From Cellvibrio sp. PSBB023 (GTDB taxonomy: Bacteria; Pseudomonadota; Gammaproteobacteria; Pseudomonadales; Cellvibrionaceae), in the NCBI RefSeq assembly GCF_002007605.1, contig NZ_CP019799.1:434001-498000 (forward strand): a stretch of DNA of 64,000 bases. Direction: 5' to 3'. Shown in pieces: positions 1 through 64,000 of the stretch. The position numbers and the translations under genes were made by a program. Below the pieces are notes generated by a model. It saw only the letters and a program-made list of their open reading frames with translations, was not told where the DNA came from and did not search any database. Every line of letters starts with the position of its first letter. The stretch's first letter is position 1.

Positions 1-242
1 CCAGGAAAAAAGTGCGGAACAATATTGTTTGGGGTAATGACCGCAATAGGGTTCCAGTTATTCACTTCTTCTACGCTGGTTAATAATATGTCATCACTTT
101 GCAAATCTTCCGCGCCGGGGCCATTGAAAAACCAGGCTACCTTATCGCCGCGCGCTTTAATTGCCGCATCAATAGGACGCATGATGGCTTGGGTATAACG
201 CTCTGAACCATAGAATAAATAGTGTTTGCTCTTCATATACAT
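1..242 (-). CDS. CDP-glycerol glycerophosphotransferase-like protein, N-terminal part
   Basis: Only the first ~80 codons are inside the window; the gene runs off the left edge on the minus strand. The visible protein begins MYMKSKHYLFYGSERY and contains IMRPIDAAIKARGD, a W-F-F-N-G-P-G stretch and ITPNNIVPHFFPG. From memory this pattern (short beta strand, RPI/RPL helix, then a P-x-N-x-V-P-x-F-F-P-G turn) is the N-terminus of the CDP-glycerol glycerophosphotransferase-like proteins found in proteobacterial LPS/capsule loci. Two in-frame ATGs are possible, at 242 and 236. It lies 40 bp downstream of a YejM-like envelope gene and next to waaC, which fits a role in surface polysaccharide assembly. 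The catalytic part is not visible, so the call rests on the N-terminal pattern and the neighbours. Confidence 0.6.
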   Translation of the reverse strand, partial: MYMKSKHYLFYGSERYTQAIMRPIDAAIKARGDKVAWFFNGPGAEDLQSDDILLTSVEEVNNWNPIAVITPNNIVPHFFP

Positions 243-282
243 TACGCTCCAGAGCGTTCATCGAACCAATACAGGGTTGAGC

Positions 283-2130
283 TTATTTGCTTTTGAGAAA
301 GCGCGACATTCTTTCAATGTTGTCGGTCAGTATCTGTGGTGGCAATTGCAGGTGATCGACCGGTTTGTAGTTTTGATCCACTGCATCTATGTCGCCCAAT
401 GGGTTGATTAGGAACAGGTGGTTATCATACAGCATTGCCCTGTCTGACCAGGATTCCATCAGCAGCCCACGATTATTGTCTGGTAACGCAAACAACGAAT
501 AGCCGGTTGAATAGTCGGCTACAGGGTTTGAGCAGCCAAAGGCTTCGCTGAGTAGCGTAGGTATAAGATCCTCGTGGGAGCTCAGTGTATCGGTGATTGT
601 TGCTTCGCGCCCTGGCCAGAGTAGCATTAACGGAACCTTGGTTTGCCACAGGCTGAAATTACTGTTGTGACCCCAAAAGTTTTTACCGGTTTCATTAAAC
701 TCTTGGCCATGATCGCTGGTGATGATGACAAGGGTGTTATCCAACAGTTCTTGTTGTGCGAGTTGATCCATAATTTGTTGAATCAAGCTATCAACATAGT
801 GAGCGGTAGTTTTGTACAAATTTAAAAAGGGTACAGGATCTGAATTTTTGTTGAGTTTAAGGTAATTAACCTGTTCCAGCATGGGTTCAAAACGATGGGG
901 ATAATTCTCAGGCAGTGAGAAACCGTGCGGCGCGTCAAAAAACAGAAAACCAAAAAAAGGTTTTTCTGGCGAGCGCTGCTGCAGGTCTGCGATGAAACGC
1001 TGGGCGATATCCAGATCATTATCGGCACTGGTTTTAGCATTGCCTTGCTGTAGCTCCTGGCGCAAGCGCGAGAAAATAGTGCGGTCAAATTCAGGGAAGG
1101 TGAGTGTACTGCTGCCATAAATAAAGTGTTGGTAGTTGTGTTGTGCGGTGATGTCGAACAACAGGCTGCCTTGTTCGGCGGCCAACATGGGCTTCCAGTA
1201 ACTACCGGAAAGGCCATACATCATACTGAACAGACCGTAGCGCGTTGCATTGCTGCTACTGTAGTGATTGTCAAAGACTTGTGATTTTGCACGCAGTTGG
1301 AAACTGTGTGGCATTACTTCGGTAGTCAGTTGATCGGCCCGTAGTGAGTCGACGACTAACATCAGAATGTTTAATGGTTTTTGCGTATCACACTGCAAGG
1401 GGTTGCGAGGGTAGTTCAGCCCTTTCATCGCGTCGGGAAGGGTTTGGCCTTCAGCTTTTTGTACTACCTCAAAACCCATTTTCTCCAGCGATGAGCGCAT
1501 GGTGGTGGTTGGCATCCAGGGAATATAGCGGTTTTGTGCCGTCACTGTGTTCCAGCCAAATGCATCTGCACAGCCATTGAATAATTGCAATCCAATGTAG
1601 GCGCTCAAGAATAACCCGCTCATCTGGCGATTGGTTAGCTTGTGGGTATTGGATAATTTGCGGCTCAGGGCGAGCAGAATAAGTTGTCCGGCAATCGCTA
1701 TTAATAATACTGCACCAATGGACAGCCACATCACCCAGGAAAAGGCGATATTCTCCAGAAGGGCGCCGCTTAATACGAGGTTGACTACCATGCCGTTTAA
1801 ATGGAAGTGGTACAGGCTAAAGACTTTTACGTTAGTGATAATAATTAATTGCGCAATCACAAACAGCACTGTAGCAATTGGGGCGTAGTATTTTTGGATG
1901 CGTAATAAAAAGCCAAGAACAACAATCAAAAATACCAGTAACAACGACAGTACAGAAAAGTGCAGGAACATACCCAGTACAAGGTAAAGCTGGCCGCTGG
2001 TAGCTTCGGGCCATGGGCTATGAGTCAGGGTGACGGCGGTCATGATCAGTGCATTGAGCAGGGCAAACATTGCCAGCCAACGACGGGAATGGCGATGGGT
2101 TTCTATGCCCAGCGGGCGCGACAACAGCAT
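283..2130 (-). CDS. YejM/PbgA-like inner-membrane protein (DUF3413 plus sulfatase fold)
   Basis: A 615-residue protein with about five hydrophobic segments in the first ~190 residues (DUF3413-like) followed by a periplasmic alkaline-phosphatase/sulfatase domain. The domain opens with NILMLVVDSLRADQL, has a candidate nucleophile region SSSNATRYGLFSMMYG, and later IITSDHGQEF followed by WGHNSNFSLWQTKVP, the usual metal-site positions. In Escherichia coli this family (YejM/PbgA/LapC) senses LPS and controls LpxC turnover and is not known as an active hydrolase; the D, DHG and GH positions here look kept, so activity cannot be excluded. It sits 22 bp after waaC on the same strand, in an envelope gene run. 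Family assignment is firm, molecular role is inferred. Confidence 0.8.
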   Translation of the reverse strand: MLLSRPLGIETHRHSRRWLAMFALLNALIMTAVTLTHSPWPEATSGQLYLVLGMFLHFSVLSLLLVFLIVVLGFLLRIQKYYAPIATVLFVIAQLIIITNVKVFSLYHFHLNGMVVNLVLSGALLENIAFSWVMWLSIGAVLLIAIAGQLILLALSRKLSNTHKLTNRQMSGLFLSAYIGLQLFNGCADAFGWNTVTAQNRYIPWMPTTTMRSSLEKMGFEVVQKAEGQTLPDAMKGLNYPRNPLQCDTQKPLNILMLVVDSLRADQLTTEVMPHSFQLRAKSQVFDNHYSSSNATRYGLFSMMYGLSGSYWKPMLAAEQGSLLFDITAQHNYQHFIYGSSTLTFPEFDRTIFSRLRQELQQGNAKTSADNDLDIAQRFIADLQQRSPEKPFFGFLFFDAPHGFSLPENYPHRFEPMLEQVNYLKLNKNSDPVPFLNLYKTTAHYVDSLIQQIMDQLAQQELLDNTLVIITSDHGQEFNETGKNFWGHNSNFSLWQTKVPLMLLWPGREATITDTLSSHEDLIPTLLSEAFGCSNPVADYSTGYSLFALPDNNRGLLMESWSDRAMLYDNHLFLINPLGDIDAVDQNYKPVDHLQLPPQILTDNIERMSRFLKSK

Positions 2131-2152
2131 GGTGATTTTCCTTCGTGCAGAA

Positions 2153-3184
2153 TCAGTAATGAGCGATTTTCTTTTGCAGTTCAGCCCACACCTGAGTGGC
2201 TTTGATATCGGCCATGCATTGCGGTGTGTCCTGGCTATTTTCAGGTAGCCATTTGCAGTGGCGTTTATGGCAAGGCATGCAGTCGAGCGCTTCGCTCAAT
2301 TGCAAATTCCGGGTGTGATCGCCAATGAGGCCTACTTTGAGGGGGGATGTTGCACCATAGAGTGCAATTGTGGGTGTTTCCAGTGCGCCTGCCAAATGCG
2401 AGAAGCCAGTATCCAAACCAACTACGCCTGCAGCCTCCACCAGTTTTTCAGCGATGGTGGTGATTGAAAGGCGTTGCATTGGACGCGTTGCCTGCGGGCA
2501 GGCATTGATAATTTGATCGGCAATCGCTTGTTCTTCCGCGCTGCCCCAAATAATTTCGACTGCAAACCCGGCGTCTACCGCTGTGCGTGTCAGGGTTTGC
2601 CATTCGCTGGTGGCCCAGAGTTTGGTCACCCAACTGGTGCCAATAATAAAAATTAGTTTGCGCGGATTTTTCTGGATATGGGTGAAGTTTTGGTTGATAC
2701 CAAAATTCAATTTGGGTTCGGGTATGTAGCCCAGCGCTTTGCCGACTAACTGGCGTGTGCGTTCCACTGCATGTTGATTTTTGTCGACTTCATGGGGGCG
2801 TTTGTAAAACCAGTGGGTGATGCCTTCGCGCGCTGAATGCTTGTCGTAGCCGTCGATTCCCTTTCCCTGTGCGCACTTGGCGACAATAGCGCTTTTTAAT
2901 AATCCTTGCGCATCGATAATGTAGTCATAATTTTCCGCGCGCAAGGCTTTGCGCCAAGCTTTGAATTCCTGCCAGCTTTGTTTGTCGCGCTGTTTCATCC
3001 AGCGGCGCAAATGAATGGGAATAGCTTGGCGCACTTGCGGGTGCCATTGCACGATTTCTTTAAAACTGTCTTCCACCACCCAGTCAATCTCGGCATTGGG
3101 AAACTGTTTTTTGATATCGCTAATGGCAGGAAAGGTATGAAAGATATCGCCCATGGAGGACATTTTGACGAGCAGTATGCGCAT
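2153..3184 (-). CDS. waaC: Lipopolysaccharide heptosyltransferase I
   Basis: Glycosyltransferase family 9 enzyme that adds the first L-glycero-D-manno-heptose to Kdo in the LPS inner core, at the cytoplasmic face of the inner membrane. The N-terminus MRILLVKMSSMGDIFHTFPA, the central FIIGTSWVTKLWATSEWQ and the C-terminal VVGLDTGFSHLAGALETPT followed by YGATSP are the standard GT9/WaaC signatures. Length (about 343 residues) is close to the family norm. An upstream in-frame ATG at 3199 would add five residues; the start at 3184 was chosen because the family begins directly with MRILLVK. It lies between a DUF6165 gene (~40 bp upstream) and the YejM-like gene, probably in one envelope transcription unit. 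Confidence 0.9.
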   Translation of the reverse strand: MRILLVKMSSMGDIFHTFPAISDIKKQFPNAEIDWVVEDSFKEIVQWHPQVRQAIPIHLRRWMKQRDKQSWQEFKAWRKALRAENYDYIIDAQGLLKSAIVAKCAQGKGIDGYDKHSAREGITHWFYKRPHEVDKNQHAVERTRQLVGKALGYIPEPKLNFGINQNFTHIQKNPRKLIFIIGTSWVTKLWATSEWQTLTRTAVDAGFAVEIIWGSAEEQAIADQIINACPQATRPMQRLSITTIAEKLVEAAGVVGLDTGFSHLAGALETPTIALYGATSPLKVGLIGDHTRNLQLSEALDCMPCHKRHCKWLPENSQDTPQCMADIKATQVWAELQKKIAHY

Positions 3185-3223
3185 GGGCGAGTTCTTCATC
3201 CAGAAAGTAAAACCGGGAGTGGC

Positions 3224-3619
3224 TTATTGATAATCTTTGTAGGATTTTTCTTCGATTAACTCGGAGCCAAACGCGAGGTTAATGTCTTTTTTCACCTTGG
3301 CGCGTTTGTCGTTGGTGACATACACCGCGCGTGCGAGTTGGATAAATTTATCGCTAAAATCCTTCACGTATTCACAGTCGCGAATGTCATCTTCAATCAC
3401 CCAGAGTTCCTGGTTGATATCTTTAAGCGCTTGTTTCAATGGCGCGAGTGTGGCCTGACCAGCGCTATCCAGCAGCTCATTAACCTTGTTATTCAGGATG
3501 GTTAATTCGTGGGTCACGTTTTTAAGTTTGGCTTCGTCACCGATGTTGACGGCTTTGATTTCCAGAATGGTGATTTTGTCAATAAGTTCGCCGAGGGAAA
3601 TGGGGGCTTGAATCAGCAT
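3224..3619 (-). CDS. DUF6165 family protein
   Basis: A 131-residue cytosolic protein starting MLIQAPISLGELIDKITILE, with a long helical middle (ELTILNNKVNELLDSAGQA) and a basic C-terminal part. I recognise it as DUF6165, a small family commonly found beside LPS glycosyltransferase genes; its biochemical role is not known to me. A GAAGAGA-type ribosome site precedes the ATG at 3619. It is the first gene of the minus-strand run DUF6165-waaC-yejM-like-glycerophosphotransferase, so a part in LPS core or O-antigen assembly is inferred from context only. Confidence 0.7.
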   Translation of the reverse strand: MLIQAPISLGELIDKITILEIKAVNIGDEAKLKNVTHELTILNNKVNELLDSAGQATLAPLKQALKDINQELWVIEDDIRDCEYVKDFSDKFIQLARAVYVTNDKRAKVKKDINLAFGSELIEEKSYKDYQ

Positions 3620-3723
3620 GGTGATCTTCTCTTGATGATTTTTGTGGCGGCGATTCTAGCAAATCAGGGCGTATGTGGCGAATAGGAAAATCCCTCTGCG
3701 CCTACTAAACAAAGGGAACTAAC

Positions 3724-3756
3724 GCCTCCCCTCTGAAAAAGAGAAGGCAGGGAGGT
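3724..3756 (-). terminator. Hairpin after the sulfur operon / RND remnant
   Basis: GCCTCCC at 3724-3730 pairs with GGGAGGT at 3750-3756, with a further short CTCT/AGAG pairing inside. It lies directly after the stop of the RND remnant and before the DUF6165 promoter region. No strong T run is present on either side, so this is a possible, not a certain, transcription terminator. Confidence 0.35.
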
Positions 3757-3758
3757 GA

Positions 3759-3965
3759 TTAGGGTGTACAAGGCGGGGTTTGTTGATAGTGATAGGCGTA
3801 ATAAACCACCGGGATCACCACCAATGTCAGCACAGTCGATACCAATAGGCCGAAAATCAACGAAACTGCCAAACCGCCGAAAATCGGGTCATCGACGATA
3901 AAAAAACCGCCCATCATGGCTGCCAGGGCGGTCAGGCCAATGGGCAGGGCTAATGTTTGCCACAC
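3759..3965 (-). pseudogene. C-terminal fragment of an RND efflux pump permease
   Basis: The frame 3965 to 3759 on the minus strand encodes LPIGLTALAAMMGGFFIVDD and then PIFGGLAVSLIFGLLVSTVL and TLVVIPVVYYAYH, the last transmembrane helices of an AcrB/HME-type RND permease. RND permeases are about 1000 residues; only ~68 remain. There is no start codon of its own and the frame differs from that of the persulfide dioxygenase, whose last codons overlap its beginning (stop at 3950). The natural C-terminal stop is kept. The simplest reading is a deletion that removed the pump body and joined its tail to the dioxygenase gene. Confidence 0.8.
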
Positions 3966-4645
3966 GCACGATTCGCCGGTACCGCTATATCCATCAGTTT
4001 TGGGTTGGGTAATTTCAGGTTGCTCATGAGCTCCACATAAGCCGCAGTATCTTTTACTTGTAAGCGTGGGTTGTGCGCTTTTTCTTCGCCGATGGTGCTG
4101 CGTGTCCAACCTTTGTAGTCGTGGCCGGGGTAAACCCAGGTGGTTTCGGGTAATACCAATAATTTTTCAAACAGGCTTTGATATTGGTCGCGTGCACTGC
4201 CATTTTGAAAGTCAGTGCGACCTGTGCCGCGAATTAATAAAGTGTCGCCGGTAAATAAATACTGTTCGCCACCCTCAATGAGGTGAAAGGTGTAGGAGTC
4301 ATCGGTATGGCCGGGTGTATACAATGCGGTGAGCGTTAATTCGCCTACAGGAATCTTTTCTCCATCGCGTAAGGGGTGGGAGACGCAGGTGGAATTTGCT
4401 TCTTCGCCTAGCAATGTAGTGCAACCCGTTAAATCGCGCAGCTCGCCTGCGCCGGTAATATGGTCGGCGTGGGTGTGTGTATCGAGTGCGCACACGAGCG
4501 TGAGATTCAATTCGCGCAACAATTGGATATATTGTGGAACGTCGGATTTCACCGTATCAATCAATGCGGCTTTGCCTGTTTTTTCACAGGCTATGAGATA
4601 GGTGTAAGTGGAAGATTCTTGTTCAAATAGTTGACGGAAAATCAT
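3950..4645 (-). CDS. Persulfide dioxygenase (ETHE1/Blh-type MBL-fold hydrolase)
   Basis: A 231-residue metallo-beta-lactamase-fold protein with the iron-site motif DTHTHADHITGAGEL, the second-shell YTPGHTDDSYTFHL, the ligand stretch LFTGDTLLIRGTGRTDFQNG and VYPGHDYKG. This set is diagnostic of ETHE1-type persulfide dioxygenases, which oxidise glutathione persulfide to sulfite in the cytoplasm. The start overlaps the TauE/SafE stop by four bases (ATGA), so the two are translationally coupled. In this operon it would oxidise persulfide to sulfite, which the neighbouring exporter removes. The last residues (LMDIAVPANRACGKH) are the normal family end, so the gene is intact although an RND remnant overlaps it. 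Confidence 0.88.
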   Translation of the reverse strand: MIFRQLFEQESSTYTYLIACEKTGKAALIDTVKSDVPQYIQLLRELNLTLVCALDTHTHADHITGAGELRDLTGCTTLLGEEANSTCVSHPLRDGEKIPVGELTLTALYTPGHTDDSYTFHLIEGGEQYLFTGDTLLIRGTGRTDFQNGSARDQYQSLFEKLLVLPETTWVYPGHDYKGWTRSTIGEEKAHNPRLQVKDTAAYVELMSNLKLPNPKLMDIAVPANRACGKH

Positions 4646-5466
4646 AATTGCCTCGCAAGGGTAATAGTTGTCACAACCAACAAACTCACCGCAAATAGCT
4701 TTTGCAGCAACACATTCGCCACTTTATGGCTGACGGCTTGCCCGATCATCATGCCCATCACGCCGCCGGCAGCGACGAATAACAGCCAGCTCCAGTGGGG
4801 CGTTGTGCGCATTAATAAATGGCTAATAAACCCCGAGCTACTGATCAACGCAATAATAAATAGGGATGTACTCACTGCTTGCGCCATGGTGACGGCGCTG
4901 AGTGCCAACAGCAGTGGCACAATTAAAAATCCGCCGCCGACACCGAATAAGCCCGACAACACGCCAACCACTAAACCGCCGATGAATAACCCGCTCACAC
5001 AGCGTGGACGCAATTCAAATTGGCCAGTGGGATTCAAGTTACACAGGTGTTCCGGCGTGGGTGTGTTGGAAAAATTTCCGGCGCGTACAATTTTGGTGGA
5101 ATCGGGATTGTGTTGCGCGCCAAACCACATGCGTATAGCAATTACTGCCGCGAGCAAACAGAAGCCACTGATTAACCATAGTTCATTTACGTGCATTCCT
5201 AACCATTTGCCTAATGGGGCGGTTAATGCGCCGCTAATGGCCAATATCAATCCCGGTTTCCACAGTACATTGGGCGCTGCGCGAGAAAAATAATTGCGCA
5301 TACTTGCGTAGAGCGTTGTAGCAGCAACGGCTCCCAGTGAGATGCCGGTGGCATCGCTCATGGATAATCCACCAAGTAATAGCAGCAGCGGTACAGCGAA
5401 CACCGAGCCGCCAGCGCCAGTGAGTCCGAGGATTAATCCAATCAATAAACCAATCAGCAGCAACAC
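4642..5466 (-). CDS. TauE/SafE family sulfite exporter
   Basis: A 274-residue inner-membrane protein with the internal duplication of the family: LGLTGAGGSVFAVPLLLLLG near residue 13 and SGLFGVGGGFLIVPLLLALS near 165, each opening a set of about four helices. TauE/SafE members export sulfite or other small organosulfur anions. It overlaps the persulfide dioxygenase start by four bases and follows the rhodanese gene by 37 bp, so it belongs to the bigR-type operon and probably exports the sulfite made there. Substrate is inferred from the operon. Confidence 0.87.
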   Translation of the reverse strand: MLLLIGLLIGLILGLTGAGGSVFAVPLLLLLGGLSMSDATGISLGAVAATTLYASMRNYFSRAAPNVLWKPGLILAISGALTAPLGKWLGMHVNELWLISGFCLLAAVIAIRMWFGAQHNPDSTKIVRAGNFSNTPTPEHLCNLNPTGQFELRPRCVSGLFIGGLVVGVLSGLFGVGGGFLIVPLLLALSAVTMAQAVSTSLFIIALISSSGFISHLLMRTTPHWSWLLFVAAGGVMGMMIGQAVSHKVANVLLQKLFAVSLLVVTTITLARQL

Positions 5467-5503
5467 ATGTTTACTCCTCGTGTGAGGTTATCAATAGCTT
5501 GCG

Positions 5504-6034
5504 CTATTTATTCCAAGGCGCCTTGGCGATCAGCATTCCCATGGCACAGATGTCAGTAACGCCAGCGAACACCAACCCCGCGCCTACAAAAGCCGATAAG
5601 CCGTAAAACGCCGGATTAACCCAGGTGCCCAGAGCTGCGCCGGTAATCACCAACATGCCCGCTACAATACGAATTTGTCGCTCTAGCGGTATAACGTTTT
5701 TCCCTTGTTCGGCGAGCGGAATATTGGATTGCTTCACGGCATTCATACCGCCTTCAATAATCACCAGCTCGGCATTGAATTTACCTTTGAGTTGGTCTGC
5801 CGCCATTTCAGCGCGTTTGCCGCCCTGGCAGAGCAAGTAAACCTGAGCACCATTTTTGCCGCTTTTCTCTATCTCGGCCTGTAAGCGCTCCGGTGTTAAA
5901 TCATGCAGTGGAATATGCAAGCAATCCGGCAAACCAGCGGCTTTTACTTCGGCGGCGGTGCGCACATCCAGAATGCAAATGTCAGCGGTTTTGTTCGCCA
6001 TTAAATCAACTGGGTGAATGCGTTTATGGCTCAT
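5504..6034 (-). CDS. Rhodanese domain with DUF2892 membrane tail (YgaP-like)
   Basis: A 176-residue protein. Residues ~5-100 form a rhodanese domain with the CDC25-like active loop LLCQGGKRAEMAADQL, where the cysteine carries the persulfide. Residues ~115-170 are the DUF2892 membrane hairpin (ERQIRIVAGMLVITGAALG, then AFVGAGLVFAGVTDICAMGM). This is the architecture of E. coli YgaP, a membrane sulfurtransferase. It probably transfers sulfane sulfur to a thiol such as glutathione, giving the substrate of the dioxygenase downstream. It is the second gene of the BigR-type operon, 30 bp after the repressor. Confidence 0.87.
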   Translation of the reverse strand: MSHKRIHPVDLMANKTADICILDVRTAAEVKAAGLPDCLHIPLHDLTPERLQAEIEKSGKNGAQVYLLCQGGKRAEMAADQLKGKFNAELVIIEGGMNAVKQSNIPLAEQGKNVIPLERQIRIVAGMLVITGAALGTWVNPAFYGLSAFVGAGLVFAGVTDICAMGMLIAKAPWNK

Positions 6035-6064
6035 GGTGTTACCTCGTGCACAGGGTTAATAGGA

Positions 6065-6391
6065 TTAAGAATCAACAGGGCAGTAGATGGATTGCAATAC
6101 CGCAATCACTTTGGTCGCTTCATCACCCTGTAAGCGGTAGTACACGGTTTGCGCTTCTTTGCGTGTGCTGACCAGTCCCGCCTCGCGCAAGCTGGCCAAA
6201 TGTTGCGACAGGGCCGACTGGCTCAGCGGCACTTGTTCATTTAATTCACCGACGGACATCTCGCCGCCCATCAGGGTGCAGAGAATCATCAAGCGGTTTT
6301 CGTTCGCCAATGCCTTGAGTAGTGCGGCGGCGCTTTGTGCGTGTTGTTGCATGTCATCCAGACCGGCGATTCCAGGGGCGGCCATATTCAT
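6065..6391 (-). CDS. bigR: BigR/SqrR-type persulfide-responsive ArsR-family repressor
   Basis: A 108-residue winged-helix protein. The recognition region reads VGELNEQVPLSQSALSQHLA and the wing LVSTRKEAQTVYYRL. Two cysteines lie where BigR and SqrR have their redox pair: LMILCTLMGGEM in the second helix and VIAVLQSIYCPVDS near the C-terminus. In Xylella, Agrobacterium and Rhodobacter such repressors form an intramolecular tetrasulfide or disulfide with persulfides and release DNA. Being first in an operon of rhodanese, TauE/SafE and persulfide dioxygenase, it most likely represses its own operon. There is a further cysteine-free C-terminal tail of three residues only. Confidence 0.85.
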   Translation of the reverse strand: MNMAAPGIAGLDDMQQHAQSAAALLKALANENRLMILCTLMGGEMSVGELNEQVPLSQSALSQHLASLREAGLVSTRKEAQTVYYRLQGDEATKVIAVLQSIYCPVDS

Positions 6392-6424
6392 TTGGTGTCT
6401 ACCTCTTGTGGGCTTGATTTTATT

Positions 6425-6465
6425 ATATTAGATAAATATAAATTAGCAATATATAAATTAGTGGG
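6425..6465. promoter_or_regulatory. AT-rich candidate operator of the BigR-type operon
   Basis: Just upstream of bigR lies a strongly AT-rich stretch with the direct repeat ATATAAATTAG at 6436-6446 and 6451-6461 (15-bp period), preceded by TTATATTAGATAAATA. BigR operators described in Xylella and Agrobacterium are AT-rich and overlap the -10 region of bigR. The match is in character rather than in a proven consensus. Confidence 0.45.
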
Positions 6466-6572
6466 ATTGATTTAAAAGCCGAAACCAGGCTTTTAATCAG
6501 CACGAATGACCCTTTACCTGCATTCGCTGTAAATAGCTGCGCGGCAATTTGTCGCGCTGCTGTTTTATTTCA

Positions 6573-6590
6573 AATTGATATATATCAATT
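6573..6590. promoter_or_regulatory. FNR/Anr box before the cytochrome bd operon
   Basis: TTGAT-ATAT-ATCAA at 6575-6588 is a perfect match to the FNR/Anr consensus TTGATnnnnATCAA, and the palindrome extends one or two more bases on each side (AATTGAT...ATCAATT). It lies 68 bp upstream of the cydP ATG, a typical place for activation of a high-affinity oxidase when oxygen falls. Confidence 0.88.
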
Positions 6591-6655
6591 CGCCGACTTT
6601 TCCCTTGTAGCAACCTAGGTTCGATGGTGCTGTAGCAGCACGGAGATGGAGTCAA

Positions 6656-6886
6656 ATGTTGAAACGCTTACGAGAACAATTGCCGGAGGATTCGCTGTTT
6701 CGCAAGCCGCTGGTATTTGAAATATCCCTGGTACTGGTTATCAAGCTGGTACTCATCACGGTGTTATGGCATGTCGCCTTTAAGCCGCTTAAACCCGTCG
6801 TTACTCCTGATATTCACCTCAAAATGGGCTTGCCTGCCTCCCAAATAGACTTACCTGCTAACCCGCCAAAGGACGTCACACTATGA
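6656..6886 (+). CDS. cydP: Cytochrome bd oxidase putative small subunit CydP
   Basis: A 76-residue single-pass membrane protein: charged N-terminus ([22 protein letters not shown]), one helix ([19 protein letters not shown]) and a periplasmic proline-rich tail. This is the CydP-type small protein encoded just before cydA in many pseudomonads and relatives. Its stop overlaps the cydA ATG (ATGA at 6883), giving translational coupling. Start at 6656 follows a GGAG site (cacggagatgg). Function as assembly or accessory subunit of the bd oxidase is inferred from the conserved position. Confidence 0.78.
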
Positions 6887-8448
6887 ACGAACTTGCTGTG
6901 GATTTGTCGCGCCTGCAATTTGCACTCACGGCCATGTACCACTTTATTTTTGTACCGCTTACGCTGGGGCTGAGTTTTATTCTGGCGATTATGGAATCCG
7001 TGTATGTCATGACCGGAAAAACCATTTACAAGGATATGACCAAGTTTTGGGGAAAGTTATTTGGTATTAATTTCGCACTGGGTGTTACCACCGGTTTAAC
7101 CATGGAATTCCAGTTCGGTACCAACTGGTCTTATTACTCCCATTATGTGGGCGATATTTTTGGTGCGCCGCTCGCCATTGAAGGCCTGATGGCATTCTTT
7201 CTGGAATCCACATTTGTGGGTTTATTTTTCTTTGGTTGGGATCGCCTGACCAAAGTGCAACATTTAATGGTGACCTGGCTGGTTGCGCTGGGCAGTAGCT
7301 TGTCGGCGCTGTGGATTTTGATTGCTAACGGTTGGATGCAAAACCCCGTCGGTTCGGAATTTAATTATGAAACCATGCGCATGGAAGTGACTAATTTTGC
7401 CGAGGTGATTTTTAACCCGGTGGCGCAGGTGAAATTTGTGCATACCGTATCGGCGGGTTATGTCACTGGTGCGGTATTTGTATTGGCAATTTCCTCTTAC
7501 TATTTATTGAAAAAACAGGATGTGGGTTTTGCCAAGCGCTCCTTTGCCATTGCCTCCGCATTTGGTTTGGCCTCGATTATTTCGGTGATTATCCTCGGCG
7601 ATGAAAGCGGTTATGAAGTGGGCGATGTGCAAAAAATGAAGCTTGCCACTATCGAAGCAGAATGGAAAACCCATCCGGCGCCTGCTGCATTTACGGTCGT
7701 TGGTTTTCCTGATCAGGAAAAAGAAGAAACAACAAGCGCGATAAAAATTCCTTATGTGCTCGGATTAATTGCAACACGCTCTATTTCCGAACCCGTTCAC
7801 GGTATTCAGGATTTACGTGAACATGCCCGTGCGCGCATCGTGAATGGTATGCAGGCCTACGCGCTGCTGAAAAAACTGAAAGGTGGTGACGATACACCGG
7901 AAAATCGCGCGGCATTTGAGCAAGTCAAAAACGATTTGGGGTATGGTTTATTGCTCAAGCGCTACACCGATAATGTGGTGGATGCAACGCCCTCGCAAAT
8001 TGATATGGCCGCGCGCGATACAGTGCCAAAAGTTGCGCCTATGTTTTGGTCGTTCCGCGTGATGGTTGCTTGTGGTTTTGCGATGTTGTTGATTTTTGCC
8101 TACGCCTTTTGGTTAAGCACCAAACATCAGCAAGAAAAACCGCGCTGGTTTTTAAAGCTTGCTCTTTTCTCATTACCGCTGCCGTGGATCGCTTGCGAAA
8201 CCGGTTGGTTTGTCGCGGAGTATGGCCGTCAGCCTTGGGCGATTGCTGAAATTTTGCCTACGCGCATGGCGGCATCCAACTTATCGCCAGATCAGGTGTG
8301 GACCTCTTTAATCGGCATCATTTTGTTTTACACCCTGTTATTGGTCATTGAAATGTATTTGATGGTTCGCTTCTCCAAACAGGGGCCAAGTTCGTTGCAC
8401 ACAGGCCGCTACGATTTGGAAAACACTGCAAAAACCGAGGTGGTATAA
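6883..8448 (+). CDS. cydA: Cytochrome bd ubiquinol oxidase subunit I
   Basis: A 521-residue inner-membrane protein, close to the 522 of E. coli CydA. It opens with [20 protein letters not shown], which carries the heme ligand histidine, followed by [38 protein letters not shown] and the conserved [12 protein letters not shown] long Q-loop (roughly residues 250-380, including [20 protein letters not shown]) places it in the E. coli long-loop type. It holds hemes b558, b595 and d and oxidises ubiquinol at low oxygen. The stop abuts the cydB ATG with no gap. Confidence 0.96.
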
Positions 8449-9582
8449 ATGGACTACGAAACATTACGTGTAATTTGGTGGGTACTTATCGGCGTGTTGC
8501 TGATTGGTTTTGCAGTGACCGATGGGTTTGATTTGGGGGTGGGTGCGCTGTTGCGCATCATCGGCAAAACCGATGACGAGCGGCGGGTAATGATCAACAC
8601 CATTGGCCCTCATTGGGATGGTAATCAGGTGTGGTTTATTACCGCCGGTGGCGCATTGTTTGCGGCATGGCCGCTAATTTATGCGGCGTCTTTTTCCGGA
8701 TTTTATTTTGCGATGTTAATCGTGCTCGCCGCTTTATGGCTGCGCCCGGTGGGGTTTGATTATCGCAGCAAGTTGGAGGATCCGCGCTGGCGCAATGCCT
8801 GGGACTGGGCATTGTTTGTAGGTGGGTTAGTGCCTGCGCTGTTATTCGGCGTCGCTTTTGGCAATTTATTTTTGGGCGTGCCTTTCGCTTACGATGAAAT
8901 GCTCAAGCCCAGTTATGACGGTGGCTTGTTTGGTTTATTGCGCCCCTTTGCGCTACTGGCCGGTTTGGTAAGTGTGAGCATGTTGCTGATGCACGGTGCC
9001 AGTTGGCTGCAATTAAAAACCGATGGTTTTATTCGTGCACGTGCCCAGCGTGTGGGTGTGGTGTTGGGGATTACCACCGCCGTGTTGTTTGGTGTGGCGG
9101 GTATTTGGGTGGCGCAATTACAGGGTTATCACTTGGTGGGCAGCATAGACACTAACGCACCCTCTAACCCCTTGAATAAAACTGTGGAGCTGGTCGTGGG
9201 CGGCTGGGTAAAAAATTACAGTATTTATAGCTGGATGCTTATCGCACCCGCCTTGGGGTTACTGGGCTCACTCGCCTGTAGCCTGCTCAGTGTGAAGGGC
9301 AGGGCTGGTTTGGCCTTTGTGGCATCGAGCCTGGCGATTGCCGGCGTCATTCTCACTGCCGGTTTTTCCATGTTCCCCTTCCTGATGCCAAGCAGCCTAC
9401 AAATCAATTCGTCACTAACCCTGTGGGACGCTACCTCCAGCTACACCACCTTGGTGATTATGTTTGGCGTAGCCTGTGTGTTTGTGCCCATTATTTTGGG
9501 ATACACCCTTTGGGGCTATTGGGTGATGCGCGGCCGCTTAAATGAAAAAGCGATTATGGCCAACAGTCATCAACTCTATTGA
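8449..9582 (+). CDS. cydB: Cytochrome bd ubiquinol oxidase subunit II
   Basis: A 377-residue protein with eight to nine hydrophobic segments. Family signatures include VLLIGFAVTDGFDLGVGAL, INTIGPHWDGNQVWFITAGG and LRPVGFDYRSKLEDPRWRN. It pairs with CydA and supports binding of quinol and dioxygen. The ATG at 8449 directly follows the cydA stop. Length matches the family (379 in E. coli). Confidence 0.96.
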   Translation: MDYETLRVIWWVLIGVLLIGFAVTDGFDLGVGALLRIIGKTDDERRVMINTIGPHWDGNQVWFITAGGALFAAWPLIYAASFSGFYFAMLIVLAALWLRPVGFDYRSKLEDPRWRNAWDWALFVGGLVPALLFGVAFGNLFLGVPFAYDEMLKPSYDGGLFGLLRPFALLAGLVSVSMLLMHGASWLQLKTDGFIRARAQRVGVVLGITTAVLFGVAGIWVAQLQGYHLVGSIDTNAPSNPLNKTVELVVGGWVKNYSIYSWMLIAPALGLLGSLACSLLSVKGRAGLAFVASSLAIAGVILTAGFSMFPFLMPSSLQINSSLTLWDATSSYTTLVIMFGVACVFVPIILGYTLWGYWVMRGRLNEKAIMANSHQLY

Positions 9583-9626
9583 ACCGCGAATCTGTTGATC
9601 CCTATTTCTTGTTGAGGAGAAAAAGC

Positions 9627-9737
9627 ATGTGGTATTTCACCTGGATTCTTGGCGTCTTGCTCGCGTGTTCGTTCGGTATTATCAATGCCATGTGGCTGGA
9701 AAATACCATGGGCGATGAGCAGCCACGCGATGAGTGA
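9627..9737 (+). CDS. cydX: Cytochrome bd small subunit CydX
   Basis: A 36-codon gene: MWYFTWILGVLLACSFGIIN followed by AMWLENTMGDEQPRDE and TGA. The MWYFxWILG start and the WLE after the single helix are the CydX signature; CydX stabilises the hemes of the CydAB complex. A strong GAGGAG site (gttgaggagaaaaagc) lies 8-10 bp before the ATG. The 3' end overlaps the start of ybgE by eight bases. Confidence 0.92.
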   Translation: MWYFTWILGVLLACSFGIINAMWLENTMGDEQPRDE

Positions 9738-10053
9738 TTCAAATCCATCACAACAAAAAGTATCACTGGAGTCGCTGGATCAAAAACCTGCGCCGCTGGG
9801 TAGGGCGCGGTTTTTTATACTTTGCCTCTCGCTATTGGTAATGGTGTTGATCACGGCCTGGCCGCACTTTCTTGGCAGTACACCGGAAACCATGAACCAC
9901 AACGCTGCCATGGTGCTGATGCTCGGTATGAGTTGCGGTTTTGTGTACGGCATAGGTTTTACCCCCAAGCTGCGCATTTGGCGCTGGCTGTTTTCAGCTT
10001 GGAGCGCACTGGGGTTAATGCTGTTGGGAGTATTAATGCGGGTTATGGTGTGA
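9730..10053 (+). CDS. ybgE: Cyd operon protein YbgE
   Basis: A 107-residue membrane protein with three hydrophobic segments (ARFFILCLSLLVMVLITAWP, NAAMVLMLGMSCGFVYGIGF, WRWLFSAWSALGLMLLGVLM). Its C-terminal half, with GFVYGIGFTPKLRIWR, matches YbgE, the last gene of cyd operons. The frame is open further upstream, but the ATG at 9730 overlapping the cydX stop is the natural start. Function is not established; a role in bd oxidase assembly is inferred from synteny. Confidence 0.85.
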   Translation: MSDSNPSQQKVSLESLDQKPAPLGRARFFILCLSLLVMVLITAWPHFLGSTPETMNHNAAMVLMLGMSCGFVYGIGFTPKLRIWRWLFSAWSALGLMLLGVLMRVMV

Positions 10054-10146
10054 CCATTGGTAAGGAAAGGTAAAGCATGAGGGGGTGTGATCCCCGATTG
10101 TGTTTGGCACGTAAAACTTCCTCTTGTCTTGAGCAGAGGATTTTTT

Positions 10147-11421
10147 ATGGTCGGTACTTATAACTGGATGTTGGTATTTGCGTCCTACTGTGTGGCAGTG
10201 ATTGCGTCTTATACCGCTATTTATTTCGGCACCCGTGTATTTAGCCTCAGTGGCGGGACGCGCCATTTTTGGTTGGGTATGGGCGCATTTTGTTTGGGTA
10301 GCGGTATTTGGTCTATGCACTTTGTAGGCATGAGCGCTTACACCATGCCGATGCATATGCACATGACTTTCAGTGCCACCCTGACATTACTTTCCTGGGT
10401 TCCCGCTGTGCTGGCGTCGGCGCTGGCACTGTATGTGATTACCCTCCCCAAGGTCTCCGCAAAAACCATCGCGGCCAGTGCGTTTATTATGGGCACCGGT
10501 ATTTTTGCCATGCATTACGGCGGCATGTATGCGATGCAAATGCACCCCGGCATAGAGTACGACACCCTGTTGGTGATCCTCTCCGGCGTAATTGCTGTTG
10601 TAGCTTCCGGTGCGGCACTGGTGATTTGCCGTAAAGTGCGCGATGTTCCGCCGCAGTATGCCCTGGCATTTAAGGTGTTGGCGGCGCTGGTGATGGGCGC
10701 AGCGATTTGCGGCATGCACTACACCGGTATGGCGGCGGCCAGTTACCCCATGGGTTCACAGAGTCACCCCGATAACTTATTGCGCGGCGATTGGATGGGC
10801 ATTCCCACCGCGATTGCCGCCAGTATTTTATTGTTGCTGGCACTGTATTCCGCCTATACCGATTTCCGCGCCATGGAGCGTGCCCGTCAGGAAGAGCGCA
10901 ATCGCAATGAAGCTGCGCGCCAATCGGCGTTCTTTGATTCCCTCACCGGCCTTGCCAACCGTTCATTGCTGGAAGCCAAAGTGTTGGAAAAGCTCACGGT
11001 GTCTGCCACCAATACCTCGCCTGCGCCTTTTATGCTGGTTTATTTTGAGCTGACCGATTACCGCGACTTATGGCAGCGCCATGGCGAGGTCTATGCCCAG
11101 GCTTTAACCAAATATGTGGTGACAGAGTTGCAAGCGCAACTGCCAACCGCAGAGCTGGTTGCCCGTTACAGCGGCAGCAGTTTTATGGCGATTATGCCGT
11201 CCAACGATTTGCAGGTAATTACAGCGCTGGTGCAGCGTTTATCCAGCCGGTTTAGCGCAGCGGTGACAATCAATGGCACCGCCACACGCTGTAACTGGGG
11301 GTTTGGGTTCAGCGAATATCCCAAATCCGGCACTAACAGCCGCAATCTGATCCGCGCTGCCCAGCGTATTCGCCGCTCATCCAACGATTCCGCCAGCGAA
11401 AGCCAATTGGCACTGGTGTGA
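10147..11421 (+). CDS. MHYT-domain membrane protein with degenerate GGDEF domain
   Basis: About 424 residues. The first ~250 form a seven-helix MHYT sensor: the repeated metal-site motifs WSMHFVGMSAYTM, FAMHYGGMYAMQM and CGMHYTGMAAASY are all present. MHYT domains are proposed to bind copper and sense a diatomic gas or redox signal. The C-terminal ~170 residues resemble a GGDEF domain (FDSLTGLANRSLLEAKV), but the active-site loop reads ARYSGSSFMAIM where ARxGGDEFxxL is expected, so diguanylate cyclase activity is unlikely. No EAL domain follows. The start at 10147 was preferred to an in-frame ATG at 10087 because AGAGGA lies 8 bp upstream and the MHYT module begins there. It follows the cyd operon by ~90 bp. 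Confidence 0.85.
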   Translation: MVGTYNWMLVFASYCVAVIASYTAIYFGTRVFSLSGGTRHFWLGMGAFCLGSGIWSMHFVGMSAYTMPMHMHMTFSATLTLLSWVPAVLASALALYVITLPKVSAKTIAASAFIMGTGIFAMHYGGMYAMQMHPGIEYDTLLVILSGVIAVVASGAALVICRKVRDVPPQYALAFKVLAALVMGAAICGMHYTGMAAASYPMGSQSHPDNLLRGDWMGIPTAIAASILLLLALYSAYTDFRAMERARQEERNRNEAARQSAFFDSLTGLANRSLLEAKVLEKLTVSATNTSPAPFMLVYFELTDYRDLWQRHGEVYAQALTKYVVTELQAQLPTAELVARYSGSSFMAIMPSNDLQVITALVQRLSSRFSAAVTINGTATRCNWGFGFSEYPKSGTNSRNLIRAAQRIRRSSNDSASESQLALV

Positions 11422-11509
11422 TGGTTGTCGCGTTATGAAGAGATGGGCAATGCGCATGTCTTTTAGCGCGACAAATTAATTCGGGTAGTGTTTTATCCGT
11501 ACGTCCCAC

Positions 11510-11546
11510 TTTACCGAAGCCCCTGTGGCACAAGGGCTTCGGTAAA
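11510..11546 (+). terminator. Hairpin after the MHYT gene
   Basis: TTTACCGAAGCCC at 11510-11522 and GGGCTTCGGTAAA at 11534-11546 form a perfect 13-bp stem with an 11-base loop, 90 bp after the MHYT stop. There is no long T run after it, so it may be a processed or Rho-associated terminator or an mRNA stabiliser. Confidence 0.6.
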
Positions 11547-11868
11547 TGCCTAAGCTGCGGTATTTATTGGAAGTTTTGGTTTATAACCGGCTTTGTCTGT
11601 TTGTTGCTTTTGCCTTTTCCTGTGTTTCTCCCCCGATGATGCTCACTTTTTGAATCCCATGACAGTGGGACGACAGCCGCTTTTTGTCGCCCTAGACTGG
11701 CTGCAAGTGGTACCCCTACGCAGTGCCGGTCAGGCCACTTACGCAGCGAAGCGAACAATAATAAATGGCTACAGCTCCACAGGCTTGCCGGTTGGCTAGA
11801 TCGAGCAAGTCTGGTTCCCGTATTTTTTTGCACACTAACAATAACGACAAACAAAGAGGAAACATCAG
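11547..11868 (+). other. Gene-free leader before the diheme oxidoreductase
   Basis: No convincing gene on either strand. The stretch is rich in short inverted segments (for example around 11700-11800) and ends in AGAGGAAAC, the ribosome site of the oxidoreductase (AGAGGA at 11855-11860). It could be a structured 5' leader, but I could not match it to a known riboswitch. Confidence 0.4.
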
Positions 11869-14676
11869 ATGCGAATCATGCAATTCGGTCGACGTATTCT
11901 GTTTGCGCTAGCAACCTTCACCAGTGTCACGGCGGTCGCGCAAATCATTAATATCAACCCTGTTTCAGTCACTGGCAGTACCAACTTGCAGCCCGCCAGC
12001 TATGCCATCGATAACATCGGTAGCACGCGCTGGGAGTCCAACCATGGGGTATCACCCAGCTCACTGACGCTTGACTTGGGGCAAGCCTATGCACTCAATC
12101 AGGTCGTGATCCTGTGGGAAGCGGCCAATGCCGAGAGCTATACCGTACTCGGTTCCAATAACAACTCCACCTGGACACAGTTGAGTTCACGTACCGGTGG
12201 CGTCTTTGGTGATCGCACCGACACAGTGCCTTTAGCGGGTACCTATCGTTACGTGCGTATTAACGCTTTAACCCGCAGCGCCGGTAATAACTGGGGCTAC
12301 TCCATTTATGAAGTGGATGTATTTGGCACCTTGCCGGTGGCTTCATCCAGTTCATCTGCTGCACCCAGCTCATCCGGTAGCTGCGCCCTGGGTTGTGTGA
12401 CTACCTTAAATAGCACCACCATGCGCGCCACTGTAACCGGCGGCGACATAGTGGACATCCATTACACGGTCAACGGCGGCGCCCAGCAAAATGTGCGCAT
12501 GAACCTCGCCAATGGTGTGTGGACTTACGATATTGGCGGCCTGCCTGCCGGTGCTGTGGTGCGCGCCAACTTCACCATTATCAAAAATGGTGCCGGGCAG
12601 GATACTGAATGGAAGAACTACACCCTGGGTGCAGTGGCTTCCAGTACACCCAGCTCGTCGCGTTCCAGCAGTTCAGTGCCCAGCTCATCACGCCCCAGCA
12701 GCAGTTCCGTTGCACCGCCACCCAGCTCCAGTTCGGTGGCAAGCAGCACGGCGCCACTGGGTAACATAGTGCCGCTCTATAACAACACCACGGCGCTGGA
12801 ACCGGTGATCAAGTTTGATCGCGGCGATGCCCTGATCACCCGTATTGCCGACCGCGCGCGGGATCGTCATGCCAAGGAAAACCATTTCCAGGCTTACGAT
12901 CACTACCTCACCTTCTATTGGGAACAGCGTACCGCCACCATCGAGATTGTGGACTACGTCGCCAAGGGCGGCACCACTGTGCGGATGAATGTGGTTACCC
13001 AAGGCCGTTTGGATGACCTGCAAGCAGAGAACCGCTGGTTCTACATCGGTATGAATACCCTGGCTGAATACTGCGGCAATGGGGTGATGAACCGTGTCAA
13101 CGACTTCAACTACTGGAAAGAAGCCAGTTGGAACTGCCGTGAAAATCGCCCCATCCAAATTGGTGATCGCCTGGAGTTTGAACTCAGCCAATTCCTCGAT
13201 AAGAACGGCGTTATCCGCGGCCGCGACAACTATTACGGCACAACCTTCTTATATATAGTCGGGCAGGGCATAGTGCCCTGGGATGTCACCGACAAGGTTC
13301 CGTTTGTAGGTGGTGTATTCAAGCAGCGCGATTCCATGCCTGTACCCGTCAACGCCCGTCTGGGTGGCGATACCAGCTTGCACGTGCAAATGACCGCTGA
13401 GCCAGACGGCCACTTCCAGCAAATGGCAACCAACCTGAGCGCTGTTAATGGCCAGGCGTTTGTGCTTGGTCGTCGCGTACACCACACCTCCTTTGTGGAT
13501 GGCGGTCACGACGAAAATCCCGAAAACGGTATCTTCAATGAAATGGTGGGTAAGTCCGGTACTCGCTATGTGAGCGATCGCTGCTCGCACTGCCACGAGC
13601 GCAATGGTCGTGCGCCTATGGCTGCCGTGGGTGAGCCTCTGGATCGCTGGGTATTCAAGGTCGGCAACGCACAGGGCAATCCGCATCCACAACTGGGTCG
13701 TGTACTGCAACCTAAAGCCAATGGTGGCGCCACCAGTGAAGGTACTCCCTCTATTGCTTTCTGGACTGAATCAGGCGGTTTGCGTTCACCTAACTACCAA
13801 TTCACTGGCTTGCGTCCGGAAACCTTCTCCGCGCGTTTGGCGCCACAGTTAGTGGGTATTGGTCTGCTGGAAGCGATTCCGGAATCCACCATCCTCGCCC
13901 GTGAAGACATTAACGACGCCAATGGCGACGGCATTTCCGGTCGTGCGCAGCGTATTGTTGACCCGGTAACCGGCCAAACCCGTTTGGGACGCTTTGGTTA
14001 CAAAGCCGCGACTACCAGCGTGAAGCATCAAGTGGCATCGGCATTCAATACGGATATGGGGGTGATGACCTCTATGCTCCCCAACCCGGATTGCGGCAGC
14101 AGCCAAACCAACTGCGGTCCCAGCGGTGCAGAGATTGCAGACCAACACCTGAACAACCTGGTGAAATACGTTGCCCTGCTCGGTGTTCGTCCACAGCGCG
14201 ACTACAACAATGCGCAAGTGATCAACGGGCGCACTGTGTTTAACAACATCGGCTGTGCCGCGTGCCACGTGGAAAGCATGACCACCAGCGCCTTCCATCC
14301 ATTTGCGGAATTGCGTTCACAAACCATTCGTCCCTACACCGACTTGCTGTTGCACGACATGGGCCCAGGCCTTGCGGACAATCTGGGTGAAGGTCAGGCC
14401 AGCGGTGCTGAATGGCGTACCGCGCCGCTCTGGGGCTTGGGTGTTTCAGCTTGCGTCACCGGCGGTGTGACCGGTCAACCGGGCGGTGTGCCTTTTGGTG
14501 TGGATGGCAACGAAGTCTGTGTGCCTAAAGCCAGCTATCTCCACGATGGCCGCGCGCGCACCATCGAAGAGGCCATCCTCTGGCACGGCGGTGAAGGTCA
14601 AAACGCGAAAAATGGCTATGTCGCACTCTCTGCGAGCCAAAAACAGGACCTGCTGCGTTTCCTACAATCACTTTAA
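11869..14676 (+). CDS. Secreted diheme oxidoreductase with carbohydrate-binding modules
   Basis: A 935-residue exported protein. Residues 1-25 are a signal peptide ending in TAVAQ. Residues ~28-152 resemble an F5/8-type-C (CBM32-like) module. A Ser linker leads to a small beta domain at ~170-255 (VDIHYTVNGGAQQNVRMNLA) that resembles CBM56. A long Ser/Pro linker (~258-295) precedes the catalytic part, ~300-935, a di-heme oxidoreductase (DHOR/DUF1111) domain with heme motifs CSHCH near residue 572 and CAACH near 796, and the usual SYLHDGRARTIEEAILWHGGE end. DHOR proteins carry c-type hemes and act in the periplasm or outside. Attached binding modules suggest work on or near plant or algal polysaccharide, possibly electron supply to redox enzymes such as LPMOs (inference). 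It is followed by a strong terminator. Confidence 0.85.
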   Translation: MRIMQFGRRILFALATFTSVTAVAQIININPVSVTGSTNLQPASYAIDNIGSTRWESNHGVSPSSLTLDLGQAYALNQVVILWEAANAESYTVLGSNNNSTWTQLSSRTGGVFGDRTDTVPLAGTYRYVRINALTRSAGNNWGYSIYEVDVFGTLPVASSSSSAAPSSSGSCALGCVTTLNSTTMRATVTGGDIVDIHYTVNGGAQQNVRMNLANGVWTYDIGGLPAGAVVRANFTIIKNGAGQDTEWKNYTLGAVASSTPSSSRSSSSVPSSSRPSSSSVAPPPSSSSVASSTAPLGNIVPLYNNTTALEPVIKFDRGDALITRIADRARDRHAKENHFQAYDHYLTFYWEQRTATIEIVDYVAKGGTTVRMNVVTQGRLDDLQAENRWFYIGMNTLAEYCGNGVMNRVNDFNYWKEASWNCRENRPIQIGDRLEFELSQFLDKNGVIRGRDNYYGTTFLYIVGQGIVPWDVTDKVPFVGGVFKQRDSMPVPVNARLGGDTSLHVQMTAEPDGHFQQMATNLSAVNGQAFVLGRRVHHTSFVDGGHDENPENGIFNEMVGKSGTRYVSDRCSHCHERNGRAPMAAVGEPLDRWVFKVGNAQGNPHPQLGRVLQPKANGGATSEGTPSIAFWTESGGLRSPNYQFTGLRPETFSARLAPQLVGIGLLEAIPESTILAREDINDANGDGISGRAQRIVDPVTGQTRLGRFGYKAATTSVKHQVASAFNTDMGVMTSMLPNPDCGSSQTNCGPSGAEIADQHLNNLVKYVALLGVRPQRDYNNAQVINGRTVFNNIGCAACHVESMTTSAFHPFAELRSQTIRPYTDLLLHDMGPGLADNLGEGQASGAEWRTAPLWGLGVSACVTGGVTGQPGGVPFGVDGNEVCVPKASYLHDGRARTIEEAILWHGGEGQNAKNGYVALSASQKQDLLRFLQSL

Positions 14677-14704
14677 TGTCATGAAGTGATTTTCTCCCCC
14701 TTAT

Positions 14705-14730
14705 GCCCCGGCTTGCCGGGGCTTTTTTTT
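14705..14730 (+). terminator. Rho-independent terminator of the diheme oxidoreductase
   Basis: GCCCCGGC (14705-14712), TT, GCCGGGGC (14715-14722), then eight T. A classical GC-rich stem and T run 29 bp after the stop codon. Confidence 0.9.
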
Positions 14731-14752
14731 CTCCCGCCGCCGCATTCAAGCG

Positions 14753-14765
14753 TATAATGCGCGCC
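14753..14765 (+). promoter_or_regulatory. gltX -10 box with GC-rich discriminator
   Basis: TATAAT at 14753-14758 is directly followed by GCGCGCC, the same discriminator that follows the -10 boxes of several tRNA genes in this window. The -35 element is weak. A GC-rich discriminator is typical of promoters under negative stringent control. Confidence 0.6.
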
Positions 14766-14810
14766 TTTTTCCTGTTCCCCATTTTATCGATTCGCACAAA
14801 AGGCCATTCC

Positions 14811-16325
14811 ATGTCTGAAGTCCGTACCCGTATTGCCCCATCGCCCACCGGTGACCCGCACGTAGGCACCGCCTATATCGCCCTGTTCAACCTGTGCTTT
14901 GCCCGTCAGCACGGCGGCAAATTCCTGTTGCGCATTGAAGATACCGACCAAACCCGCAGTACCCCCGAATCCGAACAAGCGATTCTGGACAGTCTGCGCT
15001 GGTTAGGCTTGGAATGGGATGAAGGCCCGGACGTGGGCGGCCCACACGGCCCTTATCGCCAAAGCGAGCGCATGGACATCTACGGTAAATACGCGATGGA
15101 GTTGGTGGAAAAAGGCCATGCCTTTTATTGTTTCGCGACTGCGGAAGAGTTGGACGAAATGCGTCGCGAACAACAAGCGCGCGGTGAAACGCCCAAGTAC
15201 GATGGTCGCGGTTTGAAATTATCACCCGCCGAAGTGCAAGCGAAACTCGATGCAGGCGAGCCTTACGTTATCCGCATGAAAATCCCGGAAGAGGGCGTGT
15301 GTGAAATCGACGATATGCTGCGCGGCAAGATCGAAATCGAATGGTCGCAAGTGGATATGCAAGTGCTGCTCAAAGGCGACGGCATGCCCACCTATCATCT
15401 CGCCAACGTGGTGGACGATCACCTGATGCAGATCACCCACGTGATTCGCGGCGAAGAGTGGATCAACTCCGCGCCCAAGCACCTGAAACTCTACGAATAC
15501 TTCGGCTGGCAGGCGCCGGTGCTGTGCCACTTGCCGCTGCTGCGCAACCCGGATAAATCCAAACTCAGCAAGCGCAAAAACCCCACCAGCATCCTCTATT
15601 ACAAGCGCATGGGCTATCTGCCGGAAACCATGCTCAACTACCTTGGCCGCATGGGCTGGTCAATGCCGGACGAACGCGAGAAATTCACCCTCGCCGAAAT
15701 GCAGGAACACTTTGACCTGCTGCGCGTGTCATTAGGTGGCCCGATTTTCGATGTCGAAAAACTCAACTGGCTCAGCAGCCTGTGGATTCGCGAGAACTTC
15801 ACCATTGAGCAACTCGCCGAGCGTTTGCACGGTTGGGCACTCAACAAAGAAACCCTGCTGCAAGCACTGCCACACGCCCAATCGCGCATGACCACCCTGA
15901 GCGATTTCGCCCCACTGGCCGGCTTCCTTGTCAGCGGCATGATGCCCGTCACCGAAGCCAGCTTCGCAGGTAACAAGCTGGACGTAGAGAAACAAAAAGA
16001 ATACCTGCAATTCGCCCTCTGGCGCCTGGAAGCCCTGCGCACTTGGGAGCGCGACAACCTGTTCGCCGAACTCAAATTGCTCGCCGACCAAATGGGCATC
16101 AAAATCAAAGACGCCCTCGCACCAGTCTTCGTCGCCATCGCAGGCACCACCGCCAGCTTCTCGGTCGTGGACTCCATGCAGATCATCGGCCCCGACATGA
16201 GCCGCGCCCGCATCCGCCATGCCATCAACGCCTTGGGCGGCTTTGGCAAAAACAAACAAAAGGACTTGGAGAAAGTCTTCGATAAACTGGGCGCCCCCCA
16301 GGAGGAATCAGCGGTTAATAGTTAA
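14811..16325 (+). CDS. gltX: Glutamate--tRNA ligase
   Basis: A 504-residue class I aminoacyl-tRNA synthetase. The HIGH-type motif is in [19 protein letters not shown], and the KMSKS-type motif is [11 protein letters not shown]. It charges tRNA-Glu with glutamate in the cytoplasm. The frame is open for 36 codons upstream, but the true start is ATG 14811 ([14 protein letters not shown]), where the family begins and behind the TATAAT/GCGCGCC promoter. It ends with the anticodon-binding helical domain ([20 protein letters not shown]). tRNA-Ala follows ~110 bp later from its own promoter. Confidence 0.96.
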
Positions 16326-16374
16326 CCGCTTGATTTATCGATAAAAAACCGGAGTACAAGCCCAAAACTTTTGC

Positions 16375-16403
16375 TTGACACTCCGGAGGCAGCTGCATAA
16401 AAT
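16375..16403 (+). promoter_or_regulatory. tRNA-Ala promoter
   Basis: TTGACA at 16375-16380, a 17-bp spacer, TAAAAT at 16398-16403, then GCGCGCC. A near-consensus sigma-70 promoter with the GC-rich discriminator of stable-RNA genes, 35 bp before the tRNA. Confidence 0.85.
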
Positions 16404-16437
16404 GCGCGCCACTCAGAGACAGGATGTCGACGAATCT

Positions 16438-16513
16438 GGGGCTATAGCTCAGCTGGGAGAGCGCAACACTGGCAGTGTTGAGGTCAGCGGTTCGATCCCG
16501 CTTAGCTCCACCA
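16438..16513 (+). tRNA. tRNA-Ala (anticodon GGC)
   Basis: 76 bases. Acceptor GGGGCTA (16438-16444) pairs with TAGCTCC (16503-16509) with one G-T wobble, followed by encoded ACCA. D arm GCTCAGCTGGGAGAGC, anticodon stem CAACA/TGTTG around loop CTGGCAG, T arm AGCGG-TTCGATC-CCGCT. The anticodon GGC reads GCC and GCU alanine codons. Confidence 0.97.
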
Positions 16514-16520
16514 AATACTA

Positions 16521-16553
16521 AACCCGCGTTTCTCACGAAACGCGGGTTTTTTA
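16521..16553 (+). terminator. Terminator after tRNA-Ala
   Basis: AACCCGCGTTTC (16521-16532), loop TCAC, GAAACGCGGGTT (16537-16548), followed by T residues. A perfect 12-bp stem starting seven bases after the tRNA CCA end. Confidence 0.92.
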
Positions 16554-16579
16554 TTTGCGCGAAAATAAATGTTCGATGT

Positions 16580-16799
16580 GGGGCTAAGTGGGTGAGAAGT
16601 GCTGATGCGGTTCAAAAAACGGCAGGACAGCTGTTTTGCACAGCGAAGCTGCCCGCAGGACGAGGCACATGGATGTGCCGAGTGCATCCCGCGGTCGGGA
16701 TGGTATAAGCTAGGTCTATGGATTGGCAGGATTATAGGGTGGAGTATTCTTAGCTTCACCAAATTAAAAACCCGCTTATCGCAAGATCAGCGGGTTTTT
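16580..16799 (+). repeat. Degenerate copy of the tRNA-Ala end with nested hairpins
   Basis: 16749-16775 repeats 16501-16527 (tRNA-Ala 3' end and the beginning of its terminator) with about 23 of 27 positions equal, and it too is followed by a terminator stem (AAAAACCCGCT 16766-16776 with AGCGGGTTTTT 16789-16799). At 16580-16586 GGGGCTA equals the tRNA-Ala 5' end. Between them are two compact hairpins, GGCACAT/ATGTGCC (16664-16679) and CATCCCG/CGGGATG (16685-16702), of REP-like look. It may be a decayed second tRNA-Ala interrupted by a REP-type element, or an attachment-site scar. Confidence 0.5.
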
Positions 16800-16828
16800 T
16801 GCTTTGCAAAAAATTTGTAAGTACGATG

Positions 16829-17167
16829 TTAATTTAGGAACATATGTTCATCTTTTACGTTTATTATTGAAACCCGCTCATTACCTCCATAGCCAACCGA
16901 ATAGGAACCGCAAAATTCGCCACCTGATTGACGATGATAATTTTGCCCTGTAGTAATAAGTTCGTAACTTAATCGTATACGAGCACTCGATATTGTTTTG
17001 CGGTCATCGAGATATTCAAGCTCCTCCGTTCGCTCCACAATGATTGAGGCTATTGGATCGCCTGGATCGGTGTTAATTTCTGCAGGGTAGACTTGAATAA
17101 CATATATTCGTGGCGTGGCACTTTTATCTTTGGTGTAGGGGAGCGTGATTGAGGGTAATGACATCAT
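16829..17167 (-). CDS. Hypothetical protein (112 aa)
   Basis: I do not recognise this protein. It starts MMSLPSITLPYTKDK, is predicted to be mostly beta strand (PRIYVIQVYPAEINTD, ARIRLSYELITTGQNYHRQ), has a single cysteine and no signal peptide or membrane segment. An AAGAG site lies 6 bp before the ATG pair. It is the first gene of the accessory island behind tRNA-Ala, transcribed towards the tRNA. The codon and base use are AT-richer than in gltX. The short beta-rich form could suit a phage or toxin-related function but nothing in the sequence proves it. Confidence 0.5.
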   Translation of the reverse strand: MMSLPSITLPYTKDKSATPRIYVIQVYPAEINTDPGDPIASIIVERTEELEYLDDRKTISSARIRLSYELITTGQNYHRQSGGEFCGSYSVGYGGNERVSIINVKDEHMFLN

Positions 17168-17362
17168 GGTTACTCTTGTTGGGCACGGGAAAGCCAGTCA
17201 ATAGAGTTTTTATTCTGCTCGCAATATATTTCTGCCGAAATATCCAGATAGGCTCAAAGATGGCGCGCGAAGGTATTTTTTATCTTGCCGCTTAATCGTC
17301 AGCGGTTACTTTCCACCGGTTTGCACCTTCCAGTGGAAAATAACTCACTTAGCAAAGGGCGA

Positions 17363-17887
17363 TTAATGATCGGAATATACTCGCCGATAAATTGCAACGC
17401 ACGTTCCTATCGGAAGCCACAGACGTGCAGGGTTCGCCTCATCCATAACCAAGAATCCGTGCTTCTTATAAAATTCATCTTTACCTGGTTTCGCATCCAC
17501 CACCAACCCAATAACTGGCGCTGGTGAAAACTGCTCTATATCGATCTTCGCGACAGCGCAGATCGCATCAATCAACATATATTCGCCATGCCCTTGACCT
17601 TGATATTTTTTATCAGTGGCCAAGCGACTCAACAGTAATGCAGGCAGCTTGTGTGGGTACTTTTTATAAAGCTTGCTATCCACAGGTGCCGTCACTTCTG
17701 CAAAGCTCAATGTGTAGTAAGCCACAACTTCAGCTGGTTGTTGCTCATCCACTAACACATTGGTACGTGATATTTTTTTTATTCCGGCACTACTGGCCTG
17801 CTCTCTCAAAAACTTATTCAGCGCGTCTACGCCACAATCAAAAGCCTCACGTTGGTGAGTGTCTTTGTCCAATAATTCGATTTTCAT
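17363..17887 (-). CDS. GNAT-type toxin of a TacAT-like toxin-antitoxin pair
   Basis: A 174-residue GCN5-related acetyltransferase. The acetyl-CoA loop is LATDKKYQGQGHGEYMLIDA (Q-x-x-G-x-G form), and the C-terminal KDEFYKKHGFLVMDE with a conserved Tyr is typical. The N-terminal CGVDALNKFLREQASSAG is characteristic of TacT/AtaT-type toxins, which acetylate aminoacyl-tRNA and stop translation. The start at 17887 lies inside the antitoxin gene (41-bp overlap), the usual coupling. Toxicity was not demonstrated; the assignment rests on family and pairing. Confidence 0.87.
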   Translation of the reverse strand: MKIELLDKDTHQREAFDCGVDALNKFLREQASSAGIKKISRTNVLVDEQQPAEVVAYYTLSFAEVTAPVDSKLYKKYPHKLPALLLSRLATDKKYQGQGHGEYMLIDAICAVAKIDIEQFSPAPVIGLVVDAKPGKDEFYKKHGFLVMDEANPARLWLPIGTCVAIYRRVYSDH

Positions 17888-18167
17888 AATTCTCCCGTTT
17901 ACGCTTGTATCTGTCAGCTGCGGCTAACAGTGATGAATTAGGTGCGGGAGGGTTCTCAAGTGCATCAAAAAGAGCATTCGCGCTCTGCAGACTCAATTTT
18001 ATCGAGTTCATTGAGTCGATTAGTGCATTAGCTTTTGTGACCGCTGCATCGACAATAAACTGTGAAATTGTTGCGCCTGATAACTCCGCCGCACATTTAA
18101 TCAACTCTTGTACATCGGCAGAAGCTCTGGCCACTAGGCGTGCTTCTTTCGTTGTTACTGGTTTCAT
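17847..18167 (-). CDS. DUF1778 (TacA-like) antitoxin
   Basis: A 106-residue protein with an N-terminal ribbon-helix-helix (ARLVARASADVQELIKCAAE, then SGATISQFIVDAAVTKAN), the hallmark of DUF1778 antitoxins, and a C-terminal helical tail that would cover the GNAT toxin. GGAG lies 8 bp before the ATG at 18167. It overlaps the toxin start. It probably represses its own promoter; two near-identical palindromes lie 90-150 bp upstream. Confidence 0.86.
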   Translation of the reverse strand: MKPVTTKEARLVARASADVQELIKCAAELSGATISQFIVDAAVTKANALIDSMNSIKLSLQSANALFDALENPPAPNSSLLAAADRYKRKRENYENRIIGQRHSPT

Positions 18168-18257
18168 TTATCGCTCCGTATATTTTAATAATTGCAAGTA
18201 CTTTGATTTTGATAGCTAGCCCATGGGAATTACCTCCGTCGAAACTATTTAGTAGTG

Positions 18258-18315
18258 GTGCCATTATGGCACACACAGTACTTTGCAATCAAGTTTGTTT
18301 GCCACTATGGCACAC
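18258..18315. promoter_or_regulatory. Paired palindromic operators between antitoxin and recombinase
   Basis: TGCCATTATGGCACAC at 18259-18274 and TGCCACTATGGCACAC at 18300-18315 are direct repeats (15 of 16 equal, 41-bp spacing), each containing an inverted repeat (GTGCCAT/ATGGCAC in the first). They lie between the divergent antitoxin and recombinase genes, so they are good candidates for operators of the DUF1778 protein or of the recombinase. Confidence 0.65.
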
Positions 18316-18332
18316 GCTAGGTTTCACGTTAA

Positions 18333-18358
18333 TTATCAAAATGTATACATTTTGATAA
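18333..18358. promoter_or_regulatory. Perfect 26-bp palindrome, candidate recombination site
   Basis: Half-site TTATCAAAATGT (18333-18344), central AT, half-site ACATTTTGATAA (18347-18358). The geometry (12 + 2 + 12) and the outer TTATCAAAA equal those of hix/gix-type crossover sites used by Hin-family invertases. A further half-like TTATCAAA lies near 18397. It is 70 bp upstream of a Hin/Pin-like serine recombinase. A transcriptional operator is the alternative. Confidence 0.6.
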
Positions 18359-18428
18359 TATACATTTGACACTCTCAAAACTACCCTCATAATTAAATTA
18401 TCAAATCCCCTAAGAGTTATTGAGAGCC

Positions 18429-19016
18429 ATGCCTAGAGTTGGATATGCCCGCGTTAGTAGCACAGGACAGAGCTTGGAGCTTCAGCTTGATAAGCTAAAA
18501 GAGGCTGGTTGCGATAAAGTCTTTCATGAGAAGCTAAGTGGTGCCACAGCGCAACGCCCACAATACAAGGCATGTATGGAGTATCTACGGGAAGGCGATT
18601 GCCTGGTCATTACCCGGCTCGATCGACTTGCAAGGTCGGTGCTTGATCTGGCCAAAATACTTGCTCGATTTGAGCGGGAAGGTATTAACTTACTGGTGCT
18701 TGACCAAAGCATCGACACAGCCACGTCTAGCGGAAAGCTGCTATTTAATATGCTGGCCGCCGTTGCTGAATTTGAGAATGCACTGCGCCGCGAAAGGCAG
18801 CAAGAAGGTATCGAGAGAGCCAAAGCTAATAAAGTGAAATTTGGTAGACGATCAAGGTTGAATGGTGAGCTCATCAGTAGAATTGTTACCGATAAAAATG
18901 CTGGCCTACCCATGAAGGAGCTTAAGCAGCGCTATGGTCTTAGCCAAGCCACCATTTACCGCGCTATCGCTGCTCATACCGCAAAACAACAGTCGGGTGA
19001 TGAACATGTCTTATAG
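18429..19016 (+). CDS. Serine recombinase (resolvase/invertase family)
   Basis: A 195-residue protein. The catalytic N-terminal domain starts PRVGYARVSSTGQSLELQ with the nucleophile Ser, followed by KLSGATAQRPQYKACMEYL, ITRLDRLARSVLDL and the helix AAVAEFENALRRERQQEGI. The C-terminal domain has a helix-turn-helix (MKELKQRYGLSQATIYRAIA). Length and layout fit Pin/Hin or TnpR enzymes rather than large integrases. The ATG at 18429 was preferred to an in-frame TTG at 18420. No transposase accompanies it, so it is either a solitary invertase or a leftover of a transposon or phage. The adjacent 26-bp palindrome is its likely site. Confidence 0.92.
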   Translation: MPRVGYARVSSTGQSLELQLDKLKEAGCDKVFHEKLSGATAQRPQYKACMEYLREGDCLVITRLDRLARSVLDLAKILARFEREGINLLVLDQSIDTATSSGKLLFNMLAAVAEFENALRRERQQEGIERAKANKVKFGRRSRLNGELISRIVTDKNAGLPMKELKQRYGLSQATIYRAIAAHTAKQQSGDEHVL

Positions 19017-19115
19017 ACCACTAGTGCAGTTGAAATTTACACTCATCACATGACGACTGTTCACATCGAAAGTTTCTTTGTTTGCGTTTACCATGATTAA
19101 ACTCCAAGCTTGGTT

Positions 19116-19172
19116 GATTAGGGAATCCCCCTAAAAGTCCTGCTAAAAGGCCTTTAGGAGGACTCCCTAATC
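19116..19172. repeat. 57-base imperfect inverted repeat
   Basis: GATTAGGGAATCC at the left (from 19116) pairs with GGACTCCCTAATC at the right (to 19172), and inner CCTAAAAG pairs with CTTTAGG. The hairpin lies ~100 bp after the recombinase stop and just before the convergent 70-codon gene. No T run follows. It may be a terminator, a folded attachment site or the end of a small element. Confidence 0.5.
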
Positions 19173-19202
19173 GCCGAAAGCGAAATCAGGGAAAGCTCAA
19201 AC

Positions 19203-19415
19203 TTACTTGCAAAACTTCTCTCTGGCCATGTTCATTCCAAAGATGTGGCCATGCTCTCTCAAAAATTCAACACACTCGTTATATTCCTCAAGTTTTAGGC
19301 CTGTGGCTTTAAACGAATTCTCAGGAACGCGAGAATCAACAGATACCATGGAGATTGTTACTCCAAACTCTGCTTCAACAGTGCGAAATTCAGAAAGATT
19401 GAATGTGGATTTCAT
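19203..19415 (-). CDS. Hypothetical protein (70 aa)
   Basis: A small soluble protein, MKSTFNLSEFRTVEAEFG onward, ending GMNMAREKFCK. A good AGGAGC ribosome site lies 7 bp before ATG 19415, which supports translation. No signal peptide, membrane segment or domain that I recognise. It lies in the accessory island between the recombinase and a low-GC stretch; similar small genes of unknown role are common in such islands. Confidence 0.45.
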   Translation of the reverse strand: MKSTFNLSEFRTVEAEFGVTISMVSVDSRVPENSFKATGLKLEEYNECVEFLREHGHIFGMNMAREKFCK

Positions 19416-19794
19416 TGGGTGCTCCTGGATTTAACTAAATAAATCGAAGGAGCTAAGGCCAGCCCGGGCGGGGAGGGTTAGGCTCCCCGATGGGTGGTAA
19501 GGATTAGGCCAGACTTTCGTCTTGCTGCATTGCGAACCTGTGTGCAGCTAAATTAAGGGTCAGTGAAGATGTCACTGGGCATAGGCGAGTGACCGCGCGC
19601 GAAAGCTTAGATGTGGGTATATTTTGTGATAATTCTTGATTGGGGGCGCCGTGGGTGGCCTAGGAAGCGTTTTGGGGAGGGTTGGCGAATGGCTCGAATC
19701 ACATTTGGCGATTTAACAAATAAAGTATTTTCACCAACATTTAACAGGTGACATCATAACCTTACTCACCATTTAACTAGAGAGATTAAAGCAA
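19416..19794. other. Gene-free accessory stretch
   Basis: No credible gene. It holds the promoter and leader of the 70-codon minus-strand gene and several short inverted segments (for example GTCAGTGA/TCACTGGC around 19560-19580). From about 19700 it becomes very AT-rich. No match to an RNA family was recognised. Confidence 0.4.
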
Positions 19795-20295
19795 TTGAAT
19801 AGCCATCAGCGCCTAACAGAGATTCACTTAATAAAAGCACGAGAAAAAGCACTACGTTTATTTGCCTGCACAAGTAGTGTAATACCTGGGGAATGGTCGT
19901 CAGTATGGAATGAAATGATTGTTCCTGATTTATTAGAATTCGCATTCCATGCAAGAAAAGTTAATGAATTTTGCAAGCTAATGAACAGTACTTTTCCAAG
20001 CATTGACGTAAAACTGGTCACTATAACATCCGGTGATCCGGGGATGTGGGAAAGCAATTATATTCATGCGCTGAATGCAGTGATGCATATGCAAGGCTTT
20101 AGTATTGGGCAGGCACATGCTGACCACCGAAAAATATTTATAAATTACGAAGCAAATCTAATTACGACATATATTAAAGTTTCAACAGATAAATTCCCTG
20201 AGGAAAAAACAATTAGTATTTACGGGCTTGTTGAATGCTTTTTATTTTATGTAATACCAAAAGTTAAGGATAAAAACCCAAACCTGCGATTCTAA
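19795..20295 (+). CDS. Hypothetical protein (166 aa)
   Basis: I do not recognise this protein. It would start at TTG 19795 (no ATG is available before residue 41) with GAGAG about 13 bp upstream, so the start is uncertain. It is a soluble alpha/beta protein: helical N-terminus (LTEIHLIKAREKALRLFA), a segment VPDLLEFAFHARKVNEFCKL and a final helix ending KDKNPNLRF. Base composition is markedly AT-rich compared with the flanks, which suggests horizontal origin. It is isolated: the next gene starts 217 bp later. Confidence 0.5.
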   Translation: MNSHQRLTEIHLIKAREKALRLFACTSSVIPGEWSSVWNEMIVPDLLEFAFHARKVNEFCKLMNSTFPSIDVKLVTITSGDPGMWESNYIHALNAVMHMQGFSIGQAHADHRKIFINYEANLITTYIKVSTDKFPEEKTISIYGLVECFLFYVIPKVKDKNPNLRF

Positions 20296-20512
20296 TGGTA
20301 TAAAGATAGCACAAAACGACTATTTTAAAGATGGGCGTGTTGCTAAAAATAAACTAGAAGGACCGATAAGAAACTGGGATTTATAGATAACAAAATTTAT
20401 TTACAAATAAACTAATTTTTCATCAAATAAGTATTTAAATAGCTAACTGGTAAAATTTTAATTTCTACTGAAAAACCAAATACAACACAGCAATTAAAAA
20501 CAGGTTAATTTG

Positions 20513-20884
20513 ATGGTGAAAATTTCAACATTTGACATTACAAACTATATATTATATGACCACGAATGTTTTGGCCTAACGTTCAATCAAATTCCCGCAT
20601 TGGAGCATTTTCGACAGCATGTCGTAAAACCGTCCATTCGTGCTCTTGATAATAAGTTGAATGATCTCAATGTGAGTGATGATCCTAGTTCGGTATTCCT
20701 TGTGTCTCACATAGAAGAATTAAGGAAGCGTACGATTGAAGGGTACATGCTCACCTTGCAATCTATGTGGGAGCGTGGTTTTCGAGGGATGTTGGCAAAT
20801 TGCGAGTCGAGACTGCACAAAGGCGCAGCATTGGAATCCATAAAAAAAGCAACTTGGAATGGTAAGTCTAATATGTGTGAATAG
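20513..20884 (+). CDS. Hypothetical protein (123 aa), possibly truncated
   Basis: Unrecognised, mostly helical (MVKISTFDITNYILYDHECF at the start; VSHIEELRKRTIEGYMLTLQ in the middle). ATG 20513 follows AGGTTAATTTG, with an in-frame TTG directly before it. The last codons overlap the end of a convergent phage tail-tape-measure fragment: a sequence junction seems to lie near 20870-20880, so the natural C-terminus may have been lost. AT-rich, island-type composition. Confidence 0.45.
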   Translation: MVKISTFDITNYILYDHECFGLTFNQIPALEHFRQHVVKPSIRALDNKLNDLNVSDDPSSVFLVSHIEELRKRTIEGYMLTLQSMWERGFRGMLANCESRLHKGAALESIKKATWNGKSNMCE

Positions 20885-21475
20885 GGGAAGCTGCAACGGT
20901 TCCACTTATTACTAGCCCTGCGCCTGCCGCTGTCACTTGTTTAGCGATTAATCCAATGCGTTGGAGGGTAGGGCTTTGTTGTTGCTCCAAGCCCTTTTGA
21001 TAGCCCTGCAGGGTATTGATACCCAGTTCGGCAAATACGCGGCTTGGTGAGTGAATTCCGAGAGTGTCTTTAAACCATGTGATGGCATTGTTACCTAAAT
21101 TAATGATCCCGGTCTTGAGTTTTTCCATTCCACCAAATAAACCACCAAGCAATCCATCTACTACTGCGCCGCCGAGTGTTTTAAATTTCTCCGGGAGATC
21201 AATGCCCAACTTTTCCAGCGCCCAAACAACACCTTTGTAGATCAAGCCGAGCGGTGACCAGTCGAGCAATACTTTAGTGATGCCACCAATGCCCTGGTTA
21301 AAGGTTGCTTTCACATCTTCCCATAAACCAGAAAACCATTGCTTGATGGGTTCCCAGTTTTTCCAAATTAAATAAGCTCCGGCTGCGATAGCAGTAATTA
21401 ATAATCCAATGGGGTTTGCCAGCAATAAGCGGCCAAGCCATAGCAATAGCTCTGTGGGTAATGGAATGAATCTCG
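20868..21475 (-). pseudogene. Phage tail tape measure protein, C-terminal remnant
   Basis: The minus-strand frame gives LWLGRLLLANPIGLLITAIA, AGAYLIWKNWEPIKQWFSGL, then the typical LGIHSPSRVFAELGINTLQ near the C-terminus. That combination (hydrophobic LLxANPIGLLI segment, W-rich segment, GIHSPSRVF) marks the C-terminal part of P2/Mu-like tape measure proteins. About 200 residues are left of a protein usually 600-1000 long. The frame is broken upstream near 21475 (in-frame TGA), and no other tail gene is nearby, so this is a prophage fragment. Confidence 0.82.
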
Positions 21476-21592
21476 CGTTGTTTGATCAAAGCAAGGCTCA
21501 AGGTATATCAGTTTGCGAGCATTATGTTTCTAAAGTGGCAATTAGTTCTGAATATGTTCCGTAGTGTTACACTAGCAAAAAATCGTAGCAAC

Positions 21593-21620
21593 AAGGCGGC
21601 AAAAAAGCCGCCTTTCCTTT
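21593..21620 (+). terminator. Hairpin with A loop near phage fragments
   Basis: AAGGCGGC (21593-21600), loop AAAAAA, GCCGCCTT (21607-21614), then TCCTTT. Terminator-like on the plus strand; on the minus strand it directly follows the stop of the replication-endonuclease remnant, so it may have ended that gene. Confidence 0.55.
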
Positions 21621-21627
21621 ATCTACT

Positions 21628-21993
21628 CTACGGATCCACCCCTAAATCATTTTTCTTATTTGATAAATCCACAGGGCGAACAATCCATTCGCGGATGTGG
21701 GTTTTAATCGTTTCAACACCCTGAAAACAAGGCCCGATTAATTTCTTGATCACTTTGCCGTATTTATTGGGTGTATCTCTGGCAACGTGTAACGCGCGCA
21801 AAAGTTGGCTTTTGAATGGGGCGCACGCGCCGCCAGATAATTCAACAAAGGTTTTAAAGTCGCCTTTATCGCTTGCGTCGATTATTACGCTCAGTTGTTC
21901 GCCGCCAATGCGCTCTATTGTTTCCGGAGCGGCTTCTGATGTAGTAAAGCGGCGGGCTTCGCTCCACGCATCGTTACAATTTATCCATTTCTA
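21628..21993 (-). pseudogene. Phage replication endonuclease (P2 gpA-like), C-terminal remnant
   Basis: The minus-strand frame from about 21993 to the TAG at 21628 encodes KWINCNDAWSEARRFTTSEA, then FKTFVELSGGACAPFKSQLL, DTPNKYGKVIKKLIGPCF and KTHIREWIVRP. The pattern G-G-A/P-(x)-R-D/Q-L-x-x-R-x... followed by NxYG and a final TxxxxW is that of the C-terminal part of P2 gene A-type rolling-circle initiators, as I recall it. About 120 of ~700-800 residues remain, with no start codon. It strengthens the idea that a P2-like prophage once sat here. Confidence 0.6.
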
Positions 21994-22382
21994 ATAGGGG
22001 CGGGTAAGCACATCATGCAATTACGGCGTTCAGTGGAACTCCGCAGTGCGTGATATGCTAAAACAGGTGACTCTCTTGGATTCTTGAATGCAGCGTTATG
22101 TGCCAATTGTTGTTTTTGTACGACGTATATTGTTGTTTATGCGACAGATATGGTTATTTATGTTGAATTAATATTTTTATAATAGATACTCAATGTACGT
22201 TTTTTTAAATTTAATTTTGTGTTGAGGCGCGGGGCGGCATATGTAAACATGCCCCGAAGGGTTTTTCATTTGCTGACTAAGGGATAGTCGGTTATTCCTA
22301 AGGATAGCGGTTGGTTTTTTATCCGAAGGAGCACTAAGGATGTCTTCTCTAAAAAATAATCATTAAACGGGATTAATTAATA
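21994..22382. other. Gene-free AT-rich stretch before the secreted Cys protein
   Basis: No gene found. Between 22100 and 22170 imperfect repeats of a TTGTTGTTTnTGnGAC type occur. GGGGC near 22231 pairs with GCCCC near 22252, followed by GAAGGGTTTTTC, which may end transcription. The stretch just before 22383 has no strong ribosome site. Confidence 0.4.
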
Positions 22383-22811
22383 ATGAAATTATTCAAAATA
22401 GCATTGCCCTTTGCGTTACTTTTATCACTTCCTCTGTCTGCTTCTGCAGATGATTGCACATGGACCAACTCAGTTGCAGTGTACAGTCCTTCCAGTGCAA
22501 ACGTAATTTATTCCTGTACTATTAGCGGTTCAGTAGTAGCAACCAAAACAGTTGGCACTAGAGCTGTAGGTGTTTCAACTTGTTCCATTTCATTGAATAA
22601 TGGGGTTTATAATCAAGGTACTTGCGATTCGCCCAATATCACTACTGCGGCGTGCCCGAATTCAGGGCAGGTCTACGGGGTGTTTTTGTCAAGTCAGTGG
22701 TCCAATCATGTCAATTCCTTTGTGCAATTTTGCGGGGCGTGCGGATATGACGTATCGCTTGCCACTCCCCCCGGGGCGAATGAAACACACCTACGAGTTA
22801 CTTGTAGGTAA
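22383..22811 (+). CDS. Secreted cysteine-rich small protein of unknown function
   Basis: A 142-residue protein with a clear signal peptide (MKLFKIALPFALLLSLPLSA, cleavage after ASAD region). The mature ~120 residues hold eight cysteines (DDCTWT, IYSCTIS, VSTCSIS, GTCDSPN, AACPNSG, QFCGACGYD, VTCR), enough for four disulfides, and are rich in Ser, Thr and Val, suggesting a beta-sandwich. I do not recognise the family. A terminator follows ~47 bp downstream, so it is a single-gene unit. It marks the right side of the accessory island. Confidence 0.65.
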   Translation: MKLFKIALPFALLLSLPLSASADDCTWTNSVAVYSPSSANVIYSCTISGSVVATKTVGTRAVGVSTCSISLNNGVYNQGTCDSPNITTAACPNSGQVYGVFLSSQWSNHVNSFVQFCGACGYDVSLATPPGANETHLRVTCR

Positions 22812-22857
22812 GTTGCATTTTTAGTGTAAAAGTATCACAGGATTAAATTTTGTTTTG

Positions 22858-22884
22858 AAAGCCCTACATAGTTAGGGCTTTTCA
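22858..22884 (+). terminator. Terminator after the Cys-rich secreted protein
   Basis: AAGCCCTA (22859-22866) and TAGGGCTT (22873-22880) with a six-base loop, followed by TT. Confidence 0.75.
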
Positions 22885-23196
22885 GTAAAAGCTTTTTGTG
22901 AAAGTAAACATTTGCTGCGCATTGAAAATCTCCATTACCCTCATTAATCCCATCCCCATTAATTTAATAATTTACGCGACGTAATTGTCGCGCAATAGAT
23001 TATTTCCTCTCAAACAGTGAATTTTTCACATAAAACGCGGCATTAATTAACCCTGCTTTTTGATGTGCTGGCCTAGGATTTTAAATGGCAGTTGTGATGT
23101 CGCCAGTTTTTGGGATGCAGGTTAATGGGTGGTTGGCGTTATTTATCACTTGTTAGATTTGCAGTTAACAATGCTTAATAAATTTTTGAGGTGAAC
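22885..23196. other. Gene-free stretch upstream of the exported-protein pair
   Basis: No gene seen. A short palindrome GCGAC-GTAATT-GTCGC lies at about 22977-22992. The end carries GAGGTG, the ribosome site of the next gene. Composition is AT-rich. Confidence 0.4.
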
Positions 23197-23883
23197 ATGA
23201 TGTTTACAAGTAACTCAATAGGTGGTTCTGATCGAAATCGCTGCAGAGGATTAGTTGGTGCGTTTCGATATGTGTGTAAGTCGCTGTGGATGCTGAGTGT
23301 TTTTGGGGTGCTTACTTATGCGCCTTTATCATTCAGTCAGTCGCAGTCTGATGAAAAAGTGACTACACCTGCGGCAGTGATTGATGTGGTTTATGCCCAG
23401 CAATTTTTTCTGCGCGAAGGTTACACACATTTCTGGCGCGAGGAAAAACCCATCGTTAAAAATGGCACTTTAGTGATTTTTAAAGTGAATCCATTGCTGG
23501 TTGTTCCCCGCAATATTGCTGAGCCCGTTTTGTATGTGGGAAACCAAACCGCGGAGCGTTTGAATAGTGGTAGTGAATCCGGGTATGTGGTTGCTATTGT
23601 TCCCGGTGATGTTGACCTTGCAAAAAGTCGGGCCTGGTTTGGCAGTGCAGAGTTGCCGGAGCGGGTTAATGAAAAAGTTATTGCGCAGGAAACGGAGCTG
23701 GCAAATAAGCAAAAAATTGCATCGTTAAATGCAGATGTGGTCAGGAGTGTGACCCAACAACCTATAGAAATGCCAGATTTGGCAACATTGCTGCGCGATC
23801 ATGTGGCGGAGTTGGTGCTTAAGTATTCGCCCTCTGAGAAGGCGCTCGTAGATGCATGGCGTTTACCCGTGGCAATACGTTAA
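23197..23883 (+). CDS. Exported hypothetical protein, partner of the VWD hydrolase
   Basis: About 228 residues. A long basic N-region is followed by a hydrophobic core (SLWMLSVFGVLTYAPLSFSQ), so it is exported or anchored. The mature part contains WREEKPIVKNGTLVIFKVNP, VLYVGNQTAERLNSGSESGY and a C-terminal helix with LLRDHVAELVLKYSPSEKAL. I do not recognise a family. GAGGTG just before ATG 23197 decides the start against GTG 23191. The next gene, a large secreted hydrolase, begins 31 bp after the stop, so the two are probably co-transcribed and may work together (inference). Confidence 0.6.
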   Translation: MMFTSNSIGGSDRNRCRGLVGAFRYVCKSLWMLSVFGVLTYAPLSFSQSQSDEKVTTPAAVIDVVYAQQFFLREGYTHFWREEKPIVKNGTLVIFKVNPLLVVPRNIAEPVLYVGNQTAERLNSGSESGYVVAIVPGDVDLAKSRAWFGSAELPERVNEKVIAQETELANKQKIASLNADVVRSVTQQPIEMPDLATLLRDHVAELVLKYSPSEKALVDAWRLPVAIR

Positions 23884-23914
23884 CTCATTTCTCATTTTAT
23901 TAAGGAGTAATAAT

Positions 23915-26900
23915 ATGAAAACACTGACTAAAACATATGGCTGGGCGCAGGCGATGTTTTCTGCTGCGCTTTTTTGTTGTGCTTCGGGAGCCTCTGCCGC
24001 TATTACAAAAATGGAATTGGCAGGCAATTCCTTAGCTGTCTATCCATTCTTTGAGTATATAAAAGCAGTTAATGTAAATAGCGCGCTCAAAATTGCGATT
24101 GATCCGACACGATTTCCGGCCATTGCCGGACAGACGTGCGATGTGTATGTCGTTGCCGCTAAAAAAACAATTGGCTGGGATGTTGATCAAACATTAACAG
24201 ATGTCACCACTGGCGGTGCACTGACAGTGACTTTCAGTGCTGCCAATATCCAGGCAAATACTTATCAGGTGGCGGCACCTTTTGAACTCAATGCCAATGC
24301 GGGAATGGGCTTGGGTGTGGGCTACGATGTGGTGTTGGATTGCAATCAGGATGGCATTCTAAATGGCGATGATTACATCGATGGACGCAATAATGAGTCG
24401 GGGTTTTATGCAGTTAGTGATACGACTGCACCTGGCCCTATGGCGGTAACTGAGCTGGATTACAATTTGAGTAATGCCGTCAGTACTACTTATGGCATCA
24501 ACGCGGGTTTGCGTAGCCAGAATCTTTTTTATCCCACCAATGTGGCTGCCGCTAATATTGATAAAAATGGTGACGGTAATCCTGATGGCTTGCCGTTGAT
24601 TATTATCAGCCACGGCAATGGGCATAATTATGCATGGTATGACCATATAGGCCGGCATCTGGCGTCTTATGGATATGTTGTTGTGAGCCATAGCAACAAC
24701 ACAATGCCTGGTCCTGTATCTGCATCCCAAACCACTCTTGCGCATACGGATGCATTTATTGATCAGGTGGCTGCTGGTGTTATTGCAGGCGGTGCACTGA
24801 CCGGCCATTTGAATAGCAGCAAAATTACATGGATTGGTCACAGCCGTGGTGGTGAAGGTGTGGCGATTGCTTACGACGCGTTGTTTGATGGCACTGTCAC
24901 GCCGGTAAATTACGGCAAGGCGAATATCAAATTAATCAGTAGCATGTTGCCAACGGATTTTAATGGTACGAATATCGCCAATCCTCAAGATGCGAATTTC
25001 CATTTGTGGACGGCTTCTGGTGATGCGGATGTGCATGGTGGTGCGGATAATAATATTGCTCAAACATATCATTTACATGATCGTGCCACAGCCAATCGGC
25101 AATCTACGACTGTTCAGGGAGCAGGGCACGGATGGTTCCATAACAATCCCGCTGCTTCCGCTGCATTTACCGGCCCTTGCTCCATTGGAATTGCCAATAC
25201 TCATTTAATTGAGTTGGGCCACTTTTTACCTTTGGTGAAACGTTATGTGGAAGACAATATTCCCTCGCTGGATTTTTTAACACGCCAATACGAAAGTTTT
25301 CGGCCCATTGGTGTTCCTACGGGGAATCCTTGCATTGTGGTCAGTCATGAATATCGCGATGCATCTACCGGTGTAACGCCACCGGGCGGTGCTTTTCCTC
25401 CGGGTGTTAAAAAGTCTGTTGTTATCGATGACTATCAATCCCAATTTGCGACCAACCTCAGTTCGATAGGCGCACCGGTTAATTTTAATGTGACTAACCT
25501 GACTGAAGGGCGGTTGGACGATAACAATACAGATTTTGCCTGGACACCAAGCGACCCATTTAATGGCGCAACCCAGGCGGGGCCATTAGATACCAGTCGC
25601 GGTGTGGTGTTTGATTGGAATGGTGTGGACAGGTTTTATGAGTGGGAGATTCCCGTTGCCGAGCAAAACTTTGTCGATAATCTCATTCTGTCATTCCGCG
25701 GTGCCCAGGCTACCCGTCACCCCAATACGGTTGCTGCATTGGGCGACCTGACATTCAAGGTGACACTGCGCGATACATCCTCGGTCACCAGCTCCATTAA
25801 TATTGGCGCATTTGGCGGCGGTTTGGAGGAGCCCTATCAACGTTCGGGCGGATGGCACAACGAGATGGAAACCATCCGTATTCGCCTGACGGATTTTTTA
25901 AATAACGGTTCTGGTTTGGATCTCAGTCACATTGCGGCGATTCGTTTGGATGTCGGCCCGTCACACGGATCAGCAGAAGGGCGAATTGTGATTGATGAAC
26001 TGATGTTGACCAATGATCGCGCTGTTTATGATGCGAATGATAATGGCGACCCTCACCTAAAAACAGTGAATGGTGTTCATTATGATTTCCAAAGTGCAGG
26101 TGAATTTGTGTTGTTGCGTGAAGGTAGCGCGATGGAAATCCAGGCGCGTCAAACACCGGTTCCCTCTGCAGCTGCTATTACAAATCCCTACACAGGGTTA
26201 AAAAGTTGCGTCAGTGTGAATACGGCTGTTGTGGCGCGTGTCGGCAAGCATCGGGTGTCTTACCAGCCTAATATTTCCGGCGAGCCAGACCCCTCAGGTA
26301 TGCAGCTCCGTATCGATGGCAAGTTAATTGATATGGCTACCCTGCAAAGCATCAATCTGGGTTCAGGTGCTCGAGTCAGTAAGTCGCCAACGGGAAATGG
26401 TATCGAAATTAATTTCCCCAATGGCACCAGCTTGATTGCGCTTCCGCAATGGTGGGGATATCAACAAAAATGGTTTTTAAATCTGACGGTATTTAATACA
26501 CCGGCCACTGAGGGCATATTGGGTTATATCCACAATGGTGATTGGTTGCCGTTGTTACCCAACGGCACTTCATTGGGCGCTCGCCCCGCATTGCTGGCGC
26601 AGCGGTATATCGATTTGAACCAGACCTTCGCGAACGCCTGGCGCGTGAGTGAAAAAAGCAGTTTGTTCGATTACTTGCCCGGCACATCAACCCATACTTT
26701 CACCTACAAGGATTGGCCGGCGGAAAATTCCAGCACTTGCGTGGTGAGTGGTAGCCCGCAAGTTGTTCCCATTGCTGAAGATGTTGCACGCAAACTTTGT
26801 GCGCGTGTTAGCGATAAAAACCATCACGCCAATTGTGTTAAAGATGTCGCTGTCACCGGTGAGAAAGGGTTTGCCCAAGCATTTTTGGAGAGTCAAAAAG

Positions 26901-27232
26901 TTGATGCAGGTGCAACTATAACGGATGTGTTGGTGAAGCAAGATTCATCGAAAGTCTCGCTGGCAGCGGTGATCAAATACCATAAAACGGAAGAAATCAT
27001 CACTCGCGATAAGACACAAGAAAAGCCCATAGGAGTAGTGCAGTTCATGATTAATGGAGAAAAAGTGAGTGAGCCCATTGAGTTGGAAGCCACAGGTGTT
27101 GCACGTTGGGCAACCAGGCTGGATGTTGGCAAGTACAGGATTGGTGCCGTATTCACGCCAGCCAAAGAAGGAGACCTGCTGCCAAGTACCAGTCAGGATA
27201 CAGACCTTACCGTACAGAAAACCAAACGATAG
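23915..27232 (+). CDS. Large secreted alpha/beta hydrolase with von Willebrand type D domain
   Basis: A 1105-residue protein with signal peptide (SAALFCCASGASAAI). Residues ~170-450 are an alpha/beta hydrolase: oxyanion strand PLIIISHGNGHNYAWYDHIG, nucleophile elbow WIGHSRGGEG with Ser near 310, and catalytic His in GAGHGWFHN near 405. This resembles lipase/PET-hydrolase/chlorophyllase-type esterases. Residues ~500-700 look like a beta-sandwich, and ~710-860 a VWD domain (NGDPHLKTVNGVHYDFQSAG, then FVLLREGSAMEIQARQT). The C-terminal ~150 residues are unassigned. The start at 23915 follows AAGGAG; an upstream ATG at 23852 lies inside the preceding gene. Substrate unknown; a large ester at the cell surface is plausible. 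Confidence 0.78.
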   Translation: MKTLTKTYGWAQAMFSAALFCCASGASAAITKMELAGNSLAVYPFFEYIKAVNVNSALKIAIDPTRFPAIAGQTCDVYVVAAKKTIGWDVDQTLTDVTTGGALTVTFSAANIQANTYQVAAPFELNANAGMGLGVGYDVVLDCNQDGILNGDDYIDGRNNESGFYAVSDTTAPGPMAVTELDYNLSNAVSTTYGINAGLRSQNLFYPTNVAAANIDKNGDGNPDGLPLIIISHGNGHNYAWYDHIGRHLASYGYVVVSHSNNTMPGPVSASQTTLAHTDAFIDQVAAGVIAGGALTGHLNSSKITWIGHSRGGEGVAIAYDALFDGTVTPVNYGKANIKLISSMLPTDFNGTNIANPQDANFHLWTASGDADVHGGADNNIAQTYHLHDRATANRQSTTVQGAGHGWFHNNPAASAAFTGPCSIGIANTHLIELGHFLPLVKRYVEDNIPSLDFLTRQYESFRPIGVPTGNPCIVVSHEYRDASTGVTPPGGAFPPGVKKSVVIDDYQSQFATNLSSIGAPVNFNVTNLTEGRLDDNNTDFAWTPSDPFNGATQAGPLDTSRGVVFDWNGVDRFYEWEIPVAEQNFVDNLILSFRGAQATRHPNTVAALGDLTFKVTLRDTSSVTSSINIGAFGGGLEEPYQRSGGWHNEMETIRIRLTDFLNNGSGLDLSHIAAIRLDVGPSHGSAEGRIVIDELMLTNDRAVYDANDNGDPHLKTVNGVHYDFQSAGEFVLLREGSAMEIQARQTPVPSAAAITNPYTGLKSCVSVNTAVVARVGKHRVSYQPNISGEPDPSGMQLRIDGKLIDMATLQSINLGSGARVSKSPTGNGIEINFPNGTSLIALPQWWGYQQKWFLNLTVFNTPATEGILGYIHNGDWLPLLPNGTSLGARPALLAQRYIDLNQTFANAWRVSEKSSLFDYLPGTSTHTFTYKDWPAENSSTCVVSGSPQVVPIAEDVARKLCARVSDKNHHANCVKDVAVTGEKGFAQAFLESQKVDAGATITDVLVKQDSSKVSLAAVIKYHKTEEIITRDKTQEKPIGVVQFMINGEKVSEPIELEATGVARWATRLDVGKYRIGAVFTPAKEGDLLPSTSQDTDLTVQKTKR

Positions 27233-27258
27233 CTAATCACTGGCTAGCCACACTAGCG

Positions 27259-27279
27259 AGGGCCTTCGGGCCCTTTTTT
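27259..27279 (+). terminator. Terminator after the VWD hydrolase
   Basis: AGGGCC (27259-27264), tetraloop TTCG, GGCCCT (27269-27274) and a T run. A UUCG-loop stem followed by six T residues. Confidence 0.9.
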
Positions 27280-27369
27280 ATTGTCCTATTGTTCTATCCC
27301 TCCCTGCCTTCAGTGATGCAATGCCACTGCCTTGTTCCTATTTGACAGCCTTGGTTTATTGTTCTAATT

Positions 27370-27384
27370 ATTGGTAAAGCCAAT
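27370..27384. promoter_or_regulatory. Candidate GntR-regulator operator, site 1
   Basis: ATTGGTAAAGCCAAT: arms ATTGG/CCAAT and a G-T exception inside, 148 bp before the reductase ATG at 27518. The same motif recurs at 28698 and 33577 in the alginate locus. It resembles the TTGGTAtACCAA boxes of the ExuR/UxuR branch of GntR regulators. Confidence 0.65.
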
Positions 27385-27517
27385 ATTGAGGTTGTTTGTA
27401 TTATTGGATTGACAAAAAATATTAATAAAGTATAAATTGGTAAGCTATCTGTAGTGGCGAATGATAATATTCATATTGCTTTAAATTAATACGCATCACC
27501 CCTTCCAGGAGTTAGAT

Positions 27518-28396
27518 ATGACAAAACCGGTCATTGGTTTTATTGGGCTTGGCCTTATGGGCAGCAACATGGTTGAAAACCTGCAAAAGAAAGGCTTTGA
27601 GCCAATGGTTATGGACCTGAATAAGGAGGCTGTGGCGGCTGTTGTTGCTCGTGGTGCCACCGAGGCGGGTTCTGCCCGCGAACTGGCTGCTGCCTGTGAC
27701 ATTGTGATGCTTTGTCTGACCACTTCTGTTGTTGTGGAAAAGCTGGTTTACGCTGAAGACGGCATTCTGGCCGGTATAAAAGAAGGGGCTGTGGTGGTTG
27801 ATTTTGGAACCTCAATTCCAGCATCTACCCGAAAGATTGGTGTCGATCTCGCGGCGAAAGGGGCGGGGATGATAGATGCGGCTCTGGGGCGCACACCTGC
27901 TCATGCTAAAGATGGTTTGCTCAATATTATGGTTGGCGGCGACAAGGCGACTTTTGACAAGGTGCAGCCGGTACTTGCTATGCAGGGGGAGAATATTTTC
28001 TATCTGGGCGCGCTCGGCGCGGGTCATACCACCAAGCTGATCAATAACTTTATCGGCATGACAACTGTGACCGCCATGTCGCAAGCCTTTGCTGTGGCTG
28101 ACCGCGCCGGCATTGATCGCCAGCAGTTGTTCGACATTATGTCGACAGGCCCATCAAGCTCACCTTTCATGAAGTTTTGCAAAAACTACGCGGTAGATGG
28201 CGTCAGCGATTTGGGTTTCTCTATTGCCAATGCCAACAAGGATCTGGGGTATTTCCTGGCGATGGTCGACAATTTGGGGACTCGTGCCCCAATTGCTGAA
28301 GGCACCTCTGCTCACCTCCAGGCTGCTGTTGATGCTGGTATGGGCAACGGCAATGTGCCGGAAATCTTCGATTATTTCCTCACCTTAGGTAAGTAA
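27518..28396 (+). CDS. Beta-hydroxyacid dehydrogenase (3-HIBDH/GarR family), candidate DEH reductase
   Basis: A 292-residue NAD(P)-dependent enzyme. The dinucleotide motif is GFIGLGLMGSNMVENLQKKG, the substrate loop GAALGRTPAHAKDGLLNIM resembles DxxxSGG-type loops, and the catalytic Lys is in GAGHTTKLINNFIGM. Members reduce tartronate semialdehyde, succinic semialdehyde or 3-hydroxyisobutyrate-type substrates; relatives in alginate loci of marine bacteria are proposed to reduce 4-deoxy-L-erythro-5-hexoseulose uronate (DEH) to KDG. Placed before the TonB receptor and lyases and behind the shared operator, that role is plausible here. AGGAG precedes ATG 27518. A second, unrelated reductase (SDR) is in the same locus. 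Confidence 0.85.
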   Translation: MTKPVIGFIGLGLMGSNMVENLQKKGFEPMVMDLNKEAVAAVVARGATEAGSARELAAACDIVMLCLTTSVVVEKLVYAEDGILAGIKEGAVVVDFGTSIPASTRKIGVDLAAKGAGMIDAALGRTPAHAKDGLLNIMVGGDKATFDKVQPVLAMQGENIFYLGALGAGHTTKLINNFIGMTTVTAMSQAFAVADRAGIDRQQLFDIMSTGPSSSPFMKFCKNYAVDGVSDLGFSIANANKDLGYFLAMVDNLGTRAPIAEGTSAHLQAAVDAGMGNGNVPEIFDYFLTLGK

Positions 28397-28414
28397 GCCA
28401 ATCAGTATTTGACG

Positions 28415-28454
28415 ACAGCCGTGCTCCTTATTGTGAAGGGTGTGCGGCTGTTTT
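28415..28454 (+). terminator. Terminator after the HIBDH-family gene
   Basis: ACAGCCG at 28415-28421 pairs with CGGCTGT at 28445-28451, with partial pairing inside, and TTT follows. Confidence 0.65.
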
Positions 28455-28697
28455 CCCTCTTCGTAAGACTTTTTAATCCCTCGTTATTCCTCTCTCAAGT
28501 CTGCTTTCGTCGACAACTGCGCTGACTGACCGCCACATTGGCCTATTTCAGTGCGACGTAATTTTCTCCTTAACAAATCAAGCCAATCATTTGCACCTGG
28601 CCAACACTGTGGCGCATCAATTTGCGTGCACAATATAGACACAAACCAATCATGGGCTGTTACTTTTTCGGATTAAAGCATTACCAATATACACATA

Positions 28698-28712
28698 ATT
28701 GGTATTACCAAT
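28698..28712. promoter_or_regulatory. Candidate GntR-regulator operator, site 2
   Basis: ATTGGTA-T-TACCAAT, a perfect 15-base palindrome 96 bp before the TonB receptor ATG. Half-sites TTACCAAT (28681-28688) and TTTGGTAAA (28732-28740) flank it. This is the best copy of the motif in the locus. Confidence 0.75.
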
Positions 28713-28807
28713 AATAAATTTGGCTAGTATGTTTGGTAAAATATCTGGTTGTGGTATTTTGCTTGTGAGGTCAAAACTTAAAAATAAAAGTTACTGGAGG
28801 TGAAACC

Positions 28808-31747
28808 ATGATGAAATTACGTACGAAGGTTTGTAGCTTGTCATTAGCCATTTCTGCTGTGTCATCCATGACCTATGCGCAAGACCAGGCAAGTGCGCTG
28901 GAAGAGGTGATGGTTACCGGTATTCGCGCTTCTTTGCAGGGTGCTATTGAAGAAAAGCGTGCTGCTTCTAACTTGATCGAAGTTATCCAATCAGAAGACA
29001 TAGGTAAGCTGCCTGACCAAAACCTGGCAGAAGTGCTGGAAAATATTACCGGCGTTCAGATCACCCGTGAGGGTGGTGTAGGTGTGGGTGTTCAGATTCG
29101 CGGTACCGATGCAAACCGTACTGAAATTAACGGTGTATCAACAGTGGGTTCGGGATCTGGCCGTACCGGTATCAGCTTTGAGGATGTGTCGGCAGCGATG
29201 ATCTCTGCTGTAGAAGTCACTAAAGCACCTGAAGCAAAAACCATTGAGGGTTCTGTCGGCGGCACGATTAACCTGCGCACCATTCGCCCGCTTGAGTTGA
29301 AAGAAACACTTGGCTCTATCCGTGTTCAGGGCGAGCACAGTGACCTTTCATCCGATGGTGGTTTGACTCCCCGCGTGTCAGGCACCTGGGGCGATAATTG
29401 GTCGACTAACGCGGGTGAGTTTGGTGCAGTCATCAGCGCCAGTTACGCAGAGATGGATGTGACGGATTTCCGCCCCCGCGTTGATCGCGACAATCTGGTA
29501 TTGGCAGGCCAAAACCCTACCGCTGACTACGATCACTTACCGGTTCAATTTCTGCAGCAAGATTATGACAATTATGAATATGAAACAAAAAACGTTTCAG
29601 CTTCATTTGAGTGGGCGCCAAACGACGACACAAAATTGTATTTTGATGCAGTTGTGAATGATCAGGAGCGCAGACAAGAGAGTCACCGTATACAGGCATC
29701 CGGCGTGGCCGATGTTGCCAGAACAGCACTCATTACGGATTATGAGACCATCAACTTTGGAACAATTCGTGGTGAAAATGGCCCGCAGGCTATAGGTTCG
29801 ATTCGCGCGGTAACCAAAGGCATATTGTTGCCACAGCAAACCGGTAATTTGGATCCTAACCTGCGTACCTCAACGGATACCAATGCGCGCGTGACCGACA
29901 GTAATATTTTCAGGTTGGGTGGCGAGTGGTCGGGTGATAAAACGTTTGTGCGCGTAGAGGCATCCACCTCGGACTCCGAAAGTAATACGCCTAACTTCAG
30001 CACTACGCTTAATTTTATCAATCCTAATTCCGCATCAACCAGCACCAGAATCGATAATGGTGTGCCTTTTGAGTTTGATCTAACCGGCGGCTCGCTGACC
30101 TTTGGTATTGCTCAAGGTCTGGCTACTACACCGACAAAAGAGCAGTTGCTGGATCCTGCGAACTATGTGATCGCATCGGTAAACCAAAGTAATAACCTGA
30201 TTAAAAACCAGGAAGACGCTTTCCGTGTTGATTTCCGCTACGATGTGGATATGGCCGGTATTACGTCAGTAGAAGTTGGTTATCGCTACAACGAAACATC
30301 CAGCCTTAAAGATGTGAGTGGTAGTAACTTCACTATTTCTGATCGCAGAAATTCGCCGACCGGCGATATGTTTGCCAGCGTTCTCTCTGCGGGCCCGGAT
30401 AACTTTAATGCGGCTGACGGCAGAAAATTATATGTAAAAGATTTTTTGTTGGTCGATCCGGCAAAATCATTTTCTGATCCGGATGCGGTGATGGCGGCGT
30501 TAAATGCGGCAATTGTTGCAAACAATACGGCGAATAATCGCACCCAGGCTCAAATTTCTTCACCAACCTCAACCGCTGCATCGTTCTTTGATATCTCAGA
30601 AGAAACTAACTCCCTGTATGGGCAGGTGAATTTTGAATACGGCATATTCCGTGGTAATGCCGGTTTGCGTTATCTGGAAACCAAGGTTAATTCGCGGGGC
30701 AACAGTGTCGTGAACGGTGTTGCCACACCGAATGTTGAAACGGGCAGTTATGACTTTGTGTTGCCACGTATAAACCTTGTGGCAGATGTGAGGGATGATG
30801 TCGTGGTTCGTGCGGGTTGGGGTAAAGATATTCGTCGCCCGGATTTTGATGACCTGTCTACGTCTGTCGCGTTTCAAACCAGTGAAAACCAGGCTGTTGC
30901 TATAGGTAATCCCGGGTTGGAACCGGAAGAAGTAACCTCATTTGATTTGTCGGCAGAATGGTATTTTGCGCCTTCCAGCGTATTAAGTGCCGGTATTTTT
31001 CACAAAGTCCGCACCGGTTTGCATGTGACTCAAACACAGGATGCTTATTCCGAGCCGGGCACTGGTTATCGTGATACTACTGCGCCCTGTGAAGCGGGTG
31101 GTATTTGGAACCCTATTGCTGTCCGTAATACCTTGGCGCCGCCAGAAGAAAATGGTCTACAAGGTATTTGTGTGCCTACCTCGTCAAAAGTAAATGGCGC
31201 AGGAGAGACCACGCAAAAAGGGATCGAGCTTGCTTTTCAATACGATCTTTCCGAGTTTGAAGATACGTTGGGTTGGGCCTCCGGTTTTGGTTTTATCACC
31301 AACTATACCTTCCAGGAATTCTCGGGCGGTGATACCTACCAAACGCCAACAAGTCGTGCTGATCAGGTATTTACCTTGTTAGGTCATCCGGATGTCACCT
31401 TGCGCGCGGCACTGCTTAACCTTTCTGAGAACGCCTATAACATTACCGCGTTCTACGAAAAGTACGATATTTCTGCGCGTATCCGTTACACCTGGCGCGA
31501 TGCCTTCAGTACCAACAATTACGGCAGTGGTAGTGATCCTTGGGGTTTCTACGCTATTCAGGAAGCCAGAGGACAGCTCAATGCCAGTATCAATTACGAT
31601 GTAACTGAAGCATTGAATATTGGTGTGGAAGCTATCAATTTGCTGCGCTCGGATACCCGACAATCTTGTGTGAATGAAGGTGGGTTGTTGTGTTTCCAAG
31701 GCCTCACGGATCGTCGTGTGACCTTCGGTGCAACCTACAAATTTTAA
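28808..31747 (+). CDS. TonB-dependent receptor for alginate oligosaccharides
   Basis: A 979-residue outer-membrane receptor. Signal peptide ends near SSMTYAQ; a TonB-box-like ALEEVMVTGIRAS follows. The plug domain shows EDIGKLPDQNLAEVLENITG and VQIRGTDANRTEINGVSTV, and the barrel ends in VTFGATYKF with the C-terminal aromatic residue. This belongs to the large carbohydrate-type receptors of Cellvibrio, Saccharophagus and Alteromonas. Position next to PL6 and PL17 genes and the perfect operator upstream imply import of alginate oligomers. GGAGGTGAAACC precedes ATG 28808. Two Cys pairs are visible in surface-loop regions. A terminator follows. Confidence 0.9.
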   Translation: MMKLRTKVCSLSLAISAVSSMTYAQDQASALEEVMVTGIRASLQGAIEEKRAASNLIEVIQSEDIGKLPDQNLAEVLENITGVQITREGGVGVGVQIRGTDANRTEINGVSTVGSGSGRTGISFEDVSAAMISAVEVTKAPEAKTIEGSVGGTINLRTIRPLELKETLGSIRVQGEHSDLSSDGGLTPRVSGTWGDNWSTNAGEFGAVISASYAEMDVTDFRPRVDRDNLVLAGQNPTADYDHLPVQFLQQDYDNYEYETKNVSASFEWAPNDDTKLYFDAVVNDQERRQESHRIQASGVADVARTALITDYETINFGTIRGENGPQAIGSIRAVTKGILLPQQTGNLDPNLRTSTDTNARVTDSNIFRLGGEWSGDKTFVRVEASTSDSESNTPNFSTTLNFINPNSASTSTRIDNGVPFEFDLTGGSLTFGIAQGLATTPTKEQLLDPANYVIASVNQSNNLIKNQEDAFRVDFRYDVDMAGITSVEVGYRYNETSSLKDVSGSNFTISDRRNSPTGDMFASVLSAGPDNFNAADGRKLYVKDFLLVDPAKSFSDPDAVMAALNAAIVANNTANNRTQAQISSPTSTAASFFDISEETNSLYGQVNFEYGIFRGNAGLRYLETKVNSRGNSVVNGVATPNVETGSYDFVLPRINLVADVRDDVVVRAGWGKDIRRPDFDDLSTSVAFQTSENQAVAIGNPGLEPEEVTSFDLSAEWYFAPSSVLSAGIFHKVRTGLHVTQTQDAYSEPGTGYRDTTAPCEAGGIWNPIAVRNTLAPPEENGLQGICVPTSSKVNGAGETTQKGIELAFQYDLSEFEDTLGWASGFGFITNYTFQEFSGGDTYQTPTSRADQVFTLLGHPDVTLRAALLNLSENAYNITAFYEKYDISARIRYTWRDAFSTNNYGSGSDPWGFYAIQEARGQLNASINYDVTEALNIGVEAINLLRSDTRQSCVNEGGLLCFQGLTDRRVTFGATYKF

Positions 31748-31770
31748 TTGGCGCACTAATACCAACATTG

Positions 31771-31800
31771 AAAGCCGAGAATTTATTCCCGGCTTTTTTT
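31771..31800 (+). terminator. Terminator after the TonB receptor
   Basis: AAAGCCG (31771-31777) pairs with CGGCTTT (31790-31796), with partial internal pairing and a T run to 31800. Confidence 0.85.
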
Positions 31801-31836
31801 ATCGAATAATTTTTCCAGTTTACTTCAGGAGCTGTG

Positions 31837-32586
31837 ATGGACATGAAGGGTAAGGTATTCATCGTGGCGGGCGGTGGGCGCGACATTGGGCGTTCATGTG
31901 CCTTGGCTTTGGCGAAGCGTGGTGCCAGCATTTTATTAACCTATCACGCCAGTGCCGATGCGGCGCATGAGGTTGTGGCAGAAATAGAGCGTAGTGGAGC
32001 AAAAGCAGTTGCCCTTAAGGCAGACCTTACACAAGAGTCTGAAGCAAATGGTGTTGTGGCTGCTGCTATAAATGCTTTTGGGCATATTAATGGTTTGGTG
32101 CATGTGTCAGGTGGTTTGATTGAGCGCATTACTATTGATGCTATGCCGCTACAGCATTGGCGCAAGGTGATGGATGTTAATCTAACATCACTGTTTATGA
32201 TGGTGCGCGCCACCATACCGCACTTAAATGCGGGCGATAGTATTGTTACCTTTGCCTCGCAAGCAGGGCGCGATGGTGGCGGTAGTGGTGCGGTGGCTTA
32301 CGCCACATCCAAAGGTGCGATCATGTCTTTCACGCGCGGCCTGGCCAAAGAATTGGGTGCAAAAAATATCCGTGTTAACAGTGTTTGCCCTGGCATGATC
32401 AGCACCGGATTCCACGATCAATTTACCCAGAGCGATGTGCGTTCCAAAGTTGCGGCTGCAACGGCGTTAAAGCGTGAAGGCACTGCTGATGAAGTGGGGC
32501 AGTTGGTGGCATTTTTAATGTCTCGCGAAGCCTCATTCATGACCGGAAATTGTATTGATATTAATGGCGGTTTGTTGTTCTCGTAA
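31837..32586 (+). CDS. SDR-family oxidoreductase, candidate DEH reductase
   Basis: A 249-residue short-chain dehydrogenase. Cofactor motif VAGGGRDIGRSCALALAKRG, structural LVHVSGG, active site Ser in FASQAGRDGGG and YATSKGAIMSF (YxxxK), and the C-terminal DINGGLLFS. SDR enzymes of this type (for example A1-R of Sphingomonas A1) reduce DEH to 2-keto-3-deoxygluconate with NAD(P)H. It sits between the TonB receptor and the regulator in the alginate locus. AGGAG at 31827 supports ATG 31837 over the GTG at 31834. It ends at a large convergent hairpin. Confidence 0.87.
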   Translation: MDMKGKVFIVAGGGRDIGRSCALALAKRGASILLTYHASADAAHEVVAEIERSGAKAVALKADLTQESEANGVVAAAINAFGHINGLVHVSGGLIERITIDAMPLQHWRKVMDVNLTSLFMMVRATIPHLNAGDSIVTFASQAGRDGGGSGAVAYATSKGAIMSFTRGLAKELGAKNIRVNSVCPGMISTGFHDQFTQSDVRSKVAAATALKREGTADEVGQLVAFLMSREASFMTGNCIDINGGLLFS

Positions 32587-32612
32587 TTTTGCTTTTGCAG
32601 TTTTTTAAATAC

Positions 32613-32667
32613 ACGTCCATACAACAACGCCAGTCAGATTAACTGACTGGCGTTGTTGTATGGACGT
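32613..32667. terminator. Perfect 25-bp bidirectional terminator hairpin
   Basis: The arm 32613-32637 (begins ACGTCCATACAACAACG) and the arm 32643-32667 are exact reverse complements around loop ATTAA. AAATAC precedes and TGTATTTTT follows. It lies between the convergent SDR and GntR genes, 27 bp after one stop and 36 bp after the other, so it can serve both. The stem is unusually long. Confidence 0.85.
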
Positions 32668-32702
32668 TGTATTTTTAACGCAAGGTGAGAGTGCTGCGTG
32701 GA

Positions 32703-33455
32703 TTAATTGCGTGCTTGCGCCAAATAATCCAACGAGTATCTGCCTCTGTATTCTGAGGTCTTGCGGCGTATTTCATCCAGTGCGCGCTGTTCGCTGGCAT
32801 CGAACAACGAATTTATCAAGCGATTGAAGTGAAAGTGCATGGCTGCCCGCGCGGCATTTCCATCGTGCATCTTAAGTGCGTTGTAAATCGCTGTATGCTC
32901 TTCCATGCGCTTGTGAGCGCTTTGGTTACAAACACCTTTGTAGGCTTCGATAATGTCTTCATTGGTGCTGCGCAGATGCCAGAGCTTTTCTACTGCCACC
33001 AGGATGGCATTGTTGCGTGTCGCCTTGGAAATAATTAAATGGAACTGCTCGTCGGCATCCTCGGCGTTGGCTTCGTTTTCCATATCCACCAATGTTTGGT
33101 GCAGTGCAGCCAGTTCTTCTTCGGTAATCGTAGTGGCTGCCAGTGCAGCGGCTTCGCCTTCCACCAGTGCGCGTGCTTGAGTGAGTTCAAACGCACTGAT
33201 TTTCACAGCACTTTTTTCTGCAGACTGATTTTCTGCCACATAGATGCCTGAACCAGTTTTTACTTCCACGCGTTCGCGAACTTCCAACGCAATAATGGCT
33301 TCGCGGATAGTTGGTCGGCTTACGCCGTAATTGTCCGCAAGCTCACGTTCTGGCGGAAGCCTGCTGCCCGGAGGGTAAATACCGCTATCAATCAAATGTT
33401 CAATTTTTTCAACGATGCGCCAAAACAAGCGACGGTTTTTCATTTTTATCCCCAT
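32703..33455 (-). CDS. FadR-type GntR transcriptional regulator of the alginate locus
   Basis: A 250-residue protein with N-terminal winged helix (SGIYPPGSRLPPERELADNY, then GVSRPTIREAIIALE) and a C-terminal FCD (FadR) ligand domain with metal-type residues (DADEQFHLIISKATRN, HTAIYNALKMHDGNAARAAM). This branch includes ExuR, UxuR and KdgR-like regulators of uronate use, commonly released by a pathway intermediate. TTGGTAnnnCCAA-like palindromes lie in its own upstream region (33509, 33577) and before the reductase and TonB receptor genes, so it probably represses these units and itself. Ligand (DEH, KDG or KDPG) is not deducible. Confidence 0.87.
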   Translation of the reverse strand: MGIKMKNRRLFWRIVEKIEHLIDSGIYPPGSRLPPERELADNYGVSRPTIREAIIALEVRERVEVKTGSGIYVAENQSAEKSAVKISAFELTQARALVEGEAAALAATTITEEELAALHQTLVDMENEANAEDADEQFHLIISKATRNNAILVAVEKLWHLRSTNEDIIEAYKGVCNQSAHKRMEEHTAIYNALKMHDGNAARAAMHFHFNRLINSLFDASEQRALDEIRRKTSEYRGRYSLDYLAQARN

Positions 33456-33507
33456 TGGTACGCGCCCGACTGCGTTAACGCTTCAAGCATAACTCAAAGA
33501 TCAGATA

Positions 33508-33521
33508 ATTGGCAAAGCCAG
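33508..33521. promoter_or_regulatory. Candidate GntR operator, weak site upstream of the regulator
   Basis: ATTGGCAAAGCCAG, a degenerate copy of the TTGGTAnnnCCAA motif 53 bp upstream of the regulator start. Confidence 0.4.
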
Positions 33522-33575
33522 TGGCTAAAAGGCTGCCATCTTTTTCGTGAGCTTTATCTTGGCTTCTTATGTTGT

Positions 33576-33590
33576 TTTGGTAATGCCAAT
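33576..33590. promoter_or_regulatory. Candidate GntR operator, site 3
   Basis: TTTGGTAATGCCAAT (core TTGGTAATGCCAA at 33577-33589), 121 bp upstream of the regulator and about 345 bp upstream of the PL6 gene, so it may serve the divergent pair. Confidence 0.65.
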
Positions 33591-33934
33591 TTATCATTTT
33601 TGGCAGCTATCTTTTGTGTTATTGGTCAAATTATTATTGACATACAGGTCTTAACTGTTAATATTTTGTGGTCAGTCACAATAATAGATACCAAGGCAAT
33701 GCCATGACCGTACAGCCATCGTTAAAGCGCAACAAATTTGCAGGTTCAGTGGCAAACCGCATTGCCACCATTGTTGTTGGTCGCGTTTGGGCCCCAATCG
33801 CTATTTCAATTCTTCTTTCTTCTATCCGTCGTTGCTATTGCTCGTGGAAGTTGGGCGAAACACCCACCTTATAGCGGTGCGTGTTTTGCCATTTTTAATT
33901 GGGTGTTGTTACACAATTTGTTGGGGTGATACCA
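33591..33934 (+). other. Leader of the alginate lyase operon, possibly with a decayed small ORF
   Basis: No confident gene. A short open frame from ATG 33704 (MTVQPSLKRNKFAGSVANRI) runs to 33874, and the adjacent frame gives a hydrophobic stretch, so a small membrane protein with a frameshift is conceivable but unsupported. The 3' end carries TTGGGGTGATACC, the ribosome site of the PL6 gene. Confidence 0.35.
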
Positions 33935-36187
33935 ATGCAGTGGTTTGGAAAAGCGTCTAGCGTTTTATTGATGGGTTTGTTGCTGAGTAGCAATCTCTTA
34001 GCCAAGGATATTGTGGTCGAAAATCAACAAGCATTTGCATCTGCATTGAAAACAGTTGTGCCGGGCGACGCGATAGTCTTAAAAAATGGTGTATGGTCAG
34101 ACTTTGAAATTGGTTTTTTTGCTGAAGGCAATGCTCTAAAGCCCATAACTCTCCGCGCTGAAACCCCGGGTAAGGTCATTATCTCTGGTCTATCTAATTT
34201 GCGCCTTGCGGGAAATTATTTGGTAGTAGAGGGGTTGGTGTTTAAAAATGGTTATACCCCAACCGGGGAAGTGATTTCATTCAAGCGTGACGATGAACAT
34301 CTGGCCAATTATTCTCGCGTCACTCAAGTTGTAATTGATAGCTTTAATAATCCGGATCGCGATTCGTCAGATTATTGGGTGGCTCTCTACGGTAAACATA
34401 ATCGCGTTGATCATAGTTACTTGGCAGGCAAGCGCAATTTGGGTGTGACTATGGCTGTGCGTTTGGATGGCGTTGCCAATCAACAGAATTATCATCAAAT
34501 TGATCATAATTATTTTGGCCCTCGCCCCATTCTTGGCTCCAATGGTGGTGAAACATTGCGAGTGGGCACCAGCACCTATTCGCTTACAGATTCGCATACG
34601 CTCATAGAAAACAATTATTTTGATCGCTGTAACGGCGAGGTGGAAATTGTTTCCATTAAGTCCGGTAAAAATATTGTTCGCAATAATGTTTTTTATGAGG
34701 GGCGTGGAGCCCTGACGCTACGCCATGGCAATGGTAATGTGGTGGAAGGTAATGTGTTTTTCGGTAATGGTGCTGAGCATACAGGTGGCATTCGGGTAAT
34801 TAATAGCGATCAAATAGTGCGAAACAACTATTTGGAAGGCTTGACTGGAACCCGTTTTGGCAGTGGTTTTGCGGTGATGAATGGCACAGTTGGTGCCTCG
34901 GTCAGTCGCTATAGCCAAGTGGTTAATGCAACTATTGAAAATAATACTTTTATCAATGTCGATAATATCCAATTGGGTGCGGGCAGCGATGCAGAACGAA
35001 ATGCGCCACCAGTAAATAGCCGGATGCAACGGAATTTGGTCTTCAGTGAATCAAACGCTGATGTGTTCAAGATCTTTGATGACATGAGTGGAATTGCCTT
35101 TGCGGACAACGTCTTGCACAAGGTGAAGAATCCCAATCTACAAACGGGCTTCAGCGCGAAAACCCTGACAATGAAACGCAATGCTGCCGGTTTATTAATG
35201 CCACAGGGCGATGCGTATAAACATATCGGTGTTGCTGCATCCTTAAAACCTATAAAAAAATCAGAGGTAGGCCCGCACTGGTACGAGAAGAATGTGGCTC
35301 AGGTTGAGTTTGATTCGGGTAAAACGATTAGTGTCGATGCCAATGCAGAGGATTCATTGTCCCATGCCATTGCGGCGGCTGAGTCGGGCGATCAGTTAGT
35401 CCTGGCTCCCGGTCAATATAAAATTACCAAGCTGCTGGCAATTAATAAGGTGTTGAGCATCCGCGCTAAACAAGCGGGAAAGGTTGTTTTATTGCCTGAG
35501 CGAACCACCTTATTTGAAATACAAAATGGCGGCTCTTTAAAACTGCACAATGTGACTATTGATGGTAGCAAAAGCCCGGATTTGGCAGGCAATATTCTGA
35601 TTCGCACACTCAAAAGCGGTATGTATATCAGCTATCGTTTAATCGTTGACAATGTCCGGGTAGAAAATCTAAACGTTAATCACTCGCATCACTTTTTAGA
35701 GGCTGGCAGTCGCAGTCTTGCAGAAAATATCCAGATTATGAATTCCAGCTTTAATAACATCACTGGCGACCTGTTGCGATTGGATAAAGAGACGGATGAT
35801 TTGGGTAATTACAACGCTGAAACCCTGGTGATGGATAAGAATCGCTTTACGAATATCGAAGGTGCATTAATCAGTCTGTATCGTGGTGGCACCGATGAAA
35901 GTACCTTTGGCCCCCATTTATTGTTCAGACACAACCATGTTGAAAATGTGGGGCAGGGTAAGCGCAATAAACGCAGCGCATCACTGTATTTACATGGTGT
36001 GCAATACACCCGGATTGCCAACAACCATATCAAGAATGCGGCAGGCATTGTGATTGAGCATACCGTGGGTGATCCTGATACTGAAATCCGCGCAAACAGA
36101 TTTACCAAGGTGCCCGCATTGCGGGTGGCGGAGCTTCACACCAAGGGCGAGTCCAGTGTGAAGTATGTAGATAATCGTGAAGACTGA
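33935..36187 (+). CDS. PL6-family alginate lyase
   Basis: A 750-residue secreted lyase. Signal peptide MQWFGKASSVLLMGLLLSS followed by NLLAKD. The N-terminal ~370 residues are a parallel beta-helix of chondroitinase B/PL6 type with GGETLRVGTSTYSLTDSHT and VEIVSIKSGKNIVRNN, which hold the family's Arg and Lys catalytic positions, plus GRGALTLRHGNGNVVEGN. The C-terminal half (from ~440) is a second beta-helix with HNxxxN-type repeats (FRHNHVENVGQGKRNKR), as in two-domain PL6 enzymes. It cuts alginate by beta-elimination outside or in the periplasm. GGGGTG decides ATG 33935 over ATG 33899. The PL17 gene follows after 53 bp. Confidence 0.9.
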   Translation: MQWFGKASSVLLMGLLLSSNLLAKDIVVENQQAFASALKTVVPGDAIVLKNGVWSDFEIGFFAEGNALKPITLRAETPGKVIISGLSNLRLAGNYLVVEGLVFKNGYTPTGEVISFKRDDEHLANYSRVTQVVIDSFNNPDRDSSDYWVALYGKHNRVDHSYLAGKRNLGVTMAVRLDGVANQQNYHQIDHNYFGPRPILGSNGGETLRVGTSTYSLTDSHTLIENNYFDRCNGEVEIVSIKSGKNIVRNNVFYEGRGALTLRHGNGNVVEGNVFFGNGAEHTGGIRVINSDQIVRNNYLEGLTGTRFGSGFAVMNGTVGASVSRYSQVVNATIENNTFINVDNIQLGAGSDAERNAPPVNSRMQRNLVFSESNADVFKIFDDMSGIAFADNVLHKVKNPNLQTGFSAKTLTMKRNAAGLLMPQGDAYKHIGVAASLKPIKKSEVGPHWYEKNVAQVEFDSGKTISVDANAEDSLSHAIAAAESGDQLVLAPGQYKITKLLAINKVLSIRAKQAGKVVLLPERTTLFEIQNGGSLKLHNVTIDGSKSPDLAGNILIRTLKSGMYISYRLIVDNVRVENLNVNHSHHFLEAGSRSLAENIQIMNSSFNNITGDLLRLDKETDDLGNYNAETLVMDKNRFTNIEGALISLYRGGTDESTFGPHLLFRHNHVENVGQGKRNKRSASLYLHGVQYTRIANNHIKNAAGIVIEHTVGDPDTEIRANRFTKVPALRVAELHTKGESSVKYVDNRED

Positions 36188-36240
36188 TCTTTATACACAA
36201 TGATTAACTGACTCAATAGTTGAATAATCTGGATTTTCCT

Positions 36241-38484
36241 ATGAATAAAGCAATGATAACGATGAATAAAAGCCTGCTTTCTGCAATAAGTGTAATAGTG
36301 ATTTTTATCTGCAATAGTTTCGGCACTGCTGTAGCGGCTGAACAGCAAGCAGTAAAACAACATCCCTCGCTGGTCATTACTGCTCAGGACGTAGTTGACA
36401 TGCGTTCTGAAATTGCACGCGATGGTCGCTTTAAAAAAGAATTTCAGGATAAAAAATCACAGCTTGATAGTAAGCTGGCACTGCCCAAACAAGTACCTGT
36501 GCCGCGTGATTCCGGTGGTGGTTTTACCCATGAGGTACATAAGAATAATGCGCAGAGCATGTACGATGCAGCAATAATTTATCAATTAACGGGGGAGGCA
36601 AAATACGCAAACTATGTGCGCGATATGTTATTCCTCTATGCCGATATGTACCCCGGGTTACCCTTGCACCCGCAACGTAAAACTGATTCAGTGATTTCGG
36701 CAGGAAAGTTGTTTTGGCAGAACCTGAATGAATCTGTGTGGCTGGTTTATGTTATCCAGGCTTACGACGCAATATTGCCAGCATTAACGACCAGTGAACG
36801 TAAAACCATTGAAACGGGCATACTGCGCCCGGTGGCATTATTTTTATCTGAAGGATCGCCCCATACATTTAATACCATTCACAATCATGCGACCTGGGCT
36901 ACTTGTGCAGTAGGTATGACAGGCTATGTACTCAATGAACCGCAGTGGGTGGAACAGGCACTCTATGGTTCTGATAAATCCGGTAAAGGTGGTTTTCTTC
37001 GCCAGTTGGATGAATTATTTTCACCCCAGGGTTACTACAATGAGGGCCCTTATTACCAGCGTTATGCCTTGCTGCCATTTGTCACCTTCGCAAAAGCAAT
37101 AGCGGTAAATGAACCGCAACGCAATATATTTTCCTATCGTGATGGCATTGTTTTAAAAGCCGTTAACACCACCATCCAACTGAGCTATAACAATTTATTT
37201 TTGCCGATCAATGATGCGATCAAGGACAAAGGCCTGAATACCATTGAGCTGGTAAATGGTGTTGCCATTGCTTACTCGGTAACAAAGGATACCGGTTTAC
37301 TATCAATTGCCAAACAGCAGGATAAGGTGATTCTGACTGGTGACGGCCTGCGTATTGCACAGGCATTGGATCAGCATTTGGAGCAGCCTTACCCGTTTAC
37401 CTCCATGGTGTTTCAGGATGGCGCCAAGGGTGATGAAGGTGGCCTTGTTGTTATGCGCGAGAAAGATCAAGCACTGGTATTCAAAGCTACCGCCCAAGGT
37501 ATGGGACATGGCCATTTTGATAAATTGAATTGGCTCTTTTATGACAAAGGCGCGGAAATTATTTCTGATTATGGTTCGGCGCGTTTTCTAAATGTGGAAG
37601 CAAAATTTGGCGGCCGCTATTTACCGGAAAATGACACCTATGCCAGTCAAACCATTGCACATAACACCCTGGTAGTTGATGAGACTAGTCATTTTAATGG
37701 CGACACCAGTATTGGAAATGAAAACCATCCAGACCTGCTTTATTTCGCAAATAAGGACGGGCTAAAAATTTCGGCAGCGCGTGTGGACAATGCCTATTCG
37801 GATGTCGAGTTTGTGCGCACCATGGCCCAGATCCATCACAAGCAATTAGCCCACCCGGTGGTATTGGATGTCTTGACGGTGCACTCAAACAACGTACATC
37901 AACTGGATTTGCCATTGCACTATAAAGGGCATTTGATGGATACCAATGTGGCGCTGGATACGGCAACGCAACGCTTGGCTCCTTTGGGCAAAAAAAATGG
38001 CTATGAACATTTATGGTTGAAGGCAACCGCCAAAGCAGCTATGCCTGTGAGTCAAATTACCTGGTTACATGATAATGGTCGTTTTTATTCGCTGAGCACA
38101 ATTAGCCGTGCGGATATGAAAATACTGTTCACTCAAATAGGTGCCAATGACCCGCTATTCAATTTACGCACTGAAAATGCATTTATATTACGGATTCCCA
38201 GTGCAAAGCAGGCCGCATTTGTGAGTGTGCTTGAACCTCACGGTGAATATAACCCGGTGAGCGAATTAACCTTTACTGCCAATAGCCAGGTAAAAAATAT
38301 TACTCACCAGCAAGTGGGCGATATAGATCAGGTGAGCCTTGAATTTATCAATGGGCCTAAACTACTTTTGTTATTAAACAATGCAAAGGCATTTGATGAG
38401 AAAAAACTCAACAAGGTGAAGATTGGTGGAAAGCAATATTCATTTCGTGGACGTTTCCACCTGATAGACCTGACAGACAACTAA
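36241..38484 (+). CDS. PL17 oligoalginate lyase
   Basis: A 747-residue exo-acting lyase with N-terminal signal segment (LLSAISVIVIFICNSFG). An (alpha/alpha) toroid holds TIHNHATWATCAVGM (catalytic Asn-His) and YYNEGPYYQRYALLPF (catalytic Tyr); the heparinase II/III-like beta-sandwich begins with VVMREKDQALVF and includes GMGHGHFDKLNWLFYD (metal-site/catalytic His). These match the residues reported for Saccharophagus Alg17C. It releases the unsaturated monouronate from alginate oligomers. In-frame start options are TTG 36220, ATG 36241 and ATG 36262; 36241 is a compromise. The kdgF gene starts 40 bp downstream. Confidence 0.9.
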   Translation: MNKAMITMNKSLLSAISVIVIFICNSFGTAVAAEQQAVKQHPSLVITAQDVVDMRSEIARDGRFKKEFQDKKSQLDSKLALPKQVPVPRDSGGGFTHEVHKNNAQSMYDAAIIYQLTGEAKYANYVRDMLFLYADMYPGLPLHPQRKTDSVISAGKLFWQNLNESVWLVYVIQAYDAILPALTTSERKTIETGILRPVALFLSEGSPHTFNTIHNHATWATCAVGMTGYVLNEPQWVEQALYGSDKSGKGGFLRQLDELFSPQGYYNEGPYYQRYALLPFVTFAKAIAVNEPQRNIFSYRDGIVLKAVNTTIQLSYNNLFLPINDAIKDKGLNTIELVNGVAIAYSVTKDTGLLSIAKQQDKVILTGDGLRIAQALDQHLEQPYPFTSMVFQDGAKGDEGGLVVMREKDQALVFKATAQGMGHGHFDKLNWLFYDKGAEIISDYGSARFLNVEAKFGGRYLPENDTYASQTIAHNTLVVDETSHFNGDTSIGNENHPDLLYFANKDGLKISAARVDNAYSDVEFVRTMAQIHHKQLAHPVVLDVLTVHSNNVHQLDLPLHYKGHLMDTNVALDTATQRLAPLGKKNGYEHLWLKATAKAAMPVSQITWLHDNGRFYSLSTISRADMKILFTQIGANDPLFNLRTENAFILRIPSAKQAAFVSVLEPHGEYNPVSELTFTANSQVKNITHQQVGDIDQVSLEFINGPKLLLLLNNAKAFDEKKLNKVKIGGKQYSFRGRFHLIDLTDN

Positions 38485-38524
38485 AAAATACAAACCATTA
38501 AGTGCCACTACACGAGGTATTTTT

Positions 38525-38872
38525 ATGACGACGAGTAAAGACTTTATATTCAGTGATGAAACACCGAAAGTCGATTTAGGTGGTGGCATGGTTCGCCAGG
38601 TTCTGGGTTATAACCAGGAGCTTATGGTGGTGAAAGTATGGTTTGCCGCGGGTACAGAAGGCTATGTGCACAGTCATGTTCACTCGCAGGTTGCCTACAT
38701 TGCCAAGGGCGTTTTTGATGTAAACCTTGGTGGTGTTATTAAGCGTATGAAAGAGGGCGACAGCTTTTTTGTCGCACCTTATGTTGAGCACGGTGCAGTG
38801 TGTATTGAAGAAGGTATTTTGATTGATACGTTTAGTCCCTGTCGTGAAGATTTTTTAGAGGCTAAGGTATGA
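38525..38872 (+). CDS. kdgF: KdgF: unsaturated uronate linearising cupin
   Basis: A 115-residue single-cupin protein. Metal ligands are visible in YVHSHVHSQVAYIAKGVFDV (HxHxxxQ) and APYVEHGAVCIEEGILIDTF (His). KdgF catalyses conversion of the 4,5-unsaturated uronate released by lyases to its linear ketone form on the way to DEH. GAGG lies 8-9 bp before ATG 38525. The stop overlaps the MFS start by four bases (ATGA at 38869). Confidence 0.9.
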   Translation: MTTSKDFIFSDETPKVDLGGGMVRQVLGYNQELMVVKVWFAAGTEGYVHSHVHSQVAYIAKGVFDVNLGGVIKRMKEGDSFFVAPYVEHGAVCIEEGILIDTFSPCREDFLEAKV

Positions 38873-40148
38873 GTCATAAAACTGTAAAAGGTCTGCGCTG
38901 GCTGGTTATTACCTTGGTAGGTATTGCCACCGTCATAAATTATATCGACCGTACAGCGCTCTCTGTGATGTGGCCGGGTATTGCCGAGGAGTTAGGTCTT
39001 GGTAAGCAGGATTACGCCAACATCATTACCGTCTTTATGATTTCTTATGCGATTGGTCAATCCTTGTTTGGCAAAATCTTTGATGCCTTGGGAACGCGCA
39101 TTGGTTTTCTGTTATCGATTGTTGTTTGGTCTATTTCTATTGCGCTGCATGCGGTTGCCAGTTCGGTGATGAGCTTCAGTGTATTTCGCTTTTTCCTGGG
39201 CTTGGGGAAGCGGGTAACTGGCCAGGTGCAACCAAGGCCAATGCCGAGTGGTTTCCCGTACGTGAGCGCGCTTTGGCGCAAGGGATATTTGGTGCGGGAG
39301 CTTCCATGGGCTCCATTATTGCACCGCCCTTAATTGCGTTCATGTATGCTTTTCTCGGTTGGAAGGCAACCTTCCTGGTCATTGGCGGGCTTGGTTTCTT
39401 ATGGGTTATTCCCTGGTTAATTGTGTATAAATCTTCACCAGATTCTCACCCCTGGATCACGCCGGAAGAGCGCGAATATATTTTATCGGGGCAGCGGGTA
39501 GCTGAATCGGCAGAGCAGGAATATGTTCCGGGGTGGTTGGATTTATTAAAACATCGCCAAAGCTGGGGTGTGATTGCGGCGCGTTTTTTTATCGACCCGA
39601 TTTGGTGGTTGTTTGTGGCTTGGTTGCCGTTGTACCTGAATGAGAAATTTGGTTTTGATGTAAAGCAAATCGGTATTTTTGCATGGGTGCCTTATGTCGG
39701 TGCTGCTATTGGCGCCTTGTTTGGCGGGTGGCTGGCCGGGCAATTAATAAAACGCAGTTGGTCAGTCAATAAAGCGCGTAAAACAGTGATCACTTTGAGT
39801 TGTGTGATTATGTTGCCTGCACTGATTTTAACCTCCATGGCGAATACTCCATTGCTGGCGGTGTTATTGATTGCCGTTATTTTGTTCGGCTTTCAGGCGG
39901 CGATTAGTAATATTCAAACCATGCCCAGTGATTTTTTCTCGGGTAAAAGTGTAGGTTCATTGGCGGGTATGAGTGGAACCTCGGCAGTACTGAGTGTGAT
40001 TATCAGTATTCAGTTGGTGCCTATGTTGACGGCGGGTGGTAATTACGGCCCGTTTTTTGTGTTGGGTGCGGTATTAGTACCCCTGGTGTTGGCCTCTATA
40101 TTTTTGGCTGGGCGCATTGAGCCTGTGGCAAAACCCCAGAGTAAATAA
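38869..40148 (+). pseudogene. ACS-family MFS uronate transporter, frameshifted
   Basis: Joined across one frameshift this is a ~426-residue anion:cation symporter of the ExuT/GarP type: VGIATVINYIDRTALSVMWP in helix 1, then GLG/EAGNWPGATKANAEWFP in the conserved loop after helix 4, then 12-helix continuation to GRIEPVAKPQSK. At 39204-39207 the run is GGGG where GGGGG would keep LGLGEAGNWPGA in frame; as given, frame 1 ends at 39333 and the rest continues in the frame visible from 39126 to 40148. Either a real one-base deletion or a homopolymer reading error. Expected role is uptake of DEH or a related monouronate through the inner membrane. Confidence 0.85.
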
Positions 40149-40180
40149 CCTGCGAATTCATGTGTGACGAAAGAGTTGTT

Positions 40181-41113
40181 ATGAGCCAGATATTTTTAAT
40201 GGGCGAATGTATGGCGGAGTTGCAAGAAGTGGCTCCTGGTCATTTGCGCCAGTCCTTCGCAGGTGATTTTTATAATACGGCGGTGTATTTAAAGCGTGCA
40301 TTTCCTCATATAGATGCATGCCTGTTAACAGCAGTGGGTAATGACAAGCTGAGTGATGCCATGCTAGCGCATTGCGAGCAAGAGCGGTTAGATTGTTCGT
40401 CCGTTCTGCGTTCGCCAGAGCGTATTCCCGGGCTTTATTGGATTAATACCGATGCTCAGGGAGAGCGTACATTTACTTACTGGCGCGATAACTCTGCCGC
40501 ACGGCAGTTGATGTCATTAATGGATGAGGCGGTGCGCGAGCGCTTAACCCATGCTGATTGGTTTTTCTTTTCGGGTATTTCGCTCGCCGTTATAGAGCCT
40601 CAGGATCGCCCCTTATTGTGGGCACTGCTGGCAGATTTAAAACACGCGGGTGTAAAAATTGCCTTTGATCCTAATTATCGCGCGCGCTTGTGGCCGGATG
40701 CTGATGTGGCTAAACAACATTTTGAACAGGCGTTTGGATTGTGCGATTTGTTATTGCCAGGAGTAGATGATTTTATCCAACTCTATGGCGTGAAAGATGC
40801 CGCACAAATCCGCACTTTATTAAACCCATTCCACATTACAGAAGTGGTATTAAAAAATGGCCCGGCAGAGATCTGCTATATCGCTGGTGACTTGATGGAG
40901 ACCTATCCGGTGACACCGGCAGTCAATGTGGTGGATACCACTTCTGCTGGCGATTCGTTCAATGGTGTTTTTCTTGGCGCACGACTGTCGGGAATGCCCG
41001 TGGTCACAGCTATTGAATGGGCAGCAGCTACGGCAGGTTTGGTAATCCAGCATCCGGGAGCCATTATTCCCGCAGAGATTTTTAACCATTTCTGGGAGAG
41101 CATGGCCAAGTGA
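40181..41113 (+). CDS. kdgK: 2-keto-3-deoxygluconate kinase
   Basis: A ~310-residue PfkB/ribokinase-family kinase. It begins MSQIFLMGECMAELQEVAPG, has the substrate strand FAGDFYNTAVYLKR, and ends with the anion-hole motif VVDTTSAGDSFNGVFLGARL holding the catalytic Asp. It phosphorylates KDG to KDPG. AAGAG 8 bp upstream favours ATG 40181 over ATG 40160. It closes the kdgF-MFS-kdgK run of the alginate pathway; the KDPG aldolase that should follow is not encoded in this window. Confidence 0.9.
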   Translation: MSQIFLMGECMAELQEVAPGHLRQSFAGDFYNTAVYLKRAFPHIDACLLTAVGNDKLSDAMLAHCEQERLDCSSVLRSPERIPGLYWINTDAQGERTFTYWRDNSAARQLMSLMDEAVRERLTHADWFFFSGISLAVIEPQDRPLLWALLADLKHAGVKIAFDPNYRARLWPDADVAKQHFEQAFGLCDLLLPGVDDFIQLYGVKDAAQIRTLLNPFHITEVVLKNGPAEICYIAGDLMETYPVTPAVNVVDTTSAGDSFNGVFLGARLSGMPVVTAIEWAAATAGLVIQHPGAIIPAEIFNHFWESMAK

Positions 41114-41278
41114 GCCGCTGATTTTTTAGTGGCTATGTCTCGTTAAAAAAATCGCCAGCGCTATTCGCAAAAAAATTCAGGTAATAGATGAGTCCAGTCG
41201 TGCATTGCACTGCTGCGGATAACTATTGCCTGTTATATGGAACCAAATAAGTATTCGGTTAATACCAGGAAGAAACAG

Positions 41279-42098
41279 ATGAATGCTCAACTGCAAAAAC
41301 CAAAACCCATCGTCATTGCTAATTGGAAGCTCAATGGCGGTATAGATCTGATTTGTACATCAGTCGCATCATTTATCGGTAAGCATTTTGATGCACAAAT
41401 CGCAATTTGTCCTCCCTATATTTATATGCGTGACATGCTGACATTCCTGCAGCATTCAGAAATTAGTATTGGCAGCCAGAATGTCAGCAAATTTGAATCG
41501 GGTGCTTATACCGGAGAGACATCTGCACAAATGCTAAAGCAGGCAGGTTGCAAATTGTGTTTGATTGGTCATTCAGAGCGGCGCGCTATGTTTGGCGAAA
41601 GTAATCTCAGCTGCCAAATTAAAGTATGCCGCGCTTAATCATGGCTTATTGCCCGTGTTATGTATTGGTGAAAACCTGGAAGAGCGCGATGCAAATATTA
41701 CTAAAGCGGTTATTTTTCGCCAGCTCAGTGAAGGTTTGCACAATATTAATCTGGAAGGGAAAGAGTTATGTATCGCCTACGAACCTGTGTGGGCAATTGG
41801 CACAGGGCTTTCCGCAACACCTGCTATGGCACAGAAGATACATCAGTTTATTCGTCGCGAATTGGCTGTGTTATTGGGTAAAGAAACTGCTGGGCGAATC
41901 CGATTGTTATATGGCGGCAGTGTCAATAAAACCAATGCAAGGGAATTGTTGGCACAAGCGGATATCGATGGCTTGTTGGTAGGTGGTGCCAGCCTTGATC
42001 CCGGCCATTTTTTAGCAATTTGCCAATTGGCATCTGAGCAGGCAATGCTGAAACAACATGCCGTTGTAACAGAGAAACAAGCTGCGGTCTCACACTAA
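41279..42098 (+). pseudogene. tpiA: Triosephosphate isomerase, frameshifted
   Basis: Both halves are clearly TPI. Frame 1 has VIANWKLNGG (Lys), LIGHSERRAMFGESN (His); it stops at 41638. Frame 2, open to 42098, has ISAAKLKYAALNHGLLPVLC, CIAYEPVWAIGTG (catalytic Glu) and LYGGSVNKTNARELL with DGLLVGGASLD. The frames change between about 41596 and 41612 inside the ESNxxxSAAK region, consistent with loss of one or a few bases. All catalytic residues exist but not in one frame. AGGAAG precedes ATG 41279. It interconverts the two triose phosphates. The class II aldolase gene follows after 18 bp. Real mutation or reading error cannot be told apart here. Confidence 0.87.
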
Positions 42099-42116
42099 TC
42101 GGAGCAGATAAAGATC

Positions 42117-43196
42117 ATGAATAATCTTGTAAGTGTAGTCCCCGCCGGTGTCGCAACCGGTGATCAGGTACAAATGTTATTTCGCATGGCAAAACAACAG
42201 GGATTTGCTTATCCCGCTGTGAATGTGGTGGGCACAAACTCTATTAATGCCACATTGGAGGCGGCCCAAAAAATTAATTCCCCGGTGATAGTGCAGTTAT
42301 CCCAAGGTGGTTCCGCCTTTTTTTCAGGTAAGGGGTTGTCATTGCCAGGGCTGCAAAATTCGGTATTGGGTGCGGTGGCCGCTGCAAAATATGTGCATTG
42401 CGTTGCAGAAGCCTATGGCGTGCCTGTTATTTTGCATACGGATCATGCCGCGAAAAAATTACTGCCGTGGATCGACGGTTTGCTTGACGCCGGTGAACAA
42501 TTTTTTACTGAAACCGGAAAACCGTTATTCAGTTCCCATATGCTGGATTTGTCGGATGAGTCGCTGGAACACAATATCGATATTTGCGCGGGCTATTTAA
42601 CCCGTATGCACAAATTGGGTATGACGCTGGAAATTGAACTCGGGTGCACTGGTGGTGAAGAAGATGGCGTAGATAACTCCGCCATAGACAGCTCCGCGCT
42701 CTATACCCAACCCGAGGATGTAGCCTATGCCTATGAGCGCTTGAGTGCAATTAGCCCGCGGTTCACCATCGCCGCGTCCTTCGGCAATGTGCATGGTGTT
42801 TATAAACCCGGCAATGTAAAGCTAAGGCCGGAAATCCTTAAAAACTCACAAGCCTATGTGAGTGAAAAATGTAATTTGCCACACAACAGTTTGGATTTTG
42901 TTTTTCATGGTGGTTCCGGTTCTGACCCTGCAGAAATCACCGAGTCCATTACTTACGGTGTCGTTAAGATGAATATTGATACCGATACCCAATGGGCAGC
43001 ATGGCAGGGGGTGATGGATTACTACAAGACGAATCAGGATTACTTACAAAGCCAAATTGGCAACCCTGGTGGCGCCGATGCCCCCAATAAAAAATATTAC
43101 GATCCACGGGTGTGGTTGCGTAGCCTTGAAGAGAGCATGGTGTCGCGGTTGCAGCAATCTTTCCGCGATTTGAACTGTGTTAATCGCTACAGCTAA
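42117..43196 (+). CDS. Class II fructose-1,6-bisphosphate aldolase
   Basis: A 359-residue zinc aldolase of the FbaA (class IIA) type, same length as E. coli FbaA. Motifs: VILHTDHAAKKLLPWIDGLL (Zn His), HMLDLSDESLEHN, LEIELGCTGGEEDGVDNS (Zn Glu), ASFGNVHGVYKPGNVKLRP (Zn His) and FVFHGGSGSDPAEI, VKMNIDTDTQWA for phosphate binding. It condenses dihydroxyacetone phosphate and glyceraldehyde 3-phosphate to fructose-1,6-bisphosphate. It lies between TPI (18 bp) and FBPase (6 bp), so the three form one unit, most sensible in the gluconeogenic direction. Confidence 0.94.
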   Translation: MNNLVSVVPAGVATGDQVQMLFRMAKQQGFAYPAVNVVGTNSINATLEAAQKINSPVIVQLSQGGSAFFSGKGLSLPGLQNSVLGAVAAAKYVHCVAEAYGVPVILHTDHAAKKLLPWIDGLLDAGEQFFTETGKPLFSSHMLDLSDESLEHNIDICAGYLTRMHKLGMTLEIELGCTGGEEDGVDNSAIDSSALYTQPEDVAYAYERLSAISPRFTIAASFGNVHGVYKPGNVKLRPEILKNSQAYVSEKCNLPHNSLDFVFHGGSGSDPAEITESITYGVVKMNIDTDTQWAAWQGVMDYYKTNQDYLQSQIGNPGGADAPNKKYYDPRVWLRSLEESMVSRLQQSFRDLNCVNRYS

Positions 43197-43202
43197 ACGG
43201 TT

Positions 43203-44276
43203 ATGAGTAATCCCATGAATCAATATTTCACAAGGTATATGCCCATGCGTGATTTGCAAAACTGCTTCAACCAGGATGCTGTTGCTGTGGAGCTGCAGAG
43301 TGTTATTACCAACCTGCTGGATGTGACCAAAGAGATCGCTCTGGCCGTTCGTCAGGCGGCCTTGGCCGGCGTTTTGGGGGCGGTGCAGGTTCAAAATGTA
43401 CAGGGTGAAACGCAAAAAAAATTGGATGTGATCGCCAACGATTTATTGAAAGCTGCCTTAAAGAAAAATATTCATGTGCGTGCACTGGCTTCCGAAGAGG
43501 ATGAGCATGTGATTGCCTTGCACAATTCAGGGCGATATGTCGTTGCATTTGATCCGTTGGATGGCTCATCGAATATAGATGTGAATGGCCAGGTGGGTAC
43601 TATTTTCACTGTCTATCCTGCATTGGATAATGTTGCAGCAGATAGCCCCTCGCAATTTTTTCAGCAGGGGAAAAATCAGCTGTGCGCAGGTTATGTGCTT
43701 TATGGTCCATCAACAGCGCTGGTGTTAACCAATGGTGGCCCGACACGCTGCTTTACGCTTGACTCCCATCACAATGAATTCGTATTAACAAATGCAAAAT
43801 TGCAGGTGCCACAAAACACTGAAGAATTTTCCATCAATATGGCAAACCAGCGTTTTTGGAGTGATAACTTCAAACGCTATATTGCAGATTTATTGGCCGG
43901 TGAAACCGGTGTGCGCGGCAAGCGCTTTACGATGCGGTGGAATGCCGCTATGGTGGGTGATGTGCACCGGGTGTTAACTCGCGGTGGTATTTTTATGTAC
44001 CCGAATGATAGCCGTCACCCGCGCCAACCTGCTAAATTGCGCCTGCTTTATGAAGCCAACCCTATGGCCATGTTGGTTGAAAATGCCGGTGGAAAAGCAT
44101 GCAGTGAAGCCACCAATAAAATCCAGCGCATTTTGGATATAGTGCCTGACGCATTGCATCAGCGTGTGTCTGTGATTCTGGGGGCGGCTAATGAAGTGGA
44201 TATTTGTATCGTGTATTTGTTCAAGCGCGATCAGGTGGACGAGTCGGTTTTGATTGAGAATGAAGAAGCCTATTAG
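43203..44276 (+). CDS. fbp: Class I fructose-1,6-bisphosphatase
   Basis: A ~357-residue enzyme. The metal and substrate motifs are QKKLDVIANDLL, ALASEEDEHVI and VVAFDPLDGSSNIDVNGQVG, followed by GKRFTMRWNAAMVGDVHRVL and RGGIFMYPNDSRHPRQPAKL. It hydrolyses FBP to fructose-6-phosphate and commits carbon to gluconeogenesis. Several in-frame ATGs (43203, 43215, 43239, 43245) are possible; AAGG before 43239 makes the shorter form attractive. It follows the aldolase by 6 bp. A dedicated FBPase inside a polysaccharide utilisation locus is unusual. Confidence 0.94.
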   Translation: MSNPMNQYFTRYMPMRDLQNCFNQDAVAVELQSVITNLLDVTKEIALAVRQAALAGVLGAVQVQNVQGETQKKLDVIANDLLKAALKKNIHVRALASEEDEHVIALHNSGRYVVAFDPLDGSSNIDVNGQVGTIFTVYPALDNVAADSPSQFFQQGKNQLCAGYVLYGPSTALVLTNGGPTRCFTLDSHHNEFVLTNAKLQVPQNTEEFSINMANQRFWSDNFKRYIADLLAGETGVRGKRFTMRWNAAMVGDVHRVLTRGGIFMYPNDSRHPRQPAKLRLLYEANPMAMLVENAGGKACSEATNKIQRILDIVPDALHQRVSVILGAANEVDICIVYLFKRDQVDESVLIENEEAY

Positions 44277-44338
44277 TGAAGCCGTCTGCTCATGAATTCA
44301 TCTCTTTATTAGCGCGGAAACGACAGAGATAAATAGCA

Positions 44339-45199
44339 ATGATTGTAGATTCTCATGTACATATTTGGGCGCCTCATTGCGCCGATCGCCCTTGGCCTAA
44401 TCCTCAAACGGCAAAACCACACAAGGCTTATCCGGGGATTAGTGAGCATGGCATGAGCAAGCAGATGCTGGTGGCAGCGATGGATATCGCCGGTGTAGGT
44501 CGCGCTATTTTAATTCCACCATCGTGGGAAGGACATTACAACGATTTGGCTCTGGATGCAGTGCAATCCTATCCTGAGCGTTTTGCGGTCATGGGGCGTA
44601 TTTTTTTAGAAGAACCTATGCCTGAAGCGCAGTTCAATCTGTGGCGACAGCAGCAGGGAATAGTGGGAGTACGCTGTATTTTTCACAGCCCGCGCTACCA
44701 ACAATTATTGTGTGATGGTGCATTTGATTGGTTTTGGCAAATCGCTGCAAGCAACAAGGTGCCTGTTACCCTGATGATGCCCGGTTTAAAAAATGCGGCA
44801 CTCATCATCGAACACCTGTTAAAAACATTCCCGGAATTAAAACTCTCATTGGATCATGTGAATATTCAGGGTGCTGATAAAGATCAGGTCGCTACGCAAG
44901 TCAAACAATTTTCTGCCTTGGCGCATTATGACAATTTCGCCATAAAGGCCAGTGCTGTGCCCAGTTGGTCGCAAGAGTCTTTTCCATTTAAAGATACCCA
45001 TGACCATCTAAAGCGCTTGTTCGATGCTTTTGGGCCGCAGCGCACGTTTTGGGGCAGTGATTTCACCCGGCTGGATATTGATTATCGCCGCGCCGTTTGC
45101 CAATTCACTGAAGCAATGAATTGGCTCGACGGGCGTGATCTGGAATGGGTCATGGGACGTGGTGTTTGCGAATGGCTGGGCTGGCCTATTAACGCATAA
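44339..45199 (+). CDS. Amidohydrolase-2 family protein
   Basis: A 286-residue TIM-barrel hydrolase of the amidohydrolase 2 (predicted dicarboxylate/lactone hydrolase) family. The N-terminal metal motif is IVDSHVHIWAPH; later KLSLDHVNIQG and TFWGSDFTRLDIDY with the conserved Asp close the barrel. Relatives include fuconolactonase, 2-pyrone-4,6-dicarboxylate hydrolase and sugar lactonases. It is 62 bp after fbp on the same strand and is the last gene of the alginate block; action on a lactone of a deoxy-hexonate is one idea, but the substrate is not deducible. Confidence 0.75.
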   Translation: MIVDSHVHIWAPHCADRPWPNPQTAKPHKAYPGISEHGMSKQMLVAAMDIAGVGRAILIPPSWEGHYNDLALDAVQSYPERFAVMGRIFLEEPMPEAQFNLWRQQQGIVGVRCIFHSPRYQQLLCDGAFDWFWQIAASNKVPVTLMMPGLKNAALIIEHLLKTFPELKLSLDHVNIQGADKDQVATQVKQFSALAHYDNFAIKASAVPSWSQESFPFKDTHDHLKRLFDAFGPQRTFWGSDFTRLDIDYRRAVCQFTEAMNWLDGRDLEWVMGRGVCEWLGWPINA

Positions 45200-45216
45200 G
45201 CTGCACTCAGCCATTT

Positions 45217-45603
45217 TTACGATGGACTATTCACTACAAATCCAATAATACCCACCACCAAAAACAATCCCCAGGACAGTGCCAATAACACCCATGGCAA
45301 GCGGGGATTGGTTTGTGTTGTTGCACTTTCTTCTTTTACCTCATCCGATTTTTGTTGTGTTAATTGATTGGATAATTGCTTTACTTTTTTTACCCGTTTA
45401 TCCAGCTCCCGTGTTTTTTCACTTTGCTGACGCAAAAACATTTCCATGCCGCGTTGAATACCATTGGCAATGGCTTTGGTTTCAACCGGTGTTTGGCCTT
45501 CAATTTTTATGCTGTTGGCAATTTTCTGTGCGTCGGCGCGAATATCGCGCGCGTCTTTTTTCTGTTTGGTTTTGGGTGGGGCGGTGTGTGCGGCTTGGGT
45601 CAT
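45217..45603 (-). CDS. DUF2956 family membrane protein
   Basis: A 128-residue protein with an N-terminal motif DARDIRADAQKIANSIKIEG and QTPVETKAIANGIQRGMEMF that I recognise as DUF2956, a basic coiled-coil stretch (KTRELDKRVKKVKQLSNQL) and one C-terminal membrane helix (LPWVLLALSWGLFLVVGIIG). The role of the family is unknown. It is convergent with the amidohydrolase gene, 17 bp apart. Confidence 0.7.
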   Translation of the reverse strand: MTQAAHTAPPKTKQKKDARDIRADAQKIANSIKIEGQTPVETKAIANGIQRGMEMFLRQQSEKTRELDKRVKKVKQLSNQLTQQKSDEVKEESATTQTNPRLPWVLLALSWGLFLVVGIIGFVVNSPS

Positions 45604-45976
45604 AAGAGCTACTCAGGTGTGTGGAGCCTATCCGGCGATTCTGGCTATCTGTGCGCAGGATAAAGGAGTTTTACGCCATTTTGTTGGTTCGCCATGAGTG
45701 TAGAGTCATGGCTATGGCTTCGTCATTAGTGTTTTTCATAGGTAAAATAAATTTTGTTTGTGAGTTGCATCCCATAATGCATTTTTTGTCATCCAAAACC
45801 TCATGGCAGGAGCTGATCCAAGTTTCATCCTGTTGTTTAGTGACTAGCATATGGTGCTGCTGACTATTTTGTGATCTGTTCGGTCGCAGTAGGTAGTTCA
45901 AGGCAGATCCTCCCGGCCAGTGGCGAGTCTGCCCTGTGCCGGGTCAATAACGGATAACAAACAGGAGCATAACTTG
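45604..45976. other. Gene-free region between DUF2956 and the cellulase
   Basis: Carries the divergent promoters of both genes. No gene, riboswitch or strong palindrome was recognised. It ends in ACAGGAG, the cellulase ribosome site at 45961-45967. Confidence 0.4.
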
Positions 45977-47653
45977 ATGAAACTTTCACGATTGAAATTA
46001 TGGGGCGTTGCCGCGCTCTTGGGGATGGGGCTTATGGCATCCCAAGCACAGAGCGCCAGTTGCCGGTATGTGGTAACCAATAGCTGGGGCAGCGGTGCTA
46101 CCGCGAATATCGAAATCACTAATACCGGCTCCACGGTGTTGAATGGGTGGAGTGTGAATTGGAGTTATATCAACAACCGCATCACCAATAGTTGGAATGC
46201 CAACCTGAGTGGCTCCAACCCTTACAGCGCGTCCAACCTGAGTTGGAATAGTAGTTTGCAGCCAGGGCAAACCATCACGTTCGGGATGCAAGTGAATGCC
46301 AATGGTGCCATAGAAACACCCGTGGTGACCGGGGCGATTTGTGGTTCATCCACTCCGTCCAGTGTGAGTTCTTCCAGTCGCCCATCAAGCCTGAGTTCGT
46401 CATCGCGATCATCCAGCAGTGTGAGTGTGACTAGTCCATCGTCCAGCTCCAGAAGCAGTTCATCGTTCAGTAGTTCATCGCTGAGTTGTCCGCAGGGCAA
46501 TAGTTGGCCGGACTGCCCACCATCTACCTGGAGTGATGCCTATTGTGCCTTGATTGGCCCACCCATCTGTGTGAGAAGTTCATCCAGTCGCTCCAGTAGT
46601 TCCAGCAGCTCAGTGAGTTCCGGTGTAACCAGTGTGGAGCTGACGCGCTCAATGGGGATTGGATGGAACGTCGGAAATTCACTGGATGCCGTTGGCGGTG
46701 AAACCAATTGGGGCAATCCATTAATTACCCAGCAACTGATTAACTCTGTGAAAGCGGCTGGATTCAAAACGATTCGTTTACCAGTGGCCTGGAGTAAATT
46801 TTCTGACGCGCAAAATTTTGTGATTCAAACGGCGTGGATGGATCGGGTAGAGCAGGTGGTGAATTACGCACTCAATGCAGATATGTATGTGGTGATGAAT
46901 ATTCACTGGGATGGCGGTTGGATGCAACCTACCTATGCGCAACAAAACTACGTGAATAATCGCCTTACTATTATGTGGACGCAAATTGCCAACCGCTTTA
47001 AAAATTATGATGACCGTTTGTTGTTTGCGGGCACCAATGAAGTGATGGTCGATGGCGATTACGGCACCCCAACGGTTGAGTACTACACAGTACAAAATAG
47101 TTTTAACCAAACATTTGTGGATACAGTGCGTGCAACCGGCGGCAAAAATGCAACCCGTCATTTAGTGGTGCAGGGGTTTAATACCAATATCGATCACACG
47201 GTCAATTTTGCGGCGATTCCGGTGGATACAGTCAGTGATCGTTTAATGATGGAAGTGCATTATTACGATCCTTACAACTTCACCTTGAATACCAACAGCA
47301 ACATCACCCAATGGGGTTCCATCGCCACTAACCCGAATGCCACCGAAACCTGGGCAAACGAAGCCTATACCAATGCACAATTCCAAAAAATGAAAACCCA
47401 TTTTGTGGATCAAGGGGTTGGTGTGATTTTGGGTGAGTACGGTGTGGTGTCACGGTTGAATGTGTCGGGCCACGCTACTTATCGCAACTATTGGAACGAG
47501 TACATCACCAAGTCTGCTTATGATCGTGGTTTGGTGCCCATTTATTGGGACAACGGTTATTCCGGTGATGGCGGTTTTGCATTGTTTAATCGGAACACTG
47601 GTGCGCAACTTGAACCTGTGTTAATTCAAGCGATTGTAAAAGCAGATGATTAA
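45977..47653 (+). CDS. Secreted GH5 endoglucanase with CBM2
   Basis: A 558-residue cellulase. Signal peptide ends at MASQAQSA. Residues ~28-125 are a CBM2 cellulose-binding module (CRYVVTNSWGSGATANIEIT, with Trp residues in VLNGWSVNWSYINNRITNSW). Two Ser-rich linkers flank a short Cys-containing module at ~170-205 (CPQGNSWPDCPPSTWSDAYC). The GH5 domain (~230-558) starts MGIGWNVGNSLDAVGGETNW and has NIHWDGGWM, the acid/base LLFAGTNEVM, MEVHYYDPYNF and the nucleophile VILGEYGVVSR; the motif set looks like subfamily 4. It cleaves internal beta-1,4-glucan bonds outside the cell. AGGAG supports ATG 45977 over the upstream in-frame start at 45920. Confidence 0.93.
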   Translation: MKLSRLKLWGVAALLGMGLMASQAQSASCRYVVTNSWGSGATANIEITNTGSTVLNGWSVNWSYINNRITNSWNANLSGSNPYSASNLSWNSSLQPGQTITFGMQVNANGAIETPVVTGAICGSSTPSSVSSSSRPSSLSSSSRSSSSVSVTSPSSSSRSSSSFSSSSLSCPQGNSWPDCPPSTWSDAYCALIGPPICVRSSSSRSSSSSSSVSSGVTSVELTRSMGIGWNVGNSLDAVGGETNWGNPLITQQLINSVKAAGFKTIRLPVAWSKFSDAQNFVIQTAWMDRVEQVVNYALNADMYVVMNIHWDGGWMQPTYAQQNYVNNRLTIMWTQIANRFKNYDDRLLFAGTNEVMVDGDYGTPTVEYYTVQNSFNQTFVDTVRATGGKNATRHLVVQGFNTNIDHTVNFAAIPVDTVSDRLMMEVHYYDPYNFTLNTNSNITQWGSIATNPNATETWANEAYTNAQFQKMKTHFVDQGVGVILGEYGVVSRLNVSGHATYRNYWNEYITKSAYDRGLVPIYWDNGYSGDGGFALFNRNTGAQLEPVLIQAIVKADD

Positions 47654-47740
47654 ATACGGAGTGGCATCAGCAATGGACTGCTAAGTTATTGAATCTTTTA
47701 ATGAGGATATTGTGTGATTCGCACATGAGCGTGCGATGTA

Positions 47741-47773
47741 AAAACCGCAAGGCGATAGTGCCTTGCGGTTTTT
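47741..47773. terminator. Bidirectional terminator after the cellulase
   Basis: AAAACCGCAAGGC (47741-47753) and GCCTTGCGGTTTT (47760-47772) make a 13-bp stem with a six-base loop and T runs. It abuts the stop of the convergent oxidoreductase gene. Confidence 0.92.
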
Positions 47774-48709
47774 TTATGGCTTGCCAACATGCACAATAAT
47801 TTTTCCGTCTGCACGGCCTGATTCACTCAGGGCATGGGCTTTGGCTATATCTTCCAGTGCAAATTCAGCGGCGATAATCGGGCGCATTTTTCCTGCATCA
47901 ACCAGCAGTGCCAATTCTTTTAAAACGGCGGCATCAGGTTCGATAAAAACAAAGGCGGAGCGCACAGCATGTTCAGCGGCTTTTGTCGCTGATGGTGGGC
48001 TGACAACCGATACCAAAATACCGCCCTGTTTGAGTACCGCCCAGGATTTTTCCTGTACTTCGCCACCAATAGTGTCAAACACTATGTCCATTTCATGCAC
48101 TATGTGCTCGAACGCTTGAGTGCGATAGTCGATGACCTGATCGGCGCCCAGTGATTTCACCAGCGGAATATTTTTGCTTGAGGTGGTGGCGACAACATAG
48201 GCACCGAAGGCTTTTGCCAATTGCACTGCCAGCGAGCCAACACCACCGGAACCTGCGTGGATTAACACGCGATCCCCTGCTTTGATAGCAGCTGCTTTGA
48301 CTAACACATCCCAAGCGGTAATGCCTGCCAGTGGCAATGATGCGGCGCAGGCATGGGAGATAGTTTTGGGTTTGAATGCAGCTTCACTTTCATCAATCGC
48401 AATGTATTCGGCGTAGCTGCCATCGCGCAGAATATTAGGACGGGAATAAACCGCATCGCCAATGTTAAATCGGCTCACGTCTTTGCCTGTGGCCTCAACA
48501 ATGCCGGATACATCCCAACCCAGAATGATTGGCAATTGGTAGTGCAGCATCTCTTTGAGGTAACCGGCGCGAATCTTCCAATCCACGGGGTTTATCGAGC
48601 TGGCAATAACGCGCACTAATATGTCGCGATCGCCAAGTGTGGGCAGGGGAGCCTCCTCCAGCGTTAATACCTCTTGTCCGCCGTAGGCATGGATTCTGAC
48701 TGCTTTCAT
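47774..48709 (-). CDS. Zinc-independent MDR oxidoreductase (quinone oxidoreductase-like)
   Basis: A 311-residue medium-chain NADP-dependent reductase. N-terminal GroES-like part (MKAVRIHAYGGQEVLTLEEA), substrate region ILGWDVSGIVEATGKDVSRF and the Rossmann motif HAGSGGVGSLAVQLAKAFGA. Zinc ligands of alcohol dehydrogenases are absent, so it belongs to the quinone oxidoreductase branch. It reduces quinones or activated enones with NADPH; the physiological substrate is unknown. Single gene, convergent with the cellulase. Confidence 0.85.
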   Translation of the reverse strand: MKAVRIHAYGGQEVLTLEEAPLPTLGDRDILVRVIASSINPVDWKIRAGYLKEMLHYQLPIILGWDVSGIVEATGKDVSRFNIGDAVYSRPNILRDGSYAEYIAIDESEAAFKPKTISHACAASLPLAGITAWDVLVKAAAIKAGDRVLIHAGSGGVGSLAVQLAKAFGAYVVATTSSKNIPLVKSLGADQVIDYRTQAFEHIVHEMDIVFDTIGGEVQEKSWAVLKQGGILVSVVSPPSATKAAEHAVRSAFVFIEPDAAVLKELALLVDAGKMRPIIAAEFALEDIAKAHALSESGRADGKIIVHVGKP

Positions 48710-48814
48710 GGTGTGCCTCGAATGGTAGCGATAACTATTGTCTGACCTTAGACGCTCGATGGGTTATATCAAGTCAAATGATGCAACCAAACCAATATTG
48801 TGTGCCGTGGCCGC

Positions 48815-50014
48815 CTAACCATTTTTGATCGCGTCTTTTTTGGCGAGCTTGTAAATGCCCAGACCTGCGATGGAAAGCACTACACCAACCCAACCAGTGG
48901 ATGACCAGCCAAGCCCCAAATCAATGGCAAAGCCGCCCAGTAGGGCGCCAATCGCATTGGCAAAATTAAATGCAGAGTGATTGAGCGCTGCCGCTAGGGT
49001 TTGTGCCTTGCCGGCCACATCCATCAAGCGGATTTGCAGGGCAGGGCCGATGGCAACGACGGTGCCAATTAAAAACACATTGATACAGGCTATCCAGAGC
49101 ACATGGGCTGTAAGTACAAATGCGCCGAGCACAATCGCAGACCAAATAAGGGTTACCCGAATAGCGCCCATTAAATTTTTGTCGGCCATGCGGGAGCCAA
49201 AGATATTGCCTGCAACCATCCCGGCGCCGAACAGTGCCAGCACAAAGGGCACGCCTGCCTCCGTGAGGCCTGCTAATGCCATGAGGCTGGGCTTGATATA
49301 GCTGAATACCGCAAACATACCGCCAAACCCAATGGCGCCAATTCCCAGGGTTAACCAAACCTGCTTATTAACCAGCGCGGCCAGCTCTGCCCAAGGGCTG
49401 GCGGATGCTTCTTTAGGGATAGCGGGAACCCAGAGATAAATCATCACTGCCGATAACAGCGCAATGCCGGCGACAAATACAAAGGCAAATTGCCATCCCA
49501 ACCACTGTCCCAAGGCAGCGGCTAAAGGCACGCCGAGCAAGGTGGCTAACGACAGGCCGAGCATAGTCATGGCCACAGCCTGGGCGCGTTTGTGTACTGG
49601 CACCAATGAGGCGGCAACCAGCGCTGCTATCCCGAAATAGGTGCCGTGCGGGAAGCCACTTAAAAAACGCATCGCCATCATCCAGTGATAATCGCTGGAG
49701 AGGGCACTGGCCAAGTTGCCGAGGGTGAATAGCCCCATCAGTATAATAAGCATGAGGTTGCGAGCAATTTTGGCACCTAGCAGCGCCAATATGGGCGCAC
49801 CAATCACTACACCCAAGGCATAAGCGCTGATGGTGTGACCGGCTTGGGGAATGCTAATCGATAGGTCTGCGGATACTTCCGGCAGCAAACCCATAATGAC
49901 AAATTCACTGGTGCCTACGGCAAAACTGCCAACACCCATCGCAATCAGTGGACGAATCATGTCACTGCGCGATGTTACTACCGGCGGGGTATCGCCTTGG
50001 GCTACATCTAACAT
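48815..50014 (-). CDS. MFS transporter of the AraJ/drug-efflux type
   Basis: A 399-residue 12-helix major facilitator. Characteristic segments are SFAVGTSEFVIMGLLPEVSA in helix 1, MAMRFLSGFPHGTYFGIAAL in helix 4 and SLVPVHKRAQAVAMTMLGLS, which mark the DHA1 AraJ/YdhP group of sugar or drug exporters. The open frame continues 35 codons upstream to 50119, but ATG 50014 gives the usual length and a weak AAGG site. Substrate unknown. Confidence 0.85.
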   Translation of the reverse strand: MLDVAQGDTPPVVTSRSDMIRPLIAMGVGSFAVGTSEFVIMGLLPEVSADLSISIPQAGHTISAYALGVVIGAPILALLGAKIARNLMLIILMGLFTLGNLASALSSDYHWMMAMRFLSGFPHGTYFGIAALVAASLVPVHKRAQAVAMTMLGLSLATLLGVPLAAALGQWLGWQFAFVFVAGIALLSAVMIYLWVPAIPKEASASPWAELAALVNKQVWLTLGIGAIGFGGMFAVFSYIKPSLMALAGLTEAGVPFVLALFGAGMVAGNIFGSRMADKNLMGAIRVTLIWSAIVLGAFVLTAHVLWIACINVFLIGTVVAIGPALQIRLMDVAGKAQTLAAALNHSAFNFANAIGALLGGFAIDLGLGWSSTGWVGVVLSIAGLGIYKLAKKDAIKNG

Positions 50015-50168
50015 CAAAAAAACAACCTTGGGCGGGAACAGCGGGAGAGGGATGGAAACGCCGCGCATTTTACAAAATTGACGATATAAATGACAGTCGG
50101 CGAACCGGCGATGCCTCAATCAGTGGATGGTGCAGGAAGGGATAATGCTAGTAATACGGAGCATCGCA

Positions 50169-50972
50169 TCAATCGTAGATGGATTTCTTTTTCCACTTGT
50201 CGTTTTCTTCATCAAATTGCCGCCATTCCTTGCTGGTAGTTTGATCGCCCGTTGCGGGTGCTTTTGCCGGAGCAGCTTCCCCTTCGCTGGCCGCTGCCTC
50301 TTTATTGACCTCTACTTTTTCTTGCAGTTTGGCCATTACTGCGTCCAATTGGGCTATTTGTTTATCAAACAGATGGCTGCCGTTATCCGCTGCCAGAGCC
50401 TTGCGGGCGAGGGCATAGTGATGAACTGCCAAGCGCAACTTGCCAATTTGCTGTGCCTGCCGCGCATTAAACACATGGCCATCTACCGTAATTTGCAGCA
50501 TCAGGCGAGTAATCTGATCGGTATAGGCTTCGGTTTGTACCTGATTGATATTACGTAATGCGGCTTGTTGGGCAACGAACTTATTGAGTTCCTGCAGCAG
50601 TTGATTTGCTTCTTTGATCTGCTGGGGGTTATCCAGCCTGACCTTAACTTGTGGGGCATTCTCTTTTTGTGCTGCCAGCAAATTGGTGTAGAGATTGAGG
50701 TTTTCTGTATGTGTTTGGTCATTGGGTTCCAGGCGAGACAATTGCTCACAGCAGTCGATCAGTGCGCGGTAGAGAAGCCCGGTCAGATCATTGGATAGAA
50801 AGCCGCTCGGGAAGCCTGTGGCAAGGTCGCGGAAGGAATTACGCCGCGCACGCAGGGCGGTAATCAGCCGTTGGCGTTGCACGCGTTTTTTCTCAATGGA
50901 ATGCGAAAGGAATAAATAGCCCGCCAATAAGATCAGGGAAAGGAAAATACCGGCGATTACATAGGCAGACAT
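50169..50972 (-). CDS. Conserved membrane-anchored coiled-coil protein (267 aa)
   Basis: One N-terminal membrane helix (SAYVIAGIFLSLILLAGYLF) followed by a cytoplasmic helical domain with QRLITALRARRNSFRDLATG and FPSGFLSNDLTGLLYRALID, and a charged Ala/Glu-rich C-terminal tail. I do not know a defined function. Similar genes occur beside tRNA-Glu/Gly in related gammaproteobacteria, as I recall. Resembles in layout the 409-residue protein at 56488 (N-terminal anchor, long coiled coil). Likely a single-gene unit facing away from the tRNA cluster. Confidence 0.6.
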   Translation of the reverse strand: MSAYVIAGIFLSLILLAGYLFLSHSIEKKRVQRQRLITALRARRNSFRDLATGFPSGFLSNDLTGLLYRALIDCCEQLSRLEPNDQTHTENLNLYTNLLAAQKENAPQVKVRLDNPQQIKEANQLLQELNKFVAQQAALRNINQVQTEAYTDQITRLMLQITVDGHVFNARQAQQIGKLRLAVHHYALARKALAADNGSHLFDKQIAQLDAVMAKLQEKVEVNKEAAASEGEAAPAKAPATGDQTTSKEWRQFDEENDKWKKKSIYD

Positions 50973-51122
50973 GATGGTTTAAGAACCTTATTGATTAATT
51001 GCTGGGCTAATTTATGCAGCAAGTATAGCACCGATAAAAATGGCATCAGAATTTGAATTGATGAGTCGGGCTGAGCGCGCTAAGTGCTTGTTTCCGCACT
51101 GATAAAAAAAGAATTAAAAGTG

Positions 51123-51151
51123 TTGACACCTGCGGCATCCATCCCTAGAAT
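51123..51151 (+). promoter_or_regulatory. Promoter of the tRNA-Glu/Gly operon
   Basis: TTGACA at 51123-51128, 17-bp spacer, TAGAAT at 51146-51151, then GCGCCCC. Near-consensus sigma-70 promoter with GC-rich discriminator, 64 bp before the first tRNA. Confidence 0.85.
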
Positions 51152-51214
51152 GCGCCCCACTTCTGACGCAGACGTTAACTTGAAAAAGAAAACAAAAGTG
51201 TTGGATGGTCCGGG

Positions 51215-51290
51215 GTCCCCTTCGTCTAGTGGCCTAGGACACCGCCCTTTCACGGCGGTAACAGGGGTTCGAGTCCCCTAGGGGACGCCA
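51215..51290 (+). tRNA. tRNA-Glu (anticodon TTC), copy 1
   Basis: 76 bases. Acceptor GTCCCCT pairs with AGGGGAC, encoded GCCA end, anticodon stem CCGCC/GGCGG around CTTTCAC, T arm CAGGGGTTCGAGTCCCCT. Identical to copy 2 at 51455. Confidence 0.97.
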
Positions 51291-51294
51291 CATA

Positions 51295-51370
<76 letters not shown>

Positions 51371-51454
51371 ACTTCCTTAATGGGAAGTTATGTAATAAGT
51401 TTTAAACTGTTAGTGAAGTGTATTTTATTGTTGTCGCCTGATGACGATTAAAAT

Positions 51455-51530
51455 GTCCCCTTCGTCTAGTGGCCTAGGACACCGCCCTTTCACGGCGGTA
51501 ACAGGGGTTCGAGTCCCCTAGGGGACGCCA
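51455..51530 (+). tRNA. tRNA-Glu (anticodon TTC), copy 2
   Basis: 76 bases, identical in sequence to 51215-51290. Part of a 240-bp tandem duplication of the Glu-Gly pair. Confidence 0.97.
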
Positions 51531-51536
51531 CATTTA

Positions 51537-51612
<76 letters not shown>

Positions 51613-51824
51613 ATTTCTCTCGTAGAAATTCTAAAGTTTAAAAATGTGCGTCTTGAATAATTATCTTGCTACTCCCTTCCGTTATAAAAATATCTATTTT
51701 TGATCATCAGATTATTCTCTTTCGTATTTTCCTGATTGTTTGGCTGGAATGTGTTTACATGGCGCAAGCGTGAATTGTGAGCGGTGTAATAGGTGCGTCC
51801 TTGCAATTCTTCTATTGATCTCTT

Positions 51825-52247
51825 TCAGTGCAGTCCCATGCGTGTAGCCCTTGCTTCTTTATAGCTAAACGGTAGTTGTTCCTGTTTTGCTGTTTCACGT
51901 AGCTCGTCCAGTTGTTGGAAAAAATGAATTTCTTCGTCGGGCATGTAATGCAGGCAATCACCGCCAAAAAACCACAGCAGGTCGCGGTACAGTAATGGCA
52001 TCAGGTGAGGGTAGGAGCCTACGACGCGGCACATCAGTGTTTGCCCTTTATCCAACCAGTCTGTAGCTTGTGTATTGCTGGCCAGCTCATCCAGCGCCAC
52101 TAAAAATGCCAGATCATCTTCGCTGGCATCGGTGAGTGTAAACGGTGGAAGTTGCTTGATTTGTGCGATAAACGCATTCAGTAACTCCAAATGACATATG
52201 TAATACTCTTTATCATATTGGTTTTCTTCAGTGCTTGAAATCGACAT
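51825..52247 (-). CDS. PA2817 family protein
   Basis: A ~140-residue cytosolic protein (MSISSTEENQYDKEYYICHL onward) with helical segments ASEDDLAFLVALDELASNTQ and LMPLLYRDLLWFFGGDCLHY, and the end PFSYKEARATRMGLH. I recognise it as the PA2817-type family of Pseudomonas and relatives; function unknown. In Pseudomonas it lies near an ABC pair and queF, as here (inference from memory). TGAGG before ATG 52247 decides the start against TTG 52259. Divergent from the ABC genes. Confidence 0.65.
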   Translation of the reverse strand: MSISSTEENQYDKEYYICHLELLNAFIAQIKQLPPFTLTDASEDDLAFLVALDELASNTQATDWLDKGQTLMCRVVGSYPHLMPLLYRDLLWFFGGDCLHYMPDEEIHFFQQLDELRETAKQEQLPFSYKEARATRMGLH

Positions 52248-52304
52248 ACTTGGCCTCAAGTTGAGTTTTGATTTTTTGATCGTCCACTATTTCCGCGAGG
52301 GGTT

Positions 52305-53252
52305 ATGACTCCGGCACTCTCAATCAGAAATTTGCGTAAAGTTTACAACGAAAAGTTTGAAGCGCTTAAGGGAATTTCACTGGATGTTATGCCTGGTGAT
52401 TTTTTTGCAGTGCTGGGCCCCAATGGTGCAGGTAAGTCAACCACGATTGGCATTATTAGCTCATTGGTGCGTAAAACGGCAGGCACTGTCGAGGTGTTCG
52501 GTAAGAATATCGATACCGATTTTTCGGCGGCCAAAAAATATTTGGGTGTTGTTCCCCAGGAATTTAATTTCAGCATGTTTGAAAAAGTGCAGGATATAGT
52601 CCTGCAGCAAGCCGGGTACTACGGTATGAATCGTAGCCAGGCACTGCAACAAACCGAGCGCTACCTCAAGCAGTTGAGTTTGTGGGACAAGCGCGATACA
52701 CCAGCGCGCATGTTGTCGGGCGGCATGAAGCGCCGTTTGATGATTGCTCGCGCATTGGTGCATGGCCCGCAATTATTAATTCTTGATGAGCCGACAGCAG
52801 GTGTTGATATAGAGTTGCGTCGCTCCATGTGGGATTTCTTGCGCGAGATTAATGCAGCAGGCACAACGATTATTTTGACCACCCACTACCTGGAAGAGGC
52901 GGAGAGTCTCTGTCGCAATGTGGCAATTATTGACCAGGGTGTGATTGTGAAAAACACCAGCGTTAAAAGTTTGTTGCAGCAGCTCAACAAAGAAGTTTTT
53001 GTGTTTGATGTGCAGGAAACCTTAACCGGATTACCCGTCATCGATGGGCATAGGGTGGCGCAGATTGATGAGCACTCGTTTGAGGTTGATGTTGAAAAAG
53101 GTCAATCGCTCAATGCGGTGTTTGAGCAATTAACGGCGCAACAATTTCGCATAGTGAGTATGCGCAATAAAGCTAATCGCCTGGAAGAGCTATTCGTTTC
53201 CATGGTTAACGCGAATAAAAGCGCGGCACCATCTGCAGTAAAAGAGGGGTAA
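52305..53252 (+). CDS. ABC-2 type transporter ATP-binding protein (YadG-like)
   Basis: A 315-residue ATPase. Walker A LGPNGAGKST, signature ARMLSGGMKRRLMIARALVH, Walker B LLILDEPTAGVDIELRR and switch His in ILTTHYLEEAE. A C-terminal extension of ~90 residues follows the nucleotide domain (EVFVFDVQETLTGL). The pair with the permease 2 bp downstream corresponds to YadG/YadH of E. coli and PA2812/PA2811 of Pseudomonas. Export substrate is unknown. Confidence 0.93.
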   Translation: MTPALSIRNLRKVYNEKFEALKGISLDVMPGDFFAVLGPNGAGKSTTIGIISSLVRKTAGTVEVFGKNIDTDFSAAKKYLGVVPQEFNFSMFEKVQDIVLQQAGYYGMNRSQALQQTERYLKQLSLWDKRDTPARMLSGGMKRRLMIARALVHGPQLLILDEPTAGVDIELRRSMWDFLREINAAGTTIILTTHYLEEAESLCRNVAIIDQGVIVKNTSVKSLLQQLNKEVFVFDVQETLTGLPVIDGHRVAQIDEHSFEVDVEKGQSLNAVFEQLTAQQFRIVSMRNKANRLEELFVSMVNANKSAAPSAVKEG

Positions 53253-53254
53253 GC

Positions 53255-54028
53255 ATGACTATTCATGAGCAGTGGATTGCCTTTATGACAATCCTGCGCA
53301 AAGAGGTTAAACGTTTTACCCGTATCTGGGTGCAAACGCTGTTGCCACCAGCTATTACCATGATTTTGTATTTTGTGATTTTTGGTAAATTGATCGGGGC
53401 TCGTATTGGCGAGATGAGTGGTTTTAGCTACATTGATTTTGTTGCTCCCGGCCTGATTATGATGGCGGTAATTACCAACTCTTATGCCAATGTGTCCTCC
53501 TCGTTTTTTAGTGCAAAGTTCCAGCGCAGTGTAGAAGAAATTCTGGTGTCCCCTACGCCCAACTATGTCATTTTGCTGGGCTTTGTAATGGGTGGTGTCG
53601 CGCGTGGTATGGCCGTGGGCTTGATTGTCACGTTGATGTCATTGTGTTTTACCAGTTTGCAAGTGGAACACTGGTTTATCACGGTGTTTATTGTGTTGAT
53701 GACATCCACGCTATTTTCATTGGCAGGCTTCATCAATGCCATTTATGCCAATACGTTTGATGATGTCTCTATTGTCCCCACTTTTATTTTGACGCCGCTC
53801 ACTTATTTCGGTGGGGTATTTTACTCCATCAATTTGTTGCCGGGATTCTGGCAGCAGGTGTCAGTATTTAATCCGATTCTGCACATGGTGAATGCATTCC
53901 GTTACGGTATGTTGGGTATTACGGATGTGCATGTCGGTATGGCATTTGCCGGTTTAACGCTCTGCGTCGTAGTGTTGTTCGCAGTGGCATTGCATTTATT
54001 AAAAACGGGCAAGCGTTTGCGTGCCTGA
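53255..54028 (+). CDS. ABC-2 type transporter permease (YadH-like)
   Basis: A 257-residue inner-membrane protein with six helices; TLLPPAITMILYFVIFGKLI opens the ABC2 domain and LTPLTYFGGVFYSINLLPGF is the conserved loop before the last helices, typical of YadH. It starts 2 bp after the ATPase stop. queF follows after 20 bp and may be co-transcribed. Confidence 0.93.
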   Translation: MTIHEQWIAFMTILRKEVKRFTRIWVQTLLPPAITMILYFVIFGKLIGARIGEMSGFSYIDFVAPGLIMMAVITNSYANVSSSFFSAKFQRSVEEILVSPTPNYVILLGFVMGGVARGMAVGLIVTLMSLCFTSLQVEHWFITVFIVLMTSTLFSLAGFINAIYANTFDDVSIVPTFILTPLTYFGGVFYSINLLPGFWQQVSVFNPILHMVNAFRYGMLGITDVHVGMAFAGLTLCVVVLFAVALHLLKTGKRLRA

Positions 54029-54048
54029 TTTATTTTCCGGGTGGTTCT

Positions 54049-54891
54049 ATGGGTTTTAATCCGCTTGGGCAGCAGACTGAATATGTGTCAGTTTACTCGC
54101 CACAGTTGTTGTTCCCCATTGCTCGCGCTGAGTCGCGCAAATTATTGAATACAGTGGCGTCCTTGCCTTTTTCCGGTGTGGATATTTGGACCGGGTATGA
54201 GCTCTCCTGGCTTGACCCGAAAGGGAAGCCTGTTGTGGCGGTGGCAGAGTTTTTTATTCCCTGTGACAGCGAATTTATGATTGAGTCAAAATCATTCAAG
54301 CTGTACCTCAACTCGCTCAATCAGAGCCACTATCACAGTGCGGCGGAAGTGGAGGAATTGCTTGCCCGGGATTTATCTGCTGTGGCGCGTGCAATGGTGC
54401 GAGTGCAGTTGTATCCATTGTCATCCACGCAGTCGTCCCAGTGGCGCGCACAGCCGGCACATTTATTAAATACAGTGACGCTGGATGGCGTATTGCTCGA
54501 TGACTTATCGGTCAGTATTGATAACTATCACCCAGATCCCAATTTGCTCACCACAGCGGATGCTATAGTTAGTGAGACCCTGGTGAGTCACCTGTTGAAA
54601 ACCAATTGCCCCGTTACCGGGCAACCGGACTGGGCAAGCCTTGTGGTGCGTTACACTGGGAAGAAAATTGAGCATGACAGTTTGCTGCGCTACATTGTTT
54701 CCTTTCGCGAGCATCAGGATTTCCACGAGCATTGCGTAGAGCGGATCTTTAGCGATATAGCTGCGATTTGTAAGCCAACTCATCTGACTGTCTATGCTCG
54801 CTATACCCGGCGCGGTGGTTTGGATATCAACCCGTTCCGTAGCAGTCATGCGGCAGAGCAGCCGGAGTTGTTGCGTTTGATTCGCCAGTAA
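54049..54891 (+). CDS. queF: NADPH-dependent 7-cyano-7-deazaguanine reductase
   Basis: A 280-residue bimodular (E. coli-type) QueF. Substrate-binding motif MIESKSFKLYLNSLNQSHY, the catalytic Cys in LLKTNCPVTGQPDWASLVV, and the tunnelling-fold end DINPFRSSHAAEQPELLRL. It reduces preQ0 to preQ1 in queuosine synthesis, which modifies GUN-anticodon tRNAs. It ends at a strong terminator. Confidence 0.95.
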   Translation: MGFNPLGQQTEYVSVYSPQLLFPIARAESRKLLNTVASLPFSGVDIWTGYELSWLDPKGKPVVAVAEFFIPCDSEFMIESKSFKLYLNSLNQSHYHSAAEVEELLARDLSAVARAMVRVQLYPLSSTQSSQWRAQPAHLLNTVTLDGVLLDDLSVSIDNYHPDPNLLTTADAIVSETLVSHLLKTNCPVTGQPDWASLVVRYTGKKIEHDSLLRYIVSFREHQDFHEHCVERIFSDIAAICKPTHLTVYARYTRRGGLDINPFRSSHAAEQPELLRLIRQ

Positions 54892-54913
54892 ACTGTTGGG
54901 GAGGGGGTTTACG

Positions 54914-54952
54914 AAAAAACAGGGCGTGTGCAATACACGCCCTGTTTTTTTT
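54914..54952. terminator. Bidirectional terminator between queF and the cyclase
   Basis: AACAGGGCGTGT (to 54929) and ACACGCCCTGTT (from 54935) form a 12-bp GC-rich stem with loop GCAAT, flanked by an A run and a T run, serving both convergent genes. Confidence 0.93.
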
Positions 54953-54963
54953 ATGTGTTGCGA

Positions 54964-56346
54964 TTAGAGAATGACCTTGTCTTTAAGGCGACTGGCTGCT
55001 TTTTCCAGGGTTTCAATGACTTTTTGTTTGTCGTAATTGCGCACCTTATCCATATCCAGATACATCGAAAAGCCTTCTGCGCGGTCTTCAAAGTAACTCT
55101 GGTTTTTGCCCATCTCTTTACGCAAGTCGGCAACTTGATACACCTTCACTGGCATGGAAAAGCCTTTTACGGTGATCTCACCTTTATCGCGGCACATCAC
55201 TGTATCTTTCACCAATGACCAGGTTTCATGGGAAATGAGGATTTCATCCGGCTCGGCGGCGGATTCCAATCTGCTCGCTAAATTCACTTGTGTGCCGAGT
55301 ACGGTGTAATCCAGGTGATTGGATGTACCAAAGGTGCCCACGGTGCAATAACCGGTGTTGATGCCCATACGTACTTGCAAAGGTTTTTTGATGCCTTGAT
55401 TAAACCATTCCACCTGCATGGATTTGATGCGCTTTTTCATGGCGATCGCCATGGAGACACAGCGCGTAGCATCATCTTTGACACCTTTGCTCGCACTATC
55501 ACCAAACAGCACCATAATGCCGTCACCCATGAACTTATCGATAGTGCCGCCATAATGAGCGACGATTTTGGACATCTCGGTCAGGTAATGGTTAAGTAAT
55601 TCGGTGAGGGCTTCTGCTTCGATTTCTTCGGAGAGTTGGCTGAAGTCTTTGATATCGGAAAAGAATACGCTGATGCGTTTGCGCTCTGCTTGTAAGTGTT
55701 TGTCGTCGCCGCGATTAATCGCTTGCCACACTGTAGGAGGCAAGTAGCGTGATAATTTGTATGCACGGATCTTGTGCCACTTCTGTTCATTCTCCAGCTT
55801 TTTTTGGCTGAGGATAAGTTTGTGTAACCGCTGGTGCATATACACCGCGTACACCAGGAAATAAGTAGCTACTCCAATCAGGCTGGCGGCACTGATTTGA
55901 ATACTGCTGGATAGCATGAGTTGCGGGCTGTGTATGAATAGACTGAGCAGCACACCAACAGCGAAGGCGCTATTGTCTTCCAGCAATTTGCGCATTCCAC
56001 CGCTGATCAGTGCATTGAATTGAATCATGGTCAGGAACATGATGCAGGGCAAAATACTGAAATCTGTCAGGCTCAATACCACCCCTATGAGCGCTGCATC
56101 GATATGGGACAACCAGCGGTTATTGCGCACTACTTGTTCAGGCAATTGTTTGCGGGTAAAAAAATAAGTGCCGTAGGCGTAGGTGAGCAGTAAGACTATA
56201 ACGCCGATATATACCGGATTGGGTTTGTCCCAATTGACAAAGGAGGCGAGGGTACCGGAGGCGGCAAAACAAATAAGTGCGCGAAAGTAGTACTGTTGTA
56301 TCGGGGTTTCAGTCTGCAAAGGTTCAGAGTCGATCTTACTGTTCAT
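54964..56346 (-). CDS. MASE2 membrane class III adenylate cyclase (CyaB-like)
   Basis: A 460-residue protein. Residues ~20-190 form a six-helix MASE2 sensor (RALICFAASGTLASFVNWDK, then FLTMIQFNALISGGMRKLLE). Residues ~225-430 are a class III cyclase: metal motif ISVFFSDIKDFSQLSEEIEA, GTIDKFMGDGIMVLFGDSAS, and VRMGINTGYCTVGTFGTSNH with LDYTVLGTQVNLASRLESAA. This is the architecture of Pseudomonas CyaB, the main virulence-linked adenylate cyclase, so cAMP synthesis is expected. No effector domain follows. A 55-bp tail separates it from queF. Confidence 0.92.
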   Translation of the reverse strand: MNSKIDSEPLQTETPIQQYYFRALICFAASGTLASFVNWDKPNPVYIGVIVLLLTYAYGTYFFTRKQLPEQVVRNNRWLSHIDAALIGVVLSLTDFSILPCIMFLTMIQFNALISGGMRKLLEDNSAFAVGVLLSLFIHSPQLMLSSSIQISAASLIGVATYFLVYAVYMHQRLHKLILSQKKLENEQKWHKIRAYKLSRYLPPTVWQAINRGDDKHLQAERKRISVFFSDIKDFSQLSEEIEAEALTELLNHYLTEMSKIVAHYGGTIDKFMGDGIMVLFGDSASKGVKDDATRCVSMAIAMKKRIKSMQVEWFNQGIKKPLQVRMGINTGYCTVGTFGTSNHLDYTVLGTQVNLASRLESAAEPDEILISHETWSLVKDTVMCRDKGEITVKGFSMPVKVYQVADLRKEMGKNQSYFEDRAEGFSMYLDMDKVRNYDKQKVIETLEKAASRLKDKVIL

Positions 56347-56487
56347 TGGGTTAAAGCCTTATTGTTTTGTGCAGTAAGGTCCTCCTTGCAGATTGAATTG
56401 CTCCCTAATGTCGCGGAGGAATTAAACGGTTTTTTTTCCAAAATGTCCACCTTGTTCGTGTGCCTGTTGATAGACCTATTTGTCATA

Positions 56488-57717
56488 TTATTTGAGCTTT
56501 AATGCCAGGTACTTTTCTTCCAGCTCAGCATATTGTTTGCGCAATGCAATAATTTCGCCATTGAGCTGCTCGGCACTCTCTTGTCTACTAGTGTTGTTTT
56601 GCGCGTGCGAAGCATTTTTCAGTTGGTCGTTTTCTTTTTCCAGTTCCTCTATATTCTCTAATAAATCCTTACTTTCACGTGTAAAACTATGTAGCGTTTC
56701 TTTGATGCGCTGATTTTCCTCCTCCAGCAGATGTTCGTGTTCGATAGCGCCCTCTTGTTGCTGCAGCTTTTCATTGGCCCGGGTAAGTTCCTCTTCCAGC
56801 AGTTGTACGCAGGTATCGGATTCCTGCACAAAGCGAATTTGTCGTTGCAATTGTTGATCCAGCTCTTTAATTAGCTGATCTTTTTCTTCGGCGGTAACCG
56901 CCTCTTCGAGTTTGCGCTGCAGGTTATTGATCACCCGATACTGATCTGCTGCCACATTGCGCAGCTTCATAATCTCTTCTGCTGCACGTGGATCTTGGCG
57001 AATGATGTTAATAGTCTTGTTTTCGATAGGTTGGCCGTTAATCGCTGCACTCGTGGAATAGATATGTTGATTAATATCGTTGTAGCTATCGCTGTATTGA
57101 CTTAATAAATTCTCATAATGCTCCTTGTCTGCCATACCATCAGCCATTGCATAGAGTTCGTTATAGTGTACTTGGGCGTTGGTTTGAGCCTCATCCCAGC
57201 GTTTTTCCAGATCGAAGAAGAGTTTTTTGAATTTCTCCAGGTTCTCGACTCGTTTCTTGTAAATATCCAGCTCTTCACTGTTATCTGGTATGTCCTGCGC
57301 TACTTGCAGCAAGGGTTCAAGGGTCTGCTGGAATATATCCCAATAACCTTCACTACCTTGTACGGCTGTTGTGCCCAGTTCTTCTGCGCGCAAAAACGCA
57401 TAGCGCAATGCAACAATGCGCTGGTTGAGCGGTACATCATTGGGTTGTATGCCGGCAATATCGCTGCGTGGCGCGAGCAGGTTGAACCTATCCTGAGTGA
57501 ATTCCAGTTGCTCATAAATAAACTGTTTGTAGGGTTTTGCTGGTGTGGCTGGGGTGTCGCCTCCGCGCTTAATTGCCTCAATGAATTCGCGCAGCTTTTG
57601 CTGTTGCTGCCGCATGATTTTTTTTTGTTTGATGGCATTGATCAACAATGCAGCTGTTGCAATAAGCAACAGCACAAAGGGTGTAATAATTGCGATGATT
57701 AAGGTGGTTTCTTGCAT
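56488..57717 (-). CDS. Membrane-anchored coiled-coil protein (409 aa)
   Basis: One N-terminal helix (ETTLIIAIITPFVLLLIATA) followed by a long cytoplasmic part with strong coiled coils: EAVTAEEKDQLIKELDQQLQ, LEEELTRANEKLQQQEGAIE and ENIEELEKENDQLKNASHA. I know no function. It lies 140 bp upstream of the MASE2 cyclase on the same strand but separated from it, and resembles in layout the protein at 50169. A scaffolding or chaperone-like role is conceivable, not shown. Confidence 0.6.
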   Translation of the reverse strand: MQETTLIIAIITPFVLLLIATAALLINAIKQKKIMRQQQQKLREFIEAIKRGGDTPATPAKPYKQFIYEQLEFTQDRFNLLAPRSDIAGIQPNDVPLNQRIVALRYAFLRAEELGTTAVQGSEGYWDIFQQTLEPLLQVAQDIPDNSEELDIYKKRVENLEKFKKLFFDLEKRWDEAQTNAQVHYNELYAMADGMADKEHYENLLSQYSDSYNDINQHIYSTSAAINGQPIENKTINIIRQDPRAAEEIMKLRNVAADQYRVINNLQRKLEEAVTAEEKDQLIKELDQQLQRQIRFVQESDTCVQLLEEELTRANEKLQQQEGAIEHEHLLEEENQRIKETLHSFTRESKDLLENIEELEKENDQLKNASHAQNNTSRQESAEQLNGEIIALRKQYAELEEKYLALKLK

Positions 57718-57918
57718 AAAAATTGCCGGATCTAGGGCTTATTAGCGGTCACAAAAGCTGAGTATTGCTGATAGCCCACACCTTGGGCGGCATTCACAGA
57801 CAGGAATCAGTTGAAAGTATGGTACAACTTCCACCAATATTCGAATGGCACACCGCTATTTGTATGGGGCGACTATTTTGCCCCTCCAGTTAATGGTTTT
57901 TAACATTGTATTAGGTAG

Positions 57919-58503
57919 ATGAGTTTTATGGATGCAATCACGGCACTACACCAGCGCGTATCCCAGTCAAAGCTACAAGCCCCTGCGCCTGACGCACAGC
58001 AATTGGCCACATTAATTCGCGCCGCAACGCGCGCGGCAGATCACGGCAATCTTCAACCCTGGCGCTTTTTGACCATAGAAGGCGATGGCTTGGAAAAATT
58101 GGGTCAATTATTCGCCAATGTGGCTGCTGCTAAAAAAACGGATATCAGCCAAGCAGAATTGGATCGTTTTAAATCCATGCCGCTACGAGCTCCAATGATT
58201 ATTGTGGCGATTGCTAAATGTCACGCGCATCCGAAGGTGCCGCAAATCGAGCAGCTAATTGCGGCGGGTGCGGCCGCACAAAATATCATCAACGCCAGTT
58301 TTGCCTTGGGGCTTGGCGCCATCTGGCGCACGGGTGATATGGCCTATGACGACACGATAAAGCAGGCGCTTGGGTTGATCAGTAACGAAACACTGGACGA
58401 ACAAATTGTTGGCTTCATCTATATAGGTACACCTGCGAACAGCGCGTCTCTGCCGCGTGAAATAAATCCCCAAGATTTTTTTACTGCTTGGACTAACGAA
58501 TAA
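57919..58503 (+). CDS. YdjA-like nitroreductase
   Basis: A 194-residue flavin nitroreductase. FMN-binding residues are in LIRAATRAADHGNLQPWRFL, and the AAGAAAQNIINASFALGLGA and RTGDMAYDDTIKQALG segments match YdjA/TdsD-type enzymes, small NAD(P)H:FMN reductases. Start at 57919 or 57928 (MDAITAL). Physiological substrate unknown. Confidence 0.88.
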   Translation: MSFMDAITALHQRVSQSKLQAPAPDAQQLATLIRAATRAADHGNLQPWRFLTIEGDGLEKLGQLFANVAAAKKTDISQAELDRFKSMPLRAPMIIVAIAKCHAHPKVPQIEQLIAAGAAAQNIINASFALGLGAIWRTGDMAYDDTIKQALGLISNETLDEQIVGFIYIGTPANSASLPREINPQDFFTAWTNE

Positions 58504-58608
58504 GATTGCGTTTGAAAGCTTGCTTGTGTAAATTAGCGCGCCTTCGTAGGGGTGACTATGGAGAGTTAGCAATGCGAAGAACCGCGCAAGCTGTCGGCGG
58601 TAAAATAC

Positions 58609-58696
58609 GGTGAGATGTCCGAGTGGCCGAAGGAGCACGCCTGGAAAGTGTGTATACCGCAAGGTATCGAGGGTTCGACTCCCTCTCTCACCGCCA
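58609..58696 (+). tRNA. tRNA-Ser (anticodon GGA)
   Basis: 88 bases with the long variable arm of type II tRNA. Acceptor GGTGAGA pairs with TCTCACC, encoded GCCA end; anticodon loop CTGGAAA, anticodon GGA. Preceded at ~70 bp by TAAATTAGCGCGCC, a -10-like box with the GC-rich discriminator. Confidence 0.96.
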
Positions 58697-58833
58697 TTTT
58701 AAAACGATGCATCTCCAAAATACGGCGCAGACTTGTAAGCAGTTCGTTATGCATCCAAGTCGACCGGTTTTTGTACTTCATTGATTTATAAAGCATTATT
58801 TTAAAATTTCACGAAAGAAAAATTAAAAAATGC

Positions 58834-58862
58834 TTGACGAGATAAAGGTCAGTCAATAGAAT
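58834..58862 (+). promoter_or_regulatory. tRNA-Arg promoter
   Basis: TTGACG at 58834-58839, 17-bp spacer, TAGAAT at 58857-58862, then GCGCGCC. Start of the tRNA 16 bp further. Confidence 0.85.
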
Positions 58863-58877
58863 GCGCGCCAACAAGAC

Positions 58878-58954
58878 GCACTCATAGCTCAGCTGGATAG
58901 AGTACTCGGCTACGAACCGAGCGGTCGGAGGTTCGAATCCTCCTGAGTGCACCA
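58878..58954 (+). tRNA. tRNA-Arg (anticodon ACG)
   Basis: 77 bases. Acceptor GCACTCA pairs with TGAGTGC, ACCA end encoded; anticodon stem CTCGG/CCGAG around CTACGAA, anticodon ACG (A34 is expected to be deaminated to inosine). T arm GGAGGTTCGAATCCTCC. Confidence 0.97.
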
Positions 58955-59564
58955 TATAGAAGTCCCTAATCCCCTGATTATCCTAGAGATTTTCAGGGGT
59001 TTTGCTTTAGGGAGGTTGCTGTGCTGAATTTACTTTTTCAGTGATCGATTGCTGGTCTAAATTTTCACTGAGTAAATTGAACCTTCCGATTTTTTCATGA
59101 TTTGTGAGGGTATTAATTTTCGCCACACACCAATTGCTCTCATAAGCAAACAATTACTCTCGATCAAATGAATACAAGATGTTGGCTTTTGACTTCAGTC
59201 TGAGAGTCTTGTTTTTTGTGAGTGGGCTTTTGCCAAAATGATGCGTTAGTTAGGCCTTCTCGGTCTGATGTCATTCGCTTGGTTTACTAAACTTTGGATC
59301 ACTTACCTCTCTGTGGTATTGCCGGAGTTATGTCTTTTCCCCAAGTACAATTATCCCAATTGGTTTCTGTTGAGAAATCTTCCCGAGTGCGCCATATATG
59401 CGTCGCTAAGCCCTAGCTATCCTTCATCAAATCTGCGTTACTTATTTCTTATTCTTTGGTTTGTCGTTGCTATCCGGCAAAGATTTGCTATACCCAATCG
59501 AGGTAGAACGTTTTTGTTGCAGTTGGCTACCTTTGGTCGGGGTTTGAATATAAGCGAGGGTATC
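58955..59564 (+). other. Gene-free stretch with a degenerate tRNA-Arg 3' end copy
   Basis: 610 bases without a convincing gene. An open frame continuous with the HDOD protein starts at 59268 but lacks family homology and a ribosome site. At 59376-59398 the sequence repeats the tRNA-Arg 3' end (58936-58958) with about 20 of 23 positions equal, and the similarity continues weakly for ~25 more bases. This may be the far attachment site of a lost integrative element. Confidence 0.5.
58970..59004 (+). terminator. Terminator after tRNA-Arg
   Basis: AATCCCCTGA (about 58969-58978) pairs with TCAGGGGTTT (about 58994-59003) and runs into TTTTG. Confidence 0.65.
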
Positions 59565-60386
59565 GTGGATTTAAAAGATTTAGTGGATAACGCACAAAAG
59601 TTGCCGAACATCCCAAAGGTGGTTCAAGAGCTGATTGAGAGCTTTGGTGATGAAAATGTTAATAACGAGGAGATTGCGAAGAAGATCAGTGCCGATCAGG
59701 TGCTGACAGCAAAAGTCCTGCGAGCGGCAAATACGGCGCATTATGGCGGTAACCGCAAAGTGGGGTCGGTAAGCGATGCGGTATTTTTGCTGGGGTTCAA
59801 TGCAGTGCGTACGCTGGTGTTGGCCTCTGGCATGGTAGGGACATTTAAGGCCCCGGAAGGGTTTGATTTACCCGCGTTTTGGCATAACAGTTTTGCGGTT
59901 GCCAGTACCTGTAAGTGGTTGGCCCGTTTTTCCCGCGATGATGCAGAAACCGCATTTACCTGTGGGATGATCCATAACATTGGGGAGCTGTTGATCCATA
60001 TTTTGCTGCCGGAAGAATGCAAAGAGATTCAGAAAGTGGTAGATCGCGGTGCGCGTAACCCTGACATTGAGAAGAATGTGCTGGGCTTTAACTTCCCAGA
60101 GGCGGGCGCTGAATTGGCTAATCGCTGGAAGTTTCCTGATGCTATTGTGGCGGGGATTCGCTATCAGCTGAACCCACAAGCGGCTCCGCAATTTTCGCGG
60201 TTGGCGGCGTTGGTTTACATTGCGGATTACATTGTGCATTCCAATGAAAAAGAAAATTCAGCCCATTTAATTGAGAATTTCCCCAATGAACTGGCAACCC
60301 AGTTGGGTATTAATTTGGTGAAATTGTTGGAGCGTATCGATGAAACCAAGGATTTAATTGGTGGCTACGATGAGTTGTTGCATTAA
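59565..60386 (+). CDS. HDOD domain protein
   Basis: A ~273-residue single-domain HDOD protein (VDLKDLVDNAQKLPNIPKVV, ISADQVLTAKVLRAANTAHY and the helices VSDAVFLLGFNAVRTLVLAS, TCGMIHNIGELLIHILLPEE). HDOD domains are catalytically silent relatives of HD phosphohydrolases and act in signalling. GTG 59565 was chosen because GAGGG lies 5-9 bp upstream and the family begins here. Ends at a bidirectional terminator shared with dusC. Confidence 0.85.
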   Translation: MDLKDLVDNAQKLPNIPKVVQELIESFGDENVNNEEIAKKISADQVLTAKVLRAANTAHYGGNRKVGSVSDAVFLLGFNAVRTLVLASGMVGTFKAPEGFDLPAFWHNSFAVASTCKWLARFSRDDAETAFTCGMIHNIGELLIHILLPEECKEIQKVVDRGARNPDIEKNVLGFNFPEAGAELANRWKFPDAIVAGIRYQLNPQAAPQFSRLAALVYIADYIVHSNEKENSAHLIENFPNELATQLGINLVKLLERIDETKDLIGGYDELLH

Positions 60387-60400
60387 TTAGATATCAGGAT

Positions 60401-60438
60401 AAAAAGCCGCGCGCTACCCAAGTAGTGCGCGGCTTTTT
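60401..60438. terminator. Bidirectional terminator between HDOD gene and dusC
   Basis: AAAAAGCCGCGC at the left arm pairs with GCGCGGCTTTTT at the right arm, plus an inner CTAC/GTAG pairing; A run before and T run after. Confidence 0.92.
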
Positions 60439-60450
60439 TATGGTTCACCG

Positions 60451-61410
60451 TTAATGACTGGCTGCCAGGGCTTCCTGGAAGCAGGCTTCTATTTCCGGTG
60501 GAGTTGTTTTACGTTTTATCGCTTCAAAAAACACAGTGGCTTGCGGGTATTGGCGGCTTAGGTACATCAGCCATTGTTTTACCCGGTTGCCACAATTGCG
60601 CTCGCAATACAGTGGTGTTGTGAGTGCGTAGTAGCGGTACAGCATGGTGCAAATTTCTGCCCAGGTGAGTGGTGTGTAATCCTCACCCTGAATACGGGCT
60701 TTAATTTGGCGAGCCAGGTCAGGGCAGGCGAGTAGGCCACGGCCCAGCATGACGTCGGCACCGGCGGATTGCTCGCGGCAACGCAAGTAATCTTCCACTG
60801 TCCAGATTTCGCCATTGCCAACCACTGGAATTTTCAGTTCCGCGCGAATATCCGCGATGTAATGCCAGTAAGCGGGTGGTTTATATCCGTCGACTTTGGA
60901 GCGGGCGTGTACTGTCAGTTCATCGGCGCCTGCCGCTTCTACGGCGCGTGCGTTGTCCATATAGCTGCTGCGGTCTTCAAAGCCCAGGCGAATTTTGGCG
61001 GTGACGGGAATCTCGCGCGGTACTGCATCGCGTACAGCTTTAATAATCGCGTAGACACGGTCCGGTGTGCGCAACAGACAGGCGCCTCCTTCGTGAGCAT
61101 TGACGGTTTTGGCGGGACAACCAAAATTCAGGTCGATGGCTTTTGCGCCGTAATTGACCAGTTCCTGCGCGTTGATTGCCATAGGTTCGGGTTTGCTGCC
61201 GAGCAATTGGACGCGCACAGGGGTGCCATTGGGTGTTTTACAATCGCTTTCCAACTCCTGTGCATATTTATAAAACACTTTATAAGGCAGCTTTTGATCC
61301 GTAACACGGATAAACTCGGTCACACAGCCATCCAACCCACCAATGCGGGTCAGTATGTCGCGTACGTGGTGTTCAACAACGCCCTCCATCGGGGCTAACA
61401 TAATTCGCAT
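60451..61410 (-). CDS. dusC: tRNA-dihydrouridine(16) synthase
   Basis: A 319-residue FMN enzyme. N-terminus MRIMLAPMEGVVEHHVRDIL and CVTEFIRVTDQKLPYKVFY match DusC rather than DusA or DusB; the catalytic Cys is in LNFGCPAKTVNAHEGGACLL, and TVHARSKVDGYKPPAYWH and VVGNGEIWTVEDYLRC follow. It reduces uridine 16 in the tRNA D loop. Convergent with the HDOD gene. Confidence 0.94.
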   Translation of the reverse strand: MRIMLAPMEGVVEHHVRDILTRIGGLDGCVTEFIRVTDQKLPYKVFYKYAQELESDCKTPNGTPVRVQLLGSKPEPMAINAQELVNYGAKAIDLNFGCPAKTVNAHEGGACLLRTPDRVYAIIKAVRDAVPREIPVTAKIRLGFEDRSSYMDNARAVEAAGADELTVHARSKVDGYKPPAYWHYIADIRAELKIPVVGNGEIWTVEDYLRCREQSAGADVMLGRGLLACPDLARQIKARIQGEDYTPLTWAEICTMLYRYYALTTPLYCERNCGNRVKQWLMYLSRQYPQATVFFEAIKRKTTPPEIEACFQEALAASH

Positions 61411-61541
61411 TGATTAACTCTGGCCAGCTATAAAGGTCGGCATTTTAGCGGTTTTGGTTGATAATTTGCGCAGCTCTGCGTAGATTGCGCGGCCTTTTGC
61501 GGGTAAATCCTGCTTTTATTGAATGAATTTCGAGGTTCTTG

Positions 61542-62915
<1,374 letters not shown>

Positions 62916-63297
62916 ATCGGTAAATGAGGGCGCGATAATAGCCTGTCGGGCTCTCAATTTTATTTTAAAGAAGTGATTGATCTTTTCCACAATAGGATTA
63001 ATATCAGAGTTGTAAGGGCGAAAAACAGCAAGTAGCCCTTCAAGATATCTGCAGCTTTTCTTCAATACCACTGGCTTTGCCAGCGTAGTCTATCTGTCAC
63101 ACGTTTTTGCTTTACTCAGTTTGATTTATTGTTTTGAAGTAGCGATTTAGTAGTTGTTGTTAAGTCGATATTCGTAAACCAGTAGAGAAAGGGGGTAACA
63201 GACATCATTCCACAGCAAGTTTTGTATCCAGGGTAAATTCGATCACAAAGCCGTTGCCGGTTTTTGTGTTACTCATAGGCTTGAAGGGGATTTTTTT
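62916..63297 (+). other. Gene-free region between helicase and phoH-like gene
   Basis: No gene recognised on either strand. GAGGGC near 62929 could pair with GGCTCTC near 62949, followed by TTTTATTTT, a possible terminator. The remainder is the promoter and leader of the PhoH gene; AGGGGA (63285-63290) precedes its ATG. Confidence 0.4.
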
Positions 63298-64000
63298 ATG
63301 GCAAAAAAAACGCATGCCAGACGTAGTGCGAATCACCAATCATACGACGATAGCAGCTTCTCCAACTCGCGGCACAAATCGCGAAGAAACCAACGAAGTG
63401 ATGACAACATCGTCGAAATAAAATCCCGCTCACAACAAGTCGAAACCGCTTACTCTCCTCCTCGCTCTCCACAACCTCTTCGCGCCAAAACAAAATCCCA
63501 GCAGCAGTATATCAACGCCATTAACTCCCATATGCTCACCTTTGGTATTGGCCCAGCCGGTACAGGCAAGAGTTATTGCGCGGGCGCCTTGGCGGCAGAA
63601 GCGCTGGAATCCGGGCGGATTGAGCGCATTATCCTGACGCGTCCTGCGGTAGAGTCGGGTGAAAACCTGGGTTTTTTACCGGGCGATCTGGATCAAAAAT
63701 TCTCTGTGTACATCGATGCCTTTCGCGATATTTTGAACGAGCGCTTGGGTGCCGGGACGGTGGATTACTGTTTGCGCCACGGGCGTATTGTGGCGGCGCC
63801 GCTTGCATTTATGCGCGGCAAAACCTTTAACAGTAAAACCTTTGTTATTCTTGATGAGGCACAAAATACTACACCAGCGCAAATGAAAATGTTTTTAACG
63901 CGCATAGGTGAAGATTGTAAGGTGGTAATTAATGGTGATATCCAGCAGAGCGATATTCGCGGCCCCAACGGCTTGGCCGATGCGGTAGACCGCTTGCAGG
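63298..64000 (+). CDS. PhoH family ATPase, N-terminal part
   Basis: Cut by the right window edge; 234 codons are visible. After a basic, Ser-rich N-terminal stretch (~70 residues) the ATPase begins: Walker A TFGIGPAGTGKSYCAGALAA, TRPAVESGENLGFLPGDLDQ and Walker B TFVILDEAQNTTPAQMKMF, then LTRIGEDCKVVINGDIQQSD. This is the PhoH/PhoL family, whose role in phosphate or RNA metabolism (often beside ybeY) is not fully defined. AGGGGA supports ATG 63298. Lysine- and arginine-rich N-terminus is longer than in typical PhoH. Confidence 0.9.
   Translation, partial: MAKKTHARRSANHQSYDDSSFSNSRHKSRRNQRSDDNIVEIKSRSQQVETAYSPPRSPQPLRAKTKSQQQYINAINSHMLTFGIGPAGTGKSYCAGALAAEALESGRIERIILTRPAVESGENLGFLPGDLDQKFSVYIDAFRDILNERLGAGTVDYCLRHGRIVAAPLAFMRGKTFNSKTFVILDEAQNTTPAQMKMFLTRIGEDCKVVINGDIQQSDIRGPNGLADAVDRLQ

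What the first reader, a model, noticed from the sequence alone, without database searches (positions are those of the whole stretch)
41279..44276. Dedicated gluconeogenic trio (TPI, class II aldolase, FBPase) inside an alginate locus
Alginate loci normally stop at KDPG cleavage. Here kdgK is followed on the same strand by tpiA, an FbaA-type aldolase (18 bp gap) and class I fbp (6 bp gap). The order matches the route from glyceraldehyde-3-phosphate to fructose-6-phosphate, so the locus seems to couple polysaccharide breakdown with hexose-phosphate synthesis. The KDPG aldolase that links the two halves is not in the window. Gene identities are seen; co-regulation with alginate is inferred.
Basis: partly seen in the sequence, partly recalled or inferred. 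Interest (0 to 1): 0.8.

Follow-up and report, generated by a model that had tools for sequence, protein, structure and literature searches.

The report
Gluconeogenesis genes inside an alginate locus
A seaweed-polysaccharide degradation cassette in a Cellvibrio bacterium also carries genes that turn the three-carbon end product back into six-carbon sugar phosphate; one of the three looks broken in this assembly, and similar, separately assembled combinations occur in alginate, pectin and rhamnose loci of other bacteria.

Summary
The genes are there, with one correction. fba (42117-43196) and class I fbp (43203-44276) are intact, but tpiA (41279-42098) is frameshifted, as is the MFS transporter upstream. 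Near-identical intact versions of both proteins exist in public data, so the breaks are recent or errors. The genome holds a second intact tpi-fba-fbp trio, a third tpiA, one KDPG aldolase 18 kb outside the window, and no PFK.
The trio belongs to an accessory alginate cassette: Cellvibrio OA-2007 shares the PL6-to-amidohydrolase block; relative G005 lacks the region. In Cellvibrionaceae, 10 of 12 genomes with both PL6 and an fba match have them within 10 kb, with class I FBPase in Cellvibrio and class III in Gilvimarinus and Saccharophagus. Eight loci of Pseudoalteromonas, Glaciecola and Catenovulum show PL6, kdgK, eda or tpi, and fba, seven with fbp. Alginate-locus aldolases are not one clade (AU p 1.5e-5).
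Best reading: uronate-derived triose phosphate is turned to fructose-6-phosphate inside the catabolic cassette. The arrangement is not wholly new: a 2018 figure labels eda, fba and fbp in a Pseudoalteromonas alginate locus. Co-regulation is untested.

The parts
27518..28396 (+). GarR-like NAD-binding dehydrogenase, 292 aa, upstream end of the cassette
   Evidence: PF03446 and PF14833; a block covering most of this gene is shared with OA-2007
28808..31747 (+). TonB-dependent receptor
   Evidence: TIGR01782 over cut-off; not part of the blocks shared with OA-2007
31834..32586 (+). SDR, putative DEH reductase
   Evidence: PF13561; shared with OA-2007. The substrate is inferred
32703..33455 (-). 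GntR-family regulator
   Evidence: best NCBIfam match ExuR, under cut-off; shared with OA-2007
33899..36187 (+). PL6 alginate lyase
   Evidence: PF14592 E 1e-122
36220..38484 (+). PL17-type oligoalginate lyase
   Evidence: PF07940 and PF05426; NF042990 E 1.5e-255 but under its cut-off
38525..38872 (+). KdgF-like cupin
   Evidence: ORF, PF07883; position between PL17 and MFS as in the Pseudoalteromonas alginate loci
38869..40148 (+). hexuronate-type MFS transporter, frameshifted in this assembly
   Evidence: two ORFs in different frames; OA-2007 copy open; near-identical intact P0248
40160..41113 (+). kdgK, 2-keto-3-deoxygluconate kinase
   Evidence: NF052444 E 8.5e-82, under cut-off; Ka/Ks 0.07 against OA-2007
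41195..41230 (+). block conserved with OA-2007 in the kdgK-tpiA gap; possible regulatory site
   Evidence: 36 bp, 94% identical; its GTGCATTGCAC core is not upstream of tpi in the other loci compared
41279..42098 (+). tpiA, triose-phosphate isomerase, frameshifted in this assembly
   Evidence: near-identical intact P0006
42117..43196 (+). fba, class IIA fructose-bisphosphate aldolase
   Evidence: PF01116, TIGR01520, residues 3-355 of 359 align with a solved class 2 aldolase
43203..44276 (+). fbp, class I fructose-1,6-bisphosphatase
   Evidence: PF00316 and PF18913, NF006779, PDB 7k74 over residues 27-343 of 357
44339..45199 (+). amidohydrolase (PF04909), last gene of the block shared with OA-2007; function unknown

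Best explanation
This is an alginate-utilisation cassette with a built-in gluconeogenic exit. Shown: gene identities by family match, the broken tpiA and MFS frames, the second trio, absence of PF00365-type PFK, and recurrence in other genera. Inferred: PL6 and PL17 release unsaturated uronate, KdgF and SDR give KDG, KdgK makes KDPG, and the single Eda (encoded elsewhere) gives pyruvate and glyceraldehyde-3-phosphate. TPI (in this strain the intact paralogues) makes DHAP; Fba and Fbp turn the triose phosphates into fructose-6-phosphate. A cell growing on uronate alone gets no hexose phosphate from its substrate, and without PFK these enzymes can only run net towards hexose. So the cassette brings its own supply for cell wall, polysaccharide, pentose and NADPH needs.
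For: No PFK (PF00365) in the own genome, and none of the 21 Cellvibrio genomes is among the 110 of 144 family genomes with a match. The only two class II aldolases (PF01116) and two class I FBPases (PF00316) found in this genome lie in tpi-fba-fbp trios; the second trio has kdgK-like, fructuronate-reductase-like and pectinesterase-like genes within about 6 kb (names by eye). OA-2007 shares the window's 33828-45179 in order, and the GarR, SDR and GntR blocks. 10 of 12 Cellvibrionaceae genomes with both PL6 and an fba match have them within 10 kb; 0.18 genomes expected under uniform placement. In 8 of those 10 a class III FBPase sits next to FBA, although 0 of 369 evenly drawn Gammaproteobacteria have that family. 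Glaciecola L094 and five Pseudoalteromonas loci have kdgK-eda-fba-fbp; Catenovulum L187 has kdgK-tpi-fba-fbp. 14 alginate-locus FBAs (of 18 identified) are not one clade (AU p 1.5e-5; at least 5 changes on a 38-row tree; an earlier tree had been seen before), which points to repeated assembly.
Against: tpiA and MFS are frameshifted here, so this copy may be decaying. No expression data. The 165-bp gap before tpiA carries a block found only in OA-2007, so the trio could have its own promoter. 25 of 37 PL6 genomes in the family had no fba match at E 1e-60, and none of the five such loci read shows FBA or class I FBP: the module is optional. In Microbulbifer ALW1 the fba gene is numbered beside pgk and far from the alginate genes (table passages of PMC8967155). 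PFK absence does not explain the module outside Cellvibrio: 7 of 8 g13 (Gilvimarinus) genomes and G122 (Saccharophagus) have a PFK match. Two of 12 genomes (G023, G112) have PL6 and FBA apart.
Confidence: 0.75

Rival explanations
1. Decaying acquired cassette: the locus was gained laterally, never became important, and is now eroding; the trio does nothing in this strain.
For: Frameshifts in tpiA and MFS. Elsewhere in the window 0 of 20 matched G005 proteins are interrupted (18 informative), so a generally high indel rate is not seen. The cassette lies in a region beside tRNA-Ala with a resolvase gene, GC 0.44-0.47 against 0.51 before and 0.48 after, absent from G005.
Against: The other cassette genes have open frames. 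Ka/Ks against OA-2007 stays low, also behind the break in tpiA (0.084, against 0.070-0.072 for FBP, PL17 and PL6; synonymous sites are near saturation). Near-identical intact TPI and MFS proteins exist.
Confidence: 0.3
2. Sequencing or assembly error: the cassette is fully intact and both frameshifts are artefacts.
For: Near-identical intact TPI (P0006: 100% and 98.7% to the halves) and MFS (P0248: 100% and 99.7%) among public proteins; their sources are not shown.
Against: None of 18 informative orthologues elsewhere in the window is interrupted; neither break lies in a long homopolymer.
Confidence: 0.4
3. The trio mainly serves an EDEMP-type cycle (triose phosphate back to glucose-6-phosphate for NADPH), as in Pseudomonas putida, rather than net gluconeogenesis for biosynthesis.
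For: No PFK, one Eda. The EDEMP pathway of PFK-lacking pseudomonads is stated in PMC8669468 (passages).
Against: Does not by itself explain linkage to uronate and rhamnose loci, or its presence in genomes that have PFK.
Confidence: 0.2
4. Chance neighbour: a housekeeping fba-fbp pair was inserted beside the alginate genes with no functional link.
For: Extra fba-fbp pairs exist at other places in Cellvibrio (L121, L131).
Against: Recurrence in six genera with two FBPase classes and non-monophyletic FBAs; genus-level chance about 2e-4 under uniform placement, 3 of 5 genera.
Confidence: 0.04

Closest known systems
Alginate PUL 1 of Pseudoalteromonas carrageenovora 9T (PMC6262041, section 18 with Fig. 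4 legend read)
   Same: PL6, PL17, KdgF, MFS, KdgK, SDR, GntR and garR named together with fba and class 1 fbp in one figure of the cluster; gene synteny stated as conserved in 19 Pseudoalteromonas genomes
   Different: it carries eda, and no tpi is named; the section's text says nothing about what fba and fbp do. The window has a (broken) tpi and no eda
Alginate locus of Saccharophagus degradans (G122/L143) and Gilvimarinus (L136-L142)
   Same: PL6, PL17, small gene, SDR, kdgK and fba on one strand, then an FBPase
   Different: the FBPase is class III (PF06874), a different family; S. degradans has a different tpi after it
tpi-fba-fbp trio of the genus Cellvibrio (own copy at about 3.003-3.006 Mb)
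   Same: same three genes, same order; FBA 76% and FBP 61% identical
   Different: present in 18 of 21 genus genomes, with fructuronate-reductase-like and pectinesterase-like genes in the region in 7 of the 18 (own copy), not in an alginate locus
EDEMP cycle of Pseudomonas putida (PMC8669468, passages)
   Same: logic of PFK-less carbon cycling through gluconeogenic enzymes
   Different: as far as I recall, its genes are not grouped with a polysaccharide locus (not tested)

Membership tests
Alginate utilisation locus (proteobacterial) | endo- and exo-alginate lyases (PL6, PL17) | tested here: met
   activity not tested
Alginate utilisation locus (proteobacterial) | KdgF, DEH reductase and KdgK in the same cluster | tested here: met
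   cupin, SDR, KdgK; KdgK is under the NCBIfam cut-off and substrates are inferred
Alginate utilisation locus (proteobacterial) | KDPG aldolase in the cluster (found in some loci, not all) | tested here: not met
   single PF01081 match, 18 kb outside the window
Alginate utilisation locus (proteobacterial) | working transporter | tested here: inconclusive
   MFS frameshifted, intact relative exists; TonB receptor open
Alginate utilisation locus (proteobacterial) | induction by alginate | not testable with these tools
   no expression data
Class IIA fructose-bisphosphate aldolase | over the TIGR01520 cut-off, full length | tested here: met
   solved relatives
Class I fructose-1,6-bisphosphatase | over the NF006779 cut-off, both Pfam domains | tested here: met
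Triose-phosphate isomerase | one open frame over the whole TIM barrel | tested here: not met
PFK-less Entner-Doudoroff metabolism | no 6-phosphofructokinase (PF00365), Eda present | tested here: met
   PfkB-type kinases and edd were not tested

The most novel reading that the evidence does not exclude
A general design rule: catabolic loci for sugars that end only in triose phosphate (alginate and pectin uronates through KDPG, rhamnose through DHAP) carry their own fructose-bisphosphate aldolase, mostly with a fructose-1,6-bisphosphatase, assembled independently several times and even with an unrelated class III FBPase that none of 369 sampled Gammaproteobacteria has. In Cellvibrio, which lacks PFK, the upper gluconeogenic link may be supplied mainly by such cassettes, so hexose-phosphate synthesis would be switched on by polymer sensing rather than as housekeeping.
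Probability: 0.45. Interest if true: 0.65.

Novelty: new variant of a known kind. Interest (0 to 1): 0.5.

Why it matters
Polysaccharide loci are usually drawn as ending in pyruvate and glyceraldehyde-3-phosphate entering glycolysis. If the cassette also brings the enzymes that go back up to hexose phosphate, the loci are complete growth modules and not only catabolic ones. That would help explain how they transfer between genera, and gives a simple test of whether central-metabolism genes are under polymer-specific control. The class III FBPase in Gilvimarinus and Saccharophagus is a natural replacement experiment that supports the function.

Tried and rejected
Considered and rejected. (1) 'Only chromosomal copies': rejected. 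(2) Absence of PFK as the reason for locus-borne FBA: holds for Cellvibrio but fails for Gilvimarinus (7 of 8 have a match) and Saccharophagus. (3) One transferred ancestral alginate module: not favoured for FBA by the AU test. (4) The 571- and 601-aa proteins next to FBA in two Pseudoalteromonas rhamnose loci as a new FBPase: no NCBIfam match for either, no Pfam match and no solved-structure relative for the 601-aa one; the translations look like a many-segment membrane transporter, so not pursued. (5) GTGCAWTGCAC as a shared operator: only upstream of the window and OA-2007 trios among those compared, and 3 matches with up to one mismatch in the window against 2.77 expected. (6) Promoter/terminator scan: 2 promoter-like sites against 12.0 expected, 11 terminator-like against 8.0: nothing to build on.

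Dropped rows. In one search the KdgF, MFS 3' and KdgK rows were out of frame through my slicing and the amidohydrolase had no finite Ks; KdgK was redone, KdgF and MFS 3' failed again there and no Ka/Ks was obtained for them. The MFS 3' half was also out of frame in the protein comparison; the correct comparison is. In one search two of 20 rows are uninformative (an antisense ORF, and the paralogous FBA). In the trees, L144 FBP and the L143 and L131 TPIs are very long branches and were not used. In the tree only 3 of the 7 Gilvimarinus alginate loci and part of the Cellvibrio trios were included.

Not tested: GlpX-type FBPase, class I aldolases, PfkB-type kinases and edd in the own genome; the regulator.
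Full report
What is there. The window is G000:C1:434001-498000 of a 4,705,304-bp single-contig genome. It belongs to Cellvibrio: the genus group contains Cellvibrio sp. OA-2007 (G006, contig lengths agree), the closest counterpart of the cassette, and a 4,576,573-bp genome, the size I recall for C. japonicus. From 27.5 to 45.2 kb lie a GarR-like dehydrogenase, a TonB receptor, an SDR, a divergent GntR regulator, PL6, PL17, a KdgF-like cupin, an MFS transporter, kdgK, tpiA, fba, fbp and an amidohydrolase. fba and fbp are full length, pass their NCBIfam cut-offs and align with solved class II aldolases and class I FBPases.

Correction. tpiA is not one open frame. Its halves are in ORFs 41237-41638 and 41565-42098; aligned with OA-2007 the window is two bases shorter at the break, and one base shorter in the MFS gene, with the same effect. 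Public proteins include near-identical intact versions: P0006 for TPI (116 residues at 100%, 155 at 98.7%) and P0248 for MFS (112 at 100%, 312 at 99.7%); their sources are not shown. Ka/Ks against OA-2007 is 0.028 for the tpiA 5' part, 0.084 for the 3' part, 0.044 for fba, 0.070 for fbp, 0.072 for PL6 and 0.070 for PL17, and 0.071 for kdgK, with synonymous sites near saturation. So the breaks are recent or artefacts. Elsewhere in the window, 0 of 20 proteins of relative G005 matched in more than one piece at 60% identity or more, 18 of them informative. I cannot decide between error and decay.

Other copies. Searches of the genome gave two class I FBPases (PF00316), two class II aldolases (PF01116), three TPI genes counting the broken one (PF00121), one KDPG aldolase and no PFK (PF00365). 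The second FBPase, FBA and a TPI form an open trio at about 3.003-3.006 Mb; FBA is 76% and FBP 61% identical to the window's. A trio of this kind is in 18 of 21 genus genomes (in G017 the FBP is cut by a contig end). In 7 of the 18, counting the own copy, fructuronate-reductase-like and pectinesterase-like genes are in the region read (these two names are by eye). In the four Gilvimarinus second-trio loci read (L147-L150) tpi-fba-fbp lies beside UxuB-like, GntR and kdgK-like genes; UxaC was confirmed by Pfam in L147. G012, G013 and G018 had neither an FBP nor an FBA match.

The cassette is accessory. OA-2007 shares window 33828-45179 in order, plus the GarR, SDR and GntR blocks, with a different TonB receptor. 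Among the 21 genus genomes only the own genome and OA-2007 have PL6. In G005 synteny stops just after tRNA-Ala (window 16,556) and resumes at 45,349, so the region behaves as an island; GC is 0.44-0.47 inside, 0.51 before and 0.48 after.

Conservation in the family. Of 144 Cellvibrionaceae genomes, 52 have an FBA match (E up to 1e-60; 8 of the 52 only at 43-46% identity) and 37 have PL6 (E up to 1e-30); 12 have both, and in 10 of these 12 the genes are within 10 kb. Uniform placement would give 0.18 genomes; counting genera, 3 of 5, P about 2e-4 (rounded genome sizes). Beside FBA the FBPase is class I in the two Cellvibrio and class III (PF06874) in seven Gilvimarinus and one Saccharophagus genome (two of the eight scanned against Pfam directly). 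Class III FBPase was found in 9 of 144 family genomes, 8 in this position and the ninth (G112) elsewhere, and in 0 of 369 Gammaproteobacteria drawn evenly. Results against: 25 of the 37 PL6 genomes had no FBA match at that threshold (other FBA types are not excluded), and the five such loci I read (L151-L155) show no FBA or class I FBP by tblastn. G023 has PL6-...-kdgK-eda without FBA, with a distant FBP (38%) upstream; G112 has PL6 and FBA far apart.

Conservation outside the family. I took 25 genomes out of the 80 loci, all found by similarity to the window's FBP, so this is not a random sample. 10 of 25 had FBA (E up to 1e-100), 18 genes in all; 17 regions were read, the 18th being L094. 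Eight of 18 are in alginate loci: Glaciecola L094 and Pseudoalteromonas L174-L178 with PL6 and kdgK-eda-fba-fbp; Catenovulum L187 with PL6-kdgF-MFS-kdgK-tpi-fba-fbp; L188 with PL6-kdgF-MFS-kdgK-tpi-fba and no fbp seen. Three of 18 are beside rhamnulose-1-phosphate aldolase and rhamnose isomerase (L183, L185, L186; families confirmed in L038, the same region as L183, and in Cellvibrio L131). Five have kdgK or kdgF-eda in the region with no PL6, PL7 or PL17 match; two have neither. FBP is adjacent or near in 15 of 18, TPI in 5 of 18.

Repeated assembly. In a 38-row FBA tree the 14 alginate-locus rows included (of 18 identified) are not one clade (AU p 1.5e-5) and need at least 5 changes of state. 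I had seen an earlier tree before naming the group, and the backbone is unresolved, so the exact number of assemblies is open.

Mechanism. Uronate growth yields pyruvate and glyceraldehyde-3-phosphate but no hexose phosphate (textbook pathway). Without PFK, Fba plus Fbp can only run net towards fructose-6-phosphate. The cassette therefore appears to include the upward route. Co-transcription with the alginate genes is not shown: the kdgK-tpiA gap is 165 bp and carries a 36-bp block conserved only with OA-2007 among the loci compared. In Glaciecola fba follows eda by 18 bp, and in five of seven Gilvimarinus loci it follows kdgK by about 30-45 bp, the other two ORF calls overlapping; in S. degradans the gap is about 210 bp.

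Literature. PMC6262041 (section 18 read whole) labels eda, fba and fbp in the Fig. 4 legend of the P. carrageenovora alginate PUL and states synteny in 19 Pseudoalteromonas genomes; the section's text does not discuss fba or fbp. Passages found by search words in PMC8967155, PMC4866713, PMC2386152, PMC7874173, PMC6554313, PMC5306329 and PMC8669468 showed no statement of such a module; these papers were not read whole. Searches listed no other paper that I could see discussing it; the library holds open-licence papers only, so this is weak evidence of absence.

Change on checking.

Noticed in passing
window 16438-16805 and 18420-19016: tRNA-Ala followed about 250 bp later by a partial copy of its 3' end and downstream sequence, then a resolvase-family gene: likely edge of the genomic island that holds the alginate cassette.
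   Followed up: partly
L131:4025-10845 (G005), L183 (Catenovulum sediminis), L185 and L186 (Pseudoalteromonas): fba, in some with fbp, lies beside rhamnulose-1-phosphate aldolase and rhamnose isomerase, whose product is DHAP.
   Followed up: partly
L136-L143: Class III FBPase (PF06874, 'Firmicute' type) in Gilvimarinus and Saccharophagus alginate loci, in 0 of 369 evenly drawn Gammaproteobacteria.
   Followed up: yes
L185:10781-12496 and L186:7622-9427: 571- and 601-aa predicted membrane proteins in rhamnose loci with no NCBIfam match; the L186 one also has no Pfam match and no solved-structure relative. Possibly an uncatalogued rhamnose transporter.
   Followed up: partly
Cellvibrio genomes G012, G013, G018: No match to the class I FBP or FBA queries although two of the three are at least 96% complete; how they make hexose phosphate is open.
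   Followed up: no
L121:8200-11576 and L131:8768-11951: Another kind of fba-fbp pair in Cellvibrio G004 and G005, each followed by a GH43-like gene.
   Followed up: no
L144:11536-13703 (G023): PL17 is split over two ORFs in the alginate locus of another Cellvibrionaceae genome.
   Followed up: no
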